DNA of 64,000 bases from Roseibium album. Its GTDB lineage: Bacteria; Pseudomonadota; Alphaproteobacteria; Rhizobiales; Stappiaceae. The notes under the pieces were generated by a model. That model saw nothing but the letters and a program-made list of their open reading frames with translations. It had not been told where the DNA came from and did no database searches. Shown here piece by piece: positions 1-64,000 of this stretch. Every line of letters starts with the position of its first letter. Within the stretch, counting starts at the first letter, position 1. Made by a program: the position numbers and the translations under genes. The stretch spans positions 310,001 to 374,000 of the forward strand of contig NZ_CXWE01000004.1 of assembly GCF_001404515.1 (NCBI RefSeq), given 5' to 3'.

Positions 1-838
1 CACGATAGACCGCTTGACCGTTGTCGCCCGGCCGGTTGTCTCCGATACGGAACCGAACCTGGAACAGGGAAGCTTCATGACCTTCCTTGGCGTCGGCGAG
101 CCTGCTCAGAAAGCTGGGCCGATCAGCAACGTGAAGCCGATGAAACAGCCAATCAGCTTCGGTTTTCGACGGCACAAAACCCAGCACTTTCCGAACCGGG
201 CCTCCGATGACCGACACACGGCCATCCTGAGCGATTTCACAGAAAATCTCGGAAATGTTGTCGCAAACACGACGTCGAAGCGTCTCTGAAGCCGCAACTG
301 CTGCGCGCGCGCGCTTGCGGTCGAGCGATATTCTGACCGCCAGCATACCTGTATAGACCAGGGCCGCAGCGGTCGCGATCAGACGTGTTTCCGGAGAAAG
401 GATCATGAGTTGCGGCACATGGCTGGTGAAAATCGAAACGATCCCGAACAGGCCGCAGCACAATGCAGCAATACCGATTGTGACCCTTCTGCTTGACGCG
501 AATGCCGCCTCAATCGGAGGAACAAGAAGCCAAAGCAGCGCAAACGAACTGTCCCCGCCGGTCATCATGCAGATGGTGGCGACAAAGAAGGCAAACAGAC
601 CCGACGACGCGGCGATCGCATTGTCCAGATCACCGGAGCGCGACAGGTAGTGCGCAATGGGCCATTGGCTCAGCATCCATGCCAGAACCAGGATCGTTGC
701 GACATGAGGTGCACCGGCAAGGGCAAGATGCAACGGCAGAATGAACAGGGCCGCAGACCCGCTCAAGAAACAGCTTGTCAGAAACGAACGATGCAACGGT
801 GCCGAAAAATGCTCGACCGCAGCCGAGGGGTGAATCAT
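1..838 (-). CDS. Membrane sensor protein with PAS-like region, DivJ-like (3' part missing)
   Basis: Reading the minus strand from an ATG at 838 gives an open frame of about 279 codons that runs off the left edge without a stop. The first 175 or so residues are strongly hydrophobic with four to six membrane spans; a short basic linker (DRKRARAA) follows, then a soluble region from about residue 185 that looks like a PAS sensor domain (EIFCEIAQDGRVSVIGGPV, later HVADRPSFLSRL). This membrane-plus-PAS layout is that of alphaproteobacterial DivJ/PdhS-type histidine kinases, whose kinase domain would lie beyond the window. The kinase domain itself is not visible, so DivJ is inference; a membrane PAS diguanylate cyclase is an alternative. 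Confidence 0.6.
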   Translation of the reverse strand, partial: MIHPSAAVEHFSAPLHRSFLTSCFLSGSAALFILPLHLALAGAPHVATILVLAWMLSQWPIAHYLSRSGDLDNAIAASSGLFAFFVATICMMTGGDSSFALLWLLVPPIEAAFASSRRVTIGIAALCCGLFGIVSIFTSHVPQLMILSPETRLIATAAALVYTGMLAVRISLDRKRARAAVAASETLRRRVCDNISEIFCEIAQDGRVSVIGGPVRKVLGFVPSKTEADWLFHRLHVADRPSFLSRLADAKEGHEASLFQVRFRIGDNRPGDNGQAVYR

Positions 839-1226
839 TCCGTCGACACGAGCCGCACAGAACTCCCAAAAATTATGTATTTTTTTCAGAAGGTTACGCA
901 CTCTACACTACCAAACGAATATCGCGGATACTTCCGCTCACAACTCCTGTTTGATCATTGTCGGCTCCAGCGCTTAACGAACGATAAAGGTTAAAACCAA
1001 ACCGGGAAAAAAATGCGAAACCGGTCTGTTTTCAGGCACTTGTCGCAACATAGATAAAATTTGAATCAATATTTCAAAAAATACGATTTAAATACCTGAT
1101 TTATTTTATGAAAATTCGCTTCAAGCACTCAACTCGACATTCTCATGTGTCTGCTACGGTTCAACCATAACAAGCGTGCCGGGACAAAAATGGCACGCGG
1201 CATCGAACAGACTATGGGTAGCAAAA
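839..1226. other. Intergenic, A+T-rich divergent promoter region
   Basis: The gap between the leftward sensor gene and the rightward DUF5330 gene holds no convincing gene. It is A+T-rich, especially 1040-1120, and should carry both divergent promoters. I see no strong inverted repeat. Confidence 0.4.
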
Positions 1227-1679
1227 ATGTTGTTTCTTCTGAGGACGGCCTTCTGGCTCACCTTGGTGCTGGTTCTGATTCCGCTTGGCTCGGATGACGA
1301 GAGCACAAACGAAAAGGCCGCGGACGTTGATCCGGTGTCGGCCTTCCTGGCCGCGCAGGCGACCATGTCAGATATCGGCGGCTTCTGCAGCCGAAACCCG
1401 CAGGCCTGCGAAACCGGCGGCAATGCCCTGAGCGTCATTGGCAGCCGGGCACAAGACGGCGCTCGCATCGTCTATGAGTTCCTCGACACGAAAATTGCGG
1501 ATCGATCGGCGAATGAAACGCTGACAACGGGCTCCACCACTCCGGTCCGCCCCCTTGCTTCCGGCCGAGGTTCAAACGGCCAGGGGATTTTCAATCAGAT
1601 TCAAGATCCGGACTCCCAGGTGGAGACTGCCGGCGGGCCGGTTCCCCGGCCCAAACCACGCTCAGGTCAGGACACCTGA
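1227..1679 (+). CDS. DUF5330-type membrane-anchored protein
   Basis: This 150-residue protein starts with a hydrophobic helix (residues 1-21, MLFLLRTAFWLTLVLVLIPL) and continues as a hydrophilic segment containing GGFCSRNPQACETGG, a short Cys-containing motif that I associate with the DUF5330 family of alphaproteobacteria. The tail is Pro/Gly-rich and ends PRPKPRSGQDT. I chose the ATG at 1227 because the membrane helix then begins at residue 2; a GTG at 1176 in the same frame would add 17 unlike residues. Function is unknown. The gene is followed by a good hairpin terminator and looks monocistronic. Confidence 0.7.
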   Translation: MLFLLRTAFWLTLVLVLIPLGSDDESTNEKAADVDPVSAFLAAQATMSDIGGFCSRNPQACETGGNALSVIGSRAQDGARIVYEFLDTKIADRSANETLTTGSTTPVRPLASGRGSNGQGIFNQIQDPDSQVETAGGPVPRPKPRSGQDT

Positions 1680-1797
1680 GCCGACAAGTCGTTGTTCGCG
1701 GATCGTTGCCTCTGGAACAACGGCTCTTTGCGCCCCGCTAGAGCGATGTTGCACATATGCAGCAGCGACGGCTTAACTTCAGCGGCTCGTACCGCTG

Positions 1798-1845
1798 CGC
1801 CGCAGATGGAAAGCTGCCCATTTCATCTGCGGCGATTTTTTCTTT
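1798..1845 (+). terminator. Rho-independent terminator after the DUF5330 gene
   Basis: A perfect 11-bp stem (CGCCGCAGATG at 1798-1808, complement at 1824-1834) with a 15-nt loop is followed by a T-rich run (1836-1845). It is oriented to stop rightward transcription before sufE. Confidence 0.75.
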
Positions 1846-1950
1846 TGCCAAAGTCCTTCAATCTTTTTCGCCCGGCAAATCCTGTTGCTGCTGCCCGGAT
1901 TTGCACTTTGTGACATGCAGGCTATATGAAGGCGGAACAGCCCTTCAAAG

Positions 1951-2391
1951 ATGAGTGTCATGACCACCGATATCAGCGAAATTCTTGAGACATTCGATTT
2001 TCTGGACGATTGGGAAGACCGTTACAAATATCTGATCGACCTGGGCAGGGAATTGCCCGAACTGTCCTCAGACGAACGGATCGATGCAAACAAGGTGCGC
2101 GGGTGCGTGTCCCAGGTCTGGCTGATCACGAATGTGAAAGCAGGAGCAGACGGAAAATCGGTCCTGACATTCAAAGGTGACAGTGATGCGCTGATCGTTC
2201 AGGGTCTTGTGGCGATTGTCACAACCCTGTTCAACGGTAAAACCGCTCAGGAAATTCTCGATACCGATGTTGAAAGCCTTTTCGCCAAGCTTGGATTGCA
2301 GGATCATTTGACCCCGCAAAGGTCGAATGGGCTCAGGTCCATGGTCGGACGTATTCGCACTGATGCGCAAAACGCTCTTGCGGTTGCCTGA
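1951..2391 (+). CDS. sufE: SufE family Fe-S cluster assembly protein
   Basis: A 146-residue protein of the usual SufE size. SufE accepts persulfide sulfur from the cysteine desulfurase SufS and stimulates it in cytosolic Fe-S cluster assembly. The persulfide-accepting cysteine is C52 in the motif VRGCVSQVW, preceded by the conserved pattern around RYKYLIDLGRELP. The gene stands alone: no suf operon is next to it, which is common in alphaproteobacteria where sufE lies apart from sufBCDS. The start could be the ATG at 1951 or the in-frame ATG at 1960; neither has a strong Shine-Dalgarno. Confidence 0.93.
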   Translation: MSVMTTDISEILETFDFLDDWEDRYKYLIDLGRELPELSSDERIDANKVRGCVSQVWLITNVKAGADGKSVLTFKGDSDALIVQGLVAIVTTLFNGKTAQEILDTDVESLFAKLGLQDHLTPQRSNGLRSMVGRIRTDAQNALAVA

Positions 2392-2790
2392 ATAGGTCTG
2401 ATCGAACTGCCGCACTCAAGTGCTGACGAAGCAACCATTGCTGAGTTGTATCCCTGGCAATCGAGCGTTCGTGGCAGTCATTTCGCTCCGCCGATGATCA
2501 GCAGTGTCCAGGACCGAGGGTCTTCCAACACTCCCTCACTGTACGGTTGGCCTCAAACTGCCAAATAGCGTTCCTGCGAATTCACACGTTCAGGCGTTCG
2601 GGTGGTCAATGTCCATCGTCGCATTCAATGGACGGGCAGCACGGGTACGCACAGCCTTCGCCTGCATTCCGCTTCAAGTCACCTTCCCTGTGTTGAAAAT
2701 CAACTCCCCTTCGACCCAACTCAGTTCGGTCAATTTTGAAATTTCCATTGCTGTCACCATCCCCTCTTTCGCAAACACCGGGCATATGTT
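2392..2790. other. Intergenic stretch without a supported gene
   Basis: Nothing recognisable is encoded between sufE and the inverted repeat ahead of the amidase. An open frame from 2504 exists but has no family resemblance and overlaps the amidase start out of frame. Confidence 0.4.
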
Positions 2791-2815
2791 AAAAGAGAAT
2801 CATCAATTCTCTTTT
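2791..2815. promoter_or_regulatory. Inverted repeat, candidate TetR operator
   Basis: AAAAGAGAAT (2791-2800), spacer CATCA, ATTCTCTTTT (2806-2815): a perfect 10-bp inverted repeat ending 17 bp before the amidase ATG. The position fits an operator. The TetR-family gene overlapping the 3' end of the amidase is the natural candidate binder. No T-run follows, so a terminator is less likely. Confidence 0.55.
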
Positions 2816-2832
2816 CGTAACAGAGGCCCTTC

Positions 2833-4296
2833 ATGGACTATTCCGACAGGTCCGGCGCCGGTCCCATCGCCGACCGTTTTGCACTCATGGATGCAACAGA
2901 ACAGGCGAACCTGGTCCAAAGTGGCGAGGCAACCAGTCTGGAACTTGTTGAGGCGGCGATCGGGCGGATTGCCGTGTTGAATCCGAAAATCAATGCAATC
3001 GCGTGCTCGAATTTCGATCTGGCGCGGCAGCAGGCCAAATCCGTTACCGGAAAAGAGCCCTTCTCCGGTGTTCCCACCCTTATCAAGGATCTGCTTCCTT
3101 ATCCCGGGCACACAGCTGGTTTCGGATCTCGCCTACTGGACGGAGCACCGGCACTCACCAGCTCCGACTATGCGGACACCCTTCAGGCAAGCGGCCTGAT
3201 TGCATTGGGAAAAAGCACCGTCTCGGAATTCGGACTTCTTGGAACAACCGAAACACTTGCCAAAGGTGCGACACGGAACCCTTGGGACATCACGTTGTCT
3301 CCGGGAGGGTCGTCGGGCGGTGCGGTTGCGGCGGTCGCCGCAGGCATGGTTCCGATAGCACATGCATCCGATGGCGGAGGCTCGATCCGGGGCCCCTCTT
3401 CTTTCTGCGGCCTCTTCGGCTTCAAACCAGGTCGCAACAGAACGGTCTCAAACGGTGTTCCAGCCGAGATGCCAACAGCCGCGCTCCTGGCCGAACACTG
3501 CGTAAGCCGCTCCGTTCGAGACAGCGCCCGATGGCTGCAAATGACTGAAAATCGGGATCTTTCGACCAGACTACCGTCACTGGAACACCTGCGATCGTCC
3601 TTTCCGAAAAATGTCCGCATCGGATTTTATCACAATGACAGCCTGGGTCTGTCCCCGACGCCGGAGGTGGAAGCAGCACTACATGAAACCGCCCTGCTTT
3701 GCGAAACAATCGGCTGCGATGTTTTCGAGATCAAGGCGCCGTGTTTCGATCCCGAGACGACTGTTGACGCATTCTTTGACCTGACGGGATTGATGCTATC
3801 AGGTGTGTTCGCTCAAATTCGCAACATGATGGGCAACGCCTATGACGAGGATGGGCTGGAGCCCTATACATTGGAAATTGCCCGGCGCGCTAGTGATCTG
3901 GCGCCTGCAGATATCGAAATGGCACAAACAGTGTTGGCAAAAAACGCAACAAACGCAGAACGCTCGATGCAACAATGCGACGTTATTCTGAGCCCCACGG
4001 TACCCTTCGAAGCCTTTCCGCTTGGCCGATATGGTCCGGAAACTGATGTCAAAGTCCTGCAGGCTTTCACCGCAAGACTTGCTGGATACACATTTGTCTC
4101 TTCCCTGACTGGCTGGCCGGCGATGACCGTTCCCCTTCACTGGACTGACAAAGGGCTGCCTGTCGGCAGTCATTTCACAGCGCCATCCGGTAAGGATCCG
4201 CTCCTTTTTTCTCTGGCCTATCAGCTCGAACAGGCTCGGCCCTGGAAGCACCGTCTTGATGAACTGACGAAAGATCTCTTATGCCACAACGCCTGA
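2833..4296 (+). CDS. Amidase signature family hydrolase
   Basis: A 487-residue amidase, normal length for the family, which hydrolyses carboxamide bonds through a Ser-cisSer-Lys triad. All three residues are visible: K85 (PTLIKDLLPYPG), cis-Ser S160 in SPGGSSGGAVAA, and nucleophile S184 in SDGGGSIRGPSS. The substrate cannot be read from sequence; similarity in style is to 6-aminohexanoate cyclic dimer hydrolase-like amidases rather than GatA, since no gatB/gatC lies nearby. A TetR gene overlaps its 3' end by 16 bp and an inverted repeat precedes the start, so the pair is probably a substrate-inducible, self-regulated unit. Confidence 0.9.
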   Translation: MDYSDRSGAGPIADRFALMDATEQANLVQSGEATSLELVEAAIGRIAVLNPKINAIACSNFDLARQQAKSVTGKEPFSGVPTLIKDLLPYPGHTAGFGSRLLDGAPALTSSDYADTLQASGLIALGKSTVSEFGLLGTTETLAKGATRNPWDITLSPGGSSGGAVAAVAAGMVPIAHASDGGGSIRGPSSFCGLFGFKPGRNRTVSNGVPAEMPTAALLAEHCVSRSVRDSARWLQMTENRDLSTRLPSLEHLRSSFPKNVRIGFYHNDSLGLSPTPEVEAALHETALLCETIGCDVFEIKAPCFDPETTVDAFFDLTGLMLSGVFAQIRNMMGNAYDEDGLEPYTLEIARRASDLAPADIEMAQTVLAKNATNAERSMQQCDVILSPTVPFEAFPLGRYGPETDVKVLQAFTARLAGYTFVSSLTGWPAMTVPLHWTDKGLPVGSHFTAPSGKDPLLFSLAYQLEQARPWKHRLDELTKDLLCHNA

Positions 4297-4892
4297 AGTC
4301 GGAGGTTCGGGAACGGATCCTCCTTGCCGCGGCCGATATTTTTGCCGAGCATGGTTACAAGGATGCGAAACTGGCGGAAGTCGCGGGCAGATCGGGCACC
4401 GCTACCAGCAACATCTACAAGTATTTCGAAAACAAGGAAGTGCTGTTTGAGGCGGTTGTCAGTCCTCGTCTGGCTGCAACATTCCTGAAACTTCTGCGCA
4501 CGCGTATCCGTGAACTCGGCAGGATCGATCATTGGCCCGGTGCCGATGCGAAGGGATCCGAAAGTGCAAACGCGTTTCTGAACTTCTGCGTCGACAACCG
4601 CGCCGTTGTGCTCATTCTCCTGCGCGGTTCAAAGGCAACCAGATTTGCACATGTCCGCAGCCTCGTAGTCAACGAAATGGAACGGTTGACGGACGACTTC
4701 CTTCGTCACCAATCGGATACACCTTATCCGGATGCCCAGTTGCAGTTTCTCACGCACAAACTCTTCAACAGAACAGTCGAGACCATTGCAGATATCCTCG
4801 CCGAATATGAGGATCCTGCCGACATAAGGCATGCATTTGCGCTCTTCTGGCGCTACCAGCTTGCTGGCCTTGAGGCATTGCTGAAACGCTAG
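4281..4892 (+). CDS. TetR family transcriptional regulator
   Basis: A 203-residue protein with an N-terminal TetR helix-turn-helix (about residues 8-55: RERILLAAADIFAEHGYKDA, then TATSNIYKYFENKEVLFEAV) and a helical ligand-binding C-terminal part. It begins inside the amidase gene (16-bp overlap, different frame), implying translational coupling. The inferred role is repression of the amidase operon through the inverted repeat at 2791-2815, relieved by substrate or product. Confidence 0.9.
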   Translation: MPQRLKSEVRERILLAAADIFAEHGYKDAKLAEVAGRSGTATSNIYKYFENKEVLFEAVVSPRLAATFLKLLRTRIRELGRIDHWPGADAKGSESANAFLNFCVDNRAVVLILLRGSKATRFAHVRSLVVNEMERLTDDFLRHQSDTPYPDAQLQFLTHKLFNRTVETIADILAEYEDPADIRHAFALFWRYQLAGLEALLKR

Positions 4893-4904
4893 AAATATCC
4901 GCGC

Positions 4905-4932
4905 AAAAAAAGAGCTGCCGGTGGGCAGCTCT
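4905..4932 (-). terminator. Rho-independent terminator of mucR
   Basis: Stem AGAGCTGCC (4911-4919) / GGCAGCTCT (4924-4932) with a 4-nt loop. The A-run at 4905-4910 becomes a U-run on the minus strand, just after the mucR stop. It may also limit read-through from tetR. Confidence 0.75.
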
Positions 4933-4961
4933 CTTCATCAGTATTTTGGTCTGACCGGATC

Positions 4962-5378
4962 TTACTTGGAGCGCTTGCGCTGCTGTCCGAGACCCATTTT
5001 CTTGGCAAGTTCCGAACGGGCAGCTGCGTAATTCGGTGCAACCATCGGATAGTCGGCACCAAGGTCCCACTTGTCCCGGTATTCTTCCGGCGTCATGTTG
5101 TAATGAGTACGCAGGTGACGCTTGAGAGACTTGAACTTCTTGCCGTCTTCCAGGCAGATGATGTAGTCGGGCATGACCGATTTCTTGACCGGGACAGCGG
5201 GCTTGAGCGGCTCCGGCTCCGGCTCGTTGGAAGCGGATGCCGTTTTCTGCAGCGCGCCATGCACTTCATTGATCAGGCTCGGCAGATCAGTTGAAGCAAC
5301 CGTATTGTTGCTCACATATGCAGAGACGATGTCCGCCGTAAGATCAATCAGATTAGCATCCACCGGATTGTCAGTCAT
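4962..5378 (-). CDS. mucR: MucR/Ros family zinc-finger transcriptional regulator
   Basis: A 138-residue protein with the MucR/Ros layout: an N-terminal helical oligomerisation part, a Pro/Glu/Lys linker ([14 protein letters not shown]), then the prokaryotic C2H2 finger [18 protein letters not shown] and the conserved GMTPEEYR-like motif ([11 protein letters not shown]). MucR proteins are H-NS-like regulators that bind A+T-rich promoter DNA and act on exopolysaccharide, motility and cell-cycle genes in Hyphomicrobiales. The 320-bp region upstream is A+T-rich, consistent with the autoregulation known for the family. The gene is transcribed alone and ends at a strong hairpin. Confidence 0.93.
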
Positions 5379-5697
5379 ATTTCACCCGTTCTCTTCCAAA
5401 TTTGAATTAAGCTTCGGTGTAAACCTGCAAGTAATTTGTTCCGAAAACGCTTGAAAAATTACGTTACTTGCGGAATTAGAAATCAATAGCGATTCTACTT
5501 TGCAGGTGATTGTCACAGCCTTATATCGCTGCTTTCCTTCTTATACAACCCCGAAAATCAAATAAAAAACATTTCTCGGCAATAATAATCAAATTCTATA
5601 AATACCGACTATTTCGTATATATCGAAATCGACAATGGACTAATAGTATTCCCTTACGCCAGTCTTCCGGTTTCGCAAGGCTGTTGTGCGCCCAAGC
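5379..5697. promoter_or_regulatory. A+T-rich mucR upstream region
   Basis: No gene is supported here. The stretch, especially 5530-5650, is rich in A/T runs and T-A steps, the sort of DNA MucR proteins bind. It holds the mucR promoter and the end of the mrp transcript; I see no clear terminator for the latter. Confidence 0.4.
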
Positions 5698-6042
5698 TCA
5701 CTCGTTTGGCCGAACGGTCTCGGCCAATGCGTCGATTTTGGTATCAGCGCAGGGGCGATATCCTGCCGCATATGCAGCTTTTGCCAATAAATGGGCCGAA
5801 ATTGGGGCTGTCAGCAGGAAGAAGACGACACCGGCAATAGCGCGTGTCACAACGGAAAGGTCGCCGGCCTCCACAGCCAGCGCAAGCAGCATGAGGCCCG
5901 AGCCGAGTGTGCCGGCCTTTGATGCGGCATGTGTTCGCATGTACACGTCCTTCAGCCGGACGAGGCCGAGCGAGGCGACAAAGGCAAAACATGCACCTGT
6001 GATCAGCATCAGACCGGTTACGATATCAACGATCGCACTCAT
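5698..6042 (-). CDS. mnhG: Monovalent cation/H+ antiporter subunit G
   Basis: A 114-residue membrane protein with the MnhG/MrpG/PhaG pattern: three membrane helices and the conserved segment [21 protein letters not shown]. It is the last subunit of the Mrp complex, a multi-subunit Na+(K+)/H+ antiporter of the inner membrane needed for pH and salt tolerance. Its ATG overlaps the mnhF stop by 4 bp (ATGA), as expected for a stoichiometric operon. Confidence 0.92.
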
Positions 6043-6395
6043 TGGCCTGCCTCCCTGCGTTTGATGCTTTCCTCGACCTCTTCCATGATGGTTTCGTCAC
6101 CCGCCATTCCCCGGTTGAGGATGAAACGTGCAAACGCCACCGTTGCAAGGAAGCCGACGAGGCCCAGCGTGATGGCAATATCGATATAGAGATAGATTCC
6201 CGTGGAAACGCCGATTGCGGCAATGAAGCCGATACCGACGGCAACAAGCATGTCCAGCGCAACGACCCTGTCAGGCAACCCCGGTCCTTTGACTGTCCTG
6301 TAAACGATCACCATGAAGGCGACAGTCAGAATTCCAAGCGAAATCTTGACTGCAATGCCCAGGAACTGAGACGCAAACAACTCAAATGGGGTCAT
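6039..6395 (-). CDS. mnhF: Monovalent cation/H+ antiporter subunit F
   Basis: A 118-residue protein with three hydrophobic helices and the MrpF motif [19 protein letters not shown]. It overlaps both neighbours by 4 bp. It belongs to the seven-subunit Mrp antiporter; the small subunits are required for complex assembly. Confidence 0.92.
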
Positions 6396-6868
6396 CTGAA
6401 TGCCTCCATGATCTTGCGCTCAAATCCGTTCTTGATGTCATCGATCGTTGCCTGCGGATCCGGAACGTCAATGCAGTGGATGAAGAGCGTCTTGCGATCC
6501 TCCGATACATCCACCGACAATGTGCCGGGCGTCAAGGTAATGAGATTTGCAAGCATTGTGATTTCGAAATCCGTGTCGACAGTCAACGGGAGAGCAATGA
6601 TGCCCGGTTCAAGCTCGATTTTTGGCCTGAGCACGATCAACGCGACCCTCCAGGCCGACAGGACCAGTTCCCGTACGAAGGTTACGGCCAGCCCGACCGA
6701 TTTTCCGAACCGCCGAAAATACGCCGACGTGCCCACTTGCTCCCGGATCAGATAGAGCGCCCCTGACCCAAGCACAAATCCGAAAGCGAGATTGACCTCC
6801 GAAAAACTGCCTGTAACAGCTCCCCAGGCCAGCGCCATGAGAATGTTGATGAGAAAGAGGCTCGTCAT
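6392..6868 (-). CDS. mnhE: Monovalent cation/H+ antiporter subunit E
   Basis: A 158-residue MrpE-type protein: two N-terminal membrane helices, then a soluble part with [19 protein letters not shown], the family's most conserved segment. The gene overlaps mnhD and mnhF by 4 bp each. It is part of the inner-membrane Mrp complex. Confidence 0.92.
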
Positions 6869-8469
6869 CCCTGCTCTCCAAAGACTGAGCGAATGTAGCC
6901 GAGCGGATCAACGACACTGCTCGCACCCTGCGTCGATAACTCTATCATCCATTCCGGTTGGATGCCGAAATAGACGACAAGTGCGGTGAGAATGCCTAGA
7001 GGCAGCCAGATCGCACCGCTTGCAAGATCCGATTGCGATGACCCGGACACCTCGACGCTTTTTCCATCGGGCGTGCCTTCCGGCCCGCCCCGCCAGAAAG
7101 CGAAAATCCAGATGCGCCCCATGGCAAGTGTCGTCAGGAAACCGCTCACAAGAATGGCTGCTCCCAGCCAGAACCGGTCATCTTTAAAAGCGGCGTCGAC
7201 CAGCATGATCTTCGGCCAGAAGCCGGAAAAGGGCGGCAGGCCCGACACGGCAAATGCCAAAATCAGAAACACGCCCGCAAACGCAATGCTCTTCTGATAG
7301 AGCCCTCCCAGCTTCCTGAGATTGTAGGAGCCACCCATCATGTTCATGATCCCGGCGGACATGTAGAGCGCTGTCATCACAATGATGGAATGCACCGCAT
7401 AGAAAATCGCGCCCGATATGGCCAGCGTGGCGACCTCGCTGTTGGATGCAACAGCAACGCCCGCCAGCATCGATCCGATCCCGGCGATGACCAGATACCC
7501 CAGCAACCTCCTGATCTCGGTCTGTGCCAGAGCGCCCAGCGCACCGGTCATCAGCGTAACGATGGCAACCAGGCCGAATATATCGGCCATGTAGCCGAGT
7601 GAAGCAGGCAGGATGAGTACAAAGATCCTGATCAGGGCATAGACACCGACCTTTGTCAGCAGTCCTGCAAACACGGCGGACACAACGATGTTCGGCGTAT
7701 GATAGGAGGCCGGCAGCCAGAAATTGACGGGAAAGGCGGCCGCCTTCATGGCAAAGGCAAGAAAATAAAGCGCTGCAACGGTTGCAAGTGTTCCCGAGGC
7801 CGGGTTTTCCAGTTCGGCAACCTTGATGGCGATATCGGCCATGTTGAGTGTACCGAAAATACCGTAAAGCAGGCCCGTTGCGATCAGAAACAGGTTGGTC
7901 CCGACCAGGTTGAGCACCCCGTATTTCACGGCTCCGTCCAGCTGGATCCGGTCATTGCCGAGAATGAGCAGGCCGTAGGACGAAATCAGCAGAACCTCGA
8001 ACCAGACATAAAGGTTGAAGATATCGGCTGTCAGGAAGGAACCGCACACCCCTGTCATGAGCAGCAAAAGGAACGGATAGAACCCGTATCTGCGTCCGGA
8101 ATTGCTGACCGTCTTCATGCCGAACACACCGGCACAAAAGGCAACAACCGAGCCGATGAATGTCAGGGTGGCTCCAAGGGTGTCGGCGGTCACCGCGATC
8201 CCGAAAGGCGGCAACCAGTTGCCCATCACCATCGTGATGACGCCGTGGTCCAGAACCCGGACCAGCAATGCAAAGCTGGCCAGAACGAGCACGCCGAGCA
8301 GCGTTATGCCAAGCTTCGGCTGAAGATCGGTGTGCTTGCGCAACATCAGGCAAAGCGCCCCGCCGAGCATCGTGATCAGGGACGGCGCGACAATGAGCCA
8401 GTCCCCCGCCGCGATGGGCGTCGTGATCATTGCGTCGGCATAGTCAACGGAAACAGAAGAGCCTGCCAT
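6865..8469 (-). CDS. mnhD: Monovalent cation/H+ antiporter subunit D
   Basis: A 534-residue polytopic protein homologous to complex I subunits NuoM/NuoN (proton-translocating family), with about 14 helices and conserved stretches such as MKAAAFPVNFWLPASYHTPN and FAVSGLPPFSGFWPK. MrpD is one of the two large subunits expected to form the ion path. It follows mnhC after a 5-nt gap. Confidence 0.94.
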   Translation of the reverse strand: MAGSSVSVDYADAMITTPIAAGDWLIVAPSLITMLGGALCLMLRKHTDLQPKLGITLLGVLVLASFALLVRVLDHGVITMVMGNWLPPFGIAVTADTLGATLTFIGSVVAFCAGVFGMKTVSNSGRRYGFYPFLLLLMTGVCGSFLTADIFNLYVWFEVLLISSYGLLILGNDRIQLDGAVKYGVLNLVGTNLFLIATGLLYGIFGTLNMADIAIKVAELENPASGTLATVAALYFLAFAMKAAAFPVNFWLPASYHTPNIVVSAVFAGLLTKVGVYALIRIFVLILPASLGYMADIFGLVAIVTLMTGALGALAQTEIRRLLGYLVIAGIGSMLAGVAVASNSEVATLAISGAIFYAVHSIIVMTALYMSAGIMNMMGGSYNLRKLGGLYQKSIAFAGVFLILAFAVSGLPPFSGFWPKIMLVDAAFKDDRFWLGAAILVSGFLTTLAMGRIWIFAFWRGGPEGTPDGKSVEVSGSSQSDLASGAIWLPLGILTALVVYFGIQPEWMIELSTQGASSVVDPLGYIRSVFGEQG

Positions 8470-8474
8470 AAAGC

Positions 8475-8852
8475 TTAGTACCCTTGAGGCGGAGTTTGGT
8501 CGTTTTCAGGTTCGGCCACACGCATCTTGTTGACCTCGTCGGTTCCAAGTTCCTGATACGCGCGAAACGCCAGAACCAGGAGAAATGCAAAAAACGAAAA
8601 CGAGATCACGATCGCGGTCAGAACCAGAGCCTGCGGCAGTGGATTGGCCGTTGCCGTTTCCGGCGTGTAGAGATGCGCCGGGATCAGTGGTGGTATTTCC
8701 CGCGTGAGCCGGCCATTGGTGAATATGAGCATGTTCACCGCATTTCCGAGGATGGCAATGCCGAGCAAGATCCGCACGAGCTGCTTGGACAGCATGAGAT
8801 AGACAGCAACCATAAAGAACAGGCTGATCAGGACTGTGACGCCGGTTTCCAT
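8475..8852 (-). CDS. mnhC: Monovalent cation/H+ antiporter subunit C
   Basis: A 125-residue NuoK-like protein with three helices and the MrpC pattern GIAILGNAVNMLIFTNG and PLPQALVLTAIVI. Its ATG overlaps the mnhB stop (ATGA at 8852). The C-terminus is hydrophilic. It is an integral subunit of the Mrp complex. Confidence 0.92.
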   Translation of the reverse strand: METGVTVLISLFFMVAVYLMLSKQLVRILLGIAILGNAVNMLIFTNGRLTREIPPLIPAHLYTPETATANPLPQALVLTAIVISFSFFAFLLVLAFRAYQELGTDEVNKMRVAEPENDQTPPQGY

Positions 8853-9271
8853 CAGTCCGACTCCCTTTCTTCCAGCGCAAGGGCGATGGAGCCGATTGCC
8901 CCGACGACCACGAGGTAGACGCCGATATCGAAGACAAGCGGCGTCGACAGGGCAACCTCGACATCAAAGAAATCGAATATCAGCCACTGGCTTGTCATGA
9001 AGGCCTGTCCCCTGAAGAAGGACACGACGCCGGCAAGCGCTCCGATGAACAGCCCGAACCCGGAAATACCCATCGGGTGAAACACGATGGCCCGCCTCAC
9101 CGAAGCGACACCGCAGGCGATCCCGAAAATCGCCAGCGCCGAGGCCGCGATCAGCCCGCCGATGAAACCGCCTCCCGGCTCATTGTGCCCGCGAAGGAGC
9201 ACGAAGATGGAAAACAGAACCATCAGCGCAGCAAGATAGGGTGCAATGGTGCGGAAAATGACCGTGCGCAT
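8852..9271 (-). CDS. mnhB: Monovalent cation/H+ antiporter subunit B
   Basis: A 139-residue MnhB/MrpB protein with four helices and the motif [18 protein letters not shown] typical of the family. Because mnhB is separate from mnhA here, the operon is the seven-gene type rather than the six-gene type with fused A and B. ATGA overlaps occur at both ends. Confidence 0.93.
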
Positions 9272-11661
9272 CAGCGAGCCTCCGCATTTTGAGATTGACC
9301 GGTGCGTTCAGGCGGCGGGTCCAGCACGGTATCCGGTTTGGTCCGCACCCTGATGAGAGCCAGGACACACAGACCGGCCAGGACGACGACCGCGATTTCA
9401 CCGAGCGTATCGAATCCGCGGAAATCGACGAGGATCACGTTGACGATGTTGCGTCCGTGAGCAATCGACCGGCTGAATTCCGTGAAGAACACGGACAAGG
9501 TACTGTCGAACGGCTGTTGCGTGATGGAAAGCAGCGTCAACCCAAGGCCAAGCCCGACGGCAACTGCAACAACACCGGCCAGCAGTCTCGCCGGAACGGT
9601 GCGATGGTCACGTGGCGATAGATTGAGGCGTGTCATCACGAGCGCCAGAATGACCACGGAGAGCGTTTCCACCATGAACTGCGTGAAGGAAAGATCCGGA
9701 GCACCGAACATCATGAAGATCAGCGCCACGGCGAAGCCCTGGACACCAAGCGACACGATGGCTGTCAGCCGGGTTCTGGCAACCAGGATTGCGAAAAGAC
9801 CGAGCACCGCGATCAGGAGAATGCCCCACTCGTAGAAGCGGTATTCTGGAAGTTTCGGCATTGCCGGGAAACTGTTCGTCAGGTAGCCGGGCAGCAGCAC
9901 CGCCAGTGCCGTGAAAAAGAAAGTCAGAAGCATGTAGGTCTGCATCTTGCCCGTCTGAAGCAGCCTGGTCAGCCATGTGGCGAACCGGACAATCCCGCTC
10001 ACGAACTGGTCGAACCCCTGGTCCGGTCCCCAGCCGATCGCCTTGAGGACGGATGCTGTGAAGTCTCGCAACTTGTCGAGTTGGGTGAAGAGTGCAATGC
10101 CAAGACCGACGGTAGTGAAAGACAGAATCACGGGGGTGGGCTCTGTCGGTATCAAATGAAGATCAATCTGCTTGAATTCACCAAGCAGCGATGACAGCGT
10201 CGGGCCAACGAAAAGAATGCCCGTTGTATGGGCAATCAATCCCAGGATGATGCCGATAACTGAGAGCACCACAGGCCCTGCAATGAGAAGAACCGGGCCC
10301 TCGTGTGCTTGTTTGGGGGTATCGACTTTGGGACCGAAAAACGGTTTCATCGCGACCGCAGCGGCAATCACCAGCATCAGTGCGTTTCCGATGACCGCGA
10401 CAATAGTAATGATAACACCAAGCTGACCCAAGTCCCCGATGTTTGACGTACCGTAATAGAGAACTTCTTTCGCAATAAAGCCGATGAAGGGTGGCAATCC
10501 GGCCATGGAAAGTGCCGCCAGACAGGCTGCCACGAAGGTGACAGGCATTGCCTTTCTGAGACCACCGAGCTTGGTAACATCCCGCGTCCCTGCTTCATGA
10601 TCGATCGTGCCGGCGACCATGAAGAGCGCCCCCTTGAAGAGCGAATGGGCTAGCAGATAAAGAACCGCGCCTTCGAGAGCTTTTTCATGACTGGTGCCGG
10701 TGAGCATCACGAGGAGCCCGAGCGAGGCCACCGTTGTATAGGCCAGCATCAGCTTCAGGTCCGTCTGGCGGACCGCAAGGATCGTTCCGACCAGAAGCGT
10801 CACACCGCCGAACAAGGGCAGCACGGTAGTCCAGAGTACCGTGTCTCCGAGAAGCGGATGCATGCGCATTAGCATGTAGACGCCCGCCTTGACCATGGTC
10901 GCGGAGTGGAGATAGGCGGAAACCGGGGTCGGCGCTTCCATCGCGTTCGGCAACCAGAAATGGAACGGAAACTGAGCCGACTTCGTGAAAGCACCACCAA
11001 GAACCAGCAGGAAAATCGGCAGATAGAGCCCCGAATCCTTGATGATGTCCGGTGAGCCCAGCAGCACGGACATCTCGATCTCGCCGGTCGCGGAGATGAT
11101 CAGAATGAAGCCTGCCAGCAGGGCAAGCCCGCCGCCGCCGGTCACAACAAGCGCCTGGATTGCAGCTCTTCTGGAGGCAGCGCGAAGGTGATCGAAGCCG
11201 ATCAGCAGGAACGACGTGATCGACGTCAACTCCCAGAAAATAAACAGCGAGATCAGGTTGTTGCCGAGCACGAGCCCGAGCATCGCTCCCATGAACATGA
11301 ACAGGAATGAAAAGAACCGACCCTGCTGAGGATGCCCTTTCAGATAACCGCCCGCGTAGAGAATGATGAACGTGCCGATACCTGAGATCAACAGGCCGAA
11401 GAGTGTTGACAGGCCGTCGACGTAAACCGAAAAATTGATGCCGTAGCTGGGCGCCCACGCCTTGGCCGCCACGAACGTCTCTCCCCGGGAAACCGGCTCG
11501 ATGAAACCAACGAAATGCAGGAAGATCAGTGCCGGCACCAGCGCAAGTGGCCAGGCCGCATTGTGTTTGAGCAAGCGCGTCAAAAACGGAGCGACCACGG
11601 CTGCGGCGAACGGTGCCAGAACGGCGTATAAAGTAGTGTCGTCGATCACTGCTGGCGTCAT
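9271..11661 (-). CDS. mnhA: Monovalent cation/H+ antiporter subunit A
   Basis: A 796-residue protein: an N-terminal NuoL-like part (about 14 helices; [20 protein letters not shown] with the lysine TMVKAG is the hallmark) and a C-terminal extension of roughly 200 residues with MbhD/MbhE-like helices ([18 protein letters not shown]). MrpA is the largest subunit and first gene of the operon. The gene starts at 11661, and its promoter must lie in the gap shared with the divergent PAS/GGDEF gene. The cation specificity (Na+ or K+) cannot be told from sequence. Confidence 0.95.
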
Positions 11662-12090
11662 ACTGATCTTTCGTCACGTTTTAAATAGACCGACTGGTGT
11701 CAACCCGCTCGAATCAACACCTTTTTGCTGAATAATAGCGGGCTGGAATATTTATGACATGTCTAAGGCACACGATTGCGCGTCTTCAAGCGATTCAGGA
11801 ACGATTTTTGGAATAATTCGACATCGGAGCTGCTTCGTTAGGAGGTTACCCTGGTGTTTCGTCACGTGAAAGCTGCCAAAGAGAGCGGATGGTCTTGAAG
11901 CGAGCCCGATAAATTCGACGCGTCGGCTATTGTCATTCTGTGCAAATTAACCAAAGCAAAGAGCCTTTTTCGCCTCCCGAGCAAATAGGCCCGTTCGATG
12001 CCACTTGATTTCGCAATCCAAATACCGTTCAGTTTTGGTACAGCGAAGCCATGGACGTAGCGTTGCCAAGGAATGCTGAGCGAGACAGTA
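11662..12090. other. Divergent intergenic region, mrp operon and PAS/GGDEF gene
   Basis: No gene supported. It must contain the leftward mrp promoter and the rightward promoter of the PAS/GGDEF gene. A Shine-Dalgarno-like TTAGGAGG at 11839 leads only to a 14-codon frame. Confidence 0.4.
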
Positions 12091-13068
12091 ATGGCGTTGG
12101 ACCACAACAAGAACAGATATTCCGCGGCAGATCAGCTGCACGCGCCTGGCATTGATTTCGAAGCAATTGTCAAACTGAGTCCGGACGCCGTCATCGTGTT
12201 GTCCCCGGACGGAAAACCAACCTTTGTTTCCCCGGCTGCCGAAAAGCTGTTTGGCTGGTCTTCGGCAAACCTCGCCGATTACATGAGCGATCTGGTTTAT
12301 GTCGATGAGGAAAACGCCGACGCGGAGGCTCTGCATCTGATCTTGTCCGGAAGCGCTGCCCGTCCGGTCTCGCTGCCGAAAGCGGATCTTCAACTGAGGT
12401 CAGCCTATGGTTCACTGGTCTGGGCGGAGGTCACCGTGCACCTTCTGGAAGACGGACACGGCGAACCCTATGCCTATGTTGTCTATTTCCGCAGCATTGC
12501 AAGACTGCGCGAGTTGGAGAACCTGCTCGAGGCTGCTTCGCAGAGCGATCCGCTTACCGGTCTGTACAATCGTCGTGCCTTTGAAGACAACTTGAAACGG
12601 GAATGGGCAATCTCGCTGCGCGAAAAGTCGCACACCAGCCTGATCAAGGTCACGCTCGACCGCTTTGAATCCTTTGCCGAAAACCATGGGCCCGGCGCGG
12701 TGGAAGATTGCCTGTCCAGGGTAGCCGGAATGCTGAAGGAAACAGCGCGCCGACCGGCAGACATTACTGCGCGCACAGCCGAAGCGGAATTCTCGCTTCT
12801 TCTGCCCAGAACCCACGAGATGGGTGCGGAAACCATCAGCGCGTACATTCACATAGCCATCCAGGATCTCGCCATACCGAACCCTGCCAACACTGCGGGA
12901 AACGGTATCGTCACCGCATCCGTTGGCGCCGCATGTGTCGTGGCAGAACAAACCGGCATATCGGAAAGTCCGGAAGTCATTCTGTCCGCAGCCGAAGATT
13001 GTGTTTTCCAGGCACGTCAGGAGGGCGGGAACAGGGTCAAAACCGTCATGCGCACCCTGTCCCGCTAA
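12091..13068 (+). CDS. PAS domain protein with degenerate GGDEF domain
   Basis: A 325-residue soluble protein. A PAS domain (about residues 20-135; [19 protein letters not shown]) is joined by a short coiled linker ([14 protein letters not shown]) to a GGDEF-type domain that begins with the canonical [13 protein letters not shown]. The active-site loop reads AEAEF (12778-12792) in place of GGDEF, and the usual metal-binding DxDxFK region reads [11 protein letters not shown], so diguanylate cyclase activity is unlikely; a GTP- or protein-binding regulatory role is inferred. The ATG at 12091 has GAGA about 7 nt upstream; the ATG at 12073 has AAGGA directly abutting it, which is too close. Confidence 0.82.
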
Positions 13069-13150
13069 CGCACTGTTGATCCACGCCTTATTGCCGTTTG
13101 ACTGCAATGTCCTATCTCTTCACATGAAAATTGAAACCAGGAACTTCACA

Positions 13151-13609
13151 ATGAGCGACGACATCACCCACACGGAAGACGAAGCGCCCAAGGTGAGAAA
13201 GACCACCGCCGAGTGGATGAATCAGCTGACGGCTGAGCAGTTCTATGTGACACGCCAATCCGGGACAGAACGTCCCTTCACGGGCCCCCATTGGGACAAC
13301 AAGCTCGTCGGGAGATATGACTGCGTGTGTTGCGAAGCGCCGCTTTTCATGTCGGACACCAAGTTCGATGCCGGATGCGGTTGGCCCAGTTTTTTTCAAT
13401 CGGTTCATCCCGAGTCAATCCGGGAACTGGAAGACAAGTCACACGGCATGACCCGGACAGAGATCCGCTGTCGTCAGTGCGATGCCCATCTGGGGCATGT
13501 GTTTCCCGATGGTCCAAAGCCGACCGGACTGCGATATTGTCTTAACGGACATGCCATGACCTTCGTTCACGGCGGAAGCCGCCCATCAAAGTCTGGCGAA
13601 GACACCTGA
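13151..13609 (+). CDS. msrB: Peptide-methionine (R)-S-oxide reductase
   Basis: A 152-residue MsrB, which reduces R-methionine sulfoxide in proteins using thioredoxin. Zinc ligands are the pairs C58/C61 ([10 protein letters not shown]) and C107/C110 ([13 protein letters not shown]). Catalytic C130 lies in LRYCLNG, and C76 in GCGWPSFF is the likely resolving cysteine. The segment after the catalytic Cys is LNGHAMTF rather than the usual INSASLxF, a mild deviation. The ATG at 13151 has AGGA at a good distance; an in-frame ATG at 13124 lacks one. Confidence 0.93.
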
Positions 13610-13615
13610 ATTCAA

Positions 13616-13638
13616 CCTGACCGGCAGTTCCGGTCAGG
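13616..13638. terminator. Hairpin between convergent msrB and MAPEG genes
   Basis: CCTGACCGG (13616-13624) and CCGGTCAGG (13630-13638) form a perfect 9-bp stem with a 5-nt loop. There is no strong T-run on either side. It probably serves both convergent genes. Confidence 0.5.
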
Positions 13639-13676
13639 CCTTCCACGGACAGCGCGACACAAGGTGTCTTGTCCTA

Positions 13677-14063
13677 TCAACCGCCGAAGAGTGCCCAGAC
13701 CATCATGAGGTTGCCAATCAGTGCGACCCCGTAGGCGATGGAACGTGGCCCTGGAATTCCCGATACATAAAGCGGCGCATAAGCGAGCCGCCCCCAGAAA
13801 AACAGCTGCGCCCCGATCAACGCCAGACCGAGGTTCACATTCGGCAAGACAAAAGTCAGAACCGCCGGCACGAGAAAAAACGGCAGGTTTTCCTTCATGT
13901 TGACGAGAGCCTTGTCGGCTCGCAGCGCCAATCTGCCTTTCTCCGGCAAGACATCCCGCCCACCGGCGAGGCGCACTAGCCCTGCCGATGGCAGATACAT
14001 CAAGGCGGTGAAATAGATCTGGCCAAAATACAGCACCAGAACTGCAAGGATCCATGTCGTCAT
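13677..14063 (-). CDS. MAPEG family membrane protein
   Basis: A 128-residue protein with four hydrophobic helices and the MAPEG pattern RLALRADKALVNMKENLPFF between helices 1 and 2. Bacterial MAPEG proteins are relatives of microsomal glutathione S-transferases; most are uncharacterised. The ATG at 14063 is chosen because the upstream extension of the frame is antisense to the XRE gene. It is divergent from that regulator with a 10-bp palindrome in between, suggesting, but not proving, regulation by it. Confidence 0.8.
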   Translation of the reverse strand: MTTWILAVLVLYFGQIYFTALMYLPSAGLVRLAGGRDVLPEKGRLALRADKALVNMKENLPFFLVPAVLTFVLPNVNLGLALIGAQLFFWGRLAYAPLYVSGIPGPRSIAYGVALIGNLMMVWALFGG

Positions 14064-14135
14064 CGCGTACTCCAGCGTTCGTGTGTTGAATGAACGTCGG
14101 CTGGAGCCTAGATTTTTCTGAACCTGCGGCAATTC

Positions 14136-14145
14136 CCCTGCAGGG
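14136..14145. promoter_or_regulatory. Palindrome CCCTGCAGGG in the MAPEG/XRE divergent region
   Basis: A perfect 10-bp palindrome lies between the divergent starts at 14063 and 14172. It may be an operator for the XRE regulator. It is short, so chance is possible. Confidence 0.3.
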
Positions 14146-14171
14146 AATAGAGACAGCTTTTGGACCCAAAT

Positions 14172-14978
14172 ATGAACGTGTATGGCTCTGCATTCGGAAA
14201 GTCTTTGAAATCGCTCCGCAGCGAGCGCAGCCTGAGTCAGGCCGACTTGGCAGGCCGCATCGGGTCGACCCAGCGGCACGTCTCGTTCCTGGAAACCGGA
14301 CGTGCGCAGCCGAGCAGGTTCATGATCCAGCGCATTGAGCGGGAGCTTGCCCTGCCAGTCAGCCGTGGTCACGTCCTTTACGAGACTGCGGGATACGCAA
14401 GTCCGTACAAATGCCGTGCCGAAGACTCCCGCGATGTTCAGGATGCGCTGAACCTGATCGAGAACCGGCTTTTGGCGAACTGGCCCTTTCCCGCCTTCGT
14501 GTTGGACAAACGCTGGACGATTCTGAGGGTCAATGGTCCCGGCAAACTGTTTCTGGCCGGCATTACGGGAGAACAGAACGAGCCTGCGAACCTTTTTCGG
14601 GTTTTTCTGTCGCCTGCCTTCCGGGAAAGGATACTCAACTGGAAGGCAGCTGCGCCGGTTTTCGCCGCTCGCCTCTACAGGGAGGCGGCCGACGACCCCG
14701 GACTCGCCACCCTTCTGGAAGAGGCTCACGCAAGCGGCCTGCTTGATGGGCTTGATGAGACATTTCGCGAAGATGTGCCGGTTTTCGTGCCTGTTGAGCT
14801 GCTCGGGCCTGACGGGGTCCGGCTCCAGGTGACCTCCATGATCGGACAGCTCGCATCCGTTCAGGACGCCGTTGTCGAGGGAATGACCATCGAACTCATG
14901 GTGCCGATGGACGCGGCTACCGAAACCTGTCTGCTTTCGGCCGGAGACCAGCCCACCAACCTGAATGCCGCTGAATAG
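14172..14978 (+). CDS. XRE family regulator with MmyB-like C-terminal domain
   Basis: A 268-residue protein with an N-terminal helix-turn-helix (SLKSLRSERSLSQADLAGRI, then STQRHVSFLETGRAQPSRFM) and a C-terminal region of about 170 residues like the MmyB ligand-binding domain (FPAFVLDKRWTILRVNGPG). Such regulators usually control a neighbouring oxidoreductase or small-molecule gene. I chose the ATG at 14172; a TTG at 14160 in the same frame adds four residues. It is divergent from the MAPEG gene and translationally coupled to the downstream exported-protein gene. Confidence 0.85.
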   Translation: MNVYGSAFGKSLKSLRSERSLSQADLAGRIGSTQRHVSFLETGRAQPSRFMIQRIERELALPVSRGHVLYETAGYASPYKCRAEDSRDVQDALNLIENRLLANWPFPAFVLDKRWTILRVNGPGKLFLAGITGEQNEPANLFRVFLSPAFRERILNWKAAAPVFAARLYREAADDPGLATLLEEAHASGLLDGLDETFREDVPVFVPVELLGPDGVRLQVTSMIGQLASVQDAVVEGMTIELMVPMDAATETCLLSAGDQPTNLNAAE

Positions 14979-14987
14979 GAGGTGGTC

Positions 14988-15878
14988 TTGGAAAAACTCG
15001 TTGGCCTTTCCGTACTGCTTGCCGTCGCGTTGTTACTGCAGCCAGGTCCTGCAAACGCTTCGCCTCTTCCCCAGGCCGTCTGGACAATGGGCAGTGCAAA
15101 ACCTGCAAACGGCTTGCCGGACGGAAACTACGCCATCTACCGGAACGGCGAACCAGACGCTGTTGCCGCGTGGTATGGCTCGCCCACCCGAAGGTACCGG
15201 CACGGCATTCTGGGAGATGCGATCGAAGCAGGTTCGCTTCATGTCACGGTCCGGAACGGTGGTACCTACAAACTTGTCTTGCCCGATAGCCAGGTGTTCG
15301 AAGACAGAACCCCCAGAATTGTGGATCTGGATCAGGATGGAAAGTTCGAGGTGATCACGATCCGGTCTTTTCTGTCGGCTGGCGGAAGCGTTGCAGTTTA
15401 TGGGCTGCGGGACGGTAAACTGGTGGAACTGGCAGCAACAGCGCCGATCGGTCGCTCCAACAGATGGCTCAATATTGCTGGAATCGCGGACTACGCCGGA
15501 CGCGGGAAACCCCAGATCGCCTACGTTGAAACACCGCATATCGGTGGAACGCTTTATTTCGTGGAGTGGCGTGGTACAGACCTGGTCCCGATCGTTTCGA
15601 TAAACGGATTTTCAAATCACCAAATCGGCGCCCGCGAGCAAGGTCTTTCCGGTGATCTCGACTTTGACGGAGACGGACGAACTGACATAGCGGTGCCTTC
15701 CAATGACCGCCGAACGCTGCGTGTGATCGGGATTCAGGACGGCAAGGCCAGAGAGTTGCACCGTGTCGCATTTCCAGCAGCAATAAAACGAACCACGCCC
15801 GGCGCATTGCCTGAAAAGGCGTGCCTGCGTCTTGAACTTGAAAATCGTAAATCCGCGCAGGTCTGCCGACCTGGATAA
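14988..15878 (+). CDS. Exported FG-GAP/VCBS-like repeat protein
   Basis: A 296-residue protein with a signal peptide (cleavage expected after the ANA at about residue 24) and mostly beta-strand content. Two calcium-loop-like motifs typical of FG-GAP/VCBS repeats are visible: DLDQDGKFE and DLDFDGDGRTD. It is therefore probably a periplasmic beta-propeller-like protein; the partner is unknown. The likely start is the TTG at 14988, because AGGAGG (14977-14982) overlaps the preceding stop and sits 5 nt before it; the GTG at 14982 lies inside the Shine-Dalgarno. The tight spacing couples it to the XRE regulator. Confidence 0.7.
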   Translation: MEKLVGLSVLLAVALLLQPGPANASPLPQAVWTMGSAKPANGLPDGNYAIYRNGEPDAVAAWYGSPTRRYRHGILGDAIEAGSLHVTVRNGGTYKLVLPDSQVFEDRTPRIVDLDQDGKFEVITIRSFLSAGGSVAVYGLRDGKLVELAATAPIGRSNRWLNIAGIADYAGRGKPQIAYVETPHIGGTLYFVEWRGTDLVPIVSINGFSNHQIGAREQGLSGDLDFDGDGRTDIAVPSNDRRTLRVIGIQDGKARELHRVAFPAAIKRTTPGALPEKACLRLELENRKSAQVCRPG

Positions 15879-15880
15879 AC

Positions 15881-15904
15881 GGGCCGGTCAGGAAACCCCG
15901 GCCC
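15881..15904. terminator. Hairpin between convergent FG-GAP and hxlR-type genes
   Basis: GGGCCGG (15881-15887) and CCGGCCC (15898-15904) form a 7-bp stem in the 25-bp gap, touching the HxlR stop codon. No T-run follows. It is a plausible bidirectional terminator. Confidence 0.45.
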
Positions 15905-16356
15905 TATTCCGATGCGGCTCCACTCACCGATCTTGATGACAGGATGCGCGTGATATTCACTTCGATCCAGTCGGCAAAATCTCTCACTTTCAAGGCGACT
16001 TCACGCCCGATCGGCGTCAGGCTGTAGTCAACGTGCGGCGGCACGACCGGATGCGAAAAGCGGTTCACGAAACCATCTGCTTCCAGCGTCTGGAGTGTTT
16101 GCGCCAACATCTTTTCACTGACGCCCCCGACCTTGCGTCTGAGGTCCGAAAACCGGTGGTCACGATCCAGCAGCGCGATCAGCACCAGCACACCCCAGCG
16201 GCTGGTGAGATGTTTCAGGATCTCCCGGGAAGGACAGTTCTGATTGAACAACTCCCCTCGCCGCAACATTTCCGACAATGCCTGCCCGTCGCTGTTCGTC
16301 CTATCCGGCACCGATACGTCCATGTTCTCCCGCTTCGTCAGACTTTTTTCCTTCAT
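15904..16356 (-). CDS. HxlR family transcriptional regulator
   Basis: A 150-residue winged-helix protein with the HxlR signature CPSREILKHLTSRWGVLVLIAL, then RFSDLRRKVGGVSEKMLAQTL and HPVVPPHVDYSLTPIGRE. The N-terminal Cys is the redox- or electrophile-sensing residue in several relatives. It is divergent from an NmrA-type NAD(P)-binding oxidoreductase, the same arrangement as ytfH/qorB (ytfG) in enterobacteria, so it likely represses that gene in response to quinones or other electrophiles. Confidence 0.9.
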   Translation of the reverse strand: MKEKSLTKRENMDVSVPDRTNSDGQALSEMLRRGELFNQNCPSREILKHLTSRWGVLVLIALLDRDHRFSDLRRKVGGVSEKMLAQTLQTLEADGFVNRFSHPVVPPHVDYSLTPIGREVALKVRDFADWIEVNITRILSSRSVSGAASE

Positions 16357-16372
16357 GGAACCTGCAATCTCA

Positions 16373-16411
16373 AAACTAACCTTTTTGTACGTACTAACAA
16401 AAAGTAAGTTT
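16373..16411. promoter_or_regulatory. Inverted repeat, candidate HxlR operator
   Basis: CTTTTTGT (16381-16388) and ACAAAAAG (16397-16404) form a perfect 8-bp dyad with an 8-bp spacer containing ACGTACTA. The flanks AAACT (16373-16377) and AGTTT (16407-16411) extend the symmetry. It lies between the divergent starts at 16356 and 16469. Confidence 0.6.
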
Positions 16412-16468
16412 TGAGTCTACATGGGCTGCATCCGATTGATCCTCAGTCAGAAATCCAGGAGACATTCA

Positions 16469-17323
16469 ATGATTGCAGTCACGGGTGCCAATGGCCAACT
16501 CGGACGCCTTGTCCTGAAACATCTTTCGAGCCTCACCCATGAACCCGTCCGGGCATTGGTCCGCTCGCCGGACAAAGCGCAGGATCTTGTCAGCAGCCAG
16601 ATCAGTGTGTCGCGTTTCGATTACAACGATCCTTCCGGCCTTGCCGAAGGTCTTGCAGGTGTCACACGTTTGCTTCTGATTTCCGGCTCGGAAGTCGGCC
16701 AACGGGTTGCCCAACATGCAGCAGTTATCGAGGCCGCGAAGTCAGCAGGTGTGAGTTTCATCACCTATACGAGCTTGCTGAATGTACCCAACTCCAGCCT
16801 CGTTCTCGCCGCCGAGCACATCGACACCGAGAGTATTCTGTCAAAAAGCGGTATCGCCCATGCGGTTCTCCGGAACGGATGGTATCTTGAAAACTATGCG
16901 GGCACCGTTGCAGCAGCGCTTCAGCACGGTGCTGTTGTCGGTGCAAGTGGAGACGGCAGAATTTCTGTTGCAGGACGCGAAGACTACGCCGAAGCGGCCG
17001 CACGCGTTGTTTCGGGTGCCGACCTGTCGACGCGGGTGATGGAACTTGCCGGAGATCAGTCCATCAGCCTGTCGGAGCTTGCAGCGGAAATTTCAAGACA
17101 GACCGGCCGGAACATACCTTTTCAAAACCTGACCGAGGACGACTACGCCGGCGTTCTCATGGGTGCAGGCTTGCCGGAGGCGTTTGCCAGGGCGATTTCC
17201 GATGCGGACCGGGGAGCAGCTTCCGGAGAACTTTACAATGCTTCAACGGCGCTTCGCGCCTTGATAAGACGCCCGACCAAACCTGTTTCAACGTTTGTCG
17301 CCGAGTCGCTGTCGTCCGCCTAA
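16469..17323 (+). CDS. NmrA-like NAD(P)-binding oxidoreductase (QorB-type)
   Basis: A 284-residue atypical SDR/NmrA protein. The N-terminal Rossmann motif GANGQLGRL is followed by ALVRSPDKAQDL and a substrate-facing segment YTSLLNVP. The closest described type is E. coli QorB, an NADPH-dependent quinone oxidoreductase also paired with an HxlR regulator. The ATG at 16469 has CAGGAGA at the right spacing; the longer frame from 16421 would cover the operator region. A hairpin follows the gene. Confidence 0.88.
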   Translation: MIAVTGANGQLGRLVLKHLSSLTHEPVRALVRSPDKAQDLVSSQISVSRFDYNDPSGLAEGLAGVTRLLLISGSEVGQRVAQHAAVIEAAKSAGVSFITYTSLLNVPNSSLVLAAEHIDTESILSKSGIAHAVLRNGWYLENYAGTVAAALQHGAVVGASGDGRISVAGREDYAEAAARVVSGADLSTRVMELAGDQSISLSELAAEISRQTGRNIPFQNLTEDDYAGVLMGAGLPEAFARAISDADRGAASGELYNASTALRALIRRPTKPVSTFVAESLSSA

Positions 17324-17355
17324 ACGGTGAGTTTATCTGAATTTGTTGTAGCAGT

Positions 17356-17381
17356 GCCGGAGACATGCTGATGTCTCCGGC
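17356..17381 (+). terminator. Hairpin after the NmrA-like gene
   Basis: Perfect 11-bp stem GCCGGAGACAT (17356-17366) / ATGTCTCCGGC (17371-17381) with a 4-nt loop. A weak T-poor tail follows. Its position 30 bp after the stop supports a terminator. Confidence 0.6.
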
Positions 17382-17481
17382 CATTCATTCAGGAAATTGC
17401 TCAATCACTTCAAGGATATTTGTTGGCCCGGTTTCATCGAACCTGATACGCAGGTGGCTATACCCAGTTTGAAAGCCAAAG

Positions 17482-18723
17482 ATGTCCGGTCACCCCGTGT
17501 CAGATCCTTATGTTCAAGACGGGCCCTATGCCTGGTTCCGTCTCGCGATCTCAATTCTTTTGAGCACCGTAGGCGGTGCCGGAATGTGGGTGGTCGTGAT
17601 CGTGCTTCCGGACGTTCAGACGGATTTCGGTGTTGACCGGGCCGGTGCGTCGCTTCCCTACACGGCAACAATGGTCGGTTTTGCCGTTGGAAACTATATT
17701 CTCGGGCGATTTGTCGACAGGTTCGGCATCGTTCCACCCGTCATCGCGTCTGCTCTGTTTTTGGGGGCGGGTTTTGCACTTGCCGCCGTTTCTCCGAATA
17801 TCCTGCTGTTTACGGTGGCCCAGGGCGTATTGATCGGCCTCGGAACAGCGGCAACGTTTGGCCCGCTCGTGGCCGACGTCTCGCACTGGTTCCTGAAACG
17901 CAGGGGACTTGCGGTAGCCTGCGCGGCAAGCGGCAACTATCTTGCGGGGGTTCTCTGGCCATCCTTCATTAAATGGAGCCTTGTCAGCAACGACTGGCGA
18001 GAAACCTACCTGTTGATTGGTGCGCTTTGTGTGGTGCTGATGGTCCCGCTGGCGCTGGCCTTGCGCCGCCCGCCACCCGCGTCCGCCCTGAGCGCCCTGC
18101 CCTCCGGCAACACTTTCGGCGGTCAGCCGAGCGGTCTCTCTCCGACCGCGCTGCAGTTCCTGCTTGTGGTCGCCGGTCTTGGTTGCTGCGTGGCAATGTC
18201 CATGCCGCAAGTGCATATCGTCGCCTATTGCGTGGACCTTGGATACGGAATTGCGCCTGGCGCCGACATGATTGCCCTGATGACAGGGGCCGGTGTCGTC
18301 AGTCGCCTTTTGTCGGGATATCTCGCCGACAAGATCGGTGGTGTGTGGACACTTCTGATCGGGTCGGTCCTGCAATGCGCGGCACTCTTCCTCTACATTC
18401 CATTCAACGGGCTCGCGTCGCTTTACCTTGTGTCGCTGATCTTTGGCCTGTCTCAGGGCGGCATCGTTCCCAGCTATGCGGTCATCGTGCGGGAATATCT
18501 GCCCGCGCGCGAAGCCGGGCAGCGTGTCGGACTTGTCATGATGTCAACGATCCTCGGCATGGCCCTGGGTGGCTGGATGTCCGGTCTGATCTATGACCTG
18601 ACCGGTTCCTACCAGGCAGCATTCCTCAATGGTATCGCCTGGAATTTCCTCAACATGGCGATCATGGTCTTCATCCTGTTCAGCGGCCGCCGCTCCCGGC
18701 CCGCGATCGCAACAGGAATATGA
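17482..18723 (+). CDS. MFS transporter
   Basis: A 413-residue major facilitator with 12 predicted helices and the MFS motif between helices 2 and 3 (GNYILGRFVDRFG) and a matching one between helices 8 and 9 (SRLLSGYLADKIGG). The layout (WMSGLIYDLTGSYQAAF near the end) is that of the monocarboxylate/oxalate-formate antiporter-like branch, but the substrate is unknown. Its 3' end overlaps the convergent ABC permease gene by 44 bp. Confidence 0.88.
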   Translation: MSGHPVSDPYVQDGPYAWFRLAISILLSTVGGAGMWVVVIVLPDVQTDFGVDRAGASLPYTATMVGFAVGNYILGRFVDRFGIVPPVIASALFLGAGFALAAVSPNILLFTVAQGVLIGLGTAATFGPLVADVSHWFLKRRGLAVACAASGNYLAGVLWPSFIKWSLVSNDWRETYLLIGALCVVLMVPLALALRRPPPASALSALPSGNTFGGQPSGLSPTALQFLLVVAGLGCCVAMSMPQVHIVAYCVDLGYGIAPGADMIALMTGAGVVSRLLSGYLADKIGGVWTLLIGSVLQCAALFLYIPFNGLASLYLVSLIFGLSQGGIVPSYAVIVREYLPAREAGQRVGLVMMSTILGMALGGWMSGLIYDLTGSYQAAFLNGIAWNFLNMAIMVFILFSGRRSRPAIATGI

Positions 18724-19771
18724 AGAACACTCCGCCGATCAGGCCGGTCACGATGCCGATCGGCATGTCTTCCGGTGACATGAGCGTCCGTGCCAGGATA
18801 TCGGCCCAGATGAGGAATATCGCCCCCAAAAGCAGGCTGGCAGGCAGAACACGCCTGTAGCTTCCACCCACAAGAAATCGCGCGATATGCGGGATCATGA
18901 GCCCGACGAATCCGATGATGCCCGAAAAGGCAACCATCACGCCGGTGATCAAGGCGCCGACCACGAACACGACCAGCCGGAACCGCGCCACGGGGATGCC
19001 GAGCGTGGACGCGGTTTCGTCTCCGATGGTCATCGCATTGAGGTCTGCCGCCTTCGCCAGAAGATAGGGGACAGACAGCACGAGTATGCCGAGAGGAAAC
19101 AACAGGTGGTTCCACTGCGCCAGCCCAAGTCCGCCCAGCATCCAGAACACAACCGTATGTGTCGCGCGCGGATCTCCCATGAAAATCATGATGTTTGCCA
19201 GGGACATGATGATGAAGGAAACGGCGACACCTGCCAGAACCAGTCTGTCGGCGCTTGTTGCGGAGGCAAAATGCGTAACCCCGAGCACGATGAGCGTTGC
19301 GACGAGCGCGCCCGCGAATGCCATCAGAGGAACCGTCAGCAGCCCCAGGAACAGTCCCGTGTGCAAGAGAGCCAGGATCGCCCCTGCCGCACCTCCGGAC
19401 GAAATACCGAGCAGGTGCGGGTCCGCGAGCGGATTACGGGTGACCGATTGCAGCGCAGCACCGACAATAGCAAGGCCCGCACCGACAAAACCGGCCAGCA
19501 ATGTGCGCGGAAGCCGGATGTCCCAGACAATTGCCTCTCTTCCCCTGGACCAGTCGATTTCGACGGCGCCGGGCAACAGTTTGTTGGCAACGACCCCGAA
19601 CACCGTACTGGCCGGGACCGAAATGGCCCCCACCGAGACGGCCACGACCACGGAAATGATCAGCACAAGCCCGCCGGTCATCAGCATGAGGCCGAACCCC
19701 CAGCTTGATGGCGGCGAACTGCTTTTCTGCACGCTGTCCCTCGATATTTCCGCGGTCGGTCGCTGCAACAA
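18680..19771 (-). CDS. FecCD family ABC transporter permease
   Basis: A 363-residue inner-membrane permease of the BtuC/FecCD family with about ten helices and the hallmarks RLPRTLLAGFVGAGLAIVGAALQ, NPLADPHLLGISSGGA and GIIGFVGLMIPHIARFLVG. It starts with TTG at 19771, preceded by GGGGAGAG that overlaps the stop of the binding-protein gene three nt away. Members import B12, haem, siderophores or metal chelates; the cobalamin riboswitch at the head of this operon points to a corrinoid, cobalt or related ligand. It is the last gene of the operon. Confidence 0.93.
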   Translation of the reverse strand: MLQRPTAEISRDSVQKSSSPPSSWGFGLMLMTGGLVLIISVVVAVSVGAISVPASTVFGVVANKLLPGAVEIDWSRGREAIVWDIRLPRTLLAGFVGAGLAIVGAALQSVTRNPLADPHLLGISSGGAAGAILALLHTGLFLGLLTVPLMAFAGALVATLIVLGVTHFASATSADRLVLAGVAVSFIIMSLANIMIFMGDPRATHTVVFWMLGGLGLAQWNHLLFPLGILVLSVPYLLAKAADLNAMTIGDETASTLGIPVARFRLVVFVVGALITGVMVAFSGIIGFVGLMIPHIARFLVGGSYRRVLPASLLLGAIFLIWADILARTLMSPEDMPIGIVTGLIGGVFFIFLLRSRAGSGGR

Positions 19772-19774
19772 GGT

Positions 19775-20710
19775 TTACTCTCCCCAGAAGGCTTCTGCCA
19801 GTTTCTTGATAGCTTTGATGTTGCGCGGACCAGGTGTCGCCTCGACATATTCGAGCGTAACGAACCGGTCGTTCCTGACGGCGTCGATTTCAGCCAATGC
19901 AGGATTCTGCATCATGAAATCTCTCTTCTGCTCAGCCGTCACGTTTCCGTAGTTTACGATAACGATGAATTCCGGGTCCTTTTCGACCACGGTTTCCCAG
20001 TCGATCTTGGCCCAGCTCTTTTCGAAATCGTCAAGTACATTGACACCCCCCGCAGCTTCAATGAGTGCCGTTGGCATGGCAAAACGCCCTGCGGTGAACG
20101 GTTTATCTTCACCACTATCATAGACAAATATTTTCAGAGGCTTATCGCCGGGTCTTAAAGAAGATTTATAGCTATCGAGTTCGGCCTTGTAACCGGCGAC
20201 CAGATCATGTGCCTGATCTTCGACACCGAAGATCTTACCCAGATTGATCAGGTCATCATACATATCCGCCATCGACACTTTCGGTTTTTCACCGATGTGG
20301 ATGCACGATTCGGTCAGTTCGTAGACCTGAATGCCGAAGGGCTCGAGCGTTTCCGGGGTCACCTCTCCACCAACCTTCATGCCGTAGTTCCAGCCGGCGA
20401 AATAGAAGTCCGCATCAGCGCCAATCAGGACTTCCTTGGTTGGATACTTTGCGGAAAGTTCCGTTAGTTCCGATACGCCGTCACGCATTTCCTCATCGAG
20501 CGTTTTCCATCCGGAAATGCCGGTATAGCCAACCATATGATCGCGGAGGCCGAGAACGAGCATCATTTCGGTGAGGTTGACGTCATTGGAAACGGCCGCC
20601 TTTGGCGGAGCGTCGAATGTCACTTCGCGATCGCAGCTTTTTACCGTGGTCTGTGCCAGCGCAGATCCTGCAAAAAGGGTGGTCGCGAGGCCGATTGCCA
20701 AACGTTTCAT
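19775..20710 (-). CDS. ABC transporter substrate-binding protein (BtuF/FepB type)
   Basis: A 311-residue periplasmic binding protein. The signal peptide MKRLAIGLATTLFAGSALA is followed by the class III fold seen with FecCD permeases (single long helix, PTALIEAAGGVNVLDDFEKSWAKIDWE, DPEFIVIVNYG). C-terminal PGPRNIKAIKKLAEAFWGE is typical. It is encoded between the ATPase and the permease. Ligand unknown; the riboswitch suggests a B12-related compound or cobalt. Confidence 0.9.
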   Translation of the reverse strand: MKRLAIGLATTLFAGSALAQTTVKSCDREVTFDAPPKAAVSNDVNLTEMMLVLGLRDHMVGYTGISGWKTLDEEMRDGVSELTELSAKYPTKEVLIGADADFYFAGWNYGMKVGGEVTPETLEPFGIQVYELTESCIHIGEKPKVSMADMYDDLINLGKIFGVEDQAHDLVAGYKAELDSYKSSLRPGDKPLKIFVYDSGEDKPFTAGRFAMPTALIEAAGGVNVLDDFEKSWAKIDWETVVEKDPEFIVIVNYGNVTAEQKRDFMMQNPALAEIDAVRNDRFVTLEYVEATPGPRNIKAIKKLAEAFWGE

Positions 20711-20725
20711 GGAATTCTCCGGTAC

Positions 20726-21499
20726 TTAAAGATGAAAGGTAAGATGTGCTTGTTCGCTCGGCGCAAGTTGTTCCAGTCGCGCCTGCACGGAATAGGCTTT
20801 TTCGATGTGGTCCGGTGTCAGAACGTCTTCCGGTTCTCCGAACGCGACCGCCGCCCCTTTGTGCAGCAACAGGACGCGGTCGCAGACGCGGCCGGCAAGG
20901 TTCAGATCGTGCAGGCTTGTGACGATAGTGATGTTGAGGCTGGATATCAGCGCAACGATTTCCAGCTGGTGGCGAATGTCCAGGTGGTTGGTCGGCTCAT
21001 CCAGAATGAGCAATTCGGGCTCCTGGGCAAGTGCACGGGCAACCATCACCCGCTGGCGCTCGCCACCGGAAAGCGTTCCGAAGGATCGCGCGGCGAGCGG
21101 CAGCAATCCCATCCGGTCCAGGGCACCTTCGGTAATTTCGAAGTCGTCGCTGCCATTTCCGGCGAACCCCGTCCCGTGCGGACGGCGGCCCAGTGCGACG
21201 ATCTCCCGGACGGTCAATGCAAAATCAGTGGGCTGCTCCTGCAGGACGGCAGCAACTTTTTTGGCGGTCGATCTCGCGGACATTTTCCAGATATCCTGAC
21301 CGTCGAGAAAGATCGCACCGGTACTCGGCCTGTGAAAACGATAAAGTAGACGCAGAAGCGTGGATTTGCCCGCACCGTTGGCACCGGCCAGCCCCAGAAC
21401 CTTGCCTGCGGCGAGATCGAAACTGACGGGATGCAGGATGGTATTGCCCTGCCCCGCACGCCATCCGGCCTGCCTGGCCGAAAGGGCCGCGCCACTCAT
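20726..21499 (-). CDS. ABC transporter ATP-binding protein (FepC/BtuD type)
   Basis: A 257-residue ATPase with Walker A GANGAGKST, signature LSGGERQRVMVARAL, Walker B LLILDEPTNHLD and switch His in SLHDLNLAG. It energises the FecCD permease encoded two genes downstream. The ATG at 21499 overlaps the DUF1636 stop (ATGA), so the two are translationally coupled; the longer frame upstream would only be antisense-like filler inside the DUF1636 gene. Confidence 0.94.
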   Translation of the reverse strand: MSGAALSARQAGWRAGQGNTILHPVSFDLAAGKVLGLAGANGAGKSTLLRLLYRFHRPSTGAIFLDGQDIWKMSARSTAKKVAAVLQEQPTDFALTVREIVALGRRPHGTGFAGNGSDDFEITEGALDRMGLLPLAARSFGTLSGGERQRVMVARALAQEPELLILDEPTNHLDIRHQLEIVALISSLNITIVTSLHDLNLAGRVCDRVLLLHKGAAVAFGEPEDVLTPDHIEKAYSVQARLEQLAPSEQAHLTFHL

Positions 21500-21900
21500 G
21501 AAACGGCTGCCGTATCTGCTTCGGTCACGCTCATTGCGGCCGGTATGCGCGCGAGTGCCGATCGCCGGAGTTTGCCGGGACGGTCCGCAGAGTTGCACCA
21601 GCCATTCGCCAGAACCATGTACTGCCGGGCAAAGGCAACCAGATCATCAATATCCGTCTCCGGATCGATGTCACCGAAAAGATAAGTCGCCTTTTCATTG
21701 GCTCTGTAGGCAACCGTGCAGGGCCGTGAGCATCCTGCCATGCACGCGATACCTGAGACTTCAAAGTCGTTTCCGGCAACCGGTAAGCCGCAGGTCAAGG
21801 CCTCCCGCAGCTTGGCGATCAGTTCAAAACCCGGCCGAAAGTCACTGTCATTGTGCCTGCAGGACGTACAGACGAATATCTTGTGCGTTTCACGACTCAT
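21496..21900 (-). CDS. DUF1636 family protein, thioredoxin-like [2Fe-2S] ferredoxin-type fold
   Basis: A 134-residue protein with four cysteines in the DUF1636 (COG5469) arrangement: CTSCRHNDSD near the N-terminus and CMAGCSRPCTVAYR in the middle. The pattern resembles thioredoxin-like 2Fe-2S ferredoxins, so metal or cluster binding is likely; function is unproven. It is the first well-supported gene after the cobalamin riboswitch and is coupled to the ABC ATPase. The ATG at 21900 fits the family N-terminus; a frame extension to 21996 exists but overlaps a different possible small ORF. Confidence 0.85.
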   Translation of the reverse strand: MSRETHKIFVCTSCRHNDSDFRPGFELIAKLREALTCGLPVAGNDFEVSGIACMAGCSRPCTVAYRANEKATYLFGDIDPETDIDDLVAFARQYMVLANGWCNSADRPGKLRRSALARIPAAMSVTEADTAAVS

Positions 21901-22171
21901 CTGCCATCCCCGACGTTTCCACGTGTTTGTCACCGCCCGAATCCGAGCTGCCCGATTGTTCATGATCAGACCGCCGATCCGGAATCTGCACCTCATTGAA
22001 AAGGCTATGTTGTAACTTATGTAATGTTATTACATTACGTTCACTTTTCGATGCAAGCGGAAATCTGCAGCCATTAGGGCACATGGCTCTGGCTGCGCGT
22101 TCGCCCAAAGCACCGGCCTTGGCTAGAAAAACGGGTATGAAATCAGCATTTTCGTTTCTGGTCCGGTTCAT
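21890..22171 (-). CDS. Possible small protein in the riboswitch leader (unrecognised)
   Basis: A 93-codon frame begins at an ATG at 22171 with a strong Shine-Dalgarno (GGAGGGCGAA just before it) and ends 11 bp inside the DUF1636 gene, spacing suited to translational coupling. The product has one CPNGC motif, a basic middle and a Ser/Gly/Asp-rich end; no family is recognised. Against it: a Zur-like palindrome lies inside the frame, which would fit non-coding leader DNA better. I keep it as a low-confidence gene. Confidence 0.3.
   Translation of the reverse strand: MNRTRNENADFIPVFLAKAGALGERAARAMCPNGCRFPLASKSERNVITLHKLQHSLFNEVQIPDRRSDHEQSGSSDSGGDKHVETSGMADES
22021..22038. promoter_or_regulatory. 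Zur-like palindrome
   Basis: GTAATGTTATTACATTAC: 16 of 18 positions are symmetric, and it contains the perfect dyad ATGTAAT/ATTACAT (22019-22035). From memory it resembles alphaproteobacterial Zur boxes (GTAATGTnATAACATTAC-like). It lies about 120 bp before the DUF1636 start and downstream of the riboswitch, so it could control an internal promoter. Confidence 0.5.
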
Positions 22172-22295
22172 TTCGCCCTCCGCGATTACACGGGGCTTGC
22201 AGGAACCGAAGGTCTAACTCTGTCAGCGATCGCTGTTTTGCCATGCCATCCGCTCCTCCGGAACACCCCGTCCGGGTTGAAGTTTGTGATGAAAT

Positions 22296-22472
22296 GGCAG
22301 GTCTCCTGACTTGCGGGTCATGGCTTGCCTGATCCTTCCCGGGGTCTCCCCAGTGGCGCTTTCAGGTTTGCTCACCGCTCACAGTTGCGGGGGCAGTCAC
22401 GGACTTGGTGCCTTTTGGCTACGCCGCACCGTGTTCCCTTTTAATCCCGATCCGGCTCCGGATACGAGAACC
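22296..22472 (-). ncRNA. Cobalamin riboswitch
   Basis: Read on the minus strand from about 22472, the RNA has the conserved AdoCbl aptamer elements in order: AAAGGGAACACGGTG, GGCACC, the invariant CTGCCCCCGCAACTGT, GCCACTGGGGA, GGGAAGG, and the B12 box GTCAGGAGACCTGCC ending at 22296. It lies ahead of the DUF1636/ABC importer operon, about 400 nt before the DUF1636 start. Cobalamin binding would be expected to lower expression of the importer. I do not see an unambiguous intrinsic terminator immediately after it. Confidence 0.93.
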
Positions 22473-22996
22473 ATAAGACCATTGATTGGCTGAAATTGAG
22501 GAAGCTGTCAATCGACAAACCGACCTGTGTCTTCCAGGCAGCGACATATGGCAATTTCAGCTGGTTTGAACCATTTCAGTTACCTTGTTGCCGCGGTCCA
22601 ACTCGACAAGAGTCCAAAGAACCAACAGTGCCGTGCAGATGTAGACGGGAGGGCTTGAGCGGGCTTCGTTGGAACAAGACTTCTCGATCATGTGGAGCCA
22701 CAATCAAATGTCAGGACCTCAAGACAGGAATGGTTTCGACCAGCCGCCCAAACGATAGTCCAGCACCTCATGCATGACCGGATCATCGCCACTGAAAAAG
22801 CGTGAATGCGCGAGCTCGCGAACACTGGTTGCGGTCAATTCAAGACAGTATATGCGGTATCCAGTCCTTCCCCTTGAAATTTATAGCGCCAAAGAAAAAG
22901 AAAATGGGCATTGATACCAAGAATAATCCGAATAACCTTCTACTCACCGGGCAGACTTCCAAATTGATTGCATAAAAGAGAGACCGCCACCCGAAG
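22473..22996. other. Intergenic, riboswitch promoter region
   Basis: No gene supported. The leftward promoter of the riboswitch operon and the rightward promoter of the DUF534 binding-protein gene must lie here. No strong dyad was seen. Confidence 0.4.
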
Positions 22997-23959
22997 ATGA
23001 AAAACCTGATTACTCGTTGTATGATCTTGGTTGCAGTGGTTCTTACCCCGGTATTCGGTGAGGCAGCCGATGACACCAAATCCATATTGATGATCACTTG
23101 GCGTGGCCTCACGACTGCCGAAGAAGGGTTTGTCGAAAAACTGGGCGAACTTGGCATCGATGCCGACATTGATCACTTTGACGCAAACCGTGACCAGACA
23201 GAACTGGCCGGGTTTTTACGGGAAAATCTCGACGTTCTGAAAACACGGGACCTGATCTACACCTTCGGAACAACCGTCACGCAGACAGTCAATAATTTCG
23301 ACATCGCAAATGTGCCCCGTGTGTTCAATATCGTGGCCGACCCGGTCGGTGTCGGACTGGTCGGGTCCCTGGACTGCCCGCCCTCCGGCATGACCGGTGC
23401 CAAGATGTCCCTGTCACCGGACGAGAACCTGGAGTTGTTTCGAAAAATTCACCCTGTCCAAACCATGGCGATCCTGTTTGATCCGCGGGAAAACAACGCT
23501 GTCTCAGAGGCCGACCACCTCACGATTGCAGCAGAAAAACTCGGCATCACTCCCAAGCGGCTTCGCTTTGCACCGGATGCGGACGAAACCGATCTTCAGC
23601 TTTCATCTCTGATCCCGCAGCTTGAAGGCGTCGACGCGCTTTACGTCACCGCTTCATCTTCGTTCATCGCACATTCCGGGATCCTCAAGGAGATCATTCC
23701 GGACGACCTCGTCAGCATCGGATCGTCAACGGCCTATATCGGCGAAGGAATAACGCTCGCCTTTGGTACAGAGTATCGTGAGCGAGGAGAGGCAGCAGCG
23801 GAATTGGCCGCGAAAATTCTGCTGGACGATGTTCCGCCAAACAAGTTGCCGATCGACGAAATCGACGCTGCTGACGCTATCCTCTTCGTCAATGCAGACA
23901 GCAAGGCTGCGTCAACGCTTCGCCTTGAGAATGCGACCAACACTGTGGTTTACAAGTAG
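22997..23959 (+). CDS. ABC substrate-binding protein, DUF534/TrpX-like, orphan
   Basis: A 320-residue exported protein. A signal peptide (cleavage near GEAAD) precedes a two-lobed binding fold with DUF534 features: TFGTTVTQTV, RVFNIVADPVGVGLV and FGTEYRERGEAAAELAAKIL. DUF534 proteins usually act with a permease and ATPase for tryptophan/tyrosine-like or nucleoside ligands, but none lies beside this gene. It may be a stand-alone sensor partner; a two-component pair is encoded about 1.3 kb downstream. Confidence 0.8.
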   Translation: MKNLITRCMILVAVVLTPVFGEAADDTKSILMITWRGLTTAEEGFVEKLGELGIDADIDHFDANRDQTELAGFLRENLDVLKTRDLIYTFGTTVTQTVNNFDIANVPRVFNIVADPVGVGLVGSLDCPPSGMTGAKMSLSPDENLELFRKIHPVQTMAILFDPRENNAVSEADHLTIAAEKLGITPKRLRFAPDADETDLQLSSLIPQLEGVDALYVTASSSFIAHSGILKEIIPDDLVSIGSSTAYIGEGITLAFGTEYRERGEAAAELAAKILLDDVPPNKLPIDEIDAADAILFVNADSKAASTLRLENATNTVVYK

Positions 23960-24041
23960 GTTCGCCTGTCTTGCAGACACATTGAAGGCCCTAGGACAAC
24001 AAACATATACAGACCCTGTCAACAGCTGATAGCTTTTCGCG

Positions 24042-24776
24042 ATGCCGCATCTATTTCTCAACAGGCCCAGAAATTTCGATCTGCTGGCCAAGCACGAAAC
24101 CGTACGCAAGGACCTTGTCTGGGAAAGTCTCAACGCCGCGCTCTACAAGACCGGCGGGGTGATTTTCATCATCGGCAGCGTACTGTTTTTTCCAGCCTTC
24201 GCGAAATACGCAGATGTCGGCGCCTGGTCCTTCATCGCGGGTTCCGTGCTCTATCTCGTAGTCACAGGACACGACCTTCTGGAAGTTTTCAACGCGGGTC
24301 GCCACCGTAAAGGTGAACCCTCTGTCTGGGACAGACTGGAAACCTTGGCTGCACTCACATACGTCACTGGAACGATCCTTTTCATTGTCGGAAGTGTCTG
24401 TTTCCTGAAACGGTATGATGCCACCGAGGCGGGCGCGTACTGTTTTGTTGTCGGCAGTCTCCTGTTTGTGGTCGGTGCGGTTGTGAATGTCCTGCAAATC
24501 GTCACTGCCGGATCTCTGATCAAGCTTCAATTGATGAACCTGACAGCCTTGTCCTTTGTGACCGGATCGGTGCTGTTTGCCGTTGCGTCTGTGCCTTATC
24601 TCTGGACGATTGAAAGCAAATCCGATGCGCGTGAACTTTTTTCTTATCTGGCTTTTTTGTATCTGACCGGCAGCATCCTTTTCCTGCTGGGCGGGGTCTT
24701 CAACTATTGGCGTGCGCTCCTGGTCATTCGTGGCGTCGCGCGCTCGCAAAAGCTGAAACCCGCGCCGGCGAAATGA
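24042..24776 (+). CDS. YrhK-like membrane protein with three internal repeats
   Basis: A 244-residue membrane protein built of three similar units of about 70 residues, each two helices long: GGVIFIIGSVLFF, TGTILFIVGSVCF and TGSVLFAVASVPY mark the first helix of each, and AGSVLYLVV, VGSLLFVVGA and TGSILFLLGG the second. The unit resembles the YrhK domain. Function is unknown. It follows the DUF534 gene on the same strand after 82 bp. The repeat structure suggests growth by internal duplication. Confidence 0.75.
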   Translation: MPHLFLNRPRNFDLLAKHETVRKDLVWESLNAALYKTGGVIFIIGSVLFFPAFAKYADVGAWSFIAGSVLYLVVTGHDLLEVFNAGRHRKGEPSVWDRLETLAALTYVTGTILFIVGSVCFLKRYDATEAGAYCFVVGSLLFVVGAVVNVLQIVTAGSLIKLQLMNLTALSFVTGSVLFAVASVPYLWTIESKSDARELFSYLAFLYLTGSILFLLGGVFNYWRALLVIRGVARSQKLKPAPAK

Positions 24777-25273
24777 TCTCCTGCAAGGTCCGGAACGCGG
24801 TTTTCATACCTGCGGACCGGAAAACCAAAAGCTGGGTTGCAATGAAGATCAGCGTCTTTCCGAACCGTCAATCGAGACACCGGGCGGCAAACGGTTCAAC
24901 GGATTGCATCAGGCCAACGCTGTCTGTCATTCGCGCAAAGTAATGGAACGGCCAATTCATTTGGCGCAAGGACAACGGCGCGAGGAATTGGCAATGCTGC
25001 AGTCACGTTCGTGATGCATTGAGGGGTTGTCATGGCGTTCCCTGGCAGATTGAACAACACGCAAAAGCTAAATATGCTCAAAAAAGTGACCCTGAACAGC
25101 TGAGTGTTTTTTCAGCTGTTCAGGGTCCAGGTTTCAGTATCGAGGGCGGCTGCTCAACGCCCGATTGCAGAATAGGTGAGATTTGAGATCTTACGCTATC
25201 CTCTCAATATGGGATGGCGTCGATTTTGATAATCATGTTCCAATAGCTCAACGTGTGTTTTGCAGGTGCTGAA
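24777..25273. other. Intergenic with a long isolated hairpin
   Basis: No gene is supported over nearly 500 bp. The only structure seen is the perfect 16-bp stem at 25088-25127 (separate entry). A small RNA is possible but nothing else supports it. Confidence 0.4.
25088..25127 (-). terminator. Strong hairpin, terminator-like on the minus strand
   Basis: A perfect 16-bp stem (25088-25103 with 25112-25127) and an 8-nt loop. On the minus strand it is followed by CTTTTTTG, the form of an intrinsic terminator, yet no minus-strand gene lies upstream of it. It could end an antisense transcript or an unannotated small RNA. Confidence 0.5.
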
Positions 25274-25927
25274 ATGACTGACCGTGAGGTCGATATCATT
25301 CTCGTGGAAGACGATCCGGTCATGTTGCAGTCCTTGCAGACGAGCATCGGGTCAGAGGGTGATTTTACGGTTCGTGCAGCCTGCGCCAGTTATGCCGAAG
25401 GTTCCAAAGCCATCGACACCATTCCAGCGGATGTGTTGATCACGGACCTGAAACTGCCAGACGGCCACGGCTTCGATCTGATTCGGCAAGCCAGAAAAAC
25501 GCGCCCTGAAATGGAAATTATGGTCATTTCCGTTCTGGGTGACGAACAAAGCGTCGTGACAGCCATTGCAAGCGGTGCGTCCGGTTTCCTTTTGAAGGAT
25601 TCCCGCCCCCTCGATATCGCACAGTCCGTCAAACAACTTGTCGCCGGAAAGTCGCCAATCTCCACATCGGTCGCGCGTTTCATTATTCAAATCGTACAAG
25701 GGACCGAAAAGGACAATCAGTCCGATGAACTCCTGACCAAACGGGAGATGGATATACTTTGGGGCATTGCCAAGGGTTTCACGTACAAGGATGTTGCGGA
25801 GAAACTCGGCATTTCAAGCAACACGGTACCGACGCACATCAAGAACATTTATCGGAAGCTTGAAGTCAATTCTCGTGGCGAAGCTGTTTTCGAAGCCATT
25901 CAGCGTGGATTGATCAACATCTCTTGA
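25274..25927 (+). CDS. LuxR/NarL family response regulator
   Basis: A 217-residue two-component regulator. The receiver domain (residues 5-120) has the acidic pair in ILVEDDPV, the phospho-acceptor Asp in VLITDLKLPDG and the Lys in FLLKDSRP. The C-terminal NarL-type HTH reads LTKREMDILWGIAKGFTYKD and SSNTVPTHIKNIYRKLEV. It overlaps the start of the sensor kinase gene, which must be its partner. The ATG at 25274 gives a normal receiver N-terminus. Confidence 0.93.
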   Translation: MTDREVDIILVEDDPVMLQSLQTSIGSEGDFTVRAACASYAEGSKAIDTIPADVLITDLKLPDGHGFDLIRQARKTRPEMEIMVISVLGDEQSVVTAIASGASGFLLKDSRPLDIAQSVKQLVAGKSPISTSVARFIIQIVQGTEKDNQSDELLTKREMDILWGIAKGFTYKDVAEKLGISSNTVPTHIKNIYRKLEVNSRGEAVFEAIQRGLINIS

Positions 25928-27777
25928 ACACTTCAGCGAACAACAAGACCGTCTGGCAGCATCCTGTCGTGCTTTTCCTGTGGGCGCTCGGCACCATCCT
26001 GATCACGCTCGTGCTCGCCTTCGAAATGCTTCCTCTGCCACAAGGTGTCGCGCCGCTGACGACAATGACTTTTCAGCAAGGCGCTGCTCAGGATCAACAG
26101 ACCGAGGTCGCGCTACCGGACAACTGGCGTTCTCATCCCGAACGTCCCGCCGAAGCAGGCGTCTATCGTTCCGAATTCCGATACCGGACCGGGGACGGAC
26201 GCTGGGGTGTCTATGTCCCCAACTACTCCGGTCAGATTACGGTACGGGTCAACGGTACGGAGCTTTCAACCGGAGGGCTTTTGAGTGGAGACCTGATCCC
26301 CGATCAAAGTATTCCGTATTTTGCTCTCTTTTCCGGCGGAACATTGAAACCGGGTATCAACCAGCTCGAAATCGACATGACCCCGGGCGGCAAACTGGTG
26401 GGCTTTTTGAGCGACGTCTACATTGGTCCGTCGAGCCTTTTGCGCAACAGCTTTGAATGGCACTATCTGCGCGCCGTTCGCCTGCCGGAGTTGATCGTAT
26501 TCTGGCAATTGCTGCTGGCACTGCTGTTGTTGATACTCTGGATCAGTCGCAAACACGAACCAGCCGCACTTTATTGCGCAATATTGCTGCTTTTCAGCAG
26601 TCTTCACGGCATTCCGATCTATCTGCCCAGCTCTGTCGATATCTCGCACGCAATCGCACTGCTCGGCTATGTGGTGAATTTCTGGCTTACCGTTATAGGT
26701 TTGCTGTTCAACATCAGTCTCGCAAACCGGAAACTGCCCTTCCCGGCCTGGTATCTCTTTGTTCTTCCGGCGCTTTCAACCATTGGCTTCCTTGTCCTGC
26801 CTTCTCCTGTTTTCGATTATCTCGACAGGTTTATCGTTGTGCCGTTTTCGCTGGTGATCGTTTGCTGGACGATCTTTGTACTCGTGCGTGCAGCCATATG
26901 GCAGCGCAGTTGGGAATGCGCGCTTCTTCTCATTGCCGCGCTTTGCTCCTGTGGTCTCGTCGTTCACGACACCCTGATCATTGCCAATGTGACACCGGAC
27001 AGCAATTTCCTGCATTTCCGGATTGTCTACATCCTTATTCTGCCCTCCTTGAGTGTCATTTTCTTCCAGCGTCTCATCCATTCGATGAACCATGTCGACG
27101 ATCTCGTCAGCACGCTGGAGGAGCGAATTGCGGACAAGGAAAACCAGCTTCGGGAAACTTTCTCGCAGCGCCAGATTCTTGAGGGAAAGCAGGCATTGCA
27201 CGATGAACGCCGGCGGATAATGCGCGACGTTCATGATGGTCTTGGAGGTCAACTGATGTCGATCATCGCGATGAGCAGAATGGGCGAATCCAATCCCGAT
27301 CAGATCGAGACCTCGGCACAGGCGGCGCTTGAGGAACTGAGGATGCTGATCGGATCTCTCGATGTGGAAAACGACATATCCGGGATGCTTGGAACTTTTC
27401 GGGAGCGCGCAGAACAACAACTGGCGCTACACGACATAGAACTCGACTGGCAGATGATTGATATTCCGGCAATTGAGGGTCTCAACCCTTCGCGCGCACT
27501 CAATATACTGCGCATCCTGCAGGAGGCCACGACCAATGCAGTCAAACACTCCGGCGCCAGCAAGGTTAAGGTCCGGTTTTCACTACAGGCCGAGCCCAGG
27601 CAGATGCTGAAGATCAACATTGAGGACGACGGCCGCGGTTTTCGGCACGCAGCAAACAACGGGCACGGTTTGAAGAATATCCGCAGCCGCGCCAGCGAAC
27701 TTGACGGAAGCCTCGACATCGTCTCCACGAGTGACGGTACCGTCGTTTCCTTTACCATGCCGATCTCGCTGCATTGA
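25924..27777 (+). CDS. Sensor histidine kinase, 7TM-DISM-like with NarX-type kinase core
   Basis: A 617-residue kinase. One N-terminal helix leads to a periplasmic beta-rich domain (residues about 45-170, GVYRSEFRYRTGDGRWGVYV) like the 7TMR-DISM extracellular domain, then about seven membrane helices (190-400), a coiled coil (VSTLEERIADKENQLRETF), the HisKA_3 box with the phospho-acceptor His in MRDVHDGLGGQLMS, and an HATPase domain (NATNAVKHSG-like segment EATTNAVKHSGASK, EDDGRGF, GHGLKNIRSRA). The start is TTG at 25924, overlapping the regulator stop (TTGA). The stimulus is unknown; DISM domains are thought to bind carbohydrates. Confidence 0.9.
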   Translation: MNTSANNKTVWQHPVVLFLWALGTILITLVLAFEMLPLPQGVAPLTTMTFQQGAAQDQQTEVALPDNWRSHPERPAEAGVYRSEFRYRTGDGRWGVYVPNYSGQITVRVNGTELSTGGLLSGDLIPDQSIPYFALFSGGTLKPGINQLEIDMTPGGKLVGFLSDVYIGPSSLLRNSFEWHYLRAVRLPELIVFWQLLLALLLLILWISRKHEPAALYCAILLLFSSLHGIPIYLPSSVDISHAIALLGYVVNFWLTVIGLLFNISLANRKLPFPAWYLFVLPALSTIGFLVLPSPVFDYLDRFIVVPFSLVIVCWTIFVLVRAAIWQRSWECALLLIAALCSCGLVVHDTLIIANVTPDSNFLHFRIVYILILPSLSVIFFQRLIHSMNHVDDLVSTLEERIADKENQLRETFSQRQILEGKQALHDERRRIMRDVHDGLGGQLMSIIAMSRMGESNPDQIETSAQAALEELRMLIGSLDVENDISGMLGTFRERAEQQLALHDIELDWQMIDIPAIEGLNPSRALNILRILQEATTNAVKHSGASKVKVRFSLQAEPRQMLKINIEDDGRGFRHAANNGHGLKNIRSRASELDGSLDIVSTSDGTVVSFTMPISLH

Positions 27778-27789
27778 AGCCGTCTGTGT

Positions 27790-29451
27790 CTATGCGCGCT
27801 GCCGTTTGAGTCCGGCCTGCGTCTCGAAAACGCAGGAGAGAACTTCAACCTGGCTGCGACCCACTCGTCCATATGCCCTGCCCGTCTCACCAAATAGCCA
27901 GATCAATCGCTCACAAAGATTCATCGCGTTCAGCAAACGGCCGCGGTCCCGCATCTTCAGAAGATTTTCGTCCTGAAGATAAGCGACCTTGATCGCGTTG
28001 ATGCCGTTGCCCCTTTTGGAGGTCAACCGTGCAAGAATTTCAAGAGTATCCGCATCCCGGTCATGCGCGATCGAGATCAGCACGCTGAGTATGGCGTCCA
28101 GTCCCTCGATCGCGGAGTCCGAAAACGTCAGCTCTGGTCGTTGCCTGCGCAGATAGGCAATTTCGGACCCAAGGTCCTTTAGGGTGTCGCGCATAGCCCC
28201 GACCGTATAGAGGATGCGTACCAGCATATCGATCCGCTCATGGTCTTCAGGCAAAAGCGTTCGTCTTGCCGCGATATCGTTGACGGCTTCCTCGATAATC
28301 TTGTGAAGTGCTGCGGTTGCCTCCAGGTTTTCATGCAGATCTCCGGATTTTCGTCCAACACGCAAGCAGTCAAATCCGTCGGCGATCAGTTGAAGCAACC
28401 GGATCAACTCCAGTTCGACAAGCCGTTGGGCAATGCATGCCGGTTCAGGGAACGGCGGAACCAGGTGTTTTGGCATGGCGCCGACTTCGACCCGGGTTTG
28501 CGGACTGATCCTCCTGAGCAGATCGGCACTCTGGTTGAGCAGCAACAAGAGAACCGGCACGGGCAACACGTTGAACAGGACATATGCCAAAGCCGCCTGC
28601 GTCCCCGGATTGTCGCTCAGACTTGAAACAAGGAAAATGACCAATGGCAATCCGGTCATGGTCTCCAGGTAGAACAGCGGCACAAGTATCAGCGCAGAAC
28701 CTATGTTCAATCCGAACTTGTAAAGAGCCACCTGTCTTTGCACGCCCGACAAGTTGATTGACAACAACATCATCAAAATAGAGCCACCGACATTGGCGCC
28801 ATAGACAAACATGATCCCGTCCTGCAGACTCAGAAGACCGGATTGCAGGAAAACAATCATGACTGCCGAAACGGCAATCGATGATTGCGCAAACAGCGTC
28901 AGAACAATGCCGGCAAAAAATGCCAGCAGCGGCACTCCGGCAATCGATTCAACGAAATGAACAAACCAAGCCTGTGTTTCAAGCTGCGAAGCGGCATCCC
29001 GCATGATCTGCAGACCGAGAAACAGCAAGCCGACACCGATCGCAGCACCTGTGATCTGTTCTTTGTGCCGCGGGCCGAAAGCGTAGAGAACCCCGGTGGC
29101 CCCGATCAGCAGCAGGACGGCAATTCGAATATCCATCGTCAGAAACAGGACGATCAGGCCGGCTCCCAAATTGAGACCCAGGATGACAGGTTGAACCTGT
29201 TTCAACGTCAGCATGCCGGCACGCAACAGGCCGACGAGCAGGAACACTGCAGCAGTTCCGCTTTGTGTCAGGACGATCAGGATTGCACCGACGGAGAGCC
29301 CCGCAGGAGCTGATGACGTCAGCCTTGCGATTCGCTGTTTCAGTTTCTGATCGGCCAGGCGTTTGAGATTGACGCAAAGAAAATGCATCGCGAAGAAAAA
29401 CAGACCCAGTCCCGCAAACATGGTCGCGGCGATCATCGCTTGGGTCGACAT
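27790..29451 (-). CDS. Na/Pi cotransporter family protein with PhoU-like C-terminus
   Basis: A 553-residue protein. The membrane half carries the two inverted repeats of the Na/Pi cotransporter family with their QS motifs (VLTQSGTAAVFL and FAQSSIAVSAVM). The C-terminal 200 residues are helical and PhoU-like (EAVNDIAARRTLLPEDHERID). Family members move phosphate with sodium, though many bacterial ones are uncharacterised. Its ATG overlaps the stop of a STAS-domain gene (ATGA at 29451), so the two work as a unit; convergent with the kinase gene 13 bp away. Confidence 0.85.
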   Translation of the reverse strand: MSTQAMIAATMFAGLGLFFFAMHFLCVNLKRLADQKLKQRIARLTSSAPAGLSVGAILIVLTQSGTAAVFLLVGLLRAGMLTLKQVQPVILGLNLGAGLIVLFLTMDIRIAVLLLIGATGVLYAFGPRHKEQITGAAIGVGLLFLGLQIMRDAASQLETQAWFVHFVESIAGVPLLAFFAGIVLTLFAQSSIAVSAVMIVFLQSGLLSLQDGIMFVYGANVGGSILMMLLSINLSGVQRQVALYKFGLNIGSALILVPLFYLETMTGLPLVIFLVSSLSDNPGTQAALAYVLFNVLPVPVLLLLLNQSADLLRRISPQTRVEVGAMPKHLVPPFPEPACIAQRLVELELIRLLQLIADGFDCLRVGRKSGDLHENLEATAALHKIIEEAVNDIAARRTLLPEDHERIDMLVRILYTVGAMRDTLKDLGSEIAYLRRQRPELTFSDSAIEGLDAILSVLISIAHDRDADTLEILARLTSKRGNGINAIKVAYLQDENLLKMRDRGRLLNAMNLCERLIWLFGETGRAYGRVGRSQVEVLSCVFETQAGLKRQRA

Positions 29452-29786
29452 CAGCGGACTTCTCCGCGTGCGCTGACTTCGTCCGGATGAATATCGAGGA
29501 CGGAAACAAATCCGGACAACTCGAATACTTCCTGCACCCGTCCCGATAGACCGAACACTCCCAACTGGCCGGCTTGACGGCGCAATCGCATCGCGATCGC
29601 AAGAAGAACCCCCAGTCCGGCACCCGCAAGAAATGTGACTCTGCCCATATCGATCAGCAAGCTTGTCGAAGAGGTTTCCATCAGGTCCAAAAGGGTTGCT
29701 TCAAAGTCTTCCAAAGTAACCAGATCAATGCGTCCGGTCGGACGAACAATGCAAAGAGTGTTTTCTTTATAGATTTCAATATTCAC
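29451..29786 (-). CDS. STAS domain protein, phospho-serine site absent
   Basis: A 111-residue single STAS domain with the pattern RPTGRIDLVTLEDFEATLLD, LLIDMGRVTFLAGAGLGVLLA and FELSGFVSVLDI. In SpoIIAA-type anti-sigma antagonists the loop before GLG carries a phosphorylated Ser (DSSGLG); here it reads AGAGLG, so that switch is missing. Start appears to be GTG at 29786. It is coupled to the Na/Pi-family gene, echoing STAS domains that control SLC26 anion transporters. The region upstream contains a long T-run (about 29837-29846). Confidence 0.85.
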   Translation of the reverse strand: MNIEIYKENTLCIVRPTGRIDLVTLEDFEATLLDLMETSSTSLLIDMGRVTFLAGAGLGVLLAIAMRLRRQAGQLGVFGLSGRVQEVFELSGFVSVLDIHPDEVSARGEVR

Positions 29787-30019
29787 GAAAATATTTCTCC
29801 AAACAAATTGAATGAAGAACTAGGAGGGTCGTCATATTTTTTTTTAAGATTTCGCCTGACAATCACTTAAATGCAGTCATCACAGGCGATTTAGTTTGTT
29901 GTTTTAAAATGTATTCGAACAAGCAATAAGATCACAAATCAGCGAATGCTGCCTCACACAGACACTCCGCTTCACGCAGCGTAAGATTTTCAAGACATTT
30001 TGTCACCCCGTCAAATGTA

Positions 30020-30970
30020 TCAGGTCTCTGCTAGCTTCCAATCCAGAGAGCCGATTGCGACATCGCCAACCGCCCAAAGCATGTTTGCGACCCCGAATAG
30101 GACGCCGACCGTCGTACCAGTCGCAACTGCGGCAATGCCGGTCAACACCCTCCACGGCAACCGTGTCCACATGGATGTCAAAAATGGCGACGTCGACTTG
30201 GTATTTCTCGACACCCAAAATACGGATGGCAGGGCGATGCGCTTTACCAAAACGCCGATCGGCCGATCCAGCCGGGAAACCAGCAATCGCGCGAGCAGCC
30301 CGTCCGTCCGAAAGGGATCATTTGAAGAAGGCGCGCCTCCGAGCTCTTCCTGAATGGCATTGCATTCGTAAATCCCGCCCTGATACGTCATGAGGCTCGC
30401 GAAAAACACGTAAATACCTGTGAGCACGGTCAATCCCGGCAACATCGCCGATTGGGTGTCTTGCACGGTGCTCAATCCATAGCCGGCAAGGCCGAAACCG
30501 CCCGCTGCCAGCATCAGTCCGCCGAGTTTCAAAAACACCGGACTGGTGCGGCACAATCGTAATAATGCAGACGCGGAAACAAAACTGACCGCTGTGAATG
30601 TGATCCAGCTGGCTCCGAAATAGAGCGCACCAAGAACCAGTCCGATCCCGGCCAGAGATGACGTTCTGTCAATCCAGATTTTAGCCTGCCCACTGTCTGG
30701 AGCCCTCAAAAATCTTCCCAGGAATATCGTCAGAAGAACGATAACCGCCAGACCCGCGGTCACAATGATATCGGGATAGGTGGAAAAGGCGGTCGCAACT
30801 GTAGACCAAAGATTGTCGGCTGGGATTTCGCTTACAGAGCGAAGCCCTTCGTAAAACGCAAAAAAACCACCGGTACCGGCGATTGCGGCCAACACATTTC
30901 CGCCTTCGTAACCCCAGAATTGCAGATCAGGTGCGATTTCGTGAATCTTGTATTTGAGCGGTGTAAACAT
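30020..30970 (-). CDS. Unrecognised polytopic membrane protein
   Basis: A 316-residue protein with about eight hydrophobic helices, hydrophilic N-terminal 25 residues (KYKIHEIAPDLQFWGYEGGN), and a cytoplasmic-looking loop around ECNAIQEELGGAPSSNDPFR. I recognise no family. It lies on the same strand as, and 220 bp downstream of, the phytochelatin-synthase-like gene, so co-transcription is possible. The ATG at 30970 has no clear Shine-Dalgarno. A 6-bp inverted repeat (ATCCCA/TGGGAT, 31005-31022) sits upstream. Confidence 0.65.
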   Translation of the reverse strand: MFTPLKYKIHEIAPDLQFWGYEGGNVLAAIAGTGGFFAFYEGLRSVSEIPADNLWSTVATAFSTYPDIIVTAGLAVIVLLTIFLGRFLRAPDSGQAKIWIDRTSSLAGIGLVLGALYFGASWITFTAVSFVSASALLRLCRTSPVFLKLGGLMLAAGGFGLAGYGLSTVQDTQSAMLPGLTVLTGIYVFFASLMTYQGGIYECNAIQEELGGAPSSNDPFRTDGLLARLLVSRLDRPIGVLVKRIALPSVFWVSRNTKSTSPFLTSMWTRLPWRVLTGIAAVATGTTVGVLFGVANMLWAVGDVAIGSLDWKLAET

Positions 30971-31189
30971 CGCGCCAAAGTGGCAAAATACCGCGCTCGG
31001 AGGTATCCCATGACTTTGGGATGGCGGCCGGCAAATTCGAACGTCTGCCCAGCCAAAAACCGTTCCGCGTCATCATTGATGTGCGTGCTAAAAGGCTCTC
31101 GACGCATCGGAAACCACATGCATTTCCAGCAGCCCGAACAAACGACAGCAATGTTTCCGGCGATCAAGTTGAAGCCCTGATTGCTCCGT

Positions 31190-31906
31190 TCAGTGACCGA
31201 CGCTGACATATCCCCGGGTATTGCCGTCATTGTCGGCGTCGACCGTATTCATTGCATCAAACAGCGTTGCTGCCTCGACCCAGACCGGAGGGTACTTGTA
31301 CCGTGACACGTCCAGGATGAGGATACGGTCGCTGTCTTCATCATAGGCGCCGAGTGGCGAGATATGGCCGCCGGATTCCTGGCCGATGGACTTTCGCAGG
31401 TAATTCACAAGAATGAACTTGTCATTGTCCCGAAGCTGGGAGACCGCGGTCTTGCGAAACGTATCCAGATCGGAATCGGACGCATGAACCACGTCAACGA
31501 CGAGATCATGTGCGGCAAAAACACCGCCGAGCTCGTCAAGCGTCATCCCGTATGGTGGATTCACGATCGAAGCAGCCGGTTTCACGGCGGTGGCGGCTGG
31601 TGTGAAAATGTTCTCCTGGTCGAACATGCCAAGCCCGAGTGTCATCTTGGAAGCCGGACGCGGTACGTTCAACGCGTTAAGCACCATGGCAATCGTAGCC
31701 GGCCCGCAATAAGCCGGATTATCCTGTGTCGTGAAATGGATGCTTAGAGGGAAGTAGTCGTTACTCGCTTCCGACCCCAGGAGAAGTGTTTGTCCCTCCG
31801 GGCTGGTGAGACCGATCAGATTTTCTGACAAGGGCATTGTTTCTGCGTGCGCAACTGAAAAACATGTCACCGCTGCGGCGGCGACATTGAGGACCATCCG
31901 GTACAT
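31190..31906 (-). CDS. Exported phytochelatin-synthase-like cysteine protease
   Basis: A 238-residue protein with a signal peptide (MYRMVLNVAAAAVTCFSVAHA) and a single phytochelatin synthase N-domain. The papain-like triad is visible: C67 in NPAYCGPATIAMVLNAL, H181 in SGGHISPLGAYD and D199 in ILILDVSRYKYPPVWV. Bacterial single-domain members (for example from Nostoc) mainly cleave Gly from glutathione. Start at 31906 is set by AGGAGAG nine nt upstream. Export to the periplasm would put it on glutathione or gamma-Glu-Cys peptides there; that role is inference. Confidence 0.88.
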   Translation of the reverse strand: MYRMVLNVAAAAVTCFSVAHAETMPLSENLIGLTSPEGQTLLLGSEASNDYFPLSIHFTTQDNPAYCGPATIAMVLNALNVPRPASKMTLGLGMFDQENIFTPAATAVKPAASIVNPPYGMTLDELGGVFAAHDLVVDVVHASDSDLDTFRKTAVSQLRDNDKFILVNYLRKSIGQESGGHISPLGAYDEDSDRILILDVSRYKYPPVWVEAATLFDAMNTVDADNDGNTRGYVSVGH

Positions 31907-32062
31907 GCAACTCTCCTGTGTCACCAACTAACCTAAGGTAATGTTTCACCGTAGCAGGAGCTGGATCAGCGCGCCAACTGAAAGCCTCGCTCTGCAAATC
32001 TTCGACATTTCTGAACACAATGTCACTTGCCAACAAAACCCAAAAATCCTACCTCCTTTGCC

Positions 32063-34147
32063 ATGAAACAGGATGCTTTCCCCCCGCGCGCGCAGGCGCG
32101 CCCTCAAACCCATCAGACCCACGGCATCTCCCGGCAGGACGACTATGGTTGGCTGCGTGCGGACAATTGGCAGGAGGTGATGCGCGATCCTTCCGTACTG
32201 GATCCCGATATCCGTGCCTATCTGGAGGCGGAAAACGCCTATCAGGACGCCATCATGGAACCGACCAGGGAGCTTCAGGAAAGGCTCTTTGCCGAAATGC
32301 GGGGCCGGATCAAGGAAGACGACAGCTCCGTCCCTGCCCCCGACGGCAAATTCGCTTATGGCATGAAGTTCGAAACCGGCGGTCAGCAACCGATTTTCTT
32401 TCGCACACCGCGCGATGGCGGTGAAGAAACAATACTTTTGCATGGCGACAAGGAAGCAGACGGAAAGGCGTATTTCAGGATCGGCGGCGCTAGCCAGTCT
32501 CCAGACCACAAGTTGCTTGCCTGGGCCTATGACGACAAGGGTTCGGAATACTACTCTCTCCAGATCCGCGACGTGGCATCTGGAAAGGATCTGGACTACA
32601 GCATCGCCGACACCGGTGGCGGTGGTGTGTTTTCCACCGACGGCAGATTTGTGTTTTATGTCCGGCTTGACGACAACCACAGACCGTCAAAACTCTTCCG
32701 CCACGAAATCGGAACCGATCCTGCAGGCGATGTGCTGGTTCACGAAGAAGAGGATGCAGGTTTCTTCATGGGGGTCGGCAAGACCCAGTCCGGCGACACG
32801 ATCCTGATTGACATCCATGATCACGAGACCTCCGAGGTCTGGATGATCCCTGCCGACCAGCCCGAGCTCCCTCCGGTTTTGATTGCGCCGCGCGATACCG
32901 GTGTTGAATACTCGGTCGAAGATCACGGTGACACGCTCTACATCCTGACCAACCTGGGAGACGCGGAAGACTTCAAGATCGTCACCGCGCCCAAGGCAAC
33001 ACCGGGTCGGGAATTCTGGTCGGATCTCGTCCAGCACAAGCCCGGGTGCCTGATCCTGTCGCACTGCGTCTACAAGACCTTCATGACGCGGCTGGAACGC
33101 GAAGACGGTCTGCCGCGCATCGTCATCCGCAGGCTGGCAGACAACATCGAGCATTCGGTGGAGTTTGATGAAGAGGCCTATTCTCTGGGTCTCGGCGGCG
33201 GCTATGAATTCGACACAACGGTGATCCGCTTCAGTTATTCGTCCATGACGACACCGTCACAGACCTTCGATTACGACGTGCAAACCCGTGAGCGCCTCCT
33301 TCGCAAGGAACAGGAAGTTCCCTCTGGCCACGATGCGTCCGACTATGTCACGCGTAGGCTCATGGCCCCGGCTGCCGACGGCGAAACGGTGCCCGTGTCG
33401 ATCCTTTACCACAAGGATACGAAGCTCGACGGATCAGCGCCGCTGCTGCTTTACGGCTATGGCTCGTACGGCATCACCATTCCGGCCAGTTTCAACACAA
33501 ATTCGCTGTCCCTGGTGGATCGCGGTTTCGTCTATGCGATCGCTCATATCCGCGGCGGCAAGGACAAGGGTTTCCGCTGGTACAAGGACGGCAGACGCGA
33601 GACCAAGAAAAACACCTTTACCGACTTTATCGCGGCAGCAGATCATCTCGTTGCGGAGAAATTCACCGTACACGACCGCATTGTGGCACAGGGTGGCTCC
33701 GCGGGCGGCATGCTGATGGGCGCAGTTTCAAACATGGCACCTGATAAGTTCGGTGGCATCATTGCCGAAGTGCCGTTTGTCGACGTGCTCGAAACCATGT
33801 TGGACGACACTCTTCCCCTGACGCCGCCTGAATGGCCGGAATGGGGCAATCCGATCACGGACAAGACCGCATACGAGTACATTGCGTCCTATTCGCCTTA
33901 TGACAATGTCGGCGCGAAGGACTATCCCGCAATTCTGGCAGTCGCAGGCCTCACCGATCCTCGGGTCACCTACTGGGAACCGGCGAAATGGGTCGCCAAG
34001 CTCCGTGCCGTCAAGTCCGGCGACAGCCTTTTGATGCTGAAAACCAACATGGAGGCTGGCCACGGAGGCGCTTCCGGGCGCTTTGACAGGTTGAAGGAAG
34101 TCGCGTTGGTTCAGGCCTTTGCACTTATGGTGACCGGCAAGGCCTAG
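32063..34147 (+). CDS. ptrB: Oligopeptidase B (S9 family serine peptidase)
   Basis: A 694-residue prolyl-oligopeptidase family enzyme that cleaves after basic residues in short peptides. An N-terminal seven-bladed propeller (about 60-410) precedes the alpha/beta hydrolase with catalytic Ser in GGSAGGMLMG, Asp in VAGLTDPRVTYWEP and His in NMEAGHGGASGR. PAFYHIRGG-like segment AIAHIRGGKDKGFRWY is typical of PtrB. The ATG at 32063 is preferred; a TTG at 32027 in frame would add 12 residues, and neither has a strong Shine-Dalgarno. A terminator follows. Confidence 0.93.
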   Translation: MKQDAFPPRAQARPQTHQTHGISRQDDYGWLRADNWQEVMRDPSVLDPDIRAYLEAENAYQDAIMEPTRELQERLFAEMRGRIKEDDSSVPAPDGKFAYGMKFETGGQQPIFFRTPRDGGEETILLHGDKEADGKAYFRIGGASQSPDHKLLAWAYDDKGSEYYSLQIRDVASGKDLDYSIADTGGGGVFSTDGRFVFYVRLDDNHRPSKLFRHEIGTDPAGDVLVHEEEDAGFFMGVGKTQSGDTILIDIHDHETSEVWMIPADQPELPPVLIAPRDTGVEYSVEDHGDTLYILTNLGDAEDFKIVTAPKATPGREFWSDLVQHKPGCLILSHCVYKTFMTRLEREDGLPRIVIRRLADNIEHSVEFDEEAYSLGLGGGYEFDTTVIRFSYSSMTTPSQTFDYDVQTRERLLRKEQEVPSGHDASDYVTRRLMAPAADGETVPVSILYHKDTKLDGSAPLLLYGYGSYGITIPASFNTNSLSLVDRGFVYAIAHIRGGKDKGFRWYKDGRRETKKNTFTDFIAAADHLVAEKFTVHDRIVAQGGSAGGMLMGAVSNMAPDKFGGIIAEVPFVDVLETMLDDTLPLTPPEWPEWGNPITDKTAYEYIASYSPYDNVGAKDYPAILAVAGLTDPRVTYWEPAKWVAKLRAVKSGDSLLMLKTNMEAGHGGASGRFDRLKEVALVQAFALMVTGKA

Positions 34148-34182
34148 GCTCCCCTCAGGCATCACATTTTTTTGAGACCCGG

Positions 34183-34215
34183 ACCGGACCTGCAATCAGG
34201 TCCGGTATTTCTTTT
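34183..34215 (+). terminator. Rho-independent terminator after ptrB
   Basis: Perfect 10-bp stem ACCGGACCTG (34183-34192) / CAGGTCCGGT (34197-34206), 4-nt loop, then a T-rich tail ATTTCTTTT. Confidence 0.8.
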
Positions 34216-34276
34216 GCGGCGAAATAGCTTAGGTTGTTTTCAATATAACGTTACAACGACACGCAAAGGGGATGTC

Positions 34277-35869
34277 ATGACCAAGTCATTGCGCCGGGGT
34301 TCTTCATACGCTGCCAGTATTACACTTGCCGCCGCCCTGCTCTCAACTGTCTCGCTTGCAAGCGCTGCCGAATTGCGCTGGTCCTCTCCAACCGACCCGC
34401 AAACCATGGATCCCCATGCGGTCAACTCCGCGCCGGTCCTCGGCTTTCTGAACAATGTCTACGAAGGCCTTGTCCGCCGTGACAAGAACATGCAGATCGA
34501 AGGATCTCTCGCGGAAAGCTGGGAGCCGCTTGGAGGTGACGGCTGGCGTTTCCATTTGCGCGAAGGTGTCAAGTTCCATGACGGCTCGGACCTGACTGCG
34601 GAAGACGTTCTCTTTTCCTATGAGCGCGCGTCTTCGGAAGCGGCCGACACAAGTTCGTGGTTCGCGCCGGTCAAGGAGGTCAAGATCGTTGACGACTACA
34701 CGGTCGATTTCCTTACCCATGCACCCAATCCGATTTTCCCCGACTCCATCGCCAACTTCATGATCCTCGACAAGGGTTGGGCGGAAGCAAACAATGCAGT
34801 TCGCCCGGCCAAGGACGAGGAGACCTACGCGACGCTGAATACCAACGGTACCGGCCCCTTCATGCTTGCGTCACGCGAACCGGGTGTGCAGACCGTTCTG
34901 GAACCGTTTGAAGGCTGGTGGGATGAACCGGAGCATAATCTGACCAAGGCGACCTTCCTGCCGATTGCCAATCCGGCAACAGCAGTCGCCGGTCTGTTGA
35001 GCGGCCAGGTCGACCTGATCAATCCGGTGCCGGTCCAGGATGTCGGTCGCATCGAAAACCAGGACGGACTGACCTTGCACCAGGGCATCGAGGCCCGGGT
35101 AATCGTGCTCGGTTTCGGTCACAATCACGACGCCCTCAAATATTCTGACGAGACCACGGACAAGAACCCCTTCCAGGACGTGAAGGTTCGCGAAGCCGTG
35201 CAGAAGGCGATCAACGCCGAAGCCCTGGTCGACAAGATCATGCGCGGCAACGCCGAAGTTGCGACTCAGCTTGTCAGCCCTCAGATGAAAGGCCACAGCG
35301 ATGCGGCGACCGACCGCATCGGCTATGATCCCGACGGCGCCAGGGCACTTCTGGCGGAAGCGGGATATCCGGATGGATTTTCCTTCGGGCTGAAGTGTCC
35401 GAATGACCGCTATATCAACGATGAGGCACTTTGCAAGGCAATGGCCGCCATGCTGACACAAGCCGGTATGAAGGCGGATCTAAACGCAATGCCGGTACGC
35501 AGCTACTGGCCCGAACTGCGTGCGGGGAACTTCGACATGTACCTGCTTGGCTGGTCCCCTGGCACGTTCGATGCCGAACACCCGGTCCGCTTTCTTGTTA
35601 CCACCAAGAATGACGAGAAAAAGCTCGGCAGCTGGAATTTCGGGCAGTATTCAAACGCCCGCGTCGATGAACTTCTTCCTCAGATACAGAAGGAAATTGA
35701 CGCTGATAAACGTCAGGCCATGCTGGATGAAGTGGCAAAGATCATCCGCGACGACGTGGTCTACGTTCCGCTCCATATCCAGCCGCTTCTTTGGGGTTCG
35801 AAGTCCAATGTCGACCTGACCCAGCGTGCCGACAATTTTCTGATGCTGCGTTGGATCAACGTCAACTGA
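34277..35869 (+). CDS. ABC peptide-binding protein (SBP_bac_5), without cognate permease genes
   Basis: A 530-residue periplasmic binding protein with a signal peptide ending LASAA and the family hallmarks DPQTMDPHAVNSAPVLGFLNN, LREGVKFHDGSDLTAEDVLFS and NTNGTGPFML. It is of the DppA/OppA type that binds di- or oligopeptides or other solutes. The ATG at 34277 has AAGGGG upstream; the frame extension to 34172 crosses the ptrB terminator. Permease and ATPase genes are absent in the window, and strong terminators flank the gene, so it is an orphan component. Confidence 0.9.
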   Translation: MTKSLRRGSSYAASITLAAALLSTVSLASAAELRWSSPTDPQTMDPHAVNSAPVLGFLNNVYEGLVRRDKNMQIEGSLAESWEPLGGDGWRFHLREGVKFHDGSDLTAEDVLFSYERASSEAADTSSWFAPVKEVKIVDDYTVDFLTHAPNPIFPDSIANFMILDKGWAEANNAVRPAKDEETYATLNTNGTGPFMLASREPGVQTVLEPFEGWWDEPEHNLTKATFLPIANPATAVAGLLSGQVDLINPVPVQDVGRIENQDGLTLHQGIEARVIVLGFGHNHDALKYSDETTDKNPFQDVKVREAVQKAINAEALVDKIMRGNAEVATQLVSPQMKGHSDAATDRIGYDPDGARALLAEAGYPDGFSFGLKCPNDRYINDEALCKAMAAMLTQAGMKADLNAMPVRSYWPELRAGNFDMYLLGWSPGTFDAEHPVRFLVTTKNDEKKLGSWNFGQYSNARVDELLPQIQKEIDADKRQAMLDEVAKIIRDDVVYVPLHIQPLLWGSKSNVDLTQRADNFLMLRWINVN

Positions 35870-35895
35870 TCTATCAAACCTGTCGAATTCCTGAG

Positions 35896-35925
35896 GCCGG
35901 CGTCCTGGACGCCGGCTTTTTCCTT
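35896..35925 (+). terminator. Rho-independent terminator after the peptide-binding protein gene
   Basis: Perfect 8-bp G+C-rich stem GCCGGCGT (35896-35903) / ACGCCGGC (35909-35916), 5-nt loop, then TTTTTCCTTTT. Confidence 0.85.
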
Positions 35926-36163
35926 TTGACTTCAACCGTCAAGAATCCGCTCAAGTATTCCGGTAACCAAAAAAAATCAGCGGAATTTTTTCTAATATTT
36001 CAAAACACACCTCACCTTCAATTAATGTGAAAACCGAATTATTTCTGTTTTTTAATGAAAAAAATTTTAGTTGAAGACAGTTTTTCTCCCACCAATTTTC
36101 GATTAGCGGGTTTATTTCAAATAAAACCCGCATAACGTCATATATTTTCGGAGAGGAGCCATT

Positions 36164-37216
36164 ATGAATACACATACCAGATTTACGAATACGAACTTCA
36201 CCAATTTTGACGAACTGCTGGATCAAAAACTCATCGACCTGGCGGCAAACGCCGTGGATGTGACAAAAAGCGGTCCGCCAGGCGCTCCGGTCAATGAACC
36301 GGGAACACAGAATGCACCATCGGCGAATTCGAAAAACGGACCATCGGCATACGAACCGCCTTTCCTGGACCTTGACCCCTATGACCTGGAGGGCAAGGAC
36401 AATCTTCCAAGCGGGGATCTAATCGAGGGGCCACAGGGCTCTATCGGATCCGCGGTTGAATCTGCCGGTGGCACCGGCCATCAGCAGGTGAATTTCGCGC
36501 TCGACCTGGAGGGCTATACGTTCCGGTCGGATGCCGGGAGGCTCGATATCATGGCGCTGAGCGAGGAGCGCACGACCGAGATCAAGACCATGACCTTCAA
36601 CGGACAAGAGGTCGCGGTCGAATACCAGAGTGGCCTCGCCTACCGGTTCGAGGGCAGCTTTTACGACAACCAGTTCAGGGAACTGCATGTCGAATTGAAC
36701 GCCGAGGTCTTCACTTCGATCCAGACAGAGGCGTTCGACGCGGACGGCAATCCGCTTCTGACGTCCTTCGGATACGAACAGATGCTCGAGGTCGCGGGAC
36801 AAGCTCACGACTACGGAATCGAAGAATTCTCCATGGCGTTCGAATACATGATCGATATTCAGAGAAATGATTTCGGATTTTACGAAATGACGATTTCGGT
36901 CATGTTCGAAGGTGAAATCATCGACATGAACGGAATTGGTCGCGAGTTCCTGTTCGAAGACGAAACGATGTTCCTGTTCTCCGATCTCGATCAGATCAGT
37001 TTCGACCAGCTGCCGCAGGGCTTCAACGACGAAATCGCCCGTTTCGCCGCAAACATGGGCGATGCGTGGGATGCGTTCGGTTCCGTAAACGACCAGATTG
37101 AGGCCGTTCTCCTGAAACTCCGGGAAGAGGGACAATACCAGGCCTGGGACGACGCGGACCAGGGCCTGAACGACCCGTTCGATTTCAACCTGCCAAATGT
37201 CGACCCGTTTTCCTGA
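36164..37216 (+). CDS. Orphan acidic protein of unknown function
   Basis: A 350-residue protein that I cannot assign. The first 100 residues are low-complexity, rich in Asn, Thr, Pro, Gly and Ser with no signal peptide. The rest is strongly acidic and rich in Phe/Tyr/Met with beta-like segments (VNFALDLEGYTFRSDAGRLD, MAFEYMIDIQRND). The end is Asp/Pro-rich. GGAGAGGAG directly precedes the ATG at 36164, so translation should be strong. An A+T-rich promoter region precedes it and a hairpin follows; it stands alone. Acidic, signal-less and aromatic: a secreted (for example type I) or surface protein is possible but unproven. Confidence 0.75.
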   Translation: MNTHTRFTNTNFTNFDELLDQKLIDLAANAVDVTKSGPPGAPVNEPGTQNAPSANSKNGPSAYEPPFLDLDPYDLEGKDNLPSGDLIEGPQGSIGSAVESAGGTGHQQVNFALDLEGYTFRSDAGRLDIMALSEERTTEIKTMTFNGQEVAVEYQSGLAYRFEGSFYDNQFRELHVELNAEVFTSIQTEAFDADGNPLLTSFGYEQMLEVAGQAHDYGIEEFSMAFEYMIDIQRNDFGFYEMTISVMFEGEIIDMNGIGREFLFEDETMFLFSDLDQISFDQLPQGFNDEIARFAANMGDAWDAFGSVNDQIEAVLLKLREEGQYQAWDDADQGLNDPFDFNLPNVDPFS

Positions 37217-37268
37217 TGAGGGCCGTCAGCCTCTCGAAAACGATCGATCTCAACGAAACCGGAAAATG

Positions 37269-37296
37269 CCTCCTCCGTCTGCCCGAACGGAGGAGG
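37269..37296 (+). terminator. Hairpin after the acidic protein gene
   Basis: CCTCCTCCGT (37269-37278) and ACGGAGGAGG (37287-37296) form a perfect 10-bp stem with an 8-nt loop. Only a short T tail follows. Confidence 0.55.
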
Positions 37297-37410
37297 TTCC
37301 GCTGTTCGTGTCTTGATTTTGCCGCGCTCTTCCGCTCAAGTGATTTGCATTGCAAAACAGTCTCTTGATGCGCCATGCGCCCAAAAGAGAAACATTCGCT
37401 GGAGCATTCG

Positions 37411-37797
37411 ATGGATCGCCAATTCCGCACGCGCACGCAAGTTTCCCGCAGGTTCAAGGCAACGTGCCGGAGTTTCCTTGTCGCCGTCGCAGCCATCGGC
37501 CTTGCAGCCTGCCAACAGCAGTTTCAGACCCCTTCCGATCTCCTGTTTGCACCGACATTCAACAAGACCCGGCAGAACCTGCCCTATACGCAGAATACCC
37601 AGTACGACTGCCGCAACTTTTCCGGGACCGGCTGGAAGGGAATTGCAAGTGGCGTCGTTTACGATTTCAGCAATCGATACCAGATCTCTCAGGCCGGCTG
37701 CTTCAAAACACAACAGGAGTGTCAGGCCTGGCTCTCGGTCATGCGGTCCTATATCGATGTTCCACGCTTCATCAGGTGCAACCCCCATACAGCCTAG
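37411..37797 (+). CDS. Small lipoprotein of unknown function
   Basis: A 128-residue protein with a basic N-terminus, hydrophobic segment and lipobox (VAAIGLAAC, Cys about residue 34), so it is probably a lipoprotein. The mature part holds four Cys (YDCRNF, AGCFKTQQEC, IRCNPH), which may form two disulfides in the periplasm. No family recognised. I prefer the ATG at 37411 over one at 37375 in the same frame. It is convergent with the LysR gene 7 bp away. Confidence 0.65.
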   Translation: MDRQFRTRTQVSRRFKATCRSFLVAVAAIGLAACQQQFQTPSDLLFAPTFNKTRQNLPYTQNTQYDCRNFSGTGWKGIASGVVYDFSNRYQISQAGCFKTQQECQAWLSVMRSYIDVPRFIRCNPHTA

Positions 37798-37804
37798 GGC
37801 GTTT

Positions 37805-38710
37805 TCAGAGCGGAACGCCGCCCTGCAGCACCTTGCGTGCGGCCATGAAAGCTTCGATGTGATCGCAAAGGCATTTTGCGCGCGCACTCAACAATCGTCC
37901 GGTCGGCCAGACCAGATAGGCATTGCGCAACTGTCCGGTCCATTTTGGCAGCACGATCCGGAGACGACCGGCATCGATTGCGGAAGACGTTTCGGTGACC
38001 GGCAATAGCGCAATCCCGTGACCATCGGCAACGAATTGTCGTGCCAACGTTATGTCGTCAACGGCTATATCCGCGTTGAGGTAAATCGTTTCCTCCGAGG
38101 CCGTTCCGGTATTCCTTAGCTGCCAGTGCGGAAGCGATGAGACCCAGATCAGCTTGTGGTGGCGTAAATCGTCCAGCTCCTTCGGCTCTCCATTTTCCGT
38201 CAGATACTTCGGCGCGGCCACCATCATGGTGGCAACGCTGCCGATCCGCTTCTGGTAAAGTGCCGGATCCGATTGCGCGCCGAAACGAAGCGCCAGATCG
38301 AACCGGTCCTCCCTGAGATCCCGGTTATCGTTGCTCAGGCCGAGAGAAAGCCTGATTTCGGGATGTTGTTTCACGAAATCCGACCACATCGGTGACAATA
38401 TGCCTATGGAGGCATTCGTCGGTGCGGCGACACGCAAGGGCCCGCGAATTTTGTGCAGATCCGCATTCAGGCCTTCCAGCGTGTTTTCAGCCTGAAACAT
38501 CAGCTCGGCAAGCGACCGGTAATAGGCTTCGCCTTCCGATGTCAGGGTAAACTTTCGGGCTGATCGGTGCACCAGCCTGACACCAAGCGTTTCTTCAAGC
38601 CGCTTCAACCGCCGGGTGACCGTGGCAGCCGGAACGTTCAGCCTGCCTGCTGCAGCCGAAAGGCTCCGGCACTGGGCAATGTGAACAAACAGTGAGATAT
38701 CGTCCAGCAT
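37805..38710 (-). CDS. LysR family transcriptional regulator
   Basis: A 301-residue LysR protein with the N-terminal winged helix (DDISLFVHIAQCRSLSAAAG, LNVPAATVTRRLKRLEETLG) and a two-lobed effector domain. It is of the branch acting next to quinone- or stress-related genes. It is divergent from a cluster of an ABM monooxygenase, a DUF2798 protein and a RidA protein, with an ATTGA-N11-TCAAT dyad in the intergenic region, so it very likely regulates that cluster. Confidence 0.92.
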   Translation of the reverse strand: MLDDISLFVHIAQCRSLSAAAGRLNVPAATVTRRLKRLEETLGVRLVHRSARKFTLTSEGEAYYRSLAELMFQAENTLEGLNADLHKIRGPLRVAAPTNASIGILSPMWSDFVKQHPEIRLSLGLSNDNRDLREDRFDLALRFGAQSDPALYQKRIGSVATMMVAAPKYLTENGEPKELDDLRHHKLIWVSSLPHWQLRNTGTASEETIYLNADIAVDDITLARQFVADGHGIALLPVTETSSAIDAGRLRIVLPKWTGQLRNAYLVWPTGRLLSARAKCLCDHIEAFMAARKVLQGGVPL

Positions 38711-38751
38711 GATTTCATTTTCGGAATTTAAACTCTCTTTTTTTGATATAG

Positions 38752-38772
38752 ATTGAGGAAATAGAAATCAAT
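38752..38772. promoter_or_regulatory. Candidate LysR binding site (T-N11-A dyad)
   Basis: ATTGA (38752-38756), 11-bp spacer, TCAAT (38768-38772): the classical T-N11-A form of LysR operators, in the 97-bp gap between the regulator and its divergent cluster. Confidence 0.5.
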
Positions 38773-38807
38773 AGATCTCCCATGATCCCACAAGCAAGGA
38801 GAGATCA

Positions 38808-39119
38808 ATGCCTGGATATTTCATCAGCGCCGGAATCGAACTCAAGGACGGTGCGAATCTCGACAAGGCAGAACAAGGCCTTCGCCTCCTGACGGAACAG
38901 ACCCGGAGTGAACCCGGATGCATTTTTTTTGAAATTCGCCAGAACCTAAAGGAGCCTGGAAAGTTCACGCTCTGGGAATGCTGGACGGACAAACAGGCGC
39001 TTGCCGATCATTTCGAGGCTGATCACACGAAAGCCTATCTCGCGCAGGACCTGACCGAGGTGAACTATATCGAGGAACTCACCGAAATCGGCGAGACCTC
39101 AGGTGCGATTTCAAGCTGA
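38808..39119 (+). CDS. Antibiotic biosynthesis monooxygenase (ABM) domain protein
   Basis: A 103-residue ferredoxin-like ABM-fold protein of the YgiN type (LRLLTEQTRSEPGCIFFEIRQ, FTLWECWTDKQALADHFEADH). Relatives are quinol or aromatic monooxygenases or act in peroxide stress; catalytic residues are not strongly conserved in the family. AAGGAGAG precedes the ATG. First gene of a three-gene cluster likely controlled by the divergent LysR. Confidence 0.88.
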   Translation: MPGYFISAGIELKDGANLDKAEQGLRLLTEQTRSEPGCIFFEIRQNLKEPGKFTLWECWTDKQALADHFEADHTKAYLAQDLTEVNYIEELTEIGETSGAISS

Positions 39120-39126
39120 GACAGCC

Positions 39127-39345
39127 ATGAAACACAGGCTGATTTCCACTTTTTTCATGTCGTTCGGCCTGTCTTTCGTGATGTCCTGCTGGGTGACTTT
39201 TCTCAATCTTGGCTGGAGCGACGCCTTCCTGGGTCAATGGATGGAGGCATTTCGTCTGGCGTGGCCGGCCGCAGCCATTGCCGCCTTCTTTCTCAGCCCG
39301 GTCGTTCAGAAAATTACCGGCATCTTCGCAAAGTACCTACCCTGA
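39127..39345 (+). CDS. DUF2798 family small membrane protein
   Basis: A 72-residue protein with two membrane helices, KHRLISTFFMSFGLSFVMS and EAFRLAWPAAAIAAFFLSP, in the DUF2798 arrangement. Function unknown. It starts 7 bp after the ABM stop and precedes the RidA gene by 15 bp, so the three are co-transcribed. Confidence 0.8.
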   Translation: MKHRLISTFFMSFGLSFVMSCWVTFLNLGWSDAFLGQWMEAFRLAWPAAAIAAFFLSPVVQKITGIFAKYLP

Positions 39346-39360
39346 TACCTTGGAGCATCA

Positions 39361-39735
39361 ATGACCATTTCACGCCAAAACTTCGAAGACCTGGGAATGC
39401 CCGTCGGTCCCTATACACACGCGGTTCGTCATGAAAACACAATCTTCACGTCTGGTTTCACCGCGTTTGGAACGCAGGCTCAGGCAGCATCGGCAGAGGA
39501 GCAGACGCACGCAACTCTTTCGCAGCTGAGTTTTCTCGCAGGGCAGTACGGCAAAACACTCTCGGACCTTGTCAAGGTCACCGTGTTTGTTACCGATCCA
39601 TCCGACATTCCCGGCATTCGCCATGCCCTAACGGAAGCATATGGCAAAAACGTGCCTGCCAGTTCGCTGGTGATGGTCGCAGGCCTGTTTTCTCCGGATT
39701 TGCGTGTCGAAATGGAAGCCATCTTCGGACTGTGA
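39361..39735 (+). CDS. RidA family (reactive imine/enamine deaminase) protein
   Basis: A 124-residue RidA/YjgF-type protein (PVGPYTHAVRHENTIFTSG, LVKVTVFVTDPSDIPGI, PASSLVMVAGLFSPDLRVEMEAIF). The Arg that binds the substrate carboxylate in true RidA (near RVEMEA, R at DLRVEM) is present. The family hydrolyses 2-aminoacrylate-type enamines; in this cluster a role on a quinone- or aromatic-derived intermediate is equally possible. Confidence 0.88.
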   Translation: MTISRQNFEDLGMPVGPYTHAVRHENTIFTSGFTAFGTQAQAASAEEQTHATLSQLSFLAGQYGKTLSDLVKVTVFVTDPSDIPGIRHALTEAYGKNVPASSLVMVAGLFSPDLRVEMEAIFGL

Positions 39736-39792
39736 GGTAGCCAACGGCGTCCTGTCGTTGACAGCAGCCGCCAGTCGCAAGCCTTTCAGACC

Positions 39793-40278
39793 CTAGAGGG
39801 CTTTTCGAAAGAACACAGTCTCGCGGATCGGCGTCTTGTAATAGGCGGGTATTTCCTCGAAGCCGGCAGCTTTGTAGAGCTTTATCGCACCGGTCATCGT
39901 CGGCAGCGTATCGAGCAGCATCTCGCGATAGCCGGCTTCAACCGCGGTTTCCAGAATTTGGGAAACGAGAGTTGCGCCGACACCCTTGCCGCGACCGGCC
40001 GGCAAAACGTAAAGCCGCTTCATCTCGCATCTGCCATCTTCATCGAAGGCTCTTAGACCGACGCATCCCAAGACATTGCCCCCAGAGTCCTTCGCGACAA
40101 AGAGCGCGCCCTTCGGCGGTGCATACTTGCCCGGCATCCCCGCAAGCTCTTCTTCGAAACCCTGATAGGACAGGTCGATGTCCAGCCAGTCGACATAGGC
40201 CCGGAACAGGACCTTTACAGCCTCAAGGTCTGGACCCGTTTCGACAGATGTGATGGTGACGCTATTATCGAATGTCAT
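39793..40278 (-). CDS. GNAT family N-acetyltransferase
   Basis: A 161-residue GNAT protein with the acetyl-CoA loop RLYVLPAGRGKGVGATLVSQI (shown in part) and the C-terminal pattern YKAAGFEEIPAYYKTP. Substrate unknown. It sits 31 bp downstream of the cytochrome gene on the same strand and might be read through from it. Confidence 0.9.
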   Translation of the reverse strand: MTFDNSVTITSVETGPDLEAVKVLFRAYVDWLDIDLSYQGFEEELAGMPGKYAPPKGALFVAKDSGGNVLGCVGLRAFDEDGRCEMKRLYVLPAGRGKGVGATLVSQILETAVEAGYREMLLDTLPTMTGAIKLYKAAGFEEIPAYYKTPIRETVFFRKAL

Positions 40279-40309
40279 CGGACCTCGATAATCCGGGACA
40301 ATTCAGCTG

Positions 40310-41242
40310 TCAATTTGCTGTGGGAGCGACGACTGGAATCGCCTTGAGATAAGCCGCAATCGCTTCCCGGTCACTTGCAGGAAGCCGGGCCATGTTTTCC
40401 TGAACCTTGACCATCTCCCCGCCAACGGAATCATATTCCGGCGTGAACCCGCTCTCCAGATAGTAAGCAATGTCCGCCGCGCTCCAACTGCCGAACTTGC
40501 CTTCAACAGGTGTAATGTCGGGTATCCGGCCTTCACCTGTCGGTGCCGGTGCACCGCCGAGCCAATGCGAGAGAATCAGCCCGCCGGCAATATCACGTGC
40601 TGTGTGGCACTCCCCGCAGTGTCCCGGACCTTCCACCAGATATCGCCCCCTGTCCCACAGCACCTGATCAACCTCGTTGCCGGAAACCGGTGCAGCTATC
40701 ACAGGCTCCGGATTCAGAAAGAGGCGTTTCCAGAGACCAAGACCGCGGCGAATGTTGAACGGGAACCCGAGTTCATGCCCCGGGGCCTTGCCCTCGACCG
40801 AGGGCAGCGTCTTGAAAAACGCGTAAAGGTCGCCAAGGTCTTCGACCGACATCCGCGCATATGACGAATAGGGAAACGCCGGGTAATAGTTTGCCCCATC
40901 CGGCGATGTTCCGTGTGTCATGGCATTGGCGAAATCCGTCAAGGACCAGGCACCGATGCCATCGGCCTCACTGGGGGAGATGTTCGGTGCAACGAAGACA
41001 CCGAATGGAGTTTCCAGCCGCAATCCGCCACCAAGATTGAGGAGATCTTCGCCCTTTGCATCCTTTGCCGCATGACACGAAGCGCAACCGCCAGCCCAGA
41101 ATACGAGTTCCCCCTTCACCGGGTCACCTGTCTTCAGCGCGGCCGCCTGCTGTTCGGTCATCCGCGTAGGTGCGGAGAGGCTCCATCCGGCACCCGCTGC
41201 AATGACAGCGAGCAGCACAAGGACTATCAATGCCTTTTTCAT
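40310..41242 (-). CDS. Diheme c-type cytochrome
   Basis: A 310-residue exported cytochrome. A hydrophobic N-terminal signal or anchor is followed by two cytochrome c domains with heme motifs CASCH (GGCASCHAAKD) and CGECH (GHCGECHTARD). The layout, with FPYSSYARMSVEDLGDLYAF between, is that of diheme cytochrome subunits accepting electrons from dehydrogenases. It lies 46 bp downstream of the cytochrome c' gene, so the two are likely one operon. Confidence 0.9.
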   Translation of the reverse strand: MKKALIVLVLLAVIAAGAGWSLSAPTRMTEQQAAALKTGDPVKGELVFWAGGCASCHAAKDAKGEDLLNLGGGLRLETPFGVFVAPNISPSEADGIGAWSLTDFANAMTHGTSPDGANYYPAFPYSSYARMSVEDLGDLYAFFKTLPSVEGKAPGHELGFPFNIRRGLGLWKRLFLNPEPVIAAPVSGNEVDQVLWDRGRYLVEGPGHCGECHTARDIAGGLILSHWLGGAPAPTGEGRIPDITPVEGKFGSWSAADIAYYLESGFTPEYDSVGGEMVKVQENMARLPASDREAIAAYLKAIPVVAPTAN

Positions 41243-41288
41243 GGACCTCTCCGGAACCGCCTAAACCGGCATATCGGTAATGCGCCGG

Positions 41289-41747
41289 TCAGTTCTTCTT
41301 ACGGTAAGTCTCGTGGCACGATTTGCAAGTGCCGAACACGGGGCCCATCGCCGCCTTGAACGCGTCAAGATCCGCCGGACCGTCCTTGCCGGATGCTTCC
41401 ATCGCCTTGCCGGCAGCAGCCGAGAATTTTGCAAGTTCGGCAGCAAAGCCATCGGCGTTTTCCCAGATGGCCGGCAACGCGCCGGTATCACCCTGGTCCG
41501 ATCCTTCAGGGAAAAAGTCGCCGAAAGACGCAGCAGCGGCGTTCATTGTGGCAATTGCGGCTTTCCCCGCAACCGGCGAAAACGTGACTTCGCCTTTCAT
41601 CATGCCGCCACCAAGGCCGGCTGCCGCGCCGACAGATGACATGATGGCTTGCCGCGTTGCGATTGGATCATCAGCAGCCTGAACAGACCCTGTAAATCCC
41701 AAACCGGCCAACATGAAAATGGCCGCAACATTCCTTACGATGCGCAT
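41289..41747 (-). CDS. Cytochrome c'
   Basis: A 152-residue periplasmic protein: signal peptide ending SVQA, four-helix-bundle sequence, and the heme site GTCKSCHETYRKKN at the extreme C-terminus, diagnostic of cytochromes c'. These bind NO or CO at a five-coordinate heme and are linked to NO tolerance. The ATG at 41747 has GGAGAGG upstream. It precedes a diheme cytochrome on the same strand. Confidence 0.92.
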   Translation of the reverse strand: MRIVRNVAAIFMLAGLGFTGSVQAADDPIATRQAIMSSVGAAAGLGGGMMKGEVTFSPVAGKAAIATMNAAAASFGDFFPEGSDQGDTGALPAIWENADGFAAELAKFSAAAGKAMEASGKDGPADLDAFKAAMGPVFGTCKSCHETYRKKN

Positions 41748-41887
41748 GATCCTCTCCCTCTCGATCAAAACACCGCCGATACGGTGCGCAGGAGTTGGAG
41801 TACAGCCAAGAATTGCTCCGGAATAAAATCACGCTCCCGTGATGTCGCCTGTAAATTGTAACAATGTGTGCCTGAAGTCCCCTGGAA

Positions 41888-41921
41888 ACGAAAAACCCCG
41901 GCCCTGACGGGACCGGGGTTT
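41888..41921 (-). terminator. Rho-independent terminator of sodB
   Basis: AAACCCCGG (41893-41901) and CCGGGGTTT (41913-41921) form a 9-bp stem that can extend inward by three pairs. The A-run at 41891-41895 gives a U-run on the minus strand after sodB. Confidence 0.85.
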
Positions 41922-41944
41922 CAACTCATGATGAGAGGACCGGC

Positions 41945-42547
41945 TTACTTGGTCGCAGCTTCATAAAGCTCCAGGACATAGTCCCAGTTCACCATGTTGT
42001 CGACGAACGCTTCCAGGTATTTCGGGCGGGCGTTCCTGTAGTCGATGTAATAGGAATGCTCCCACACATCACAGCCGAGAACCGGTACTGCACCATGAAC
42101 AAGCGGGTTCTCGCCGTTCGGTGTCTTCATGATTGCCAGTTTGCCATCCTTGACAGCGAGCCATGCCCAGCCTGAACCGAACTGGCCCATTCCGGCCGCG
42201 ATGAAATCGGCCCGGAACTTGTCGTATCCGCCAAGGTCGCTGTCGATTGCCGAAGCGATTGCACCCGGCAAGGATGTGCCGCCGCCATTCTTTTTCATCC
42301 ATTTCCAGAAATGGATGTGGTTGTAGTGCTGCCCGGCGTTGTTGAAGAGCGGAGCATTGCTGCCGAAGCTTGCTTTGACAATCTCCTCAAGAGACTTGCC
42401 TTCAAGTCCGCTGCCTGCGAGCAGTTCGTTGCCCTTTGTGACATAGGCCTGATGGTGCTTGTCGTGGTGAAACTCCAGGGTTTCAGAAGACATGTAAGGT
42501 GCCAGGGCATCATATGCATACGGCAGGTCAGGCAATTCGAAAGACAT
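41945..42547 (-). CDS. sodB: Superoxide dismutase, Fe type
   Basis: A 200-residue SOD of normal length. Metal ligands are H27 (LEFHHDKHHQAYV), the His of HYNHIHFW, and Asp and His in CDVWEHSYYIDY. The active-site Gln lies at the Fe-SOD position (NNAGQHYNH), favouring iron over manganese. Cytosolic; no signal peptide in the form starting at 42547, which has AGGAG upstream. A 41-codon extension in frame is unlikely. It ends at a strong terminator. Confidence 0.95.
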   Translation of the reverse strand: MSFELPDLPYAYDALAPYMSSETLEFHHDKHHQAYVTKGNELLAGSGLEGKSLEEIVKASFGSNAPLFNNAGQHYNHIHFWKWMKKNGGGTSLPGAIASAIDSDLGGYDKFRADFIAAGMGQFGSGWAWLAVKDGKLAIMKTPNGENPLVHGAVPVLGCDVWEHSYYIDYRNARPKYLEAFVDNMVNWDYVLELYEAATK

Positions 42548-42871
42548 GACAAACTCCTCAGGTTTAGTCGGGGACCGGCGGACCGGACACGAGGTCCTTC
42601 GAGCCGCTTCGTGCCGCAAAATAGGATTCCCCAGCCAGATCGGCAAGTTCGGAATTCGAAAATAAAACAATTTTTTCCTTATTTTTTTGTCACGTCAAGG
42701 ATTCATGCCTCCAGGCACGGTCGTTTGGACCACAAACTAAACCAATTAGTTGACTGTTAAGCGGCAAGCTGATAATTCACCCATACGGTTGAATGAATGT
42801 GTGCGCGTTACTTCACAGGCGACTGGATCGTTCGACCGGTCAGATGGCACTGTCCTGAGCGGGAGGCGAGT

Positions 42872-43252
42872 ATGGAATTTGACAATGTGAATTGGATCGC
42901 AGTTGTGGTCGGCACGATAGCGGCGTTTTTGTTCGGCTGGCTCGTATATTCACCCCTGCTGTTTGCCAGGGTGTGGGCCGAAGGCTCCGGTGTTGAACTC
43001 AAGTCGGACAGCAGACCGCCAATGGGCGCAATGCTGCTGCAGATACTGGGGCTTTTGCTGCTGGCCATCGTGGTCGGTGTCACTGCGACAATTGACGCCC
43101 TCATCACCGCAATCCTGGCCATTCTGGCTGCCGCGCTGCTGACCGTTTCAAACGGTGCGTTTTGCCGGAAGTCGACGCCTGCCTTGGCCATCGATGCCGG
43201 CTACATTGTCGGTGCTGGAATTCTGATGATCGTTGCACAGGGCATATTCTGA
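42872..43252 (+). CDS. DUF1761 family membrane protein
   Basis: A 126-residue protein with four helices and the DUF1761 start NVNWIAVVVGTIAAFLFGWLVYSP. Function unknown. GGGAGG eight nt before the ATG at 42872 decides the start. No neighbours on the same transcript. Confidence 0.85.
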   Translation: MEFDNVNWIAVVVGTIAAFLFGWLVYSPLLFARVWAEGSGVELKSDSRPPMGAMLLQILGLLLLAIVVGVTATIDALITAILAILAAALLTVSNGAFCRKSTPALAIDAGYIVGAGILMIVAQGIF

Positions 43253-43647
43253 GTTCCGGCTTGTTTGTTTTTCATTGGAACAACAATACCGGTCACATTG
43301 AATTCAAGGTTTGCGCGTTGTCACCGGTCTCGGCCAGGTGCCGTTTTACCGTCTTCGCGCTGCCTTCCCGAGATCTCGATCACAATGAACTGCTTTCAAT
43401 TCGCTTTTGACAAGAATTGTTTGTGAGCTGCAGGTCCGGACGGTGAGAGGCTCAAAGACAGAAACAATCCAAACCTGTCCAGGCCAAAAGTCTCGTTCCG
43501 TCGGAGGCGACACCTTTGATTGGATGAATGTTGCGGAAACTTGATCAGTTGGTCTTAGCGGTGTTTGTCTATCTGCTCCCGTATCTGTAGCATCATTGCA
43601 TGTCTGCGGCCCGGTCTGCAGGCCCCGTCCGTTTCACCTTTCCACCA
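43253..43647. other. Intergenic stretch without a supported gene
   Basis: No gene or clear structure was seen between the DUF1761 and MFS genes. Short frames here have no family resemblance. Confidence 0.4.
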
Positions 43648-44841
43648 ATGATTTCCAGTGACCAAATGTCGAGACCAGACCGTTCATTTGTACCCCTCGC
43701 TTTTGGTGGCTTGCTTTCGCTGGCTGCAGCAATGGGAATCGGGCGTTTTGTCTACACACCGATCCTTCCTTTTATGCAGGATGGACTGCAACTGCCAGCT
43801 GACGATGCCGGCCTGATTGCATCCGCCAATTTTCTCGGCTACCTCACAGGTGCTCTTGCGGGTGCGGCAAGATCATTGCCAGGCAATCCAAGACACTGGT
43901 TTCTGGGTGGCCTTCTGGTCAGCGCGTTGACAAGCCTTGCAATGGCCTTGACCACCGCGCTTGCCGCTTTTCTGGTCCTCCGCTTCGTCAGCGGCATTGC
44001 AAGTGCCTTTGTTCTCGTGTTTTCAACGACACTCATCCTGGAGCGATTGAACGCGGCGGGACGCGGGGACTTGTCCGCTCTTCACTTTGCCGGAGTTGGC
44101 TGCGGCATCGCGTTTTCCGCGATACTTGTTGCAGGTGTAGCCTCCTACTCCGCGGACTGGAGGCTGCTCTGGATTGCCAGCGGAATTGCAACGCTCCTTT
44201 TCTTTGCAGCAGCTGCACGTCTCGTCCCTGCCCCCACCGACAGAAGTTCATCCACCCAAATCGATACTCGCAAAGCGGAAACAAGGACAAACTTTCTGAC
44301 AAGCAGTCTGTTGCGGCTCATCGCCGCCTACGGCTTGTTCGGTTTCGGTTATGTGATCACCGCGACATTCGTTTCCGCTATTGCACGCTCGGAACCGGCC
44401 CTTCAGTCGAGCGAACCGTTTGTCTGGCTCACTGTCGGCCTCTTCGCCGCGCCTTCGATCCTGTTCTGGAACAAGGTTTCGGCAAGAACCGGAGGCCGAA
44501 AGGCCTTTGCGCTGGCATGTGTCCTGGAATCATGTGGCGTCGCCCTGACCGTTGTCAGCGCTGAACCGTTTCTGTTTCTCCTGGGATCCGCGCTGCTTGG
44601 CGGAACATTCATGGGAATAACAGCTCTCGGCCTCATTGAAGGTCGCAGACAGGCAAGCTCCGGTGGCCCGGCCGCCGAACGTCAGATGCTCGCAATATTG
44701 ACGGCTGCATTCGGCCTTGGTCAGGTCATCGGGCCATGGCTGGCCGGCAAACTTCATGCCGTGACAGGGTCATTCGAGGCCCCCTCGCTCGTCGCCGCGG
44801 CAGCGCTGCTGGTAGCCGCGGCCCTCGTTGTTCGCGAGTAG
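43648..44841 (+). CDS. YbfB/YjiJ family MFS transporter
   Basis: A 397-residue transporter with 12 helices. The N-terminal AAAMGIGRFVYTPILPFMQDG is the YbfB/YjiJ hallmark. Substrate unknown. I chose the ATG at 43648; in-frame ATGs exist at 43600 (longer) and 43666. It is convergent with the aminotransferase gene 11 bp away. Confidence 0.88.
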   Translation: MISSDQMSRPDRSFVPLAFGGLLSLAAAMGIGRFVYTPILPFMQDGLQLPADDAGLIASANFLGYLTGALAGAARSLPGNPRHWFLGGLLVSALTSLAMALTTALAAFLVLRFVSGIASAFVLVFSTTLILERLNAAGRGDLSALHFAGVGCGIAFSAILVAGVASYSADWRLLWIASGIATLLFFAAAARLVPAPTDRSSSTQIDTRKAETRTNFLTSSLLRLIAAYGLFGFGYVITATFVSAIARSEPALQSSEPFVWLTVGLFAAPSILFWNKVSARTGGRKAFALACVLESCGVALTVVSAEPFLFLLGSALLGGTFMGITALGLIEGRRQASSGGPAAERQMLAILTAAFGLGQVIGPWLAGKLHAVTGSFEAPSLVAAAALLVAAALVVRE

Positions 44842-44852
44842 CGCGGACGTTC

Positions 44853-45710
44853 TCAGGCGTGGGAAAAGTCCCAGTAGAGTTCGCGGGCCTTCGCTGCTAC
44901 TGGGCCAGGTTGCAGATCACGTTGCTCGATGCGTTTTACCGGAGTTACCTTGCTGTAGTTACCGGTCGAGAATATTTCGTCCGCGTCCAGAAACTCGTCA
45001 TAATGCATTGTGCGCTCGAACACCTCGTAGCCGGATGAGCGCAGCAGCTGAATGATGCGCTGCCGCGTGATGCCGTCCAGAAACGTACCGTTGGGCGCAG
45101 GAGTGTGAACCTTGCCGTCCTTGGCCAGAAAGACATTGGCGGACGTCAGTTCGGCAACGTTCCCCAACATGTCGCGCACGACCGCATTGTCGAAACCGCG
45201 CCCCTTGGCCTCCAGCATCGCCCTTGCATTGTTCGGATAAAGGCAACCTGCCTTGGCATTCACCGGCATGCATTCCATTGTCGGGCGGCGGAAGGGCGAC
45301 AAGGTAATGCTCATGGCCGCATCTTTCGGCGCCATCGGAGCATCGAAAAGGCAGAGGCAGAACCGGGTGCTTTCCGGGTCGCCGGTAATGACCCCGTGGC
45401 CATCGGCCTCGACCCAGTACATGGGCTTGACATAAATATGCTGATCGGTGCCGAACCTTGCGCAACCCTCTCGCGTCAGCTCGATCATTTCCCCGACCTT
45501 CATGGTGGGTTTCATCCCCAGCGCGACGGCAGAATCGTTCACACGCTGACAATGAAGATCGATGTCCGGCATAACTCCTTCAAAAAAACGTCCGCCGTCA
45601 AAAACACTCGAGCCAAGCCAGGACGCATGCGTACGTGGTCCCATGATCGGCGGATTGCCCTCGTGCCAGGTGCCATCGATCCAGGTCCACGTATCACTCA
45701 ATCCGCTCAT
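44853..45710 (-). CDS. Branched-chain amino acid aminotransferase (class IV PLP)
   Basis: A 285-residue fold-type IV aminotransferase. The catalytic Lys lies in VNAKAGCLYPNNARAM, with the preceding RPTMECMPVN and following NVAELTSANVFLAKDG and GITRQRIIQLL. It transfers amino groups between Leu/Ile/Val and 2-oxoglutarate, though D-amino-acid or aromatic specificity cannot be excluded since this short type is variable. The start at 45710 excludes an odd basic extension. Confidence 0.88.
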   Translation of the reverse strand: MSGLSDTWTWIDGTWHEGNPPIMGPRTHASWLGSSVFDGGRFFEGVMPDIDLHCQRVNDSAVALGMKPTMKVGEMIELTREGCARFGTDQHIYVKPMYWVEADGHGVITGDPESTRFCLCLFDAPMAPKDAAMSITLSPFRRPTMECMPVNAKAGCLYPNNARAMLEAKGRGFDNAVVRDMLGNVAELTSANVFLAKDGKVHTPAPNGTFLDGITRQRIIQLLRSSGYEVFERTMHYDEFLDADEIFSTGNYSKVTPVKRIEQRDLQPGPVAAKARELYWDFSHA

Positions 45711-46029
45711 TGCTTTTCCCTTTGCGTATTTGGATCGGCATTTCAGCCGAAGACACAACACCGGTGACCAGCCCAGGTCAACAGCTTACCCGATGGAATG
45801 AGAAAGTTGCCGCCTTTCTTTCGGTATCTGACGGTGACAGGGATAATTCTGTTCGACTTGTTTCAGAATTTGAAAAAATCTTGTCACCAAAAAAAATGCC
45901 TCATCGTGTTTGTTTGAAACGTTCCCGGGCGTCACACTTCAGCCGGCCTGCTCGACGCAAGGCGAAATGGAATTGACAGGAAATCAATTTTGTTCACTAT
46001 ATGTTCCTTTCATGAGTGAGGACCGAACG
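45711..46029. other. Intergenic region with a compound stem-loop
   Basis: Between divergent aminotransferase and VOC genes. GGTGACA (45833-45839) pairs with TGTCACC (45882-45888), and inside it AATTCTG (45845-45851) pairs with CAGAATT (45864-45870). No gene supported; the function of the structure is unknown. Confidence 0.4.
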
Positions 46030-46464
46030 ATGGAACAGCGCATTTCAATGACAACCCTTGCCGTACCCGACGTGGCTCAGGCTCGTCGTTTCTTCGAGGA
46101 AGGGCTTGGCTGGAAAGTCAATGCCGCACCGTCGCCCGATGTCGTCTTTTTCCAGGTAATTGGCGGCGTGTTCGCACTCTACAGCCGTGAAGCGCTGGAA
46201 AAGGAAATCGGGCGAGATGTCACGAAAGACACGACCGGAGCAATCACGCTCGCCTGGAATGCACGGTCCGAACAGGAAGTGGATGCCATCTTTCAAAAGG
46301 CCGTATCTGCGGGCGCAGACCCGGTCAAGCATCCGGAGAAGGCTTTCTGGGGCGGGTACTCGTCCTACGTTGGGGTTCCTGGCGGACACCTGCTTGAAAT
46401 CGCTCACAATCCCTTCTGGAAAATCGAAGCGGACGGCGCCGTTACCTTGCCTCCGGCACAATAG
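46030..46464 (+). CDS. VOC (glyoxalase/bleomycin-resistance) superfamily protein
   Basis: A 144-residue VOC protein with two beta-alpha-beta-beta-beta units (ISMTTLAVPDVAQARRFFEE; VGVPGGHLLEIAHNPFW). Typical metal-binding positions are only partly filled (E at LLEIA), so enzyme activity is uncertain. The ATG at 46030 follows GAGGA; an ATG at 46012 in frame is possible. It precedes a haloacid dehalogenase gene on the same strand. Confidence 0.87.
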   Translation: MEQRISMTTLAVPDVAQARRFFEEGLGWKVNAAPSPDVVFFQVIGGVFALYSREALEKEIGRDVTKDTTGAITLAWNARSEQEVDAIFQKAVSAGADPVKHPEKAFWGGYSSYVGVPGGHLLEIAHNPFWKIEADGAVTLPPAQ

Positions 46465-46566
46465 TCCGAAAGATACGACTTTTGTCGCACCCCTCGGCGC
46501 TTGACGTTTCGGTGGCTGCACGGTTTTCTTCCGCAGTCCCGAAACCCCGACGAAGGAATTCCCGTC

Positions 46567-47229
46567 ATGGCGCATGCCGCGTTCGTGTTTGATGCTTACG
46601 GCACCCTGTTTGATGTCCATGCTGCGGTTCGCAAGCATGCGGCAAAGCTGGGTCCCGATGCGCAGCGATTTTCTTCAATCTGGCGTGAAAAACAGCTTGA
46701 ATACTCTTGGGTTCGCGCCCTGATGGGTCAATACAAGGACTTCTGGGAACTAACCCAGCAGGGCCTGGATACGGCATTCGCCCTTGTCCCTTCCGCTGAC
46801 AAATCCCTGCGCGACGATCTCCTGAACGCCTATTGGGAACTTGATTGCTATCCCGAAGTGCCACAGGTCCTGACGGACCTGAAGGCAACAGGCGCAAAGA
46901 TCGCAATCCTCTCCAACGGTTCACCCGCAATGCTGGAAGCTGCCGCAAAGGCTGCCGGACTGACGGATTTGTTTGACGAGATCTTTTCAGTAGACGATCT
47001 CAGGACCTTCAAGACCGACCCGCAGGTCTATGAAATGGTCACCACTCAATTCCGAATTTATCCGGAAGAAGTTTCATTTCAGTCCTCGAACCGTTGGGAC
47101 ATTGCAGGAGCAACCGCGTTTGGCTTCCGTACCGTCTGGATGAACAGGATGGGTATGCCTGACGAATATGCGGACCTTGCACCGAAAGCCGTGCTTGCCG
47201 ACCTGACGGGCCTTGCCGCTCTGGGTTGA
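46567..47229 (+). CDS. Haloacid dehalogenase, type II (L-2-haloacid dehalogenase-like)
   Basis: A 220-residue HAD enzyme. Nucleophile D9 is in FVFDAYGTLFDV, followed by the type II signature WREKQLEYSWVRALMG (Arg binds the substrate carboxylate), ILSNGSP, FKTDPQVYE (Lys) and FQSSNRWDIAGATAFGF. These match L-2-haloacid dehalogenases, which release halide from short 2-haloacids. The ATG at 46567 removes a 22-residue extension with no family match. Confidence 0.92.
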   Translation: MAHAAFVFDAYGTLFDVHAAVRKHAAKLGPDAQRFSSIWREKQLEYSWVRALMGQYKDFWELTQQGLDTAFALVPSADKSLRDDLLNAYWELDCYPEVPQVLTDLKATGAKIAILSNGSPAMLEAAAKAAGLTDLFDEIFSVDDLRTFKTDPQVYEMVTTQFRIYPEEVSFQSSNRWDIAGATAFGFRTVWMNRMGMPDEYADLAPKAVLADLTGLAALG

Positions 47230-47588
47230 CGGTTTTTTCTTTCGGTCTCGATAATCCTGACGATCCGGGGCTCTGGTGTGGTGTTCCCGACCTTGCCAAC
47301 GCGCATCCAGACTTCGAGGCACCGTGCCTGGGAAAGGCACTATTCTTTCTGAGCGGTCGGGTGAAGCCGATGTATCGATGACCATTTTTTAACGTCCACC
47401 CTGCCCTTCCCGGCATTGCACGTCGCCGGACTTGCGCGCAGCAAGCTGTGCCACGACCTGATCAACCGGATACCAATCCTGGTGTACGGCTAACAGCCGG
47501 GTCGCAGTGTCTTGAAAGGAAAAACGGCTGCCTTTCCCTGTCCGGAAGTGCAGCCGAGGCAATGTCGTTCCATTCCAATCCGGAATAG
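47230..47588. other. Intergenic stretch without a supported gene
   Basis: The region between two convergent genes holds no supported gene and no clear terminator hairpin. Confidence 0.4.
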
Positions 47589-48329
47589 CTAGAATGCCCT
47601 TGAAACGCCGATCATGAAGCGTTGGTTGCCCGACGCTCTTTCAACACTTGTGCCGCCGTAGTTCGCCTTGTCGTCGATGATACCCGTCAGCGTGTAATCG
47701 GCACGCAGACGCCAGTTGTCCCTGAAGGCAACCTCCAACCCACCCCCGATGACCGGTCCGACCGAGACGGAAGTCCGTTCCTTGCCGTTCGCCTTGAGGC
47801 TGTGTTCGGTGGCAGCCAGACCGGCGCTCAGATATGGCATGAAGTTGCCGAGCGGAATACCCGCCCTGGCCTTGGCGCTTGCAGTCCATTTCGCACCGGT
47901 TTCAACGGTTCCCAGTGTTGGATGGGTTCCCTTTTCCCGCCCGCCGAGATAGGTGGCACCGCCTTCGACGCCCAGTACGATGCGGGAGACTTGCCAGTTG
48001 TAGCCGCCGAACAGGCCAAATGCTGCATCGACCCGCGAAAGATCCTTGGATTTTCCGCCAGCCGTGACGTCGGTAACCGTTTGGGAAGCCCCGGTCTCGA
48101 AACCCAGATAGGGGCCTGTCCAGATCGAGCTTGGCGCTGCTGGCGGTTCGAACCCAGGTTCCTGGTAGTCCCCCAGGTCGGCAGCCTGCGCCCCGGAAAC
48201 CAACACGGCCAAAACAGCGCAGAGTATTGCCGGTTCAAGGAGCCAATGGCACCGCAACCTCCTCAAGACCTTGGCGCGCCCGGATCGGGGAGAAGAGAAA
48301 ATATCATAATTAGCAAAAGAACTTACCAT
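47589..48329 (-). CDS. Outer membrane beta-barrel protein (Omp25/31-like)
   Basis: A 246-residue protein. A long signal region ends VSGAQAAD, followed by a Pro-rich linker and an eight-stranded barrel-type sequence (SIWTGPYLGFETGA, FGLFGGYNWQ, YLSAGLAATEHSL, LRADYTLTGI) ending in Phe (FMIGVSRAF), the usual C-terminus for BAM-dependent insertion. It resembles the Omp25/Omp31/Ropb group of alphaproteobacteria. Start at the ATG 48329; a GTG at 48341 is possible. Confidence 0.85.
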   Translation of the reverse strand: MVSSFANYDIFSSPRSGRAKVLRRLRCHWLLEPAILCAVLAVLVSGAQAADLGDYQEPGFEPPAAPSSIWTGPYLGFETGASQTVTDVTAGGKSKDLSRVDAAFGLFGGYNWQVSRIVLGVEGGATYLGGREKGTHPTLGTVETGAKWTASAKARAGIPLGNFMPYLSAGLAATEHSLKANGKERTSVSVGPVIGGGLEVAFRDNWRLRADYTLTGIIDDKANYGGTSVERASGNQRFMIGVSRAF

Positions 48330-48509
48330 TGTTGATCTCACTTGAGTTTTTGAACTTTCGCTCGAGTTACAACATTCATTTATTATTGTAAAACGATAAT
48401 TTTAAAAATGTCTGCATTAATTTTTTTGTCAATAGCAATATCAAAATATTTGCATTTCAGTGACTGGCGCTATAGACACGTCGTGCTGGAATACCAATCG
48501 GAGCGATCA

Positions 48510-49091
48510 ATGAGCGACCTTGAATGGGCAGAGCGTGAAAAGCGACTGACGAGAATCCGAAGATTGTCGGCATTCATGAAATGGACCGTAACGGTGATCC
48601 TTGCCTTCATGGTGCTGTTCGGCGGGCTCGTTCTCGTCGAAATCATCGTGCCGTTTGATCTTCTGATTTCCCCGGAAGAGACGATCGACGTTGCGGATAT
48701 TGAGCGGCCGATTGATGAAATTCCGCATATTCAGCGGATCGGTGTCGCAGTGCTGTTCTGCATCGCGCTCTCGCTGCTTGCATTGTCAATCTGGAACATC
48801 AGGCAGGTCTTCAAGCGTTTCCAGATGATGGAATTCTTTTCGCCGAAAACGCTGGCCAATGTCATATCGATTGGCGTCTGGCTGATCGTGTTCGCAGCTT
48901 TCGATCTGATCAGCGATCCGATTGGTTCGGTAATTGTGACCTATGATTTGCCGCCTGGCGAACGTTCGGTGGAAGTCACTCTGGATGGCGCAGAAATCTT
49001 CTGTTTCATTTTTGGAGCGCTCATGCTCCTGTTTGGCTGGATACTGCGTGAAGCGGCGCTTATTGCGGATGAAAACCGCCAATTTGTCTGA
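48510..49091 (+). CDS. DUF2975-like membrane protein, copy 1
   Basis: A 193-residue protein with four helices. The FQMMEFFSPKTLANVISIGVW segment matches DUF2975 proteins. It is a close paralogue of the next gene, which has exactly the same length and shares FGALMLLFGWI and AALIADENRQ. GGAG precedes the ATG at 48510. Function unknown; DUF2975 genes typically travel with a small HTH regulator, present here two genes on. Confidence 0.82.
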   Translation: MSDLEWAEREKRLTRIRRLSAFMKWTVTVILAFMVLFGGLVLVEIIVPFDLLISPEETIDVADIERPIDEIPHIQRIGVAVLFCIALSLLALSIWNIRQVFKRFQMMEFFSPKTLANVISIGVWLIVFAAFDLISDPIGSVIVTYDLPPGERSVEVTLDGAEIFCFIFGALMLLFGWILREAALIADENRQFV

Positions 49092-49113
49092 TGCGATGCA
49101 GGAGAACCATCAG

Positions 49114-49695
49114 ATGATCCACCATGTGACATCAACCAGATCCAGGCGCCTTCAGCGCATTCAGCTTGGTGCCCGGCTCATGAAATGGGCCGTTTCAGCC
49201 TGTGTTCCGGTATTGATTATCCTCACGGCACTGCTTGTGCTTTCCGTGCTGTTTCCCCAGGTGGCCGCGCTCACCGGCGAACAAACAATATCGATCGGAG
49301 ACTCGGAACGCGCCTTTGCTGACCTTTCTCTCGTCCAGCGCAGTGCCCTGACGATTTTGGCCCTGTGCATGTTCACCTTGTCGTTCGGTGCACTTTGGAC
49401 CCTGCGTAGTCTTTGTTTGCAGTTTCAGGCCTTGGAGTTCTTCTCAGCAAGGTCGCTCAAAACTGTGGTTTCGCTTGGAACATGGCTGATATGTTGCGCA
49501 CTATTCGAATTTGCCAGTGATCCGCTCGCTTCGCTTATTGTCACCCTGGACTATCCGGCAGGCGAAAGGATTATTGACGTAACTGTTGATGGCGGTGAAA
49601 TATTTAGCATGAGTCTCGGGGCTCTCCTGCTCCTGTTCGGATGGATCATGAGCGAAGCCGCTCTGCTTGCAGAAGAAAACAGACAAATAATATAG
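49114..49695 (+). CDS. DUF2975-like membrane protein, copy 2
   Basis: A 193-residue paralogue of the upstream gene with four helices, LQFQALEFFSARSLKTVVSLGTW and the shared ending LLLFGWIMSEAALLAEENRQII. AGGAG eight nt before the ATG at 49114 sets the start. It begins 22 bp after copy 1 and precedes the HTH gene by 23 bp; the three form an operon. The pair may act as a heteromer. Confidence 0.82.
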   Translation: MIHHVTSTRSRRLQRIQLGARLMKWAVSACVPVLIILTALLVLSVLFPQVAALTGEQTISIGDSERAFADLSLVQRSALTILALCMFTLSFGALWTLRSLCLQFQALEFFSARSLKTVVSLGTWLICCALFEFASDPLASLIVTLDYPAGERIIDVTVDGGEIFSMSLGALLLLFGWIMSEAALLAEENRQII

Positions 49696-49718
49696 CAACG
49701 GTGCACCGGGAACCCATC

Positions 49719-49931
49719 ATGCCCATCATTATCGAATTGGATGTCATGCTCGCCCGCCGGAAAATGCGGTCCAAGGAACTCGCGGAACGCATCGGTATCA
49801 CAGAGCAGAATGTCTCCCTTTTGAAATCCGGCAAGGTCAAGGGTGTCCGGTTCGACACGCTCGAAAAGATTTGCGAAGTGCTGGACTGCCAGCCGGGCGA
49901 TATCCTGATCTATGAGAAACCGGAAACCTGA
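49719..49931 (+). CDS. Small HTH (Cro/CI, YozG-like) regulator
   Basis: A 70-residue single-domain HTH protein (IIIELDVMLARRKMRSKELA, GITEQNVSLLKSGKVKGVRF, TLEKICEVLDCQPGDILIYE). This is the form that accompanies DUF2975 genes in many bacteria. It probably regulates its own operon. The ATG at 49719 excludes 26 residues overlapping the upstream gene. Confidence 0.9.
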   Translation: MPIIIELDVMLARRKMRSKELAERIGITEQNVSLLKSGKVKGVRFDTLEKICEVLDCQPGDILIYEKPET

Positions 49932-49984
49932 AGACAGCCCAAGGACGCATCACTGTTTCAAAATGCGAATTTCATCAGGCCGAA

Positions 49985-52150
49985 TTACTCTGCCGCCTCC
50001 GCCGGCCCATATCCCAACTGCGCGTTCAACTTGCCGATCAGACCGACGGCTGCCTCGGCGATGACCGTTCCCGGCGGAAAGATCGCCGAAGCACCTGACC
50101 GGTAGAGCTCGTCGTAGTCCTGCGGTGGAACGACGCCGCCGACGACAATCATGATGTCCTCCCGTCCCTCGTCAGCAAGTGCTTTCTTCAGCGCCGGAAC
50201 AAGGGTCAGGTGCCCTGCGGCCAATGAGGAAACGCCGACCACGTGAACATCGTTTTCGACCGCCTGACGGGCAGCCTCTTCCGGTGTCTGGAACAGTGGG
50301 CCGATATCGACGTCGAAGCCGAGATCGGCAAAGGCTGACGCGATCACCTTCTGGCCCCGGTCATGACCGTCCTGACCCATCTTGGCAACAAGAATTCGCG
50401 GTCGACGGCCGTCGTTGTCTTCAAACCCCTCGACCAGCTTCTGAACCTTCTCCATTGTGCCGGACATGGCTCCCGCCTCTCGTTTGTAAACCCCGGCAAT
50501 CGACTTGATTTCTGCCTTGTGCCGGTCGAATACCTTTTCCATGGCAAGCGAGATCTCGCCGACAGTCGCCATGGCGCGCGCCGCCTTGACCGACAGGTCC
50601 AGGAGATTCCCGTCTCCAGTCTGGGCGCAATTTGTCAGGGCGTCCAGCGCGGCCTGTGTTTCGCTCTCGTTTCGCTCTTGCCTCAAACGGTTCAGCTTGT
50701 CGATCTGCGCGGCACGTACCTGGGCGTTGTCGACCTTCAGGACGTCGATCGCCTCTTCGCTCTCCGGCTTGTATTTGTTGACACCGACAACAGTCTGGTT
50801 GCCGCTGTCAATTCGCGCCTGGGTCTTGGCAGCCGCCTCCTCGATCCTGAGTTTGGGAATGCCTTTCTCTATGGCCTTGGCCATACCGCCGAGTTCCTCG
50901 ACTTCGCGGATATGGGACATGGCCTTTTCAGCCAGGTCCGACGTCAGTTTTTCGACGTAGTATGACCCGCCCCACGGATCGATGACCTGGGTAGTGCCGC
51001 TTTCCTGTTGCAGGAACAGCTGGGTATTGCGGGCAATCCGGGCGGAAAAGTCGGTCGGCAGGGCCAGCGCCTCATCGAGTGCGTTGGTATGCAGGGATTG
51101 CGTGTGCCCCTGGGTCGCTGCCATCGCCTCGATGCAGGTCCTGATGACATTGTTGAAAACGTCCTGCGCGGTCAACGACCAGCCGGAGGTCTGGGAATGG
51201 GTTCGAAGGGACAGGGACTTGGGATTCTTCGGCTGGAAGTTCTCCTGCATGAGCGTAGCCCAGATCAGCCGTGCCGCGCGCAGCTTGGCTACTTCCATGA
51301 AGAAATTCATGCCGATTGCCCAGAAGAACGACAGGCGCGGTGCGAACTGGTCGATATCCATACCGGCCGCGACCCCGGCACGGGCATACTCGATGCCGTC
51401 GGCGATGGTGTAGGCGAGCTCCAGATCGGCAGTCGCGCCAGCTTCCTGCATGTGATAGCCGGAAATCGAGATGGAATTGAACCGCGGCATGTTCTGCGAC
51501 GTGAACTTGAAGATGTCGGAAATGATCCGCATCGAGTGCTGCGGCGGGTAGATATAGGTGTTGCGGACCATGAACTCCTTCAGAATGTCGTTCTGGATCG
51601 TTCCGGACAGGTCCTTTTGCGCGACACCCTGTTCTTCCGCAGCCACGATATAAAGCGCCAGAACAGGCAGAACCGCGCCATTCATGGTCATCGACACGCT
51701 CATCTTGTCCAGCGGAATACCGGAAAAGAGCGTGCGCATGTCGTAGATTGAATCGATTGCCACTCCGGCCATGCCGACATCGCCGGCAACACGCGGGTGA
51801 TCACTGTCGTAACCACGGTGCGTGGCCAGGTCGAAGGCAACAGAGAGGCCCTTTTGTCCCGCCGCGAGATTGCGCCGGTAGAAGGCGTTGGAATCCTCGG
51901 CCGTCGAGAACCCCGCATACTGACGGACGGTCCATGGCTGCTGGACATACATGGTCGGATAGGGTCCGCGCAGGAACGGCGGCAATCCGGGCCAGGTATC
52001 GAGATGGGTGAGCCCGTCCAGATCCCCGGCGCGGTAGACCGGAGGTACCTGGATATCTTCGGGTGTCAGCCAACTGTCTTTCGACTGTGCGTCGGCTTCC
52101 CCCAGGACATTCTGGAACGGCTTTTCCGAGTAGTTCGGGATCCTGCTCAT
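49985..52150 (-). CDS. mutB: Methylmalonyl-CoA mutase large subunit
   Basis: A 721-residue adenosylcobalamin-dependent enzyme converting (R)-methylmalonyl-CoA to succinyl-CoA. The TIM barrel carries the substrate-binding [20 protein letters not shown]; the C-terminal B12 domain has the base-off motif DxHxxG in [20 protein letters not shown]. Its ATG overlaps the mutA stop (ATGA at 52147-52150). The pair completes propionate and branched-chain amino acid breakdown; MeaB is encoded 9 kb away. The B12 need links it to the importer at 18.7-22.5 kb. Confidence 0.96.
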
Positions 52151-54141
52151 GATCGAACCTCCAGATCTGAGTTTTCGACGCCAGCAGCCCCGGCCAGCCG
52201 GGCGTGTGCGTCCTTCAGCAGCTCAAGAAGGTCGCAACCTGCAAATAGAAATGCATCAACTCCGGCATTCTTCAGTTCAGATTCGCGTTCCCCTGGACGA
52301 CCGGCCAGATAAACATGATTTGCACCGGCGCCCTTAAGGGCCATCGCTGCCGGCCCCGCTTCGGTTTCGTAAATACCGTCAGATGAGACAAGGCAGGCCA
52401 GGGAAGCGCCGCTGTCCTTGAATGCGGCGATCATGTCATCTTGAGACGCGTATTCTGCCGGTGCGACCGTTGATATTCCACCGGCAGCAAAAGCATTTGC
52501 CGTCCATGTCGCCCTGGCGGTGAATTGCGCAAGCGCACCGAGGCTTGCCAGGAAAACGACAGGTGCTTTGGAGGTCTTGTCTTCAAATCGGTCTGCTACC
52601 AGCCGGAGTTGCTCGAACGGCTCGGCCAGACGCACTTCGCCGGGCCCTGACGTTTCAAGGTCGGACTGATCCAGCAAACCGGGCAAGGACAGGCCCGCCA
52701 GGGCTGCCGCTTTAAGAGCAAGCGTTCGCGCACCGGTGCCGGCCTCCGGCAGTTCGGACAAGGACGCAACATTCTTTTCGCAGTGGTGGACAGAAACATC
52801 TTCAAGAACAGGCACGGGAGCTTCGGAAAGGCTGGGAAATTCGCTCACACCGGTGATGGGACGTTTTCTGCGCGCAACGTTTCTGCTCAATACGGATTTT
52901 GATGAAGCTATTCGCTTCTGCACAAGTCCTTGATGCAACGCCTCGGCAAGTCCACCGCTTGCTTCGATTTCCTGAAAGAACCCCCAAGCTGCCGCACACA
53001 GTTTTTCCGTCCTGTCCTCGATCGCGCCTGAGCCTGCTGCCGGGTCGATGACTTTCGCAAGATTGCTTTCTTCCAGAAGAATTGCCTGTGTGTTCCGGGC
53101 AAGCCGCCGTGCGAGACCGTCCGGCAGACCAACAGCCAGCGTGTGCGGCAACACGCAAACACTGTCAGCGCCACCTATTCCGGCGGCAAAGGTGGCTACG
53201 GTGTTTCTGAGAAGGTTCACCCAGGGATCGCGTGCCGTGAGCATTCTATAGGAACTCGACATGTGCAGCTGCACAGCCGTTTGCGGTAGCCCTGCCCCGT
53301 CCAGAACACACGACCAGAGCGCCCGGATGGCGCGTGCCTTCGCAATTGTCCCGAACTGATCCGCATCTGCGACCAGCGTCAGGGACATTTGATCCGACCA
53401 ACGCTCCGGCGGGACCGTTGTCTGCTCCAGCAACCTCAGCTGCGCAGTTGCCGAAGCCAGAACGAGGCCGAGCTCCTGCGCCGGAGTTGCTCCTGCATTG
53501 TGCCAGGCCTGACCGTCTGAATTCAGCGACCGAAGGCGGCTCTCGAGTTTGGAAGCCGCGTTGGCGAGGTCAGCCGTCTGCAGCAACGCGGCATCGGCGT
53601 CAAAGGAAGCCGACAGATCACGAGCACCCGATGTGAACGGGTCGAATGCCGACGAAATCTCCACGGATGCCGGATCGGTGCCGGTTTTTTCGATGTAAGC
53701 GGACAAGAGGGCAATTGCGTCACAACTCCCCTGCCCGGCGTTGACCCTGGTTCGGATCAGGTCAAGCTGCACACCTCCGAGCAGCTTGTCCAGATCCTTC
53801 AAATCTGATGCCCGGATACCACCACCGGCATTTGCACGAGCCAAAACCAGCTCGATGCCGTCCGCCCCTCCTTCAAGGTCTTCCAGGATCTGTTTGTTGG
53901 CCTTGTCAGGATCCGGAAGATCCACGCGTTGAGTGACCGTCCAGTTTCCTGCACCGGACCGCAGATCGCGCACAGGCGTATCACTGCGGCGCGCGTAAAG
54001 TGGCGCAATTTCGAGATCATCGTCGGTTGAAGCAAAAAGCTTCTGTCTCGGCATGCCCTTCAAGGCCTTGTCCACGGACGCCCACCACGTCTCTTCGTCG
54101 ACAGAGTAGAAGCTATCCGGTCCGGTAAAACTCAGCGTCAT
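52147..54141 (-). CDS. mutA: Methylmalonyl-CoA mutase small subunit
   Basis: A 664-residue protein homologous to MutB over its length but lacking the DxHxxG B12 motif, as expected for the non-catalytic small subunit. [24 protein letters not shown] and [26 protein letters not shown] are conserved. It is first in the mutAB operon. Two short dyads lie in the 500-bp upstream gap. Confidence 0.94.
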
Positions 54142-54646
54142 TGCAATAGTCTCCCTTGAGCCAAGTTTTAGTCCTCGCCCGGGAAGCTTGGCAACTCAGC
54201 ATAAAGGGTTAGGTCTGAAAATCGGATGTTGGACTTGCGGCAAACCCTCACATCGCCGCGCATGCGATCGCGGTGAACCGTGATGATTCGTTGCCATCGA
54301 ACCAAAAGCGCAAATTGTGCGCATTGCCAATTTCAGCTCCAGACAAAAAAAACAATACGCAAAACAGGTCTGCAGCGGCAAAAATGTAGGCATATTGTCA
54401 ATTTATTGGCGCAATTCGCAAACTTTGCCAGTTTTCCCTATTGGTACGATCATCAATTGTATTGTAGCGTTATCAGGCCGACGCATGGGGAAATATACCC
54501 CCCCAACAAAAATGTGCGGCACCGGGCTTTGATCTTTATCCAAAACGGGCAGGACAAAGTCAGAACTTAACCCATCAGCGGCGTGAGTGGATAATTCCAT
54601 TGCGATCGCAAGCGCGCGGCAAATTTAGTCGCCAAGGATGTGCACA
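54142..54646. promoter_or_regulatory. Divergent promoter region, mutAB and LuxR-type gene
   Basis: No gene is supported in 500 bp. GCGCA-N5-TGCGC (54308-54322) and GCAAACTTTGC (54418-54428) are short dyads that could bind a regulator of propionate metabolism; the second is reminiscent of TTTGCAAA-type sites of short-chain acyl-CoA regulators. This is inference. Confidence 0.35.
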
Positions 54647-55348
54647 ATGCTTGATCAAACGGAATTGAAGAGCAAGCTGAGAGCTATCTCAGAGGCAAAT
54701 GCGGCCCACCATGTTCTCGATATACTGGAATCCAATCTACGCCGCATGGGGGCGACACATATTCTGATCACCGGCCTTCCGATGCCGAACCGGCCGATTG
54801 ACAACCTTGTCCAGCGGTTTCGTTGGCCCGATCAGCGCAATGACGGCATCGAAAGCACGTCATTATCGGCAAATGACAGCGCCCTGATGCTTGGCCTCGG
54901 ATCGAACCGGGCCCGGGTCTGGACGATCAGTGCCGGCGACATGGAACATTCCGACCTCCTCGCCTCGGCAGGTGAAGGCAGTCAGATCGTCGTGGTTCCG
55001 GTAACAGAACTTTATCCGTTCCAGGCGTTCGTTTTCGCAAGCGGTCCGTCACTGCAGGTGAACAAGTACGATCTGGCAAATCTGGAAGTTCTGTCGGCTG
55101 CCGCGTTCTCCCGGCTTCGTGAACTCGGTGTCATTTCAGGCCAGCGGCCCGGCGCGCTCTCGAACCGCGAACGCAGGGTTCTCGAATTGACCGCCTACGG
55201 CAAGACAGCAGGCGAAATCGCTGACGTGCTGGATATTTCGCAAAGAACCGTCCACGCCCATCTTCAAAATGCCAGCGTGAAACTGAACGCGTCGAACAAG
55301 ACCCATACGGTTGTCGAAGCGCTGCGATACGGACAGATCAGCGTCTGA
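54647..55348 (+). CDS. LuxR family transcriptional regulator, solo
   Basis: A 233-residue protein: an N-terminal autoinducer-domain-like region (ILITGLPMPNRPIDNLVQRF; LYPFQAFVFASG) and a C-terminal LuxR HTH (LSNRERRVLELTAYGKTAGE, ISQRTVHAHLQNASVKLNAS). No luxI lies nearby. The Tyr-x3-Asp-Pro ligand segment usual in AHL receptors is not evident after FRWPDQRN, so it may bind another ligand or none. Start at 54647, with AAGGA at good distance. Confidence 0.85.
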   Translation: MLDQTELKSKLRAISEANAAHHVLDILESNLRRMGATHILITGLPMPNRPIDNLVQRFRWPDQRNDGIESTSLSANDSALMLGLGSNRARVWTISAGDMEHSDLLASAGEGSQIVVVPVTELYPFQAFVFASGPSLQVNKYDLANLEVLSAAAFSRLRELGVISGQRPGALSNRERRVLELTAYGKTAGEIADVLDISQRTVHAHLQNASVKLNASNKTHTVVEALRYGQISV

Positions 55349-55412
55349 TTGCTTCGCTTGCTCGATGTGAACAACATAACGTTGGCAGGCGGCATACCGC
55401 GATGAATTACAA

Positions 55413-55437
55413 AAAGGCGCGTCATTGACGCGCCTTT
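55413..55437 (-). terminator. Rho-independent terminator after the DUF4332 gene
   Basis: AAAGGCGCGTC (55413-55423) and GACGCGCCTTT (55427-55437) form a perfect 11-bp stem, 3-nt loop. Five T follow on the minus strand. It may also serve the convergent LuxR gene. Confidence 0.8.
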
Positions 55438-55464
55438 CACTATTCGGGTCTTTGCCGTTTCTGA

Positions 55465-55872
55465 TCAGTAGGTCATCATCGCCGGCAGCTCTTTTGCCTG
55501 CTCGACCCATTTCGTCACCTGGCTTTCACTCGGAACCTGACGAACAAGTTTCTTTTCCTCGTTCACTTCGCTCATCTTGGTGGCCAGGTTGGCCGCATTG
55601 CGGTGTTTCAATTCCTTCACGGTATCGACACCAGCCGCTTCGAGCAGCTCGGAATATTCCTCACCAACACCGCTGATCCGCATCAGGTCGGCCATGTTGG
55701 CCCACTTCAGGATTCGCTTGCCGTCGATTCCGGTATCCTTTTCCAGCGCCTTGCGTCCGCTCGGGTCCTTTGCGCGTTCAAGATATGCTTCCGTCGTCTT
55801 GATGCCCAATTCACTCAGTTTCGCTGCGTAAGTCGGGCCGATGCCCTCGATTTCATCGATCGAATAAGACAT
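55465..55872 (-). CDS. DUF4332 helix-hairpin-helix protein
   Basis: A 135-residue protein with two helix-hairpin-helix-like units (IDEIEGIGPTYAAKLSELGI and LMRISGVGEEYSELLEAAGV) as in DUF4332. Such HhH pairs often bind DNA non-specifically; the function is unknown. The ATG at 55872 is in place of a GTG at 55878. Confidence 0.85.
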   Translation of the reverse strand: MSYSIDEIEGIGPTYAAKLSELGIKTTEAYLERAKDPSGRKALEKDTGIDGKRILKWANMADLMRISGVGEEYSELLEAAGVDTVKELKHRNAANLATKMSEVNEEKKLVRQVPSESQVTKWVEQAKELPAMMTY

Positions 55873-55917
55873 GCGCACTGAACTCCCTATAAGACCGGCG
55901 GTCGAACCCTGGGGCAG

Positions 55918-56310
55918 TTAGACGACTTGGCTCAACCCCGGAATTTGTGAAATAACTTCATCCACAACGTCGTCCCCTGCTTTTTCCTTAGCATAGGAAA
56001 CCAGTTCTTTCACAACACTTTGAATTCCGCCCATGTCGAGGCCTGCACCGTTCAACTCGCTGAGCGCTGCCATGGCGCCCATCTTGCCACCCATCATGTT
56101 GCCCAGACCACCCATCAGACCACCGCCCGATCCTGCGTCCTGGCGGCCCGCCACAAGTTCCGCAGCGCCCGGCAAGGCGTCAAATATGAGCTTCATCTTG
56201 TCTTCGGGGCCCTCTTTATTGAGGAAATTCAGAATGATGCCGACTGCGTTTGTCGCCAGGTCTTTGTCAATTCCGGCTGCCGACATTACACGGCTGACGA
56301 GCTCTTCCAT
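55918..56310 (-). CDS. DUF2267-like small protein
   Basis: A 130-residue protein: helical N-terminus ([40 protein letters not shown]), a Gly/Met-rich centre ([20 protein letters not shown]) and a helical end ([21 protein letters not shown]). It resembles DUF2267 or DUF2780 proteins; I am not certain which. Function unknown. Confidence 0.7.
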
Positions 56311-56480
56311 ACTGTTCTCCAGCTTGCGATGAATTCTTGTGGTCCGGGTTCGGACACGCTGCCCGGCGTTTCTATATATGCAATTGCCGATCGACGTCGA
56401 CCGGACACTGCATCACGGGCGCGCTTTTTTTCAGGGCCTTTGCTAGATTTGTGGAAAGTGTGAAGGATTCGGGGGATACC

Positions 56481-58040
56481 GTGACGGCAAAGAACAGCAT
56501 TTACATTGGCGCCAGCGCCAAGGACGAAACACTGGCGCTGAAACTTGCCAATCGGCACGGCTTGATCGCGGGCGCCACCGGCACCGGTAAAACCGTTTCG
56601 CTTCAGATACTCGCCGAAGGATTCTCAAAAGCTGGCGTGCCGGTGTTCTGCGCCGACATCAAGGGAGATCTGTCAGGGCTCGCCGCAAAAGGGGTATCCA
56701 AGGACTTTCTTGAAAAACGAGCCAGAGACATCGGCATCTCGGAGTCCTACACTTATGAGGCGTTTCCCGCCGTGTTCTGGGATTTGCTCGGCGAACAGGG
56801 ACACCCGATCCGGACCACTGTCTCTGAAATCGGACCGTTGCTTCTGTCGCGCCTTCTGGAGCTGAACGATACCCAGGAAGGCGTTCTGAACGTCCTCTTC
56901 GAACTGGCTGACGACGAAGGGCTGTTGCTGCTTGATCTGAAGGACCTGCGCGCCATGCTGGCTCATGTGGCCGAACGTGCGTCCGAATTGTCTACCCTCT
57001 ATGGAAATGTCTCCAAGGCATCGATTGGAGCAATCCAGCGCCGGTTGCTCGTTCTGGAGCGGCAGGGAGGCGAGAATTTCTTCGGCGAACCGGCGCTTGA
57101 TATCCGGGACTTCATCCGGGTCGGGCCGGATGGCCGCGGTGTCGTCAACGTTCTCGCTGCAAACAAGCTGATGACATCGCCCAGGCTCTACGCTGTCTTT
57201 CTCTTGTGGCTTCTGTCGGAACTCTTCGAGGAACTGCCCGAAATCGGTGACCCGGAAAAACCCAAACTGGTCTTCTTCTTTGACGAAGCCCATCTGCTGT
57301 TCAGTGGTGCGCCAAAAGCTCTAGTCGAAAAAGTTGAGCAGGTCGTGCGCCTGATCCGTTCCAAGGGCGTCGGTGTTTACTTCGTGACCCAGAACCCGCT
57401 CGACATTCCCGAGACTGTTCTGGCGCAGCTCGGCAACCGGATCCAGCACGCACTGCGCGCATTTACGCCGCGCGATCAGAAAGCGGTGAGAGCGGCGGCG
57501 GAAACATTCAGGCCGAACCCCGATCTCAACACCGAACGCGTCATAACCGAACTGGGCGTCGGTGAAGCCCTGGTCTCGACACTTGAAGGAAAGGGAATTC
57601 CTTCGATCGTTCAACGGACATTGATCCGTCCCCCCTCTTCCCGGCTTGGGCCCATCACGCAGGCGGAGCGGCGCAGCCTTATCCAATCAAGCGCGGTGTT
57701 CGGCGTCTACGAGCGGGCCAAGGACAGAAAATCAGCCTATGAAATCCTGATGAGCCGCGCTGAGGAAGAGCAGCGCCAGGAGCAGCGCAGCCGCGACAAG
57801 GAAGAAAAGCACGCCCGCAAACATGGCGAGCCCCGACGCTCCCGGTCCGGCTTTGAATTGCCGGATTTCGGCCGCGACGACCGTCCGAAAAAAGACAGCA
57901 TCGACAGACGCTCGCGACGCAGAAGCCAGCGGGATACGGTTCTGGAAGCTGGACTGAAGTCTGCTGCCAGAAGCCTCGGAAGCTCCTTGGGCCGTGCGCT
58001 TGTTCGTGGTCTGATGGGATCCCTGAAACGCGGAAACTGA
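56481..58040 (+). CDS. HerA-like ATPase, DUF853 family
   Basis: A 519-residue P-loop ATPase of the HerA/FtsK superfamily. Walker A is GATGTGKT, Walker [13 protein letters not shown], with [20 protein letters not shown] and [21 protein letters not shown] as in DUF853. The C-terminal 80 residues are charged and low in complexity ([20 protein letters not shown]). Role unknown, perhaps in DNA translocation or repair, although no NurA partner is present. GTG at 56481 follows GGGGGAT; the longer frame has no family match. CDF gene starts 5 bp after. Confidence 0.88.
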
Positions 58041-58045
58041 GACGC

Positions 58046-58999
58046 ATGGCCGACAACCGGGACACCGAACGCAACGCCCTGACCGTCGGCAAGTGGGCAA
58101 ATCTGTTCATGGCATTTGCCGGCGTCCTGACAGCCTGGCTCTCAAGATCCGACGCCATGATGGTGGATGGGCTTTATTCAGCGGTCAATTTCGTTTCCGC
58201 CATTGCTGCCGCGCGCATCGGAGCCCGGGTCGGATTGCCGCCAACCCGCAGCCGCCCATGGGGTCACGATTTCGACGAAGTACTCTACGTCACCTTCAGA
58301 AGCCTCATTCTTGTTGGTATTCTGGTGTTTGCAGCTGTTGTATCAGGCCTCAAGATCTGGACTTTCTTCACCGGCGGAGAGGTACCAGAACTGGTGTTCG
58401 GACCGATCGTTTTCTACTCGGTCGGAATTGTGATTATCTGCCTCGCGCTGGCATTCAATTACCACCGCGCCTACAAAGCGACAGGCAAGCGCAGCGCTCT
58501 TTTGAAAACCGAATCCAAAGCCGCGATGATAGACGGTGCGCTCAGTGTTGGCGCGGGCGCTGCACTTCTGTCACTGCCCTTTCTGGAAGACACGCCACTC
58601 GGTCCATATGTACCGATCGGAGACGCGGTCATCGTGCTTGTTTTGATACTGGCGATTATCTGGCAACCAATGGCAACATTCCGCAAGACACTCGCGGACC
58701 TGGCCGGGGTCAGCGCGCCGGGTGACACATACGCCAAGGTCTTGCGCGCGGCACGCGATCTCGCGCGCGAAAAGGGCTTCCGGCTTCAACGGGCAGCTGT
58801 GCTGCAGGCCGGGCGCATGCACTATGCCGCCGTTTATATCGACCCTGAAAAGCCTGTTCTCGCAATGGAGATTGACGAATTTCAATCCGAACTTTCCGAG
58901 CGGCTTGAAAACTTGATTGGACCGACCCGTGCCGAAGTCATCGTGACGGCCCGCGGTCAACTCCCCGCCTCTCAAACGCTTCTTCCAAAAAACGGTTGA
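58046..58999 (+). CDS. Cation diffusion facilitator (CDF) family transporter
   Basis: A 317-residue CDF protein. The metal-site aspartates are in SRSDAMMVDGLYSAVNFVS (helix 2) and KAAMIDGALSVG (helix 5); the usual RPWGHDFDEVLY lies between. A cytosolic C-terminal domain is present but short on His. It exports divalent metals (Zn, Fe, Mn). Directly downstream of the HerA-like gene, so co-transcribed. Confidence 0.9.
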   Translation: MADNRDTERNALTVGKWANLFMAFAGVLTAWLSRSDAMMVDGLYSAVNFVSAIAAARIGARVGLPPTRSRPWGHDFDEVLYVTFRSLILVGILVFAAVVSGLKIWTFFTGGEVPELVFGPIVFYSVGIVIICLALAFNYHRAYKATGKRSALLKTESKAAMIDGALSVGAGAALLSLPFLEDTPLGPYVPIGDAVIVLVLILAIIWQPMATFRKTLADLAGVSAPGDTYAKVLRAARDLAREKGFRLQRAAVLQAGRMHYAAVYIDPEKPVLAMEIDEFQSELSERLENLIGPTRAEVIVTARGQLPASQTLLPKNG

Positions 59000-59099
59000 A
59001 ACCGATTGCGCTTCGCGCACGCTTGTGGCCTGTTAGGGCATTCTGACAGGCCAATTATGTTCCGGCCTCACCTATCTGTTCCAAATTCAAGGATCCGTC

Positions 59100-60488
59100 A
59101 TGAGTTCCATCGACAAGGTCTTGGCGCGCATTGAGTCCAACTTCGAATCCAGCCTCGACCGCCTGTTCGATCTTCTCAAGATCAAGAGCATTTCCACCGA
59201 CCCCGAATTCGCCGCCCCGTGCCGTGAAGCAGCCGATTGGCTCGCCCTCGAGCTGAATTCGATCGGATTTGAAGCGTCCGTGAGGGATACCGCCGGTCAT
59301 CCAATGGTGGTGGGTCACCGCAAGTCGGGAAAACCCGGACCTCACGTATTGTTTTACGGCCATTACGATGTTCAGCCCGTCGATCCGCTGGAACTCTGGG
59401 AGCAGGACCCGTTCGAGCCGAAAATCAAGACCCGTGAAGATGGCAGCAAGGTCATCGTTGCCCGGGGCTCTTCGGACGACAAGGGGCAGTTGATGACATT
59501 TGTCGAAGCCGCGCGTGCCTACATCGAAGAGACCGGAGATCTGCCGATCGACGTCACGATCCTGTTCGAGGGTGAGGAAGAATCCGGTTCTCCTTCCCTG
59601 GAACCGTTTCTCAAATCACACAAGGAGGAACTCTCCTGCGATCTCGCACTTGTTTGCGATACCGGCATGTGGGACGCAGAGACGCCTGCCATTGCCGTGA
59701 TGCTGCGCGGTATGGTGGGAGATGAGATCATTGTAAAGGCGGCAAGCCGTGATCTTCATTCGGGCATGTATGGCGGTTCCGCTCAAAACCCGAATCACAT
59801 CGTCGCGGCAATTATCGCAGGTCTTCACGACGACAATGGAAAAGTCACGCTGCCGGGTTTTTATGACGGTGTGATTGAGCTGCCGGAAGATGTCAGCAAA
59901 ATGTGGGATGGACTCGGATTTTCCGTCGAGGAATTTCTCGGAGAAGTCGGCCTGAAGTACCCACGCGGTGAAAACGATCGCAAACCGCTGGAACACCTCT
60001 GGTCCCGCCCGACTGTCGAGGTCAACGGCATGTGGGGTGGCTACCAGGGTGCAGGATCAAAAACCGTCATTCCCGCACAAGCCCATGCCAAGTTCACATT
60101 CCGCCTCGTTGGCGATCAGGATCCGGACAAGATCCAGGCATCTTTCCGCGACTATGTCCGCTCCAAGGTGCCCGCGGATTGTTCGGTCGATTTCATTGCC
60201 AAGGAAGGCAGCCCTGCCCTCAGGCTCGACTTCAAGATGCCTGCTCTGGAGAAAGGCGAAATCGCCTTGAAGAAAGAGTGGGGCAAGGACGCTGCACTTA
60301 CCGGAATGGGCGGCTCCATTCCAATCGTTGGTGATTTCAAGCGCATGCTTGGCATGGACACGCTGATGATCGGATACGGGCTGGAAGACGACCAGATCCA
60401 TTCGCCGAACGAAAAATATAACCTGACCAGCTTCCACAAGGGCATTCGCTCCTGGGCGCGGGTTCTGGATGAATTGTCGAAGAACTAG
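59100..60488 (+). CDS. M20 family metallopeptidase (dipeptidase)
   Basis: A 462-residue M20 peptidase. Zinc-site residues appear in FYGHYDVQPVDPLELWE (His, Asp), RGSSDDKGQLM (bridging Asp), FEGEEESGSPSLEPF (Glu pair) and CDTGMW (Asp). The size and pattern fit M20 dipeptidases of the CNDP/DapE-like group. AAGGA lies before the ATG. Cytosolic; substrate not evident. Confidence 0.93.
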   Translation: MSSIDKVLARIESNFESSLDRLFDLLKIKSISTDPEFAAPCREAADWLALELNSIGFEASVRDTAGHPMVVGHRKSGKPGPHVLFYGHYDVQPVDPLELWEQDPFEPKIKTREDGSKVIVARGSSDDKGQLMTFVEAARAYIEETGDLPIDVTILFEGEEESGSPSLEPFLKSHKEELSCDLALVCDTGMWDAETPAIAVMLRGMVGDEIIVKAASRDLHSGMYGGSAQNPNHIVAAIIAGLHDDNGKVTLPGFYDGVIELPEDVSKMWDGLGFSVEEFLGEVGLKYPRGENDRKPLEHLWSRPTVEVNGMWGGYQGAGSKTVIPAQAHAKFTFRLVGDQDPDKIQASFRDYVRSKVPADCSVDFIAKEGSPALRLDFKMPALEKGEIALKKEWGKDAALTGMGGSIPIVGDFKRMLGMDTLMIGYGLEDDQIHSPNEKYNLTSFHKGIRSWARVLDELSKN

Positions 60489-60535
60489 AGACCGGTCACT
60501 TCCGTGCTCCAAATGGTTTTTTACAGGAAAAACAC

Positions 60536-61117
60536 ATGAAATCCATCTGCGTCTTTTGTGGTTCCAGTTTCGGCGCGCGCGATATTTATGCCGACGCGGC
60601 CAGGGACACCGGCCGCGTTATCGCCGAAAACGGCTATCGGCTCGTCTATGGTGGTGCCAAGGTCGGATTGATGGGTACTGTTGCCGACGCCGCGCTTGCG
60701 GCAGGTGGTGAAGTCGTCGGTGTACTGCCCAAGGCCTTGCAGAACAAGGAAATCGGTCACGAAGGCCTCGACGAACTCCACCTCGTCGGCTCAATGCATG
60801 AGCGCAAGGCCTTGATGGCCGATCTTTCCGACAGTTTCATCGCCTTGCCCGGCGGCGCGGGAACTCTTGAGGAGATTTTCGAAGTCTGGACCTGGGGACA
60901 GCTCGGCTATCATCAAAAACCTTGCGGCTTCCTGAATGTTGAAGGCTACTACGATCACCTGATCGCCTTTCTCGACCACCAGACTGGCGAGCAATTCACG
61001 AAACAGGTGATGCGCGACATGGTCCAGATCGCCGAGACGCCGGAAGCATTGATCGACCTGTTCAAGGGCTACGAACCTCCAAGCACACCAAAGTGGATCA
61101 AGAAGGACGAAACCTGA
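60536..61117 (+). CDS. LOG family protein (TIGR00730, nucleotide phosphoribohydrolase)
   Basis: A 193-residue Rossmann-fold protein with the LOG motifs CGSSFGARDIYADAARDTGR and LPGGAGTLEEIFEVWTWGQLG. Homologues release cytokinin bases or cleave AMP to adenine and ribose-5-phosphate. The gene has CAGGAAAA before its ATG and is 47 bp after the peptidase gene. Confidence 0.92.
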   Translation: MKSICVFCGSSFGARDIYADAARDTGRVIAENGYRLVYGGAKVGLMGTVADAALAAGGEVVGVLPKALQNKEIGHEGLDELHLVGSMHERKALMADLSDSFIALPGGAGTLEEIFEVWTWGQLGYHQKPCGFLNVEGYYDHLIAFLDHQTGEQFTKQVMRDMVQIAETPEALIDLFKGYEPPSTPKWIKKDET

Positions 61118-61141
61118 GCCATTGTTGACGAACCTCAAGGT

Positions 61142-61175
61142 CCGGTGCCGACTTTCCACAGCACCGGGCTTTGCA
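61142..61175 (+). terminator. Hairpin after the LOG family gene
   Basis: CCGGTGC (61142-61148) and GCACCGG (61161-61167) form a 7-bp stem with a 12-nt loop. Weak T tail (GCTTTG). Position fits a terminator. Confidence 0.5.
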
Positions 61176-61244
61176 ATTGCAAAAAAATCCTGAGTTGTTA
61201 AACCCTTGTAAGCACCGTGCGCAAAGCACGGCCTTCAATAATTT

Positions 61245-61853
61245 ATGTGTGTCTTGTCTATGTGTCTTCGTTTTTTGAATGCCATACCGGTTATGGCCGC
61301 CATTGCCGTATCAGCCTGTTCACCTTCAGCTGACTTCGATGGGACTACGGGTCGACTGGTCCAGACTTCAAACGTGACCCTCGTTCAGATTACCGAGGAC
61401 AATGTCGGTGGCATCACGCCCCAGACCCGTTACGGTTCGAAAGCGATCGAATCCGCACTGCCCGGCTTTACCACCGAAGGTATTCAGACGGCAGTTGAAA
61501 ACAAGACCGAATGGGCGCTTGCGGCCTTCAACACCGACGGCTTCCAGGTCCTGCAGGTGTTCAAGGGGCAAAACGGCAAGATCAGATCCGTTCACGGCGT
61601 GACCCATCACCTTCAGGGTCCCAACGGAGAACGCATCGGCATGACGTTTTCAGATATCGGTACAAACCGCTCCAAATGCCGGGCCGGCAAGAACCTTTGG
61701 CGCGGCATGGCAATCTGCGACTCGACCGGCCATCCGAATGTCGAACTCGTTTATGCCATTCCCGGCTACCAGGGCCCTTTCGACCGCCTGCCCCCATCCA
61801 AGGAGCTGCGCAGTGCTGAGCTTCAACGTATTCTGTGGACGCCGAAGAGCTAA
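61245..61853 (+). CDS. DUF1131 family lipoprotein
   Basis: A 202-residue lipoprotein with lipobox AIAVSAC (Cys about residue 25) and a mature domain resembling DUF1131 (YfeY-type RpoE-regulated lipoproteins): ITPQTRYGSKAIESALPGF and SKCRAGKNLWRGMAICDS. Function unknown; probably envelope-linked. The ATG at 61245 or 61260 both give a signal peptide. Confidence 0.82.
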   Translation: MCVLSMCLRFLNAIPVMAAIAVSACSPSADFDGTTGRLVQTSNVTLVQITEDNVGGITPQTRYGSKAIESALPGFTTEGIQTAVENKTEWALAAFNTDGFQVLQVFKGQNGKIRSVHGVTHHLQGPNGERIGMTFSDIGTNRSKCRAGKNLWRGMAICDSTGHPNVELVYAIPGYQGPFDRLPPSKELRSAELQRILWTPKS

Positions 61854-61935
61854 ATTCAGGACGGGAACAGGTTGCTGAATTCGAGAATCGAACCATTCGC
61901 CATCTGTCAAATTCAGCCAAGGAAACCTGAAGCAT

Positions 61936-62652
61936 TCAATTTGTTTGACACCTGTTTTTCAAGCCAAACAGGTAGTCGTGATCAGTAAATTTCTCTATGT
62001 ATTCATAATCATGAACTTGCAGGAAGCTTTTGATTTCCTCAAGATCGAAGGTTTCAATCAGAATATACTCAAAAGAATACCTGTCAAAATCTATGCCTTT
62101 GAGTACAGACAGTTCGCCACCTTCCACATCCAGTGAAAACAGGTTGATCAAACTGGGAGCACCCACCTCGTCCAGGATGCTTGTCAGCGTGCGGGCTGCC
62201 GCGCCGAAAACGATGGTTTCCTCTCCTTTTCTGAGGAACCGTGAACCCACGGCAATATGGTCCTGTTTGTTCAAATGACTTGTTTCGGGAATAGTCATGA
62301 GATTGCCGTAGCTCAGTTCCACAAATTTGCCCGAGAAATTTTCATCCACGACTGCCGCAAAACAGTAGTCATTTGTTTCCGACCTGTTTTTTCTGCACTC
62401 AAAATACTTGTGCGGTATCGCTTCAATCAACAATCCGCGCCATCCATACTTTTCTTCAAGCAACATGGTGTTGGACTGAGAAACGCCGTCATTGGCACCC
62501 AATTCAATAAAGTAGCCACCATCGTGGGAAATGTACTTGAGTACTTTCCTGTCCAGCTTGCTTGGTGAGTAGGACAATTCTTCCGGAGTTCCGAAAAGCG
62601 ACTTGAGATGCGCGCGGAAGCGTTCCTTGACATATCGCCCGAAACCAAACAT
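61936..62652 (-). CDS. FkbM family methyltransferase, A+T-rich
   Basis: A 238-residue SAM-dependent methyltransferase with FkbM motifs YFIELGANDGVSQSNTMLLEE, GLLIEAIPHKYFECRKNR and NLFSLDVEGGELSVLKGIDF. FkbM enzymes usually O-methylate sugars or secondary metabolites, but no glycan cluster is nearby. G+C is clearly lower than neighbours: in 61981-62100 only 38 of 120 bases are G or C by hand count. Recent transfer is likely. Confidence 0.9.
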   Translation of the reverse strand: MFGFGRYVKERFRAHLKSLFGTPEELSYSPSKLDRKVLKYISHDGGYFIELGANDGVSQSNTMLLEEKYGWRGLLIEAIPHKYFECRKNRSETNDYCFAAVVDENFSGKFVELSYGNLMTIPETSHLNKQDHIAVGSRFLRKGEETIVFGAAARTLTSILDEVGAPSLINLFSLDVEGGELSVLKGIDFDRYSFEYILIETFDLEEIKSFLQVHDYEYIEKFTDHDYLFGLKNRCQTN

Positions 62653-63008
62653 CGCTCACCCCTTGTTCTTACGTTCCATCGCAATCTAGCTCCGGATTAT
62701 TCGGTTCGCTGAAAGTGACCCCACAGTCGAACGGCACCCTTGCATGCCACCATCTACCGGCTTCCGGCCGCCTCGTAAACCTTGCTTCGGAACGTCCTCA
62801 ACAATTGAGACACCACACTGTTTCGCGCAAACGCGACATGGTCTCATGCGGCCTGGAACTCCTTTTCAAAACATCGAGGAAATTGTTCAAATCGGAAGTG
62901 ACCGGTCCGCGCGGAGTAAACCTGCCGATGTCGGCACTTTCAGCGCTCAGCCGCCCTTGACCCAAAAGGCACCGTGACCTTTGCCGAATCCTGGTTTAAG
63001 CCTTTGAC
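62653..63008. other. Intergenic stretch before meaB
   Basis: No supported gene and no clear structure between the FkbM gene and meaB. It holds the promoters of both divergent genes. Confidence 0.4.
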
Positions 63009-64000
63009 ATGACTGCACAGCCAAAAATACTTGATCCTCAATTGCTCGCCGAGGAGCTGAAATCGGGCAAACGCGCCGCTTTGGCGCGTGCGATCACATT
63101 GGTGGAATCGAAAAGGGCCGAGCATCGTCACCTGGCGCATCAGCTCATTCAGGACCTGCTGCCGTTGACGGGAAAGGCGTTTCGGATCGGCATCACGGGT
63201 GTACCGGGCGTCGGCAAGTCGACGACCATCGACACGCTAGGCTCCAAACTGACGGCCGCCGAGCACAAGGTGGCTGTCCTGGCCGTCGACCCCTCGTCGA
63301 CGCGCACAGGCGGCTCGATCCTTGGCGACAAGACCCGAATGGCACGGCTCGCAACCGACCCGGGCGCCTATATCCGCCCCTCCCCCTCCGCCGGAACCCT
63401 TGGCGGCGTTGCCGCGAAAACACGCGAGACCATGCTCCTGTGCGAGGCGGCCGGTTTCGATGTCATCCTGGTTGAAACGGTCGGTATCGGCCAGTCGGAA
63501 ACGACGGTCGCCGACATGGTCGATTTCTTTCTGGTCTTGATGCTGCCCGGCGCCGGCGACGAACTGCAGGGCATCAAGAAGGGTGTTCTGGAAATTGCCG
63601 ACATGATCGCCGTCAACAAGGCGGACGGAGATGGCGCCCTGCGCGCGCGCTCTGCCGCCTCCGACTACCGGGCGGCTCTCCACATTCTGGCACCGAAATC
63701 GCCAAACTGGATTCCTCCGGTCATCACGATCTCGGGCCTCGCGAACGAGGGTCTTGATACACTGTGGGCACAGACCGGGCTCTACAGGGAACGCATGCAG
63801 GCCAGCGGTGAATGGCAGGAAAAACGCAGCCGTCAGCAAGTCGCCTGGATGTGGGATCTGTTGCAGCAACGCATGACGGCAGCACTCAGAACCAACCGGA
63901 AAACCGCCGAGCGTCTGAATGTCCTCGAAGAGTGCGTGCGGGACGGAACAACGGCTGTTTCATTGGCGGTCGATGAACTGGCAGAACTCATGGGACTGAA
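63009..64000 (+). CDS. meaB: Methylmalonyl-CoA mutase-associated GTPase MeaB (3' end missing)
   Basis: An open frame of 330 full codons from the ATG at 63009 continues past the right edge. MeaB/ArgK G3E GTPase features are complete: P-loop ITGVPGVGKSTTIDTL, AVDPSSTRTGGSILGDKTRM, LVETVGIGQSETTVADMVDF and the base-specificity NKAD. Full-length MeaB is about 330 residues, so only the last codons are missing. It loads and protects adenosylcobalamin in methylmalonyl-CoA mutase, encoded here about 9 kb away (49985-54141). Confidence 0.95.
   Translation, partial: MTAQPKILDPQLLAEELKSGKRAALARAITLVESKRAEHRHLAHQLIQDLLPLTGKAFRIGITGVPGVGKSTTIDTLGSKLTAAEHKVAVLAVDPSSTRTGGSILGDKTRMARLATDPGAYIRPSPSAGTLGGVAAKTRETMLLCEAAGFDVILVETVGIGQSETTVADMVDFFLVLMLPGAGDELQGIKKGVLEIADMIAVNKADGDGALRARSAASDYRAALHILAPKSPNWIPPVITISGLANEGLDTLWAQTGLYRERMQASGEWQEKRSRQQVAWMWDLLQQRMTAALRTNRKTAERLNVLEECVRDGTTAVSLAVDELAELMGL

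Follow-up and report, generated by a model that had tools for sequence, protein, structure and literature searches.

A FecCD-family importer of Roseibium album appears to be under two switches, vitamin B12 sensing and zinc sensing

Cobalamin riboswitches are familiar elements, as are Zur operators, and our literature search found no report of the two on one importer. Among the closest described systems, CbtJKL of Sinorhizobium meliloti is a cobalt ABC importer (Cheng et al. 2011, as reported in the available parts of PMC7689651, PMC4207669, and PMC12239276). In Pseudomonas aeruginosa, the available part of Pederick et al. (2015, PMC4542158) describes a Zur site at PA2911–PA2914, an 8–9-fold increase in their expression in a znuA mutant, and raised cobalt in a zinc-uptake mutant; zinc or cobalt is proposed as the substrate, and whether bacteria exchange the two metals when one is short is left open there. 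In Paracoccus denitrificans, the aztA promoter is shifted by purified Zur (PMC5387054, available part). Here, we describe an operon in a window of 64,000 nucleotides from Roseibium album, the whole stretch of DNA analysed (contig NZ_CXWE01000004.1, positions 310,001 to 374,000), in which a single importer appears, from its sequence, to answer to both vitamin B12 and zinc, an arrangement that suggests that the cell meets its cobalt and its zinc needs by one uptake route.

The original prediction placed a cobalamin aptamer on the minus-strand leader of an operon encoding, in order, a DUF1636 protein, an ATPase, a binding protein, and a FecCD permease. A covariance search with Rfam RF00174 recovered the aptamer at 128.2 bits (gathering score 31.5), covering model positions 1–189, and Pfam matches agree with the gene order. 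The predicted ATGA overlap between the DUF1636 and ATPase genes is likewise present, with the ATPase starting at 21499 and the DUF1636 gene ending at 21496. The interval originally proposed, 21496–22472, takes in a genuine riboswitch and DUF1636 gene but leaves off the first 18 nt of the aptamer. The features of the locus are as follows:

22279..22490, minus strand: cobalamin riboswitch aptamer (RF00174), full length, E value 6.8e-32
22253..22275, minus strand: expression platform hairpin CCGGA/TCCGG followed by the Shine-Dalgarno sequence GGAGGAG, from aligned loci
22143..22244, minus strand: ORF1, leader ORF of 33 aa, from translation, MAKQRSLTELDLRFLQAPCNRGGRNEPDQKRKC
21890..22171, minus strand: ORF2, leader ORF of 93 aa overlapping ORF1, its stop overlapping the DUF1636 start
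22051..22056, minus strand: possible -35 element TTGCAT of a candidate internal promoter, P2
22021..22038, minus strand: putative Zur-type operator, the palindrome GTAATGTAATAACATTAC, from sequence match and conservation
21496..21900, minus strand: DUF1636 protein (PF07845, 102.9 bits) with a thioredoxin-like ferredoxin fold
20726..21499, minus strand: ABC ATPase (PF00005)
19775..20710, minus strand: periplasmic substrate-binding protein, Peripla_BP_2 (PF01497)
18680..19771, minus strand: FecCD-family permease (PF01032, 305.5 bits)

With its FecCD permease, Peripla_BP_2 binding protein, and ABC ATPase, the operon encodes an ABC importer of the FecCD family (cluster A-II SBP); the nearest solved folds of the binding protein are 4mlz and 4n01. 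Inspection of the genes between 22490 and 18680 found no TonB receptor gene in the operon. Such a receptor leads the operon in all six relatives tested (L242, L244, L246, L248, L249, and L254), which fits the import of a complex better than that of a free ion.

The 378 nt that separate the aptamer from the DUF1636 start contain the Shine-Dalgarno-bearing hairpin, the two small overlapping ORFs, and the Zur-type box. The hairpin carries the loop sequence CGGGG, the complement of the aptamer loop CCCCCG, and the two presumably form a kissing loop. Across 23 aligned loci the C-GGGGTG loop is kept throughout, the closing pair of the hairpin is A-T in 9, G-C in 12, and another pair in 2 (L045 and L046), and the GGAGG sequence is absent from L045 and changed in L099. 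Both leader frames are open in all 23 loci, ORF1 retaining an RGG motif and ORF2 varying mostly at third codon positions in its ERAARAM segment. In 22 of these loci a possible DUF1636 start overlaps the end of ORF2, and in the remaining one (L048) ORF2 runs on in frame into DUF1636. Single-sequence folding of the leader was unremarkable (z-score -1.62). We rejected the idea that the zinc control cannot do without ORF1 and ORF2, as similar leaders follow riboswitches that lack the box (L167, L170, L172, L173, and L175) and the ORFs are not recognised in L143 and L144, both of which bear it.

The first 15 bases of the palindrome are identical, 15 of 15, to the Zur box of P. denitrificans pden1595 (aztA) as given in the available part of its source. 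Elsewhere in the R. album genome, a box without mismatches stands at the start of a COG0523 GTPase gene, another with 2 mismatches lies 57 nt upstream of znuC-znuB-zur, and a third, 54 nt upstream of znuA, departs at 3 positions from a somewhat more relaxed pattern; the box before the znu and zur genes and that of the importer are presumably read by the same regulator. We rejected a chance origin of the importer box on the evidence of 180 shuffles and of the regions around 35 control riboswitches drawn from the best-scoring 150, none of which held a match closer than 5 mismatches. TTG stands next to the box in 20 of the 23 aligned loci; a scan for the sigma-70 consensus listed no promoter at P2, TTGCAT included. 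Because the box is present and conserved, regulation purely by B12 or cobalt, as originally supposed from the cobalamin riboswitch that does head the operon, is an incomplete description. To judge from the box and from the zinc genes beside relatives, zinc is as strong a cue as B12 or cobalt.

Among 87 genomes of the family we found 45 FecCD-linked DUF1636 loci, 44 of them with a cobalamin riboswitch. In 23 of the 45 the riboswitch comes first, then the box, then the importer; in 5 further loci a box with 2–3 mismatches precedes the riboswitch, and in another 16 no box accompanies the riboswitch within 1.2 kb, including four without a zinc link in the DNA examined (L055, on a 4.9 kb contig, L058, L060, and L062). 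In a third genus, a COG0523 or ZnuA gene lies upstream of the riboswitch on the same strand in all 11 FecCD loci, at a distance of 60–81 nt in ten and 332 nt in one. At the level of the class, DUF1636 matches were obtained in 68 of 385 genomes and their loci compared by tblastn with the window proteins. Riboswitch and box are both kept in L143, which has no DUF1636 gene, and both stand ahead of an SBP_bac_5-type importer in L144, while a Gemmobacter locus is flanked by znu/COG0523 genes and by cob genes. In a sample of the phylum, in which 35 genomes had the binding protein and 20 neighbourhoods were taken, both controls were present in 5, the riboswitch only in 4, the box only in 5, and neither in 6. 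Placing the six layouts on a tree built from 85 binding proteins takes 13 changes. From the variety of these layouts (box before riboswitch, zinc genes upstream, box only) we infer that control by B12 and, probably, by zinc came together on a single importer on several occasions.

The original prediction also drew attention to a cysteine pattern in the DUF1636 protein like that of thioredoxin-fold ferredoxins, and the PF07845 match and the fold searches, of which we used the matches to thioredoxin-like ferredoxins (9jn8, Z 15.3; 1m2a, Z 10.1), confirm this reading of the fold. C11, C14, C53, and C57 are invariant in 21 of 21 aligned sequences, and these four cysteines could hold a cluster. The Rhodobacter capsulatus thioredoxin-like ferredoxin 9JN8 (ORF378) is a homologue, with 31% identity and an rmsd of 2.2 over 109 residues. 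Our literature search found DUF1636 rarely mentioned, COG5469 not mentioned, and, among the papers listed, nothing on 9JN8 or ORF378. The gene is absent from L143, L250, and the relatives with only the box, and the protein is therefore not essential to the importer; a paralogue adjoins CbtB-CbtA, and a role in metal handling seems likely.

We consider the chances somewhat better than even that this is a two-input operon, in which a shortage of either B12 or zinc induces import of a cobalt or zinc complex and the DUF1636 protein acts on the metal. A putative promoter upstream of 22490 would yield a transcript starting with the cobalamin riboswitch. When B12 is scarce, the Shine-Dalgarno sequence behind the aptamer would be freed and ORF1 translated, with translation probably continuing by coupling along the overlapping chain ORF1-ORF2-DUF1636-ATPase. 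When zinc is scarce, P2, overlapped by the presumed Zur operator at 22038–22021, would fire 3' of the riboswitch, so that the importer would be made at any B12 level (OR logic). Binding protein, FecCD permease, and ATPase would bring in a metal complex as a source of cobalt for B12 and, in zinc shortage, supply zinc or cobalt in its place. In the cytosol the DUF1636 protein, as a thioredoxin-like ferredoxin of [2Fe-2S] type, would act on the arriving metal, in the likeliest case by freeing Co(II) through the reduction of a Co(III) complex, or otherwise as a thiol metal acceptor. More tentatively, and with rather less than even confidence, we propose that an OR gate of this kind joins two metal economies through the replacement of zinc by cobalt, that proteobacteria arrived at it repeatedly and in different geometries (the box behind the riboswitch, the box ahead of it, or read-through from zinc genes), and that importers as unrelated as the FecCD and SBP_bac_5 types can acquire riboswitch and box together. 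If the two-input reading is true, it offers a direct genetic handle on cobalt/zinc exchange in bacteria when one of the metals is short and assigns DUF1636 a role in cobalt handling that can be tested.

The importer might instead carry cobalt only, as CbtJKL does, zinc starvation inducing it because cobalt replaces zinc in enzymes and no zinc being carried; we regard this as a real possibility, though not a probable one. In S. meliloti, cobalt is supplied by CbtJKL under the control of an AdoCbl riboswitch (PMC7689651 and PMC4207669, available parts), the pSymB locus that fits its description has box-like sites with 2–3 mismatches just upstream of the riboswitch, and the DUF1636 paralogue stands beside CbtB-CbtA; however, relatives with the box only (L244 and L255–L258) and a Klebsiella copy with zigA show neither a cobalamin riboswitch nor DUF1636 in the stretch examined. 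Import of a corrinoid (cobalamin or cobinamide) would explain zinc control in that B12-dependent MetH spares the zinc of MetE, MetH being the zinc-saving enzyme of the two. The cobalamin riboswitch fits such a substrate, as does the BtuB-BtuCDF-like layout of L246, L248, L249, and L254, where the riboswitch is followed first by a TonB receptor gene, and cobalamin is one option named for PA2911–2914 in the available part of Pederick et al. (PMC4542158). Nevertheless, we hold it to be unlikely, because the two other riboswitches of the R. album genome head a CbiM-family gene and cobU-cobW-cobN, with no receptor, and because a search of that genome gave no MetE match (10 of 14 control genomes matched, 7 over the cut-off), a result that also led us to reject zinc saving through replacement of MetE by MetH. 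The scores against NCBIfam cut-offs were 30.2 versus 234 for BtuF, 214.4 versus 334 for BtuC, and 126.4 versus 281 for BtuD.

Doubt may also be cast on the box itself: in a plain B12-regulated cobalt importer, the palindrome could be coincidental or serve the coding of ORF2 (NVITL) rather than work as a Zur operator. The box does lie within ORF2, whose frame is open in the 23 loci, and no consensus promoter was listed at it, but it is retained in L143 and L144, where the ORFs are not recognised, few stretches of the leader vary as little, its position relative to the riboswitch differs among relatives, and no shuffled sequence matched as well, so that we think this very unlikely. Still more improbable is an importer of iron siderophores or haem controlled by a repressor of the Fur family. 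The FecCD fold and Peripla_BP_2 class are common to siderophore and haem importers, yet the models for these among the matches listed all fall below their cut-offs (for the ATPase, the best 25 of 189 matches), 44 of the 45 FecCD-linked loci have the cobalamin riboswitch, and the box equals the pden1595 Zur box, in the available source, over its first 15 bases. Haem, the ligand that the original prediction named as counting against it, is not supported: among the matches listed, its closest model, one for the ATPase, reaches 216.5 against a cut-off of 261. A putative F420-0 importer (TIGR03868/3869/3873) was rejected on scores of 179 versus 392.4, 260 versus 437.35, and 267.9 versus 372.4.

The two-input operon that we favour resembles several of the known systems in part. 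In the available part of its description (PMC4542158), PA2911–PA2914 shares the order ATPase, cluster A-II SBP, B12-type permease; it differs in having a TonB receptor, and that part mentions neither a riboswitch nor DUF1636. The P. denitrificans genes pden1338 (COG0523) and pden1341–1344 have the same operator sequence and include a Zur-controlled ABC importer whose substrate is uncertain, but this is of the Ni/dipeptide type and the available part of PMC5387054 does not mention a riboswitch. An importer on a Klebsiella pneumoniae plasmid (NZ_CP132948.1), with an SBP 47% identical to that of the window, the order ATPase-SBP-permease, and the zinc chaperone gene zigA downstream, lacks both riboswitch and DUF1636; ahead of it lie a truncated COG0523 gene and a palindrome resembling a Zur site. 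CbtJKL, the nearest characterised system though a distant relative, is by its available description, like the window operon, an ABC importer under a cobalamin riboswitch. The pSymB locus (L127), which from its replicon, gene order, and riboswitch is probably cbtJKL, has the order SBP-permease-ATPase and no DUF1636, whereas the window order is ATPase-SBP-permease; the window proteins are 26 (binding protein), 40, and 41% identical to those of L127 and fall in a separate clade on starred branches. Provided that L127 is cbtJKL, these differences exclude orthology; if the two-input reading is true, zinc regulation may extend to cbtJKL of S. meliloti.

The original prediction of a cobalamin aptamer heading this operon was confirmed by a full Rfam match, and the gene order proposed for it, DUF1636, ATPase, binding protein, and permease on the minus strand, was likewise borne out.

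Control elements and genes of the operon (window positions)
22490-22279, minus strand, full cobalamin aptamer (RF00174, 128.2 bits)
22038-22021, minus strand, box GTAATGTAATAACATTAC with exact palindrome arms, putative Zur operator by sequence comparison
21900-21496, minus strand, DUF1636 gene
21499-20726, minus strand, ATPase gene, ATGA overlap with DUF1636
20710-19775, minus strand, Peripla_BP_2 binding protein (SBP) gene
19771-18680, minus strand, FecCD permease gene

The 6.9-Mb genome to which the window belongs has one DUF1636 gene, and the nearest named relatives of its product are from Labrenzia sp. DG1229 (93%) and Roseibium species. It has three cobalamin riboswitches, the other two preceding a CbiM-family gene (PF01891) and cobU, cobW, and cobN. 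Upstream of the operon (22997-24776, plus strand) are genes for an ABC_sub_bind protein and a YrhK-like protein, with no operon link seen.

The first 15 bases of the box equal GTAATGTAATAACAT, which Neupane et al. (2017; PMC5387054) list in their Table 7 as the box before aztA of P. denitrificans; in that study, purified Zur shifted target promoters at ~5 micromolar and the negative control only at 20. Allowing up to two mismatches, the box occurs at five places in the genome. One is in the window operon, one at the start of a gene for a COG0523 GTPase, and one lies 57 nt before znuC-znuB-zur and also 106 nt from a divergently oriented gene. A site 54 nt upstream of znuA has three mismatches to a slightly looser pattern. 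Because the box equals the aztA box over 15 bases and precedes zinc genes of its own genome, we read it as a putative Zur operator. Three Fur-family genes were found, and the one behind znuCB (PF01475, 35 bits) is taken as the probable Zur from its position. The remaining two of the five places, box-like sites with two mismatches at G000:C4:12275 and G000:C5:93507 (contigs of this genome), have no obvious adjoining zinc gene.

A PF07845 search of 87 genomes of the family gave 64 matches in 50 genomes, including that of the window; the other 63 loci were all fetched, some on contigs that end early. Of the 64 loci, tblastn showed FecCD linkage for 45 and none for the other 19. The riboswitch precedes DUF1636 in 44 of the 45 linked loci. 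In 23, all from the genus of the window (which has 29 linked loci), a box with at most one mismatch lies between riboswitch and gene; in five, all of a second genus, a box with two or three mismatches lies before the riboswitch; 16 have a riboswitch but no box within 1.2 kb, and one has neither. None of the 19 unlinked DUF1636 loci has an upstream box with at most one mismatch. The best match had five mismatches both among 180 dinucleotide-shuffled versions of these 45 upstream regions and in the 2.2-kb regions of 35 other cobalamin riboswitches (0/35 at two or fewer), the latter drawn from the best 150 riboswitches by score, so that weak riboswitches are unrepresented. A third genus has 11 FecCD loci, and in each of them the riboswitch follows a same-strand COG0523 gene (seven) or ZnuA gene (four), at a distance of 60-81 nt in ten of them and of 332 nt in the other, L071. 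Together with L044, where a COG0523 gene with its own box lies 5 kb downstream, and L064, where COG0523 is in the importer's gene row, some zinc link is present in 41/45 linked loci; none was seen in the available DNA of L055 (a 4.9-kb contig), L058, L060, and L062. In the L064 row (2900-10268), which has no riboswitch, COG0523 and a WD40-like protein stand together with DUF1636 and importer genes; the genome, G067, also has a dual-control copy (L068).

The stretch of 378 nt that separates the aptamer from DUF1636 is not merely spacer. In 23 aligned loci the order is hairpin, GGAGGAG-type Shine-Dalgarno stretch, ORF1, ORF2, TTG, and box. The hairpin, CCGG(A/G)...(T/C)CCGG, has a CGGGG loop in 23/23 loci and a closing pair that is A-T in nine, G-C in 12, and neither of these in L045 and L046; GGAGGAG or close variants follow just 3' of it, L045 being without GGAGG. 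The TTG adjoining the box is retained in 20/23. ORF1 has 33 aa in the window and ORF2 93 aa, the latter frame being open in all 23 loci and its end overlapping a possible DUF1636 start in 22 (in L048 it continues into DUF1636). Among 17 gap-free sequences, differences at codon positions 1/2/3 number 504/410/956 in the ERAARAM part of ORF2 and 874/792/877 in its first 13 codons, where the third-position excess is absent; because variation is mostly at third positions, coding of the ERAARAM part is supported. Similar leader peptides without a Zur box follow another cobalamin riboswitch in L167 (1012-1760), L170, L172, L173, and L175, whose genomes each have two riboswitches ~3.2 kb apart; the next long ORF in L167 presumably resembles a membrane antiporter subunit.

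Two loci with riboswitch and box are in genomes that have no DUF1636. L143 (G040) retains riboswitch, box (one mismatch), ATPase, SBP, and permease, and L144 (G031; 7946-3129) has riboswitch, box (two mismatches), an SBP_bac_5 protein, two ATPases, and a BPD-type permease; riboswitch plus box can therefore precede different importers. L144 also carries a second box ~240 nt ahead of its riboswitch, facing a large gene that runs divergently.

In a wider sample of 398 genomes from the phylum, the window SBP had matches with an E value of 1e-30 or better in 35, including its own genome. Wide neighborhoods of 20 were searched with Rfam and for boxes with up to three mismatches, counting sites ahead of the operon or of its first gene: five have both controls (L248, L250-L253), four the riboswitch only (L246, as RF01482, L249, L254, L261), five the box only (L244, L255-L258), and in six neither was seen by these scans (L242, L243, L245, L247, L259, L260). 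The boxes of L248 (three mismatches) and L250 lie inside the longest possible first-gene frame, ahead of its conserved part. The first gene is a TonB receptor in all six loci scanned for receptors (L242, L244, L246, L248, L249, L254).

SBP matches occur in 1275 plasmid records, 577 from Klebsiella, some only of a distant 24% kind. On a Gemmobacter plasmid the operon, preceded by riboswitch and two-mismatch box, is flanked by znu/COG0523/DUF1826 genes and cob genes. A Klebsiella plasmid (L129) has an SBP relative (47%) followed by zigA, no riboswitch, and upstream a Zur-like palindrome and a shortened COG0523 gene (4596-5009; first 96 of 180 positions of PF02492). A Sinorhizobium medicae plasmid has one box-like site (two mismatches), and five further distant plasmid loci (L136, L138-L141) have none within three mismatches. 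S. meliloti plasmid pEm1132b, typed conjugative, carries a riboswitch-DUF1636-importer operon beside copper-resistance genes (L128, 4103-12348). In a tree of 85 SBPs the distant plasmid/CbtJKL-like proteins are set apart, and six layout labels, taken from our own scans, change 13 times (shuffled mean 50.8), box-after twice and box-before three times. B12 control and probable zinc control thus joined more than once, as far as scan-based layouts indicate.

The predicted likeness of DUF1636 to thioredoxin-fold ferredoxins holds in its AlphaFold model (pLDDT 80.1), which matches the R. capsulatus thioredoxin-like ferredoxin 9JN8 (Z 15.3, with 109 residues aligned at rmsd 2.2) and A. aeolicus 1M2A (Z 10.1). 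All 21 aligned sequences have C11, C14, C53, and C57, and nearly all have C61. The ferredoxin relation was proposed, with three of the four cluster cysteines, in a 2015 paper (PMC4520260). Sampled partners of DUF1636 are FecCD genes, an SBP_bac_5-type system (L053), and CbtB-CbtA: in L100 (4900-7400) a second paralogue is arranged convergently with riboswitch-CbtB-CbtA and with a His-rich protein of 174 aa that matches no Pfam family. The common thread of these contexts would be a part in cobalt handling. Ferric-siderophore reductases offer an analogue for reductive metal release, and we infer reductive cobalt release from a Co(III) complex as a candidate role. The DUF1636 of Jannaschia marina (L123, 6001-6402) carries its cysteine loop VACMAGCDRPCT as a tandem duplication.

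A substrate serving B12 alone is disfavored because box-only relatives exist, and one serving zinc alone because the riboswitch is present; the TonB receptors adjoining relatives favor a complex or corrinoid over a free ion. Cobalamin import as a zinc-sparing measure is unlikely here, as MetE was not found in the genome and none of its three riboswitches precedes a receptor gene. In the literature searched on Zur with cobalamin/B12 riboswitches and cobalt, including passages of PMC2770081, PMC6103462, PMC5387054, and PMC7689651, dual control of one importer is not reported. The pSymB locus L127, which fits S. meliloti cbtJKL, has a riboswitch with box-like sites upstream (two and three mismatches). 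Two Zur-like boxes there flank TTGACG just upstream of the riboswitch (3440-3485). For P. aeruginosa PA2911-2914, Pederick et al. (2015; PMC4542158) describe Zur control, propose chelated zinc or cobalamin as substrate, and record raised cobalt in a znuA mutant, findings that are consistent with a shared cobalt/zinc complex as the putative substrate.
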